Source of the DNA: Prevotellaceae bacterium
GTDB lineage: Bacteria; Bacteroidota; Bacteroidia; Bacteroidales; Bacteroidaceae
DNA length: 16,404 nt
Reading direction: 5' to 3'
Assembly: GCA_003150315.1 (NCBI GenBank)
Contig: QAML01000007.1
Location: forward strand, 101,418-117,821
The notes beneath the pieces are model-generated. The model saw nothing but the letters and a program-made list of their open reading frames with translations. It made no database searches and was not told the DNA's origin. Made by a program: the position numbers and the translations under genes. Shown here one piece after another: positions 1-16,404 of the stretch. Positions within the stretch are counted from its first letter, which is position 1; each line of letters starts with the position of its first letter.

Positions 1-73
1 GCGTTTAGCTCAGCTGGTTCAGAGCATCTGCCTTACAAGCAGAGGGTCGGCGGTTCGAATCCGTCAACGCCCA
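1..73 (+). tRNA. tRNA-Val (anticodon TAC), 5' end cut by window edge
   Basis: A cloverleaf can be drawn by eye. The D stem is GCTC (8-11) with GAGC (22-25). The anticodon stem is TCTGC (27-31) with GCAGA (39-43), around a 7-nt loop whose positions 34-36 are TAC, so it reads Val GUA codons. The T arm is GGCGG, TTCGAAT, CCGTC. The 3' acceptor strand AACGCCC (66-72) pairs with GGGCGTT, but only GCGTT lies in the window, so two 5' bases are missing. The discriminator is A73. No CCA is encoded, as is common in Bacteroidota. Confidence 0.95.
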
Positions 74-78
74 CAAAT

Positions 79-111
79 AAAAACGGCAATCGAAAAACGG
101 TTGCCGTTTTT
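79..111 (+). terminator. Rho-independent terminator after tRNA-Val
   Basis: AAAAACGGCAA (79-89) is perfectly complementary to TTGCCGTTTTT (101-111), with an 11-nt loop. The 3' arm ends in a T run that continues as GTTTT. It lies 5 nt beyond the tRNA. The A-rich 5' arm could also let it work on the opposite strand. Confidence 0.85.
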
Positions 112-246
112 GTTTTATGTCGAATACTACAAGGCGTTTGGCATATCTTGTAAAACATCAGATATACGCATAAAGCCAAGATATTATTTAATTCGAAGTG
201 GTAGCCCAACCGTATTTTGGGGGAATTTCACGGTAGTTTTTATGCT

Positions 247-373
247 TTTGTAAGTTGTTGAAAATCAGATGCGATTTTTCGCTGAAAATATAAGGCATAT
301 ATTTTGAAATAAGTGCCTTGTATTTTAAAATATATGGCTTATATTTTTTACAACAAGCCATATGTTTTTTTCG
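247..373 (+). repeat. 127-bp intergenic repeat, copy A (four 11-bp cores, 21-bp period)
   Basis: This is the first of three homologous copies (others at 7710-7836 and inverted at 12194-12320). It begins with TTTGTAAGTTGTTG (247-260), identical to copy B. A TCAG-containing segment follows, then four 11-bp cores starting at 290, 311, 332 and 353, exactly 21 bp apart. The cores are ATAAGGCATAT, AAGTGCCTTGT, ATATGGCTTAT and ACAAGCCATAT, separated by 10-bp AT spacers such as ATTTTGAAAT. Core 1 pairs with core 2 and core 3 with core 4, so two adjacent hairpins can form. It lies about 105 bp upstream of the pyrK promoter. I do not recognise the family. Confidence 0.85.
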
Positions 374-476
374 GTGGCTCACATCCGGGGTTTGCTTTCC
401 CGCATTTGGCGGTTTGCAACCGTTGTGTTTTTTGCATATATGCATGAATTTTGTGGACGGGTGGGAGAGAAAAAGT

Positions 477-506
477 TTTGGATATGATGGGAATTTTCTA
501 ACTTTG
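477..506 (+). promoter_or_regulatory. Bacteroidota-type promoter for pyrK
   Basis: TTTG (477-480) fits the -33 element and TAACTTTG (499-506) matches the -7 consensus TAnnTTTG, with an 18-bp spacer. Transcription should start near 512, giving a short leader before the pyrK ATG at 527. No PyrR-type attenuator or other leader structure fits in such a short leader. Confidence 0.75.
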
Positions 507-526
507 TATGTGATATAGATTATAAA

Positions 527-1318
527 ATGAAGAAATACATTCTTGACCTGAAAGTGGTCTCCAACGAACGGTTTGCTTCGGGACATTCGCTTTTGAAACT
601 CACCGATGAGAGCAAGGCTTTGCCGGAAATACTGCCGGGGCAGTTTGTGCAGGTGCGTGCGTGTGCCGAGGGAGGGCTTCCGTTGCTTCGCAGACCCATT
701 TCCGTGAATTTCGTAGACCGCGAAAAAAACGAGTTGTGGCTTCTTGTTCACAATGTGGGCAGGGGCACGGCTTATATATGCTCGCTCAATCCCGGCGATA
801 CGGCTAATGTGGTTTTGCCTTTGGGAAACGGTTTTACCATTCCGCCACGTGGCGGAAAAGTTAAGCACGAACTGCTTGTGGGCGGGGGAGTTGGCACGGC
901 TCCGTTGCTCTATTTGGGCAAGGAATTGCTGAAGCGCGATGTGGAACCTACTTTCCTGCTTGGCGGACGTTCTGCCAGGGACATTCTGCAACTTGACGAT
1001 TTCGCAAAATACGGCAGAGTGTTCATAACTACCGAGGATGCGTCGGCAGGAGAACAGGGGTTCGTAACCCAACACAGTTTGCTGGAGCGCGAAAAGTTCG
1101 ATTACATAGCCACGTGTGGTCCTAAGCCCATGATGAAGGCGGTGGCGAAGTATGCAAGTCAAAGCGGAACGGCGTGTGAAGCCTCGCTCGAAAATATGAT
1201 GGCTTGCGGTTTGGGTGCGTGTCTGTGCTGTGTGGAGGAGAATGCCGAAGGGCATAACGTATGTGTGTGCAAAGAAGGTCCGATATTCAATATAAATAAA
1301 TTGTCATGGCTCAACTGA
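527..1318 (+). CDS. pyrK: Dihydroorotate dehydrogenase B, electron-transfer subunit
   Basis: 263 aa, the usual PyrK length. PyrK carries FAD and a [2Fe-2S] cluster and passes electrons between NAD(H) and the FMN of PyrD in the fourth step of pyrimidine synthesis, in the cytosol. The FAD-binding RRPIS motif is at residues 55-59. The nucleotide-binding GGGVGTAPL is at 119-127, and CGPKPM follows at about 197. The cluster cysteines are C227, C232, C235 and C248, in the family pattern CGxGxCxxC...C. An extra C234 lies inside the motif (LCC where LGC is usual). The ATG sits about 15 nt after the predicted transcription start. The 3' end overlaps pyrD by 13 nt, which suggests translational coupling. 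The family call is firm. Confidence 0.96.
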
Positions 1319-2214
1319 CTACCAATATAGCGGGCATAGAGTTCCGCAATCCGGTGCTGACGGCTTCAGGTACGTTTGGCTACGGACCGGAATTCGCCGA
1401 TTTCGTGGATTTCTCCAAAATAGGAGGAATAATAGTGAAAGGCACAACCCTTAAACCCCGAGAGGGAAATCCTTATCCGCGTATGGCGGAAACGCCGTCG
1501 GGCATGCTCAACTGTGTGGGGCTTCAAAACAAGGGGGTTGACTATTTTGTGGATAAGATATACCCGCGCATTGAAAAACTCGACACAAATGTCATTGTTA
1601 ATGTTGCAGGTTCGTCGCCCGAAGACTATGCCGAGTGCGCCTCACGTCTTGCGGGACTTGAAAAGATTCCGTGCATAGAGCTGAACATATCTTGTCCCAA
1701 CGTAAAGAACGGGGGAATGGCGTTTGGCGTAACGCCCGAAGGGGCTGCAAGCGTGGTTTCGGCTGTGCGCAAAGCCTATGGCAAACCCATAATAGTGAAG
1801 TTGTCGCCAAATGTAACTGACATTTCCGAAATTGCACGCGCCGTGGAAGCTGCGGGAGCTGATTCAGTTTCGCTCATAAACACCCTCATGGGCATGGCAA
1901 TTGACATAGAACGCCGCAAAATGAAGCTGAGCATAAAAACCGGCGGACTTTCCGGTCCGGCAGTGAAGCCTGTGGCTGTGAGAATGGTATGGGATGTGGC
2001 TCATGCGGTGAAAATTCCCGTCATTGGGCTTGGCGGTATCTGCACTCCCGAAGATGCGGTGGAATTTCTCATGGCAGGGGCAAAAGCCATAGAGATTGGT
2101 ACTGCCAATTTCCTGAACCCAGCTATAGCAGGCGAGATGGCGGAAGGAATAAACCGCTGGCTCGACAAACACGGATGCAAATCGGTTGACGAAATAATAG
2201 GAGTTGCGCAATAA
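1306..2214 (+). CDS. pyrD: Dihydroorotate dehydrogenase, class 1B catalytic subunit
   Basis: 302 aa, full length for the class 1B enzyme, an FMN TIM barrel that oxidises dihydroorotate to orotate with PyrK as its redox partner. Visible motifs are ASGTFGYG near residue 20, K45 in IVKG (FMN/substrate lysine), NISCPN with C130 as the class 1 catalytic base (class 2 enzymes have Ser here), and VKLSPN near residue 164. The C-terminal phosphate-binding part holds GLGGI and IEIGTANF. Cys at 130 together with the adjacent pyrK rules out the quinone-linked class 2 enzyme. The start overlaps the end of pyrK. No promoter or terminator separates it from pepT, 44 bp downstream. Confidence 0.96.
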
Positions 2215-2258
2215 AATCAGCACAAATTCTATACGAGAATAATTAAAAGCATATTAAT

Positions 2259-3488
2259 ATGGAATTGATAGAACGCTTTTTAGACTATGTGGGTTACGAT
2301 ACCCAATCGAGCGAAACTGCCGACACTACTCCAAGCACACCGAAACAGCTTGTGTTTGCGGAGCATTTGAAAAATCAATTGGAAGAACTCGGATTTGATG
2401 ACGTGTATCTTGACGAGCACGGATATATATACGCCACTCTGCCGGCAAATACCGACAAGAAAGTTCCTACAATCGGTTTCATTTCGCATTACGACACGAG
2501 TCCCGACTGCAGCGGCGCAAATATCAAACCGCGTATAGTGAAAAATTACGACGGTTCGGACATCTTGCTTTCCGAAAGCAGCGGTCGCGTGCTTTCTCCA
2601 AAGATGTTCCCCGAATTGCTTCCGCATAAAGGTGAGGATTTGATTGTTACAGACGGAAACACGTTGCTCGGAGCCGACGACAAAGCCGGTATAGCCGAAA
2701 TTGTTCAGGCAATGGTGTGGCTGAAAGAGCATCCCGAGGTGAAACACGGCAAAATCCGCATGGGTTTCAACCCTGATGAGGAAATAGGAATGGGAGCGCA
2801 TCTTTTCGATGTGGAACGTTTCGGTTGCGAATGGGCTTACACCATGGACGGAGGCGAGGTTGGAGAAATAGAATACGAGAATTTCAACGCCGCTTCTGCT
2901 AAGGTGAAGGTAACAGGTGTGAGCGTGCATCCCGGATATGCCAAAGGAAAAATGAAAAACGCCGGACGAATAGCAGCGGAACTGATAAAATCGGTGCCGG
3001 ATGCCGAAACTCCCGAAACGACTCAAGAATACGAAGGTTTCTATCACCTTACCGGTGTGGAGGGATGCGTTGAAAGTGCCACGGTGAACTACATAATACG
3101 CGACCATGACCGAAATAAATTCGAAAAACGCAAAGAATTCTTCCGCAAACTTGTTGAAAAACTCAACGGAAAGTATGGTGAGGGAACGGTGAACGTTGAA
3201 ATCTCGGATTCATACTATAATATGCTCGAGAAAATAGAACAGGTGATTCATATAATAGACATCGTTAAAAAGGCAATGGAAGAAGTGGGGCTGACACCCA
3301 AGGTTCGCGCCATAAGAGGCGGTACCGACGGAGCGCAACTCTCTTTCAAAGGTCTTCCTTGCCCCAATATTTTTGCGGGAGGCATTAATTTCCACGGACC
3401 ATACGAGTTCGTTCCCGTGCAGTCTATGGAAAAAGCAATGAAAACCGTAGTAAAAATTTGCGAACTTACCGCGCAGTATAACGGTTGA
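2259..3488 (+). CDS. pepT: Peptidase T (tripeptide aminopeptidase, M20B)
   Basis: 409 aa, matching the family length of about 410. PepT is a cytosolic di-zinc enzyme that removes the N-terminal residue from tripeptides. The metal ligands and catalytic residues are all recognisable: H77 and D79 (SHYDTSPD), D140 (GADDKAG), the catalytic Glu at 174-175 (PDEEIG), D197 (TMDGGEVG) and H379 (NFHGPYEF). [11 protein letters not shown] near 353-363 is typical of PepT. A dimerisation (lid) domain occupies roughly 210-320. The preceding 44 bp contain no TAnnTTTG promoter, so the gene is probably co-transcribed with pyrKD. Any metabolic link to pyrimidine synthesis is unclear; salvage of amino acids from peptides is the likely role. 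Confidence 0.95.
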
Positions 3489-3519
3489 CCTTGTAAAAAC
3501 AAAGATAAATGCAAAACAT

Positions 3520-3557
3520 GAAGGCGGTGAGGGACAACGGTTACCCCAACCGCCTTC
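3520..3557 (+). other. Hairpin in the pepT-antiporter spacer
   Basis: GAAGGCGGT (3520-3528) and ACCGCCTTC (3549-3557) form a perfect 9-bp stem around a 20-nt loop that can add an inner GGG/CCC pairing. No T run follows, so it is a poor intrinsic terminator. It ends 21 nt before the antiporter start codon. It could stabilise or process the mRNA, or modulate expression of the downstream gene; the role is inference. Confidence 0.5.
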
Positions 3558-3578
3558 TGCTTTAACATATAAGCCATA

Positions 3579-5837
3579 ATGGAACATCTGCCAAAGATTA
3601 TTTACGACCTTGCACTGATTCTTGTGCTCGCAGGAGCTGTAACGCTAATCTTCAAACGACTTAAGCAACCTCTTGTATTGGGTTATATAGTTGCGGGATT
3701 CCTTGCCGGTCCCCACATGCCTTATATGCCTACTGTCAGCGACCTTGGCTCTGTGGAGACATGGGGAAACATCGGTGTCATATTCCTTATGTTTACGTTG
3801 GGAATAGAGTTCAGTTTCAAAAAGATAATGAAAATGGGAAGCTCGCCCATTATAGCGGCAGTAACAATAATTTCGGCGATGAGCATGCTGGGTTCTCTGC
3901 TCGGGCATTCCTTTGGTTGGAGCAGAATGGACAGTCTTTTTCTCGGCGGAATGCTTGCCATGAGTTCCACAACCATTATATACAAAGCTTTTGACGACCT
4001 CGGACTCCGCAGTCAGAAGTTCGCAACGAATGTGTTAAGTGTTCTTGTTCTCGAAGACATTCTTGGAATTTTGCTAATGGTTATTCTTTCGACGCTTGCG
4101 GTAAGTAAGGATTTCGATGGTATGACTGTTGTTGATAGTCTTATGAGACTTTTGTTCTATCTTGCCTTGTTGTTCCTCGTGGGTGTGTTTATAGTTCCGT
4201 TGATATTGCGAAAAAACCGCAAGTGGATAGGCAAGGAAACTCTGTTGGTCGTTTCTGTAGGATTTTGTTTTGCCATGGTTGTTCTGGCAGTCAAGTTGGG
4301 ATATAGTGCAGCCTTTGGCGCGTTCATGATGGGGAGTATATTTGCCGAGACAGTTGAGGCGGAGACGATAGAAAAGCTTGTTAGTCCCGTGAAAGACCTT
4401 TTCGGCGCAGTGTTTTTTGTTTCCGTCGGAATGCTTGTGGATCCGGCGATTCTTACACAGTATTGGTTGCCGGTAATGTTGATTACGCTCACAATATTAA
4501 TAGGTCAGGCAGTTTTCGGATCCTTTGGATTTATTCTTTCAGGGCAATCGCTGAAGGGGGCAATGCAAAGCGGATTCAGCATGGCACAGATAGGTGAGTT
4601 TGCATTTATTATTGCATCTCTCGGAATGTCTCTTCATGTCATCAGTAGCTTTATATATCCTATTGTAGTTGCTGTTTCCGTGATAACAACGTTTCTCACG
4701 CCTTATATGATAAAGAGTGCGCCGGCGGCATACGGACTTGTTAAAAAAATAACGCCTGCAAAAATCATGGTTGTGCTTGACAAGAAGCCTTCGCAGCATA
4801 AATCGGAGCAAACGGGAAGCGCATGGAAGAGACTTATTACTGCGTTGCTGAAACAGATTGCGGCTTATTCCATATTATGTGTGGCGATAACGGCAATAAT
4901 GTTGAGCTTTTTCCTGCCGTTCTTCAGACATACCATGAGCCATTGGATAGGAAATGCCGTGTGTGCCGTTGTAACAATTGCGCTTCTGTCTCCTTTTTTG
5001 CGTGCAATTGTTATGCGTAAAAACCATTCCGAGGAGTTTCGTCAGATATGGCGTAAGAATTTGCGGGGAAGCCATTTCCTGCTTGCCATGACGATATTCG
5101 TGCGATATTTGCTCGCGAGTGCGTATGTCTATTACATTATTAATTATGTATCGCCTTTCGCAAGTTGGATTCATTTTGCGGTCGCAATGATTCTTGTTGC
5201 CCTTATGATGCGTTCAAAACGGATTAAACTTTACAGCATTGCCATAGAAAGAGTGTTTTTCCAGAATTTACGTTCACGCGATTTGCAGGCTGTTGTCCAC
5301 GGAAAGGTAAAGCCTCTCTACGCGAACCATCTTCTTTCGCGCGAAATCCATATTGCCGACCTCGACGTGCCTGAAAATACCGCATGGGCGGGGAAGTCTT
5401 TGGCGGAACTCGATTTCAGCCATAAATACGGTATTATGATTTCGTCGATAATGCGTGGCGGTGTGCGTCACAACATTCCAATGGCGCAAATGCAGGTTTA
5501 TCCCGGCGACCGTCTCGAGGTTATCGGCAATGATGAACAGTTAAAACTTTTCGCGTCAAGGATGTCGGAAGCCGTTGTTCATGTTGATATGGCTCCCGAA
5601 CAGCGTGTAATGCAGTTGAAGTGCATTTCCGTGAGCACTTCTTCGCCGCTTTTCGGAAAAACAGTGCGCGATAGTCGGTTGCGCGAGGATTATCGTTGCA
5701 TGATAGTGGGTTTTGAGGAGGGCAGCGAAGCTCTTGGTCTGCCCTCTGCCTCACGTGTTTTTCGCGACGGCGACCTTGTGTGGCTTGTGGGTGAGAAAAA
5801 TTCGCTAAGAAAACTCGTTTCCGAAAACGTGAAATAG
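3579..5837 (+). CDS. CPA2-family cation:proton antiporter with two C-terminal RCK_C (TrkA-C) domains
   Basis: 752 aa inner-membrane protein. Residues 1-380 form the Na+/H+-exchanger domain, with PLVLGYIVAGFLAGP (31-45), the family motif FTLGIEFSF (72-80) and an acidic ED pair (159-160) in a central helix, where relatives carry QD or DD. Residues about 420-545 add roughly four more hydrophobic segments. The cytosolic end has two TrkA-C-like domains, about 586-663 and 676-750, each with a PGD/DGD turn (642-644, 730-732). There is no nucleotide-binding RCK_N (GxGxxG) domain, so it is not a standard KefB/KefC. Transport of K+ or Na+ against H+ is expected; the ion cannot be read from the sequence. 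It lies 90 bp after pepT with no clear promoter of its own, so read-through is likely. Confidence 0.88.
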   Translation: MEHLPKIIYDLALILVLAGAVTLIFKRLKQPLVLGYIVAGFLAGPHMPYMPTVSDLGSVETWGNIGVIFLMFTLGIEFSFKKIMKMGSSPIIAAVTIISAMSMLGSLLGHSFGWSRMDSLFLGGMLAMSSTTIIYKAFDDLGLRSQKFATNVLSVLVLEDILGILLMVILSTLAVSKDFDGMTVVDSLMRLLFYLALLFLVGVFIVPLILRKNRKWIGKETLLVVSVGFCFAMVVLAVKLGYSAAFGAFMMGSIFAETVEAETIEKLVSPVKDLFGAVFFVSVGMLVDPAILTQYWLPVMLITLTILIGQAVFGSFGFILSGQSLKGAMQSGFSMAQIGEFAFIIASLGMSLHVISSFIYPIVVAVSVITTFLTPYMIKSAPAAYGLVKKITPAKIMVVLDKKPSQHKSEQTGSAWKRLITALLKQIAAYSILCVAITAIMLSFFLPFFRHTMSHWIGNAVCAVVTIALLSPFLRAIVMRKNHSEEFRQIWRKNLRGSHFLLAMTIFVRYLLASAYVYYIINYVSPFASWIHFAVAMILVALMMRSKRIKLYSIAIERVFFQNLRSRDLQAVVHGKVKPLYANHLLSREIHIADLDVPENTAWAGKSLAELDFSHKYGIMISSIMRGGVRHNIPMAQMQVYPGDRLEVIGNDEQLKLFASRMSEAVVHVDMAPEQRVMQLKCISVSTSSPLFGKTVRDSRLREDYRCMIVGFEEGSEALGLPSASRVFRDGDLVWLVGEKNSLRKLVSENVK

Positions 5838-5863
5838 TTATAGCCTTCGGGCAATGTCAAAAT

Positions 5864-5897
5864 AAAAACGGGACATCCTGTTAGATGTCCCGTTTTT
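5864..5897. terminator. Bidirectional terminator between antiporter and tig
   Basis: AAAAACGGGACATC (5864-5877) and GATGTCCCGTTTTT (5884-5897) form a perfect 14-bp stem with a 6-nt loop. The stem is A-rich on one side and T-rich on the other, so it can end transcription from both of the convergent genes that flank it. Confidence 0.92.
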
Positions 5898-5914
5898 GTG
5901 TTATGTTGTTGAGA

Positions 5915-7273
5915 TTATTTCTTTTCCTGCTCTTCTTTGATGAGCTTTTCAAAATCCTCAAGCGAAATCTTTTTGTGGTTAAGAGTAATTTTCTCCTTAT
6001 ATGCGGCAATGAGTTTCTCGCTCAAAACCTCGTAGAAAATTTCTTCAATCTGGTTGTCCTCTTTAAGCGACTTTTCTGCGTATTGTTCCACGAGTTCGTC
6101 GGGAAGCTGCATTCCGTAAGCTGCAAATTGGCGACGGGTGCGAACCTTTGCCATTGCGCGTACATCGGCATCCTCAACTTTTATTCCCGCAGCCACAGCC
6201 AAGTGGTCGCGAACGAGTTGCCATTTCAGTTGTTCGGTTGCGCCGGCATAATTGTCGTCAATATATTTGTCGTCTTTGCTCGGGTTGTTCTCTTTCATGA
6301 GACGTTTGAGCAGAGGTTCGGAAAATTCGAGTTCGCCAGCCTTTTTGAGTGCGTAAACACGCAAATCCTCAAAGAACTTATAGTCTGCGTTGGCGGTTTG
6401 AGCCTTGTTGTATTCTTCGCGAACTTTCTCACGGAATTCTTTCTCATCTTTCACAGCATCTTTCCCGAGAGCATTGTCAAAGAATTCCTGATTCAGCTCG
6501 GCAGGTTTGCGGTGATTGATTTCAGTAATGGTGTATGTGAAGTTTCCTTCGTGATTCTTCAGCTCTTCTTTCTTTATTTTGAGCATGGAAGCCGCCTGAG
6601 TTTCGTCGCCATAAAGAGAAGCGGGCTTGATTGTGAGAACGTCGTCTTTCTTTGCGCCGTCAAAGATTTTCTTTTGTTCTTCGTCTTTAACGTATTCCGG
6701 TGAAATGAGCACGCCTTCCACTTTCAAGGGCTCAACACCTTCGGCTGCTGCCACTTCCACAAGGTCGCCTTTCATGTAATCGCCTTTCTGATATTCGTTA
6801 ACCTGCTCGAAAGTACCTTGAGCCATGAGCATTTCGTTAATTCTCTCGTCAACGAATTTGTCGCTTACCTCAATGTCATAGTAAGTAAGCTTGTCTTTCT
6901 TGTCAAGCGATACTTCGATGTTCGGCTCTATGGCAACGTCCATTATATATTCGAAATCGTCGCGCTCTTTATAGTCCTGCTCTTTCTGTTCGCTGTTGGG
7001 GAGCACATGACCGAGCACATTTATTTTGTTTTTCTTGAAATAGTCGGATATTGCTTTGTTCACTGCCTTTGAAACTTCCTCTGCCTTGGCTTCGGGACCG
7101 TATAGTTTCTTGACAAGACTCATAGGTACGCATCCGGGGCGGAAGCCTTTCATGTTGGCTTTGCGGCGGAATTCCTTGAGAGACTTTTCAAGTCCTTCCT
7201 GATAGTCTTCGGGAGCAACTTTCACTGTGAGTTTGCCGCTCACTTTATCAATATTCTCGAATTTGATGTCCAT
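5915..7273 (-). CDS. tig: Trigger factor, ribosome-associated chaperone/prolyl isomerase
   Basis: 452 aa, typical for Bacteroidota trigger factors. It binds the ribosome at the polypeptide exit and shields nascent chains. The N-terminal ribosome-binding domain carries GFRPGCVP (43-50), matching the GFRxGxxP signature; the residue after FR is P where E. coli has K. The FKBP-type PPIase region, at about 150-245, is divergent. The SurA-like helical arms run from about 260 to 430, with a charged Lys/Glu C-terminus. The gene stands alone, converges with the antiporter and shares its terminator. A -7 element at 7391-7398 gives a leader of about 110 nt. The clpP/clpX genes that often follow tig elsewhere are absent here. 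Confidence 0.94.
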   Translation of the reverse strand: MDIKFENIDKVSGKLTVKVAPEDYQEGLEKSLKEFRRKANMKGFRPGCVPMSLVKKLYGPEAKAEEVSKAVNKAISDYFKKNKINVLGHVLPNSEQKEQDYKERDDFEYIMDVAIEPNIEVSLDKKDKLTYYDIEVSDKFVDERINEMLMAQGTFEQVNEYQKGDYMKGDLVEVAAAEGVEPLKVEGVLISPEYVKDEEQKKIFDGAKKDDVLTIKPASLYGDETQAASMLKIKKEELKNHEGNFTYTITEINHRKPAELNQEFFDNALGKDAVKDEKEFREKVREEYNKAQTANADYKFFEDLRVYALKKAGELEFSEPLLKRLMKENNPSKDDKYIDDNYAGATEQLKWQLVRDHLAVAAGIKVEDADVRAMAKVRTRRQFAAYGMQLPDELVEQYAEKSLKEDNQIEEIFYEVLSEKLIAAYKEKITLNHKKISLEDFEKLIKEEQEKK

Positions 7274-7390
7274 GTTTTGTATTGTGTAATTAATTGTTTC
7301 TTTGTCGGTTCGTCTTTATGACGGGTGAATGTTTCTTTGTTTTCGGCTGTTGATGCATTTTTGTGTTATACAATCCCGCCAAATTGCTTG

Positions 7391-7398
7391 CAAAATTA
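7391..7398 (-). promoter_or_regulatory. Candidate -7 element for tig
   Basis: On the minus strand this reads TAATTTTG, a match to TAnnTTTG. No good TTG-type -33 element is visible 18-20 bp upstream, so the call rests on one element and its position ahead of tig. Confidence 0.45.
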
Positions 7399-7709
7399 GT
7401 GCTTTCCTTTCACTTATCAGCCATTTATGTGCGGAAAAATGGTTTTCGACTGCGCTATTTCTTCTTTATCTGCGGGTTGTGGCTTGCTCTTTGCCTTTCT
7501 GCAGCATGATATTTCCAAAAAATGCGTTCCGCGCTTTTTTGTTTCCCGAAATTTTTCAGATGTCCGGGAATGCATGAAAAGGCTTCCGGTTTTCAGAAAT
7601 CGCGAAGCGTATTGCCATGAGTGCGGCAATAATTTCCTCGAAAAGGGAATGCCGTGGAAAATTTCATACAAGTCTGATTGTCAGGAAAATAACCCAAAAG
7701 TTGACAGTC

Positions 7710-7836
7710 TTTGTAAGTTGTTGTTTCTCAGGTATTTGAGATGGTCAAAAATACAAGGCACTTATTTTAAAATAAGTGCCTTGTATTTTAAAATATATGG
7801 CTTGTGTTTTTTGCGATAAGCCATGTGTTTTTTACG
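7710..7836 (+). repeat. 127-bp intergenic repeat, copy B (contains a 42-bp perfect palindrome)
   Basis: Same layout and orientation as copy A. TTTGTAAGTTGTTG (7710-7723) is identical. A TCAG-containing segment follows, then four cores at 7753, 7774, 7795 and 7816, again exactly 21 bp apart and starting 43 bp from the left end as in copy A. The cores are ACAAGGCACTT, AAGTGCCTTGT, ATATGGCTTGT and ATAAGCCATGT. Cores 1 and 2 with their spacer form a perfect 42-bp palindrome (7748-7789). Cores 3 and 4 form a second hairpin. It ends 62 bp upstream of the VTC promoter. Confidence 0.88.
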
Positions 7837-7898
7837 ATGTCTGGAACGGAGCAAAAAATATTATTTGTAAGTACAGGTTTCACCCGGTGTGTTTGTGT

Positions 7899-7929
7899 TT
7901 TGTGATTATGAAAAATATTCTTAACTTTG
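7899..7929 (+). promoter_or_regulatory. Bacteroidota-type promoter for the VTC operon
   Basis: TTTG (7899-7902) and TAACTTTG (7922-7929) match the -33 and -7 elements with a 19-bp spacer, the best promoter match in the window. The predicted start at about 7935 excludes the in-frame TTG at 7934 as an ordinary start codon and supports the ATG at 7955. Confidence 0.8.
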
Positions 7930-7954
7930 GACGTTGTTACGTTTAAGCGAGGCA

Positions 7955-8713
7955 ATGGATTTTTACACAGAACTTGAAAACATCATCTCGGACATGCCCC
8001 GAATAGGACTCGAAGAGACCGGAAAGGTGAGACTTATGAATCGAACAGATCGTAAGTATCTTGCCAACAGAAACCTGTTGTTGAAATTCCTGCGGCTTAC
8101 AAAAGACGAATACAGCATTCTCGTGGCTTCCGAAAGCCCTGTATCGGTTTATTCCACAACCTATTGGGATACGGATGACCATCAGTTCTATACAAGGCAC
8201 CACAACGGTTGTCGTCCGCGCACCAAGGTGAGGGTGAGAACCTATGTAGACACCGAAATAACCTTTCTGGAGGTAAAAAACAAGGACAACCACAACAAAA
8301 CTCGCAAGAGTCGTGTAAGGCTTGCCTCTCCCGAGGAAATGAATTCAGATGACGAAGAAATGTTTCTCGAAGAAAAAGCCGACGTGTCCCTAAACGACAT
8401 ACATCCGTGCCTTAGGAACCGTTTCAGCAGGCTTACGCTTGTGAACAAGGCGTTCACCGAAAGGCTCACCATAGACTTCGATGTGAATTTTACCAATCTT
8501 GAAACGCAGCAGGAGGCACAACTCGGAAACGTTGTCATAATGGAACTGAAACGTTCGGGCAAAAGCGATTCTCCGGCTTTCGATGCTTTTATAAAACTCC
8601 GCATAAAACCGCAAGGGTTCAGCAAATACTGCATAGGCACTTACCTTACAAATCCCGGGGTGAAGCACAACAAATTCAAGAAAAAAGAAGTTGTGATGAG
8701 GAGATTGGGATGA
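7955..8713 (+). CDS. VTC-domain protein (polyphosphate-polymerase-like, TTM tunnel fold)
   Basis: 252 aa from the ATG. VTC domains belong to the triphosphate tunnel metalloenzymes; in yeast Vtc4 this domain builds polyphosphate from ATP. Candidate tunnel residues are R30 and K34 (NRTDRKY), YWDT (70-73), K91/R93/R95 (KVRVR), E106 and K108 (LEVKNK), R117/R120/R122, R170, E197 (MELK) and K224 (GFSKY). This is the alternating basic and acidic pattern expected of an active enzyme. There is no SPX domain, no signal peptide and no membrane segment, so it is a bare cytosolic catalytic domain. In the yeast complex the domain is fused to membrane helices; here the next gene may supply them. First gene of a five-gene operon. 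The product has not been shown to be polyphosphate. Confidence 0.85.
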   Translation: MDFYTELENIISDMPRIGLEETGKVRLMNRTDRKYLANRNLLLKFLRLTKDEYSILVASESPVSVYSTTYWDTDDHQFYTRHHNGCRPRTKVRVRTYVDTEITFLEVKNKDNHNKTRKSRVRLASPEEMNSDDEEMFLEEKADVSLNDIHPCLRNRFSRLTLVNKAFTERLTIDFDVNFTNLETQQEAQLGNVVIMELKRSGKSDSPAFDAFIKLRIKPQGFSKYCIGTYLTNPGVKHNKFKKKEVVMRRLG

Positions 8714-8767
8714 CCGCCCCGAAAATCCATTAGCGAAAACTTATAATAATATACATCAAAACAAATA

Positions 8768-9457
8768 ATGATTACTTTACTCAACAGCCTATTAGACATA
8801 ACGTTTTTCGGCGTGAAGCTCATCGATGTTTGCGGTTTGGCAGAAATGCTGACGCGCTTTGCGCTCAATTCCGTGTTTGTGTTTGCAATAATAAACTTTT
8901 TCTACTATCCGCGAAGCAACAGGCGGGACTACTACTTTGCTTTCGTAATGCTGTCGGTAAGTATCTTCATGATGATTTACCTCATGGACGGCTCGAAAAT
9001 AAAGATAGGTGCTGCGCTCGGGCTTTTCGCCGTGTTCGGAATTATTCGTTACCGAACCGAAAGCGTTCCCATACGCGAGATGACCTATCTGTTCTTCGTC
9101 GTGGCTATTTCGGTGATAAACGGAATGTCTGCAAAACTAAGTGTGGCGGAATTGTTGGCGGCAAACCTGCTATTTGTGCTCGTGGTAGCCGTTGCCGAAA
9201 GCAATTTGTTTGTCAAGAGAGTGGGATGTAAGTATGTGCGATATGATAATATAAAGCTCATAACTCCCGAAAAAAATGCCGAACTCATTGCAGACCTAAA
9301 GGAGCGCACGGGACTTGATGTGCTGCGCGTGGAAGTGGGTTCCATAGATTTCATGAACGACACGGCACTGATTAAAATGTATTACACTTCGAAATCCACG
9401 GGAGAAAACGATGCAGACACCATGCCCAAGATGCCTAAGAAGTACGAAGAATCCTGA
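8768..9457 (+). CDS. DUF4956 polytopic inner-membrane protein
   Basis: 229 aa. About five hydrophobic segments are visible at residues 31-47, 54-73, 78-94, 104-121 and 126-143. A soluble C-terminal domain of about 85 residues follows. The strongest family signature is GAALGLFAVFGIIRYRTE (81-98) followed by PIREMTYLF, with conserved Arg and Glu at the end of a helix. DUF4956 proteins have no assigned function, but they recur beside VTC-domain genes. It starts 54 bp after the VTC gene with no promoter between. By analogy with the yeast complex, where a small membrane domain conducts the growing polymer, it may anchor the VTC enzyme and form the channel. That role is inference. Confidence 0.82.
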   Translation: MITLLNSLLDITFFGVKLIDVCGLAEMLTRFALNSVFVFAIINFFYYPRSNRRDYYFAFVMLSVSIFMMIYLMDGSKIKIGAALGLFAVFGIIRYRTESVPIREMTYLFFVVAISVINGMSAKLSVAELLAANLLFVLVVAVAESNLFVKRVGCKYVRYDNIKLITPEKNAELIADLKERTGLDVLRVEVGSIDFMNDTALIKMYYTSKSTGENDADTMPKMPKKYEES

Positions 9458-9501
9458 CAACACTCAACTTATAACATAACAATCCCAACTAATAAAAAGA
9501 C

Positions 9502-10326
9502 ATGAGAATTACTAGAATCACTAAAACTTTGCTCGTTGCGGTTTCATTAGTTTTCCTTCCTGCCAAAGCTTCTGATTTCGGTGTTTGGACAGGATTGGGA
9601 GCCACTAAAAAGGTCGGAATGTTCAGCTTTACCCTTGACGGCGGATTTCGCAGTCAAAACAATTTGAAAAGCGTGGATCGTTGGAACGTAGGGTTCGGAG
9701 TAGAATATAAACCTTCGGCATATTTTTCGGTTGCAACTTCTTATGATTTTCTCTATAACTATAAGTGCGAGAGCAAAGAGGCGAAATATGACACGTGGAT
9801 AGAAAAAGACGATGACGGAAACGAATATACGGAAAAAGAATACAAAGGCTATAATGTCAAGAAACCGTATTGGCGGTGTAAAAACCGTTGGAATTTCGAT
9901 TTGACGGGAAAACTTCCCATCGGTCGCCTTACTCTTTCGCTTCGCGAGCGTTATCAGTTCACCCGTGCCAATTCTGTGAGTTCGCTTGTGGATAAGTATC
10001 GTGTGAATTTGGCTGGCGATGTTCCTGAATACAAGAAAACCGATGTGAAAGTGCGTTCCGCCAACAACGATTCGCGTCTTCGCTCGCGCCTCATGGCTGA
10101 TTACGACATTCGCCACTGTCCTCTTTCGCTATACGCCTATATTGAGATTGCCAACAACCTGTGTAGCGGCATGCAACTTGAGAAAACGCGCGTGGGTGTG
10201 GGAACGGAAATTAAGATTAACAAACAAAACAAACTGGATGTGGGATATGTTTATCAGGATTCCCGAGATGATGATTTCAGTGGTAGTGAACATGTCATTG
10301 ACATATCCTATAAATATAAATTCTGA
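9502..10326 (+). CDS. DUF2490-like outer-membrane beta-barrel protein
   Basis: 274 aa. A signal peptide spans residues 1 to about 23 (cleavage near AKA|SDF). The mature part has alternating aromatic and polar strands, for example the segments around residues 37-80 and 124-150, and ends in ISYKYKF, with the terminal Phe typical of outer-membrane barrels recognised by BamA. Acidic/Lys-rich stretches at about 92-115 look like extracellular loops. The pattern resembles DUF2490 proteins, small barrels of unknown function. It lies 44 bp after DUF4956 and 21 bp before the next gene, with no terminator on either side. It may give the system a passage through, or a tether in, the outer membrane. Barrel assignment is fairly sure; the family name less so. 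Confidence 0.7.
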   Translation: MRITRITKTLLVAVSLVFLPAKASDFGVWTGLGATKKVGMFSFTLDGGFRSQNNLKSVDRWNVGFGVEYKPSAYFSVATSYDFLYNYKCESKEAKYDTWIEKDDDGNEYTEKEYKGYNVKKPYWRCKNRWNFDLTGKLPIGRLTLSLRERYQFTRANSVSSLVDKYRVNLAGDVPEYKKTDVKVRSANNDSRLRSRLMADYDIRHCPLSLYAYIEIANNLCSGMQLEKTRVGVGTEIKINKQNKLDVGYVYQDSRDDDFSGSEHVIDISYKYKF

Positions 10327-10347
10327 CAGTAGTGATAATAATTTGAT

Positions 10348-10821
10348 ATGAAAAAGAAATTGTTGACATTGGTTGCAGCGGTCATGGTAACGCTTATATG
10401 CTATGCCGTGTCGGACAACGGAGGGGCGAAATACCTTACGGTAACGCTCAAAGACGGTTCCGAAGTGAGCTACTCGCTCGAAAATTTCCGTGTAACCTAT
10501 GGAGAAGGGAATATGTATGTTGAAAGTGCCGGCGAAAAGTTCACTCTTTCCACGGTGAGACTTGTGAATATGTTTTTCTCCGAGACTCCCACTTCCATAT
10601 CCTCTCCCAAGGTTAAGGCTGCGGTGATTGTGAACAACGGCGGGGAACTTCTTGTGAATTCCGAGCGTTCCGGCATGTTAAAGGTCTATTCTTCCGAGGG
10701 CGCACAGCTTCTTTTCGCCAAAATAAAGACCGGTGAAAATGCCGTGGACCTTTCTTCTTTGTCCAAGGGCATATATGTGGTAACACTAAACGGTCAATCT
10801 GTTAAATTCGAAAGAAAATGA
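10348..10821 (+). CDS. Small secreted protein with T9SS-type-A-like C-terminal domain
   Basis: 157 aa. A signal peptide covers residues 1-20. Residues 28-78 form a small beta-rich module (LTVTLKDGSEVSYSLENF and onward) of a kind seen at the N-terminus of various Bacteroidota surface proteins. Residues from about 85 to the end resemble the C-terminal sorting domain of type IX secretion cargo: KVYSSEGAQ (112-120), VDLSSLSKGIYVV (133-145) and a basic C-terminus. If so, the cargo proper is only about 60 residues. The stop overlaps the next start by 4 nt (ATGA), so the two are translationally coupled and probably act together. No T9SS component lies in the window. The function of the N-terminal module is unknown. 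Confidence 0.7.
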   Translation: MKKKLLTLVAAVMVTLICYAVSDNGGAKYLTVTLKDGSEVSYSLENFRVTYGEGNMYVESAGEKFTLSTVRLVNMFFSETPTSISSPKVKAAVIVNNGGELLVNSERSGMLKVYSSEGAQLLFAKIKTGENAVDLSSLSKGIYVVTLNGQSVKFERK

Positions 10822-12047
10822 AAAGACTGATTCTTGTTTCGGCTCTGCTTTGCGGCTTTGTGTGCGCAAATTCGCAGACTATGTATTTTTGGAAAAACAA
10901 TGTTGCTCTTGCGGCAGAGGCTTCTGCTCTTGGCGTAATGCAATATACTCAAAACGGCACGGCTCTCACGGTGGTTGATTCGGTTATGGATTTGCAAAAC
11001 ATCGACAGTATTACGGTGGGAACGCCCGTTGACGAGTCAACGGTGCGAGTAGATTATTCTTCAAACGGTGCAACGGCGGTCGTTCCCTTTTCGCTTTCGC
11101 GCAAGGTGGCTGTAAGCATTTCCGGTGCCTATGTCAATGCGGTATCCACGGCTCTTGACGGAAACGATATTGTTTATTCGCTCTCTGGCAAAAGCTCTGA
11201 CGGCGCATTTTTGCAGACTGGCACATATAAATGTACCGTTCAACTCAACGGACTTGAATTGACTTCCATGCAGGGTGCTGCCATAAACATTGCAAACGGT
11301 AAACGCATAAAAATGATTCTCGCCGACGGCACGGAAAATACGCTCTCCGACATGGCGGGAGGCACACAGAAAGCATGCCTTTATGTCAAAGGACATCCCG
11401 AGTTTGAAGGAAACGGCACGTTGAACGTTACGGGAAACACTTCTCACGCAATTGCTTCGGGCGAATATATGTATGTCAAGTCGGGCAACATAAATGTTCT
11501 TGCTTCTGCCAATGACGGAATCCACGCCGGGCAGTATTTCAAAATCAAAAGTGGCTCGGTGGTAATACGAAATGCCAAGGGCGACGGAATACAGGCAGAC
11601 ATAACGAAAGATGCAACCGACGAATTTAACGGTCAGATGATTATAAACGGCGGCAAGATAGACATTTCTTCAAACTCGTCCGATGTAAAATTGCTGCGAT
11701 GCGATAGTTTGATGACCATAAGCGGCGGAACAATCGTAATAAACGGTAACGGCGACGGAATAAAAGGCATTGCCACCGACGGCAACCTTGTGATAAACAA
11801 GGACAACGGTGATACGAATATCAGTGTAACCGTTTCGGGTGGCGTATATACCGACCCCGCCACGAGCGAAACAAGCAAAACGCGCTGCATAAAGGTTAAC
11901 GGCGATTTCACTATCACTGCCGGAACTCTGAAAGCCAATGCCACGGGAAAGAAAAGCGCGACCATAAAGGTTGACGGCGTTTCTGCGAAGTCGGCAGCCG
12001 CTTCGGTTACAACCAACGACGGTTACGTGTTCGACCAGACACTTTGA
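10818..12047 (+). CDS. Secreted Cthe_2159-type beta-helix, putative carbohydrate-binding protein
   Basis: 409 aa with a signal peptide (about 1-19, cleavage near ANS|Q). Residues 22-100 form a beta-rich N-terminal module related in style to that of the preceding protein. From about 137 the sequence matches the Cthe_2159 pattern: VQLNGLELTSMQGAAINI (141-158) and ILADGTENTLSD (167-178), then repeated Gly-rich rungs with the turn motifs NDGIHA (232-237), GDGIQA (255-260) and GDGIKG (312-317), which in such proteins may bind calcium. The characterised homologue from Clostridium thermocellum binds cellulose and pectin-like polysaccharides in a pectate-lyase-like fold. No lipobox and no sorting domain is visible, so its final place (periplasm or surface) is open. 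Last gene of the operon, followed by a terminator. Confidence 0.85.
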   Translation: MKRLILVSALLCGFVCANSQTMYFWKNNVALAAEASALGVMQYTQNGTALTVVDSVMDLQNIDSITVGTPVDESTVRVDYSSNGATAVVPFSLSRKVAVSISGAYVNAVSTALDGNDIVYSLSGKSSDGAFLQTGTYKCTVQLNGLELTSMQGAAINIANGKRIKMILADGTENTLSDMAGGTQKACLYVKGHPEFEGNGTLNVTGNTSHAIASGEYMYVKSGNINVLASANDGIHAGQYFKIKSGSVVIRNAKGDGIQADITKDATDEFNGQMIINGGKIDISSNSSDVKLLRCDSLMTISGGTIVINGNGDGIKGIATDGNLVINKDNGDTNISVTVSGGVYTDPATSETSKTRCIKVNGDFTITAGTLKANATGKKSATIKVDGVSAKSAAASVTTNDGYVFDQTL

Positions 12048-12073
12048 CGCTTCGTTAACACTGTACATTTTAT

Positions 12074-12118
12074 AATGCGGGTTGCATATCTCGGGATGTG
12101 CAACCCGCATTGTTTTTT
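12074..12118 (+). terminator. Terminator of the VTC operon
   Basis: AATGCGGGTTGCA (12074-12086) pairs perfectly with TGCAACCCGCATT (12099-12111) around a 12-nt loop, followed by GTTTTTT. It lies 27 bp after the last gene of the operon. Confidence 0.9.
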
Positions 12119-12193
12119 CATGCCCGTTTTTGCGCTCGTTCGCATGCCATAATTATCGTCGCAAACGGGAAAAATAAATACCCGTTTCAGCAC

Positions 12194-12320
12194 CCCGAAA
12201 AACATAAGGCATGTTGTAAAAAATACAAGGCATATATTTTAAAATATGTGCCTTATATTTCAAAATAAGTGCCTTGTATTTTTCGCCTTTTCAGATGTCT
12301 GAAAAACAATGTGTTACAAA
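12194..12320 (-). repeat. 127-bp intergenic repeat, copy C (inverted, re-ordered cores)
   Basis: Read on the minus strand, this copy starts with TTTGTAA at 12320. It has TCAG at the same offset as A and B and its first core 43 bp in (at 12277). In plus-strand order the cores are ATAAGGCATGT (12204), ACAAGGCATAT (12225), ATGTGCCTTAT (12246) and AAGTGCCTTGT (12267), once more 21 bp apart. The pairing differs from A and B: the two middle cores pair with each other and the two outer cores pair around them, giving one nested hairpin in place of two adjacent ones. Confidence 0.82.
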
Positions 12321-12399
12321 AGTACGATTTTTCGTAAAAAAAGAAGCCTGAAAAGGTGCGTCGGAATCACCGAACATGTAGCTTTTAGGGCGTAAAACA

Positions 12400-12438
12400 T
12401 AAATAAAATGCCGCAGCACTTTTACGTGCAACGGCATT
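12400..12438 (-). terminator. Terminator of the M48 protease gene
   Basis: On the minus strand AATGCCG (from 12438), an inner GCAC/GTGC pair and CGGCATT form a two-part stem, followed by TTATTTATGTTTT. It starts 23 bp beyond the stop codon at 12462. Confidence 0.8.
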
Positions 12439-12461
12439 CCGTATGTCCGTATTCTGAATGT

Positions 12462-13397
12462 TTATTTCTTGCTCGTGGTTTTCTTTGCGGTGGTTGTCTT
12501 CTTGGTTGTGGTAGTTTTCTTGGCAGTCGTTGTCTTCTTTTTCTGCGTTGTGCTTACCGCTTTGGTGGCGGTTGTTGTGGTTGTTGCGGCTGCAAATTGT
12601 GGCAACGGCTGATAGTTTTTCATCACGCTCGGCAATTCCTTTTGAATATCCGCAATTCTGCGTGCATCGCTCGGGTGGGTGCTTGCAATTTCAGGTACGC
12701 TCGAAGTGGATGATGAGGACATTTTTTTCCAGAAGTCTATTGCCACTTCGGGATTGTAGCCCGCAAGACGCATGAAGACGAGACCGATGTTGTCGGCTTC
12801 GCTTTCGTGTTTGCGCGAGAAAGGAAGAATGACACCGTAGTTGGCTCCAAGTCCGTAAACTTGTCCGGCTATTTGCTGCACTGCCGCACTTTTGCCCGAA
12901 AGAGCCTGTCCCAGGATGCCGGCACCGTATTGCGCGAGAACCTGTTGGCTCATACGCTCGTTGCTATGTTTGGCAACGGCGTGCGCAACTTCGTGTCCCA
13001 ACACAACAGCAAGCTCGTCGTCCTTTGAAATAATGTTCATTAGTCCTTCGTAAACCACAATTTTACCACCGGGCATGCAAAAAGCGTTCAGTTCATTGTT
13101 TTGCACGAGATTGAACTCCCATGAAAAGTTTTTTATCTCGCTTTCGCCGCCATGGCTTTTAAGATAAGCTTCCGTGGCAGCCGCTATGCGTTTTCCCACG
13201 CGCTCAACCTGTGCGGTTTCTGTGGCGTTTGTACTTTTCTTGGCAGTTTTCATGTAGCTTTGATACTCTGTAAGACTTGAACTTAAAACCTCGTTGTCGC
13301 TAACTATATTCAGTTGTCTGCGACCGGTAACCGGTACGGAAGAACAACTTCCGAGAAGCAGTAGTGCCGATGCCATTAAAAAGAGATATTTCTTCAT
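12462..13397 (-). CDS. M48-family zinc metalloprotease lipoprotein with Lys/Thr-rich tail
   Basis: 311 aa from the ATG at 13397. A lipoprotein signal ends in the lipobox LGSC (15-18), predicting lipidation at C18 and an envelope location. SSVPVTGRRQL right after it is typical of this family. Zinc ligands are H135 and H139 of HEVAH, with catalytic E136, and E198 of ESEAD as the third ligand, so the protease should be active. Related envelope M48 lipoproteins of E. coli (LoiP, BepA) act in outer-membrane quality control. Residues about 271-311 are almost only Thr, Lys, Ala and Ser, with some 12 Lys and no acidic residue, an unusual appendage. An upstream in-frame ATG at 13526 would bury the lipobox and is rejected. 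A weak -7-like CAATTTTG lies at 13451-13458 (minus). Stand-alone gene. Confidence 0.92.
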   Translation of the reverse strand: MKKYLFLMASALLLLGSCSSVPVTGRRQLNIVSDNEVLSSSLTEYQSYMKTAKKSTNATETAQVERVGKRIAAATEAYLKSHGGESEIKNFSWEFNLVQNNELNAFCMPGGKIVVYEGLMNIISKDDELAVVLGHEVAHAVAKHSNERMSQQVLAQYGAGILGQALSGKSAAVQQIAGQVYGLGANYGVILPFSRKHESEADNIGLVFMRLAGYNPEVAIDFWKKMSSSSTSSVPEIASTHPSDARRIADIQKELPSVMKNYQPLPQFAAATTTTTATKAVSTTQKKKTTTAKKTTTTKKTTTAKKTTSKK

Positions 13398-13503
13398 CTT
13401 CTTATATTTTGGGTTTGATATGTTTTGACTTTTGAGTGGTTTGTCGTGTGCAAAATTGCTAATATTTTTTTGAAAAGCGGCGACGTCATGGCATTTATCA
13501 CAC

Positions 13504-13543
13504 AAAAAAGCCTGCGGAAAGCACAAAGTGTGCTTGCGCAGGC
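13504..13543 (-). terminator. Terminator of the TonB-dependent receptor gene
   Basis: GCCTGCG (13510-13516) pairs with CGCAGGC (13537-13543), and AAGCACA (13519-13525) with TGTGCTT (13529-13535), around a 3-nt loop. On the minus strand a run of six T follows (13509-13504). It lies 19 bp past the receptor stop codon. Confidence 0.9.
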
Positions 13544-13562
13544 ATGACTATGTGGTTAAAAC

Positions 13563-16016
13563 TTAGAATTCGAAAGAAATGTCGGCTCCGAAACGGCAAG
13601 GAGCGGCATGCTGCTCGAAACCTCTGCTCATTGATTCGAAATAAAACACGTTGTATTTTGAATTTGTAATGTTCTTGCCCCAAACATTCAGCTTTACATT
13701 CTTCATTTCCGCACTGATGTGCGCGCCAAGTGTGGCATAAAAATTCTGCCAAGTGTTATTGTCTTCCGTCCAATAGATTCTGCCCGCACCGCAAACGTCC
13801 GCGCCAACCGTAAAAGCCTCAACGAAACTGTTGCTAAGGTTGAATTTGTAATTTGCTGCCACACTCATGTTGTGCATAGGCACAAAGGGAACGTTTTTAC
13901 CTTTATAATCGTTTTTACCGTCGTTGTATTTACGAAATTCCGAGTGAGTAAAGCCGTAAGAAGCCGCAATGTCCATTTTACCGTCAAGAAGAGAAGAACG
14001 AAGTCCCAATTCTGCACCGCAGCATGCGCTCTTGCCCGCATTTACCATTTGTCTTCCCAATCCGTTAAGGGAGAAGTGAGAAATTTGTTGGTTTCTCGTA
14101 GACATATAAAACATTGCCGCATCGATTTGGAGCGCACGTTCTAATAAATTCAAGTGAGTTCCTATTTCGTAGTTCAACGAATATTCCGGTTTGTAACGGA
14201 GAGTTTTTGCGTCGGGAGCGTTTATGTCGGGAATATTATTGTCCACTTTTTCTTTAATTCCGCTGAACATGTCGCGCACAACGTCGTTGCGGGCGTTGTC
14301 AATAAGTCCCTGAAAAAGATTGTCGCAGTAGTTTTTCACGCCGCGCATCATGTCTCCCTGCATTTGCGTTTGCGCAAGTTCCGAACACATTTGTATATTG
14401 TATCCTCCCGAACGAAATCCTTTGGAGAAGGACACATAAACATTGCCCAAACGGTTGTTGAAATCGTATTGCAGGGCTGCTTTCGGAAGAAATTGTACAT
14501 AATCGTCCTTTCTTGCCCCGTTCACGGCGGGTTGTACCGTAAGATTTGCCGGTTTGCTCATTGACGTGGAAAAAGAATAGTTTATTTCCGTGGAATTCAT
14601 GTTGTAGTCGAGGCTTTGATGCTCCAAATCGAGACGAAGTCCCAAAATGAGCGAAAGATTCCTGACGAACAAGTCTTTTATCGTGCTTTGGTGGAAAATT
14701 GCATAGTTACTGACCGGCGTAGAATACTTGCCGTTGAATTTCATAGAGGGATCGGTGAGTGCAAGACTCATTTTCACGTTCGTCATCTGGTGATTGTACG
14801 GATTTTCGTAAGACACGGGCGGAATTACTCTTGAGAAGTTTGCGTTGAGCATGGACATTCCGTCGGAATAAAAGGACACTGGCGAATTTGTGTGCATACT
14901 CTGGTGCATAAAAAACAGTCCGCTTACACTTTGCCAACGGTTTTCACCCGTGGTTTTATAGGTTATTTCTTCGCTAAGTGCGTGGCTTCGCTGCATTTGT
15001 CCCAGAGAAAAAATGTCAGCTGCGAGAAAATCTTGGTCCATAACCATTCTGTCTTGCAGAAACTGCCATGAAGTTACCGACGAGAGCGTACCTTTTTTGA
15101 ATTTATAACCGGCTGCCAATCCCGAAGTCAGAGAGTTGCGGCGATAATTGTTATTGCGGTTCGAGGTAAGTTTGTTTATGTATTGCGGATAAGGCTCGGA
15201 CGATTTCGAAGACGGGGCTTTGCCGGTGTAATAATAGGGATATGCGCCCTGATCCGTGTAATTATAGTTAACTTGCAGGTCGAGCGACAAACGTTTTGAG
15301 GGTTGGTAAACCAAACGTGCTTTAGCTCCCGCCTCGTGTGAGTCATCGGCTTTTCTACCTGTGGAATCATTGCGGAAGAATCCGTTTTCGGCAGAATAAT
15401 ATCCCCCGAGAGAAAAAGCAAGTCGTTCATTAATCTTCTGACGTGTTATTGCTGAAACCCGTCTTCCTGTTGTCCTTCCCGTAGCACCCAACTTTATCAT
15501 CGTGCCTTGCTTTTTCATGGGATTTACAGTGTATGTGCGAATAAGTCCTCCCATTGAGTTTCTTCCGTAAAGCGTTGCCTGCGGACCGTTGAGTACATCC
15601 ACGCGGTCAATGTCGAGCATAAAAAAGTCGAAGGAGCTTTTGTCAATCACCGGCATGTTGTCTAAGTACAAACCCACGGCGGGTGTGTTGATTCGTGAGC
15701 CGATACCTCTTATATATATGGCACTTGTCATGCGGCTTCCATAGTCGGGAATGAAAAGGTTTCGGGCATAGCTCGTGAGATTCTTTATGGATTTTATCCC
15801 GAAACGCTCCATGTCTTCGCGCGAAAAGAGTGTAACCGAAGAAGGTTGTTCGCGCAGTTTGAAATTCTCTTTGGGTGATGCCACAACCACCACTTCTTCT
15901 ATGTCAATCACGCGCGAAGTATCGGCGGGAACGGCATCGGGGAAATTTGTCTTGGCAGTTGCAAACAGGGCAACCATGTTTGCCGCTGCCAAAAACAATA
16001 TGTTTTTATTTATCAT
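13563..16016 (-). CDS. TonB-dependent outer-membrane receptor
   Basis: 817 aa. The signal peptide spans residues 1 to about 21 (ATA|KTN). A TonB-box-like stretch, IDIEEVVVVAS (37-47), precedes the plug domain, about 54-165, with YIRGIGSR (101-108) and VDVLNGPQATLYGRNSMGG (139-157). The rest is the 22-strand barrel, ending in ISFEF with a terminal Phe. There is no N-terminal carboxypeptidase-like (CarboxypepD_reg) domain and no SusD partner, so it is not a Sus-type glycan importer; a siderophore, haem, cobalamin or other small ligand is more likely, but nothing nearby names it. Between FSKGFRSGGYN and YKPEY (608) is an insertion of about 65 residues (541-606) with C544 and C564. Stand-alone gene with its own promoter and terminator. 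The start codon lies in a duplicated 22-bp unit. Confidence 0.93.
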   Translation of the reverse strand: MINKNILFLAAANMVALFATAKTNFPDAVPADTSRVIDIEEVVVVASPKENFKLREQPSSVTLFSREDMERFGIKSIKNLTSYARNLFIPDYGSRMTSAIYIRGIGSRINTPAVGLYLDNMPVIDKSSFDFFMLDIDRVDVLNGPQATLYGRNSMGGLIRTYTVNPMKKQGTMIKLGATGRTTGRRVSAITRQKINERLAFSLGGYYSAENGFFRNDSTGRKADDSHEAGAKARLVYQPSKRLSLDLQVNYNYTDQGAYPYYYTGKAPSSKSSEPYPQYINKLTSNRNNNYRRNSLTSGLAAGYKFKKGTLSSVTSWQFLQDRMVMDQDFLAADIFSLGQMQRSHALSEEITYKTTGENRWQSVSGLFFMHQSMHTNSPVSFYSDGMSMLNANFSRVIPPVSYENPYNHQMTNVKMSLALTDPSMKFNGKYSTPVSNYAIFHQSTIKDLFVRNLSLILGLRLDLEHQSLDYNMNSTEINYSFSTSMSKPANLTVQPAVNGARKDDYVQFLPKAALQYDFNNRLGNVYVSFSKGFRSGGYNIQMCSELAQTQMQGDMMRGVKNYCDNLFQGLIDNARNDVVRDMFSGIKEKVDNNIPDINAPDAKTLRYKPEYSLNYEIGTHLNLLERALQIDAAMFYMSTRNQQISHFSLNGLGRQMVNAGKSACCGAELGLRSSLLDGKMDIAASYGFTHSEFRKYNDGKNDYKGKNVPFVPMHNMSVAANYKFNLSNSFVEAFTVGADVCGAGRIYWTEDNNTWQNFYATLGAHISAEMKNVKLNVWGKNITNSKYNVFYFESMSRGFEQHAAPCRFGADISFEF

Positions 16017-16039
16017 ACAATATGTTTTTATTTATTATA
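15996..16039 (-). repeat. 22-bp tandem duplication spanning the receptor start codon
   Basis: 15996-16017 and 16018-16039 are identical at 21 of 22 positions. On the minus strand the downstream unit begins TATGATAAATAAAAAC and contains the start ATG. The upstream unit begins TATAATAAATAAAAAC, so the single difference changes ATG to ATA. Confidence 0.85.
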
Positions 16040-16064
16040 GAATGCGTCGTCTTTAATTCGGCTG

Positions 16065-16095
16065 CAAAATTATCATGAATCCGCATGTCGTGCAA
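16065..16095 (-). promoter_or_regulatory. Promoter of the TonB-dependent receptor gene
   Basis: On the minus strand TAATTTTG (16072-16065) matches TAnnTTTG, and TTG (16095-16093) lies 20 bp upstream as a -33 element. The predicted start, near 16060, leaves a leader of about 45 nt that includes the upstream unit of the 22-bp duplication. No Fur-box-like palindrome was recognised. Confidence 0.6.
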
Positions 16096-16187
16096 TCCTC
16101 ATTTGTTATGAAATCTCCCGGATGAGGAGCCGGAAAACACACTTTGGAAAGTTTTTTTGCAGAAAAGGCATATTTTTCTTCCAAAAA

Positions 16188-16219
16188 TTTGTTCGTTTCA
16201 AAAAAACTCTCTACTTTTG
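16188..16219 (+). promoter_or_regulatory. Promoter of the tRNA-fMet/tRNA-Asp unit
   Basis: TTTG (16188-16191) and TACTTTTG (16212-16219) match the -33 and -7 elements with a 20-bp spacer. Transcription should start near 16226, about 30 nt before the first tRNA. It is divergent from the receptor promoter. Confidence 0.7.
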
Positions 16220-16255
16220 CACTCGCAATTCGGAAGTAAATCATCCGATAAACAT

Positions 16256-16328
16256 CGCGGAGTGGAGCAGTTGGTAGCTCGCCAGGCTCATAACCTGGAG
16301 GTCGCTCGTTCGAGTCGGGTCTCCGCCA
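16256..16328 (+). tRNA. tRNA-fMet (initiator, anticodon CAT)
   Basis: The acceptor CGCGGAG (16256-16262) pairs with CTCCGC (16321-16326). The first base C16256 faces C16327 and is unpaired, an initiator hallmark. The D stem GAGC/GCTC gives an A11-U24 pair, also initiator-type. The anticodon loop CTCATAA (16287-16293) has CAT at 16289-16291. The anticodon stem is CCAGG/CCTGG, so only two of the usual three consecutive G-C pairs are present. The discriminator is A16328; no CCA is encoded. Elongator tRNA-Met is less likely because of the 1-72 mismatch and A11-U24. Confidence 0.85.
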
Positions 16329-16352
16329 CTACGCAAGGCGTTCAAAATTTTT

Positions 16353-16404
16353 GGTGTGTTAGTTCAGTTGGTTAGAATACATGCCTGTCACGCATGGGGT
16401 CACG
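16353..16404 (+). tRNA. tRNA-Asp (anticodon GTC), 3' end cut by window edge
   Basis: It begins GGTGTGT (16353-16359), then TA, with D stem GTTC/GAAT (16362-16378). The anticodon stem is CATGC/GCATG (16380-16396), and the loop CTGTCAC carries GTC at 16387-16389. The T arm and 3' acceptor strand lie beyond the window. It is 24 nt after tRNA-fMet and likely part of the same transcript. Confidence 0.92.

Follow-up and report, generated by a model that had tools for sequence, protein, structure and literature searches.

Three copies of a 127-bp repeat lie between genes in the window, the 16,404-nt stretch of Prevotellaceae DNA analysed here, and each carries four 11-bp cores at steps of exactly 21 bp. 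Repeat families of bacteria usually diverge both in length and in letters. What is this repeat, and what holds its spacing?

Three phased copies in the window

Copy 1 (247–373, plus strand) is located between tRNA-Val and pyrK, and copy 2 (7710–7836, plus strand) has the minus-strand trigger factor gene on one side and a plus-strand VTC-domain gene on the other. The inverted copy 3 (12194–12320, minus strand) is flanked by a Cthe_2159-type gene and by a gene that by eye resembles an M48 peptidase. Each begins with a leader module (247–289 and 7710–7752, plus strand; 12278–12320, minus strand), which in copy 1 comprises TTTGTAA, 11 further nucleotides, TCAG and a small inverted repeat. The phased array follows, with cores starting at 290, 311, 332 and 353 in copy 1 (290–363, plus strand), at 7753, 7774, 7795 and 7816 in copy 2 (7753–7826, plus strand), and at 12204, 12225, 12246 and 12267 in copy 3 (12204–12277, minus strand). 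The right end is T-rich: gtttttttcg in copy 1 (364–373, plus strand), gttttttacg in copy 2 (7827–7836, plus strand) and gtttttcggg on the minus strand in copy 3 (12194–12203). The three 127-bp copies, TTTGTAA at their left ends, TCAG at an offset of 18 bp and the starts of all twelve cores lie exactly where an earlier note on this DNA had placed them. The same note had assigned the inter-core spacers to one type, which holds for six of the nine (ATTTTAAAAT) but not for the remaining three (ATTTTTTACA, GTTTTTTGCG and TGTAAAAAAT).

The core order F R R' F' in copies 1 and 2 corresponds to two hairpins in a row, the first pair of copy 2 being a perfect palindrome, and the order F F R R in copy 3 to a single nested hairpin. 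Ungapped identity among the copies over 127 bp is 78%, 70% and 76%, compared with a best 127-mer match of 43% in 20 shuffled windows. Tandem Repeats Finder (TRF) reports each copy with period 21 and 0% indels.

The repeat belongs to a high-copy family in a relative

The closest relative found among the sampled genomes, G420, carries the element family; 393 and 399 genomes were drawn from larger groups, and a closer relative may exist. A model built from G420 copies gave 416 matches at E ≤ 0.1 in 1,416,366 bases of this genome (120 stretches, of about 2.7 Mb), 235 of them non-redundant and 211 at E < 1e-5, and no match in the same DNA with letters shuffled within 200-bp blocks. The expectation that the repeat has further copies is borne out in this relative. 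Twenty of the 120 stretches were contigs picked for having matches, plus C206; without the picked contigs and C206, there are 167 strong copies in 1,144,073 bases, and the density over 100 consecutive contigs is one copy per 6.9 kb. The model also matches all three window copies, each in the anticipated orientation: the match to copy 1 is weak (232–358, plus strand; E 4.9e-4, 11.3 bits), that to copy 2 lies at 7706–7850 (plus strand; E 1.7e-8) and that to copy 3 at 12323–12178 (minus strand; E 3.1e-13). Since these alignments do not stop at the 127-bp limits, the window copies may extend slightly further.

Units in G420 are about 235–250 bp long and share the layout TTTGnAA-N11-TCAG, and their T-run is as far from the leader as the T-rich end is in the window copies. 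The leader is a direct repeat flanking many units on both sides, and adjacent copies, often head to tail, form 36 same-strand pairs versus one opposite-strand pair. A second subfamily keeps the leader and carries a different core set at steps of 22, 21 and 22 bp, with 24 of its 26 copies at 0/22/43/65. The motif GACGAC, whose reverse complement holds CGTC, recurs as an outer motif near the units. Across the sampled genomes the distribution is narrow, as judged by a full pattern scan with one core flavour and a second scan of five candidates per genome, a weak negative; one further genome comparison scored two candidates per genome, and its negatives are likewise weak.

Array length is held while letters change

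With the cores placed independently, core 2 lies at +21 in 170/170 and core 3 at +42 in 169/169 scored G420 copies (170 copies with at least 9 of 11 letters in the first core; ties broken toward 21 and 42). The 21-bp step is therefore no coincidence of three copies. Among 97 full-length copies, the array and the next 23 bp contain no indel, although substitutions reach 0.18 and 0.29 per site; the trailer has 99 indels at 0.37 substitutions per site. The array is not alone in being rigid: a leader stretch (model positions 36–57) has just three indels at 0.25 substitutions per site. Between 19 mutual nearest-neighbour pairs, the array shows no indels and 175 substitutions, compared with 22 indels and 339 substitutions in the trailer; from the trailer's indel rate, about 11 array indels would be expected. 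Cores 2 and 3 do not pair with each other, yet their step is as rigid as that between cores 1 and 2. Exact spacing under free letter change suggests that these distances along the DNA are themselves being read.

Core-pair mismatches give no RNA-strand signal

On either strand, each window copy folds much more stably than its shuffled versions (z −5.8 to −9.6), and copies 1 and 2 fold clearly better on the leader strand. Folding and covariation were assessed over 158 G420 copies spanning model positions 75 to 140. The leader strand folded better in 105 of the 158 (mean −33.7 versus −30.7 kcal/mol), and cores 1 and 2 covary (z 8.2); pairing or duplication therefore also plays a part. RNAalifold, run on 120 of the copies, found the core 1–core 2 helix alone. 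Among non-Watson-Crick core pairs on the leader strand, A-C outnumbers G-T by 155 to 70 (25 versus 20 among 40 distinct pairs; 81 versus 76 in the outer stem), so the core pairs carry no RNA-strand signal. A leader-strand G-U signal first seen in the window copies is absent from the G420 core pairs. After these analyses, we rejected a hairpin acting in RNA as what chiefly constrains the element. At the Rfam gathering score, the window gives tRNAs only, and nine relative loci (42,122 bases) give no match.

Gene context

TAnnTTTG is the Bacteroidetes-type −7 box. Two copies had been described as lying 60–105 bp upstream of promoters; instead, such boxes stand 126 bp past copy 1 (at 499) and 86 bp past copy 2 (at 7922). 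The window holds 18 TAnnTTTG boxes on both strands, and hence those near copies 1 and 2 prove no promoters. With genes called by a simple longest-ORF script, 141 of the 211 strong G420 copies are intergenic, 44 lie mostly and 26 partly within called ORFs. The 119 copies with both neighbours called split 32/31/30/26 over the four gene-orientation classes. This even split lends no support to the promoter-linked function hinted at in the earlier note, and a promoter- or terminator-linked role was rejected on the same ground.

Mobility and comparison with known elements

The element is short, non-coding and present in many dispersed copies (235 non-redundant matches in 1.42 Mb of G420), as is a MITE. 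Unit ends in G420 carry a short GAAAAGGC/GCCTTTTC-like pair, seen by eye, and no clear terminal inverted repeat. In the flank comparison, 130 of 181 blocks had both flanks; it gave 46 paired matches, and those inspected lay within other repeats or mosaics. No target-site duplication or clean empty site was seen among these flanks. A search of G420 for the Y1 transposase family returned one match and no mobilising gene for the element. This single Y1 gene adjoins a TnpB-like ORF (an IS605-type pair, by eye); on one side only 109 bp separate it from the start of the contig, and on the other about 2.3 kb lie between it and the nearest unit. A REP with its RAYT therefore seems unlikely. Plasmids gave no match, nor did phages (searched with a G420 copy only) or IMG/VR (two exact patterns). 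A plasmid or phage origin is rejected as far as these searches reach. With the Rfam result and the search of the window for the BrickBuilt repeat below, these negatives mean that the family matched no known element in the collections covered.

BrickBuilt is a MITE of Porphyromonas gingivalis with 19 copies in strain ATCC 33277; it has leader and tail segments around direct 23-nt repeats, predicted stem-loops and terminal inverted repeats resembling those of a known IS, and its authors report no BLASTn match outside its species (PMC4596501). Like the present element, it is a non-coding Bacteroidales repeat with predicted stem-loops, in which leader and tail enclose a minisatellite whose unit spans about two helical turns. 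It differs in that the present element has partly palindromic cores at 21 bp, a leader recurring as a direct repeat and far more copies. The BrickBuilt 23-nt repeat AGAYCATARTATCCTCTCRTRTG has no match in the window with up to three mismatches.

REP and BIME elements, including GTAG- and CGTC-tagged ones, are high-copy intergenic palindromes joined into mosaics; REPs are reported to measure 20–40 bp, and the CGTC families, reported from Bacteroidetes, are without a dedicated transposase, have one 8–9 bp stem and show negligible head-to-tail order (PMC3733652). Measured against this account, the G420 family shares the high-copy intergenic palindromes in mosaics and the recurring GACGAC, and departs from it with units of about 235–250 bp, a phased array and prevailing head-to-tail order. 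Units of at least 127 bp with a 21-bp-phased array fall outside a definition by one 20–40 bp stem with a GTAG or CGTC tag.

BOX elements of Streptococcus pneumoniae are modular intergenic elements in which fixed modules at either end enclose a repeated one. The likeness is one of described layout, in another phylum, and we know of no helical phasing in BOX. Iteron arrays and the multi-site ends of Tn7 and Mu offer their proteins binding sites at intervals of about 22 bp along one side of the helix, mostly as direct repeats adjoining the gene of a known protein. The present element would likewise have several putative protein sites at about that distance facing one side; its cores are partly palindromic and no protein gene is linked to it.

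Arrays of similar period at other loci

In G420, TRF rows of period 21 (70) and 22 (35) make up 105 of 214 (86 once overlapping rows are merged), and their units fall into several unrelated sequences. At other loci (206 kb), the same settings gave period 21–22 in 7 of 24 rows, of which three, from L002, are 7-bp multiples; looser settings placed 16 of 23 distinct arrays of period 17–30 at 21–22 bp. Window copy 2 lies 437 bp upstream of the trigger factor gene (tig), and in 8 of 52 other trigger-factor loci an array of 21/22-bp period stands 112–470 bp upstream of that gene (ten arrays checked, L251 left out). Three of these eight arrays (L257, L271 and L275) are not significantly palindromic, in 16 tests with p uncorrected for their number and with one of four 7-bp stretches of L002 also at p 0.03. 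The region upstream of tig may simply be the largest intergenic stretch at those loci.

A model for the phased element

In G420 the element is high in copy number, mostly intergenic and free of orientation bias, with head-to-tail units, interchangeable cores and exact 21-bp steps despite diverged letters. We therefore lean, with modest confidence, towards a non-coding, interspersed, MITE/BIME-like mosaic repeat of one Bacteroidales lineage, whose array would keep its length owing to a protein bound along one side of the helix. A unit consists of the leader (TTTGnAA-N11-TCAG plus a small inverted repeat), three or four partly palindromic 11-bp cores in helical phase and an end rich in T; one protein, or several copies of one, would sit along a single DNA face of the array. 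The candidate binder would most likely be a factor engaged in copying or recombining the element, or possibly a host protein that binds DNA and makes use of these sites. The earlier note is borne out in part: the constraint looks DNA-level, as its one-face protein array would predict, with no array indels and no RNA-strand signal in the core pairs, and its hint of a promoter-linked function is unsupported. No binding protein, mobilising enzyme or target-site duplication was found for the element in these analyses.

Another possibility, which we consider unlikely though worth keeping in view, is that the arrays are chromosome-organising or regulatory sites of the host, read by a nucleoid protein or a segregation or occlusion factor, and that dispersal merely seeded them. 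The length constraint between even nearest-neighbour copies, the like geometry with unrelated letters in two other genomes and the arrays upstream of tig would fit such sites. In G420, however, the copies occur in very large numbers and often follow one another head to tail; they show no orientation preference there or in further small samples, and are narrowly distributed in the sampled genomes. The tig-upstream arrays are weakened by the possibility that this is simply the largest intergenic stretch and by the three cases not significantly palindromic.

A neutral minisatellite, in which replication slippage on palindromes yields 21–22 bp units and a period without function, could account for the frequency of this period among unrelated unit sequences in G420 and at other loci. 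Slippage without selection predicts length changes, however, and the missing array indels together with the step kept in all 170 scored copies make this explanation improbable. Least probable is a structured RNA, with tandem hairpins and a T-run forming a small RNA gene, attenuator or terminator. Strong folding, the better leader strand, the T-run at constant offset and the covarying cores 1 and 2 would favour it, but the excess of A-C over G-T, the single helix seen by RNAalifold, the equally rigid step between non-pairing cores, the lack of an Rfam match and the random orientation to genes all argue the other way.

The many diverged copies with their exact two-turn spacing are a natural variant set, with which the long-standing question of a DNA-geometry action of dispersed intergenic repeats becomes testable. 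It is tempting to speculate, although we regard it as doubtful, that the genomes of this Bacteroidales family (probably Bacteroidaceae, to judge by named homologues) share arrays defined by geometry rather than by sequence: dispersed intergenic sets of at least three partly palindromic units 21–22 bp apart. Each species would have letters of its own, much as centromere repeats turn over, with a rapidly evolving DNA-binding protein and its sites replacing each other. If the same geometry with unrelated letters were general here, it would point to an unrecognised protein–DNA system in a dominant group of gut bacteria. The two other genomes, G393 and G064, have their own 22-bp arrays with letters unrelated to the G420 family (30 and 30 loci returned, reduced to 17 and 23 distinct). 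The G393 array family has matching outer inverted repeats, seen by eye, as a MITE would have.

Phased core arrays form a high-copy repeat family

The three copies at window 247-373 (+), 7710-7836 (+) and 12194-12320 (-) proved to lie where an earlier note had placed them, with the left end, TCAG and core starts as it described, and TRF assigns each copy its claimed period of 21 bp, with no indels. The copies are 70-78% identical to each other without gaps, the best 127-mer match in 20 shuffled windows being 43%, and they are AT-rich (26-30% GC vs 45% across the window).

The genes in the window are of Bacteroidales type. The trigger factor encoded there shares 99% identity with a metagenomic protein and 41-45% with proteins named Prevotella or Alloprevotella. 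The best relative is genome G420 (69% over trigger factor), followed at 46-47% by others (the sample being 399 genomes of the family to which G393, another compared genome, belongs); G420 is the sole genome of its genus in the set compared. The family of these genomes is probably Bacteroidaceae in the GTDB sense.

The earlier note had proposed a search for copies in related genomes, and the repeat family is indeed present in G420, with hundreds of profile hits. The palindromic core pair (≤2 mismatches) was found in one of 299 relatives, G420, and its reversed control pattern in none of the 299. BLAST with one G420 copy yielded 77 matching pieces in that genome. A profile grown from 20 anchored G420 copies was run on 120 stretches of G420 (1,416,366 bases, about half of the genome) and gave 416 hits at E≤0.1, reducing to 235 non-redundant hits, with 211 at E<1e-5 and 132 covering 200 model positions or more; in block-shuffled DNA there were 0 hits. 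Leaving aside 20 stretches picked for hits, 167 strong copies fall in 1,144,073 bases, or one per 6.9 kb. The same profile recovers the window copies on the expected strand each time, at E values of 3.1e-13 (copy 3), 1.7e-8 (copy 2) and 4.9e-4 (copy 1). The last hit is weak (11.3 bits), and copy 1 is counted in the family mainly because it is 78% identical to copy 2.

Unit anatomy and mosaic structure

Units in G420 measure about 235-250 bp, and the window copies correspond to their central part (model positions 24-183). The leader runs from a weakly conserved stretch, beginning about 27 bp before TTTG, through TTTGnAA, 11 bp and TCAG to a small inverted repeat. In the array that follows, core 1 is forward and cores 2 and 3 are mostly reverse, in the flavours ACATTTGAGAC, ACAAGGCACAT, ACAAAGGAGAT, ACATAGGACAT and variants; a GC-rich stretch and then a T-run come after it. 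Units stand head to tail (36 adjacent pairs same-strand vs 1 opposite). A further TTTGCAA/TTTGTAA at window 413-419 and 7864-7870, 166 and 154 bp past the leader starts of copies 1 and 2, may echo the second leader of G420 units.

Among G420 leaders with enough downstream sequence, the main core flavours follow 152 of 182 and are absent after 30. Behind 26 of these 30 stands a second core set (CTACTGCGAGAT type); 24 of the 26 have its cores at offsets 0/22/43/65. A GC-rich palindrome family (CTGGGAGGGCCGCTGCCCTCAGCGGCC type) borders mosaic blocks in G420. Between this palindrome and the second leader, the G420 locus L087 (6590-7420) carries two units, whereas six other loci (L042, L047, L111, L139, L170 and L171) carry none, and the whole is thus a mosaic. 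At L139 104-1774, a Y1 transposase and a TnpB-like ORF on opposite strands, by eye an IS605-type pair, sit roughly 1 kb ahead of two units of the element.

Array length is kept while letters change

The 97 full-length G420 copies have a median pairwise identity of 61%. Their array and the following 23 bp contain 0 indels, with 0.18 and 0.29 substitutions per site, respectively. The counts are 99 indels at 0.37 in the trailer, 37 at 0.20 in the small inverted repeat and 102 at 0.34 in the upstream stretch; leader stretch 36-57 is rigid too (3 at 0.25). Across 19 mutual nearest-neighbour pairs, indels and substitutions number 0 and 175 in the array, 22 and 339 in the trailer, and 9 and 196 in the leader plus inverted repeat. 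Since a profile could mask indels, cores were also placed independently of it: among cores matching at least 9 of 11 letters, a count that would miss copies with badly decayed cores, core 2 lies at +21 in 170/170 cases and core 3 at +42 in 169/169.

One possible explanation is that the constraint acts on RNA rather than on DNA. As RNA, either strand of the window copies folds well, and in G420 the leader strand is the better folding one of the two for 105 of 158 copies, which mildly favours RNA. Covariation between cores 1 and 2 also exceeds that of shuffles (z 8.2), a score of the kind that kinship of copies inflates. However, where core pairs on the leader strand are mismatched, A-C accounts for 155 cases vs 70 for G-T (25 vs 20 among 40 distinct pairs), and outer stem mismatches are A-C in 81 vs G-T in 76, so pairing is not kept for a leader-strand transcript. 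RNAalifold retained the core 1-core 2 helix alone (120 copies), and the rigid step is also present between non-pairing cores, which speaks against RNA as well. We take the main constraint to act on double-stranded DNA, where a putative protein would account for the helical phasing.

Nature and placement of the element

The element is most likely a non-coding interspersed repeat of high copy number and mosaic make-up, whose core array is helically phased. We infer that it moves because its copies are dispersed and randomly oriented, fall into subfamilies and have a narrow distribution. The 211 strong G420 copies comprise 141 intergenic ones, 26 lying partly and 44 lying mostly within called ORFs; neighbour orientation classes number 32/31/30/26 (119 copies with both neighbours called). 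This even split and the placement speak against the element acting as a promoter, attenuator or terminator. BrickBuilt MITEs (PMC4596501) and BIMEs (PMC3733652) are probably nearest in kind. Searches of open-licence papers yielded no description of this family; papers found include those on BrickBuilt, REP and BOX (PMC3049150) repeats and PMC12306157.

Arrays with a 21- or 22-bp period at other loci

Of 214 TRF rows on the G420 stretches, 70 have period 21 and 35 have period 22. Merging overlaps turns these 105 into 86, and 66 of the 105 are intergenic by our own gene calls. At equal settings, 7 of 24 rows from 206 kb of other loci have period 21 or 22, which means that G420 is not alone in having such arrays; three of the seven are 7-bp multiples in L002. 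This Muribaculaceae contig has several 7-bp repeat stretches (GAGTTNT) that TRF scores as period 21.

Looser settings on 58 trigger-factor loci (311 kb; 57 Bacteroidales and one Saprospiraceae) gave 23 distinct arrays with periods from 17 to 30. Period 21 accounts for 8 of them, period 22 for another 8 and all other periods together for 7; four of the period-21 arrays are the 7-bp multiples of L002, to be set aside. Array letters vary between loci. Six of the 12 remaining arrays are palindromic at p≤0.033 (L007, L009, L019, L252, L260 and L274) and six show no significant palindromicity (L003, L251, L257, L261, L271 and L275); one L002 stretch reaches p 0.03 as well. The window arrays give p values of 0.043, 0.000 and 0.017 (300 shuffles).

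In the survey, which covered trigger-factor loci only, the trigger factor start is preceded, at a distance of 112-470 bp, by a 21/22-bp array in 8 of 52 loci outside the window (L007-L016, L018-L030 and L250-L278, most of them from G393's family): L007 3079-3166, L009 3062-3152, L019 3230-3309, L252 1796-1868, L257 1775-1913, L260 1326-1387, L271 992-1035 and L275 1812-1861, arrays that are unrelated in sequence. Window copy 2 lies 437 bp upstream of its trigger factor start.

Two trigger-factor-locus arrays, in genomes G393 and G064, are genome-specific repeat families of their own, palindromic arrays mostly of four units with a 22-bp step. The G393 array has 65 matching pieces, at no fewer than 17 distinct loci among the 30 matches listed (L189-L218), and the G064 array has 67, at no fewer than 23 among 30 listed (L219-L248). 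Arm-to-arm steps are 22 in 42/51 intervals and 44 in 6/51 for G393, and 22 in 61/75 (listed classes) for G064. The G393 query matched in 59 of 80 sampled genomes of its genus, G393 counted; with five candidates per genome scored, its array part matched in G393 alone, and the others listed match the trigger-factor part only. As a lead, the G393 and G064 arrays appear to share the geometry of the G420 family with unrelated letters.

Two further repeats lie in the window. A 22-bp tandem duplication (15995-16043, 2.2 copies) covers the region around the start codon of an 817-aa TonB-receptor-like gene (-), and a coding 18-bp tandem repeat (12481-12539) forms part of the Lys/Thr-rich C-terminus of an M48-peptidase-like gene, both genes being named by eye.
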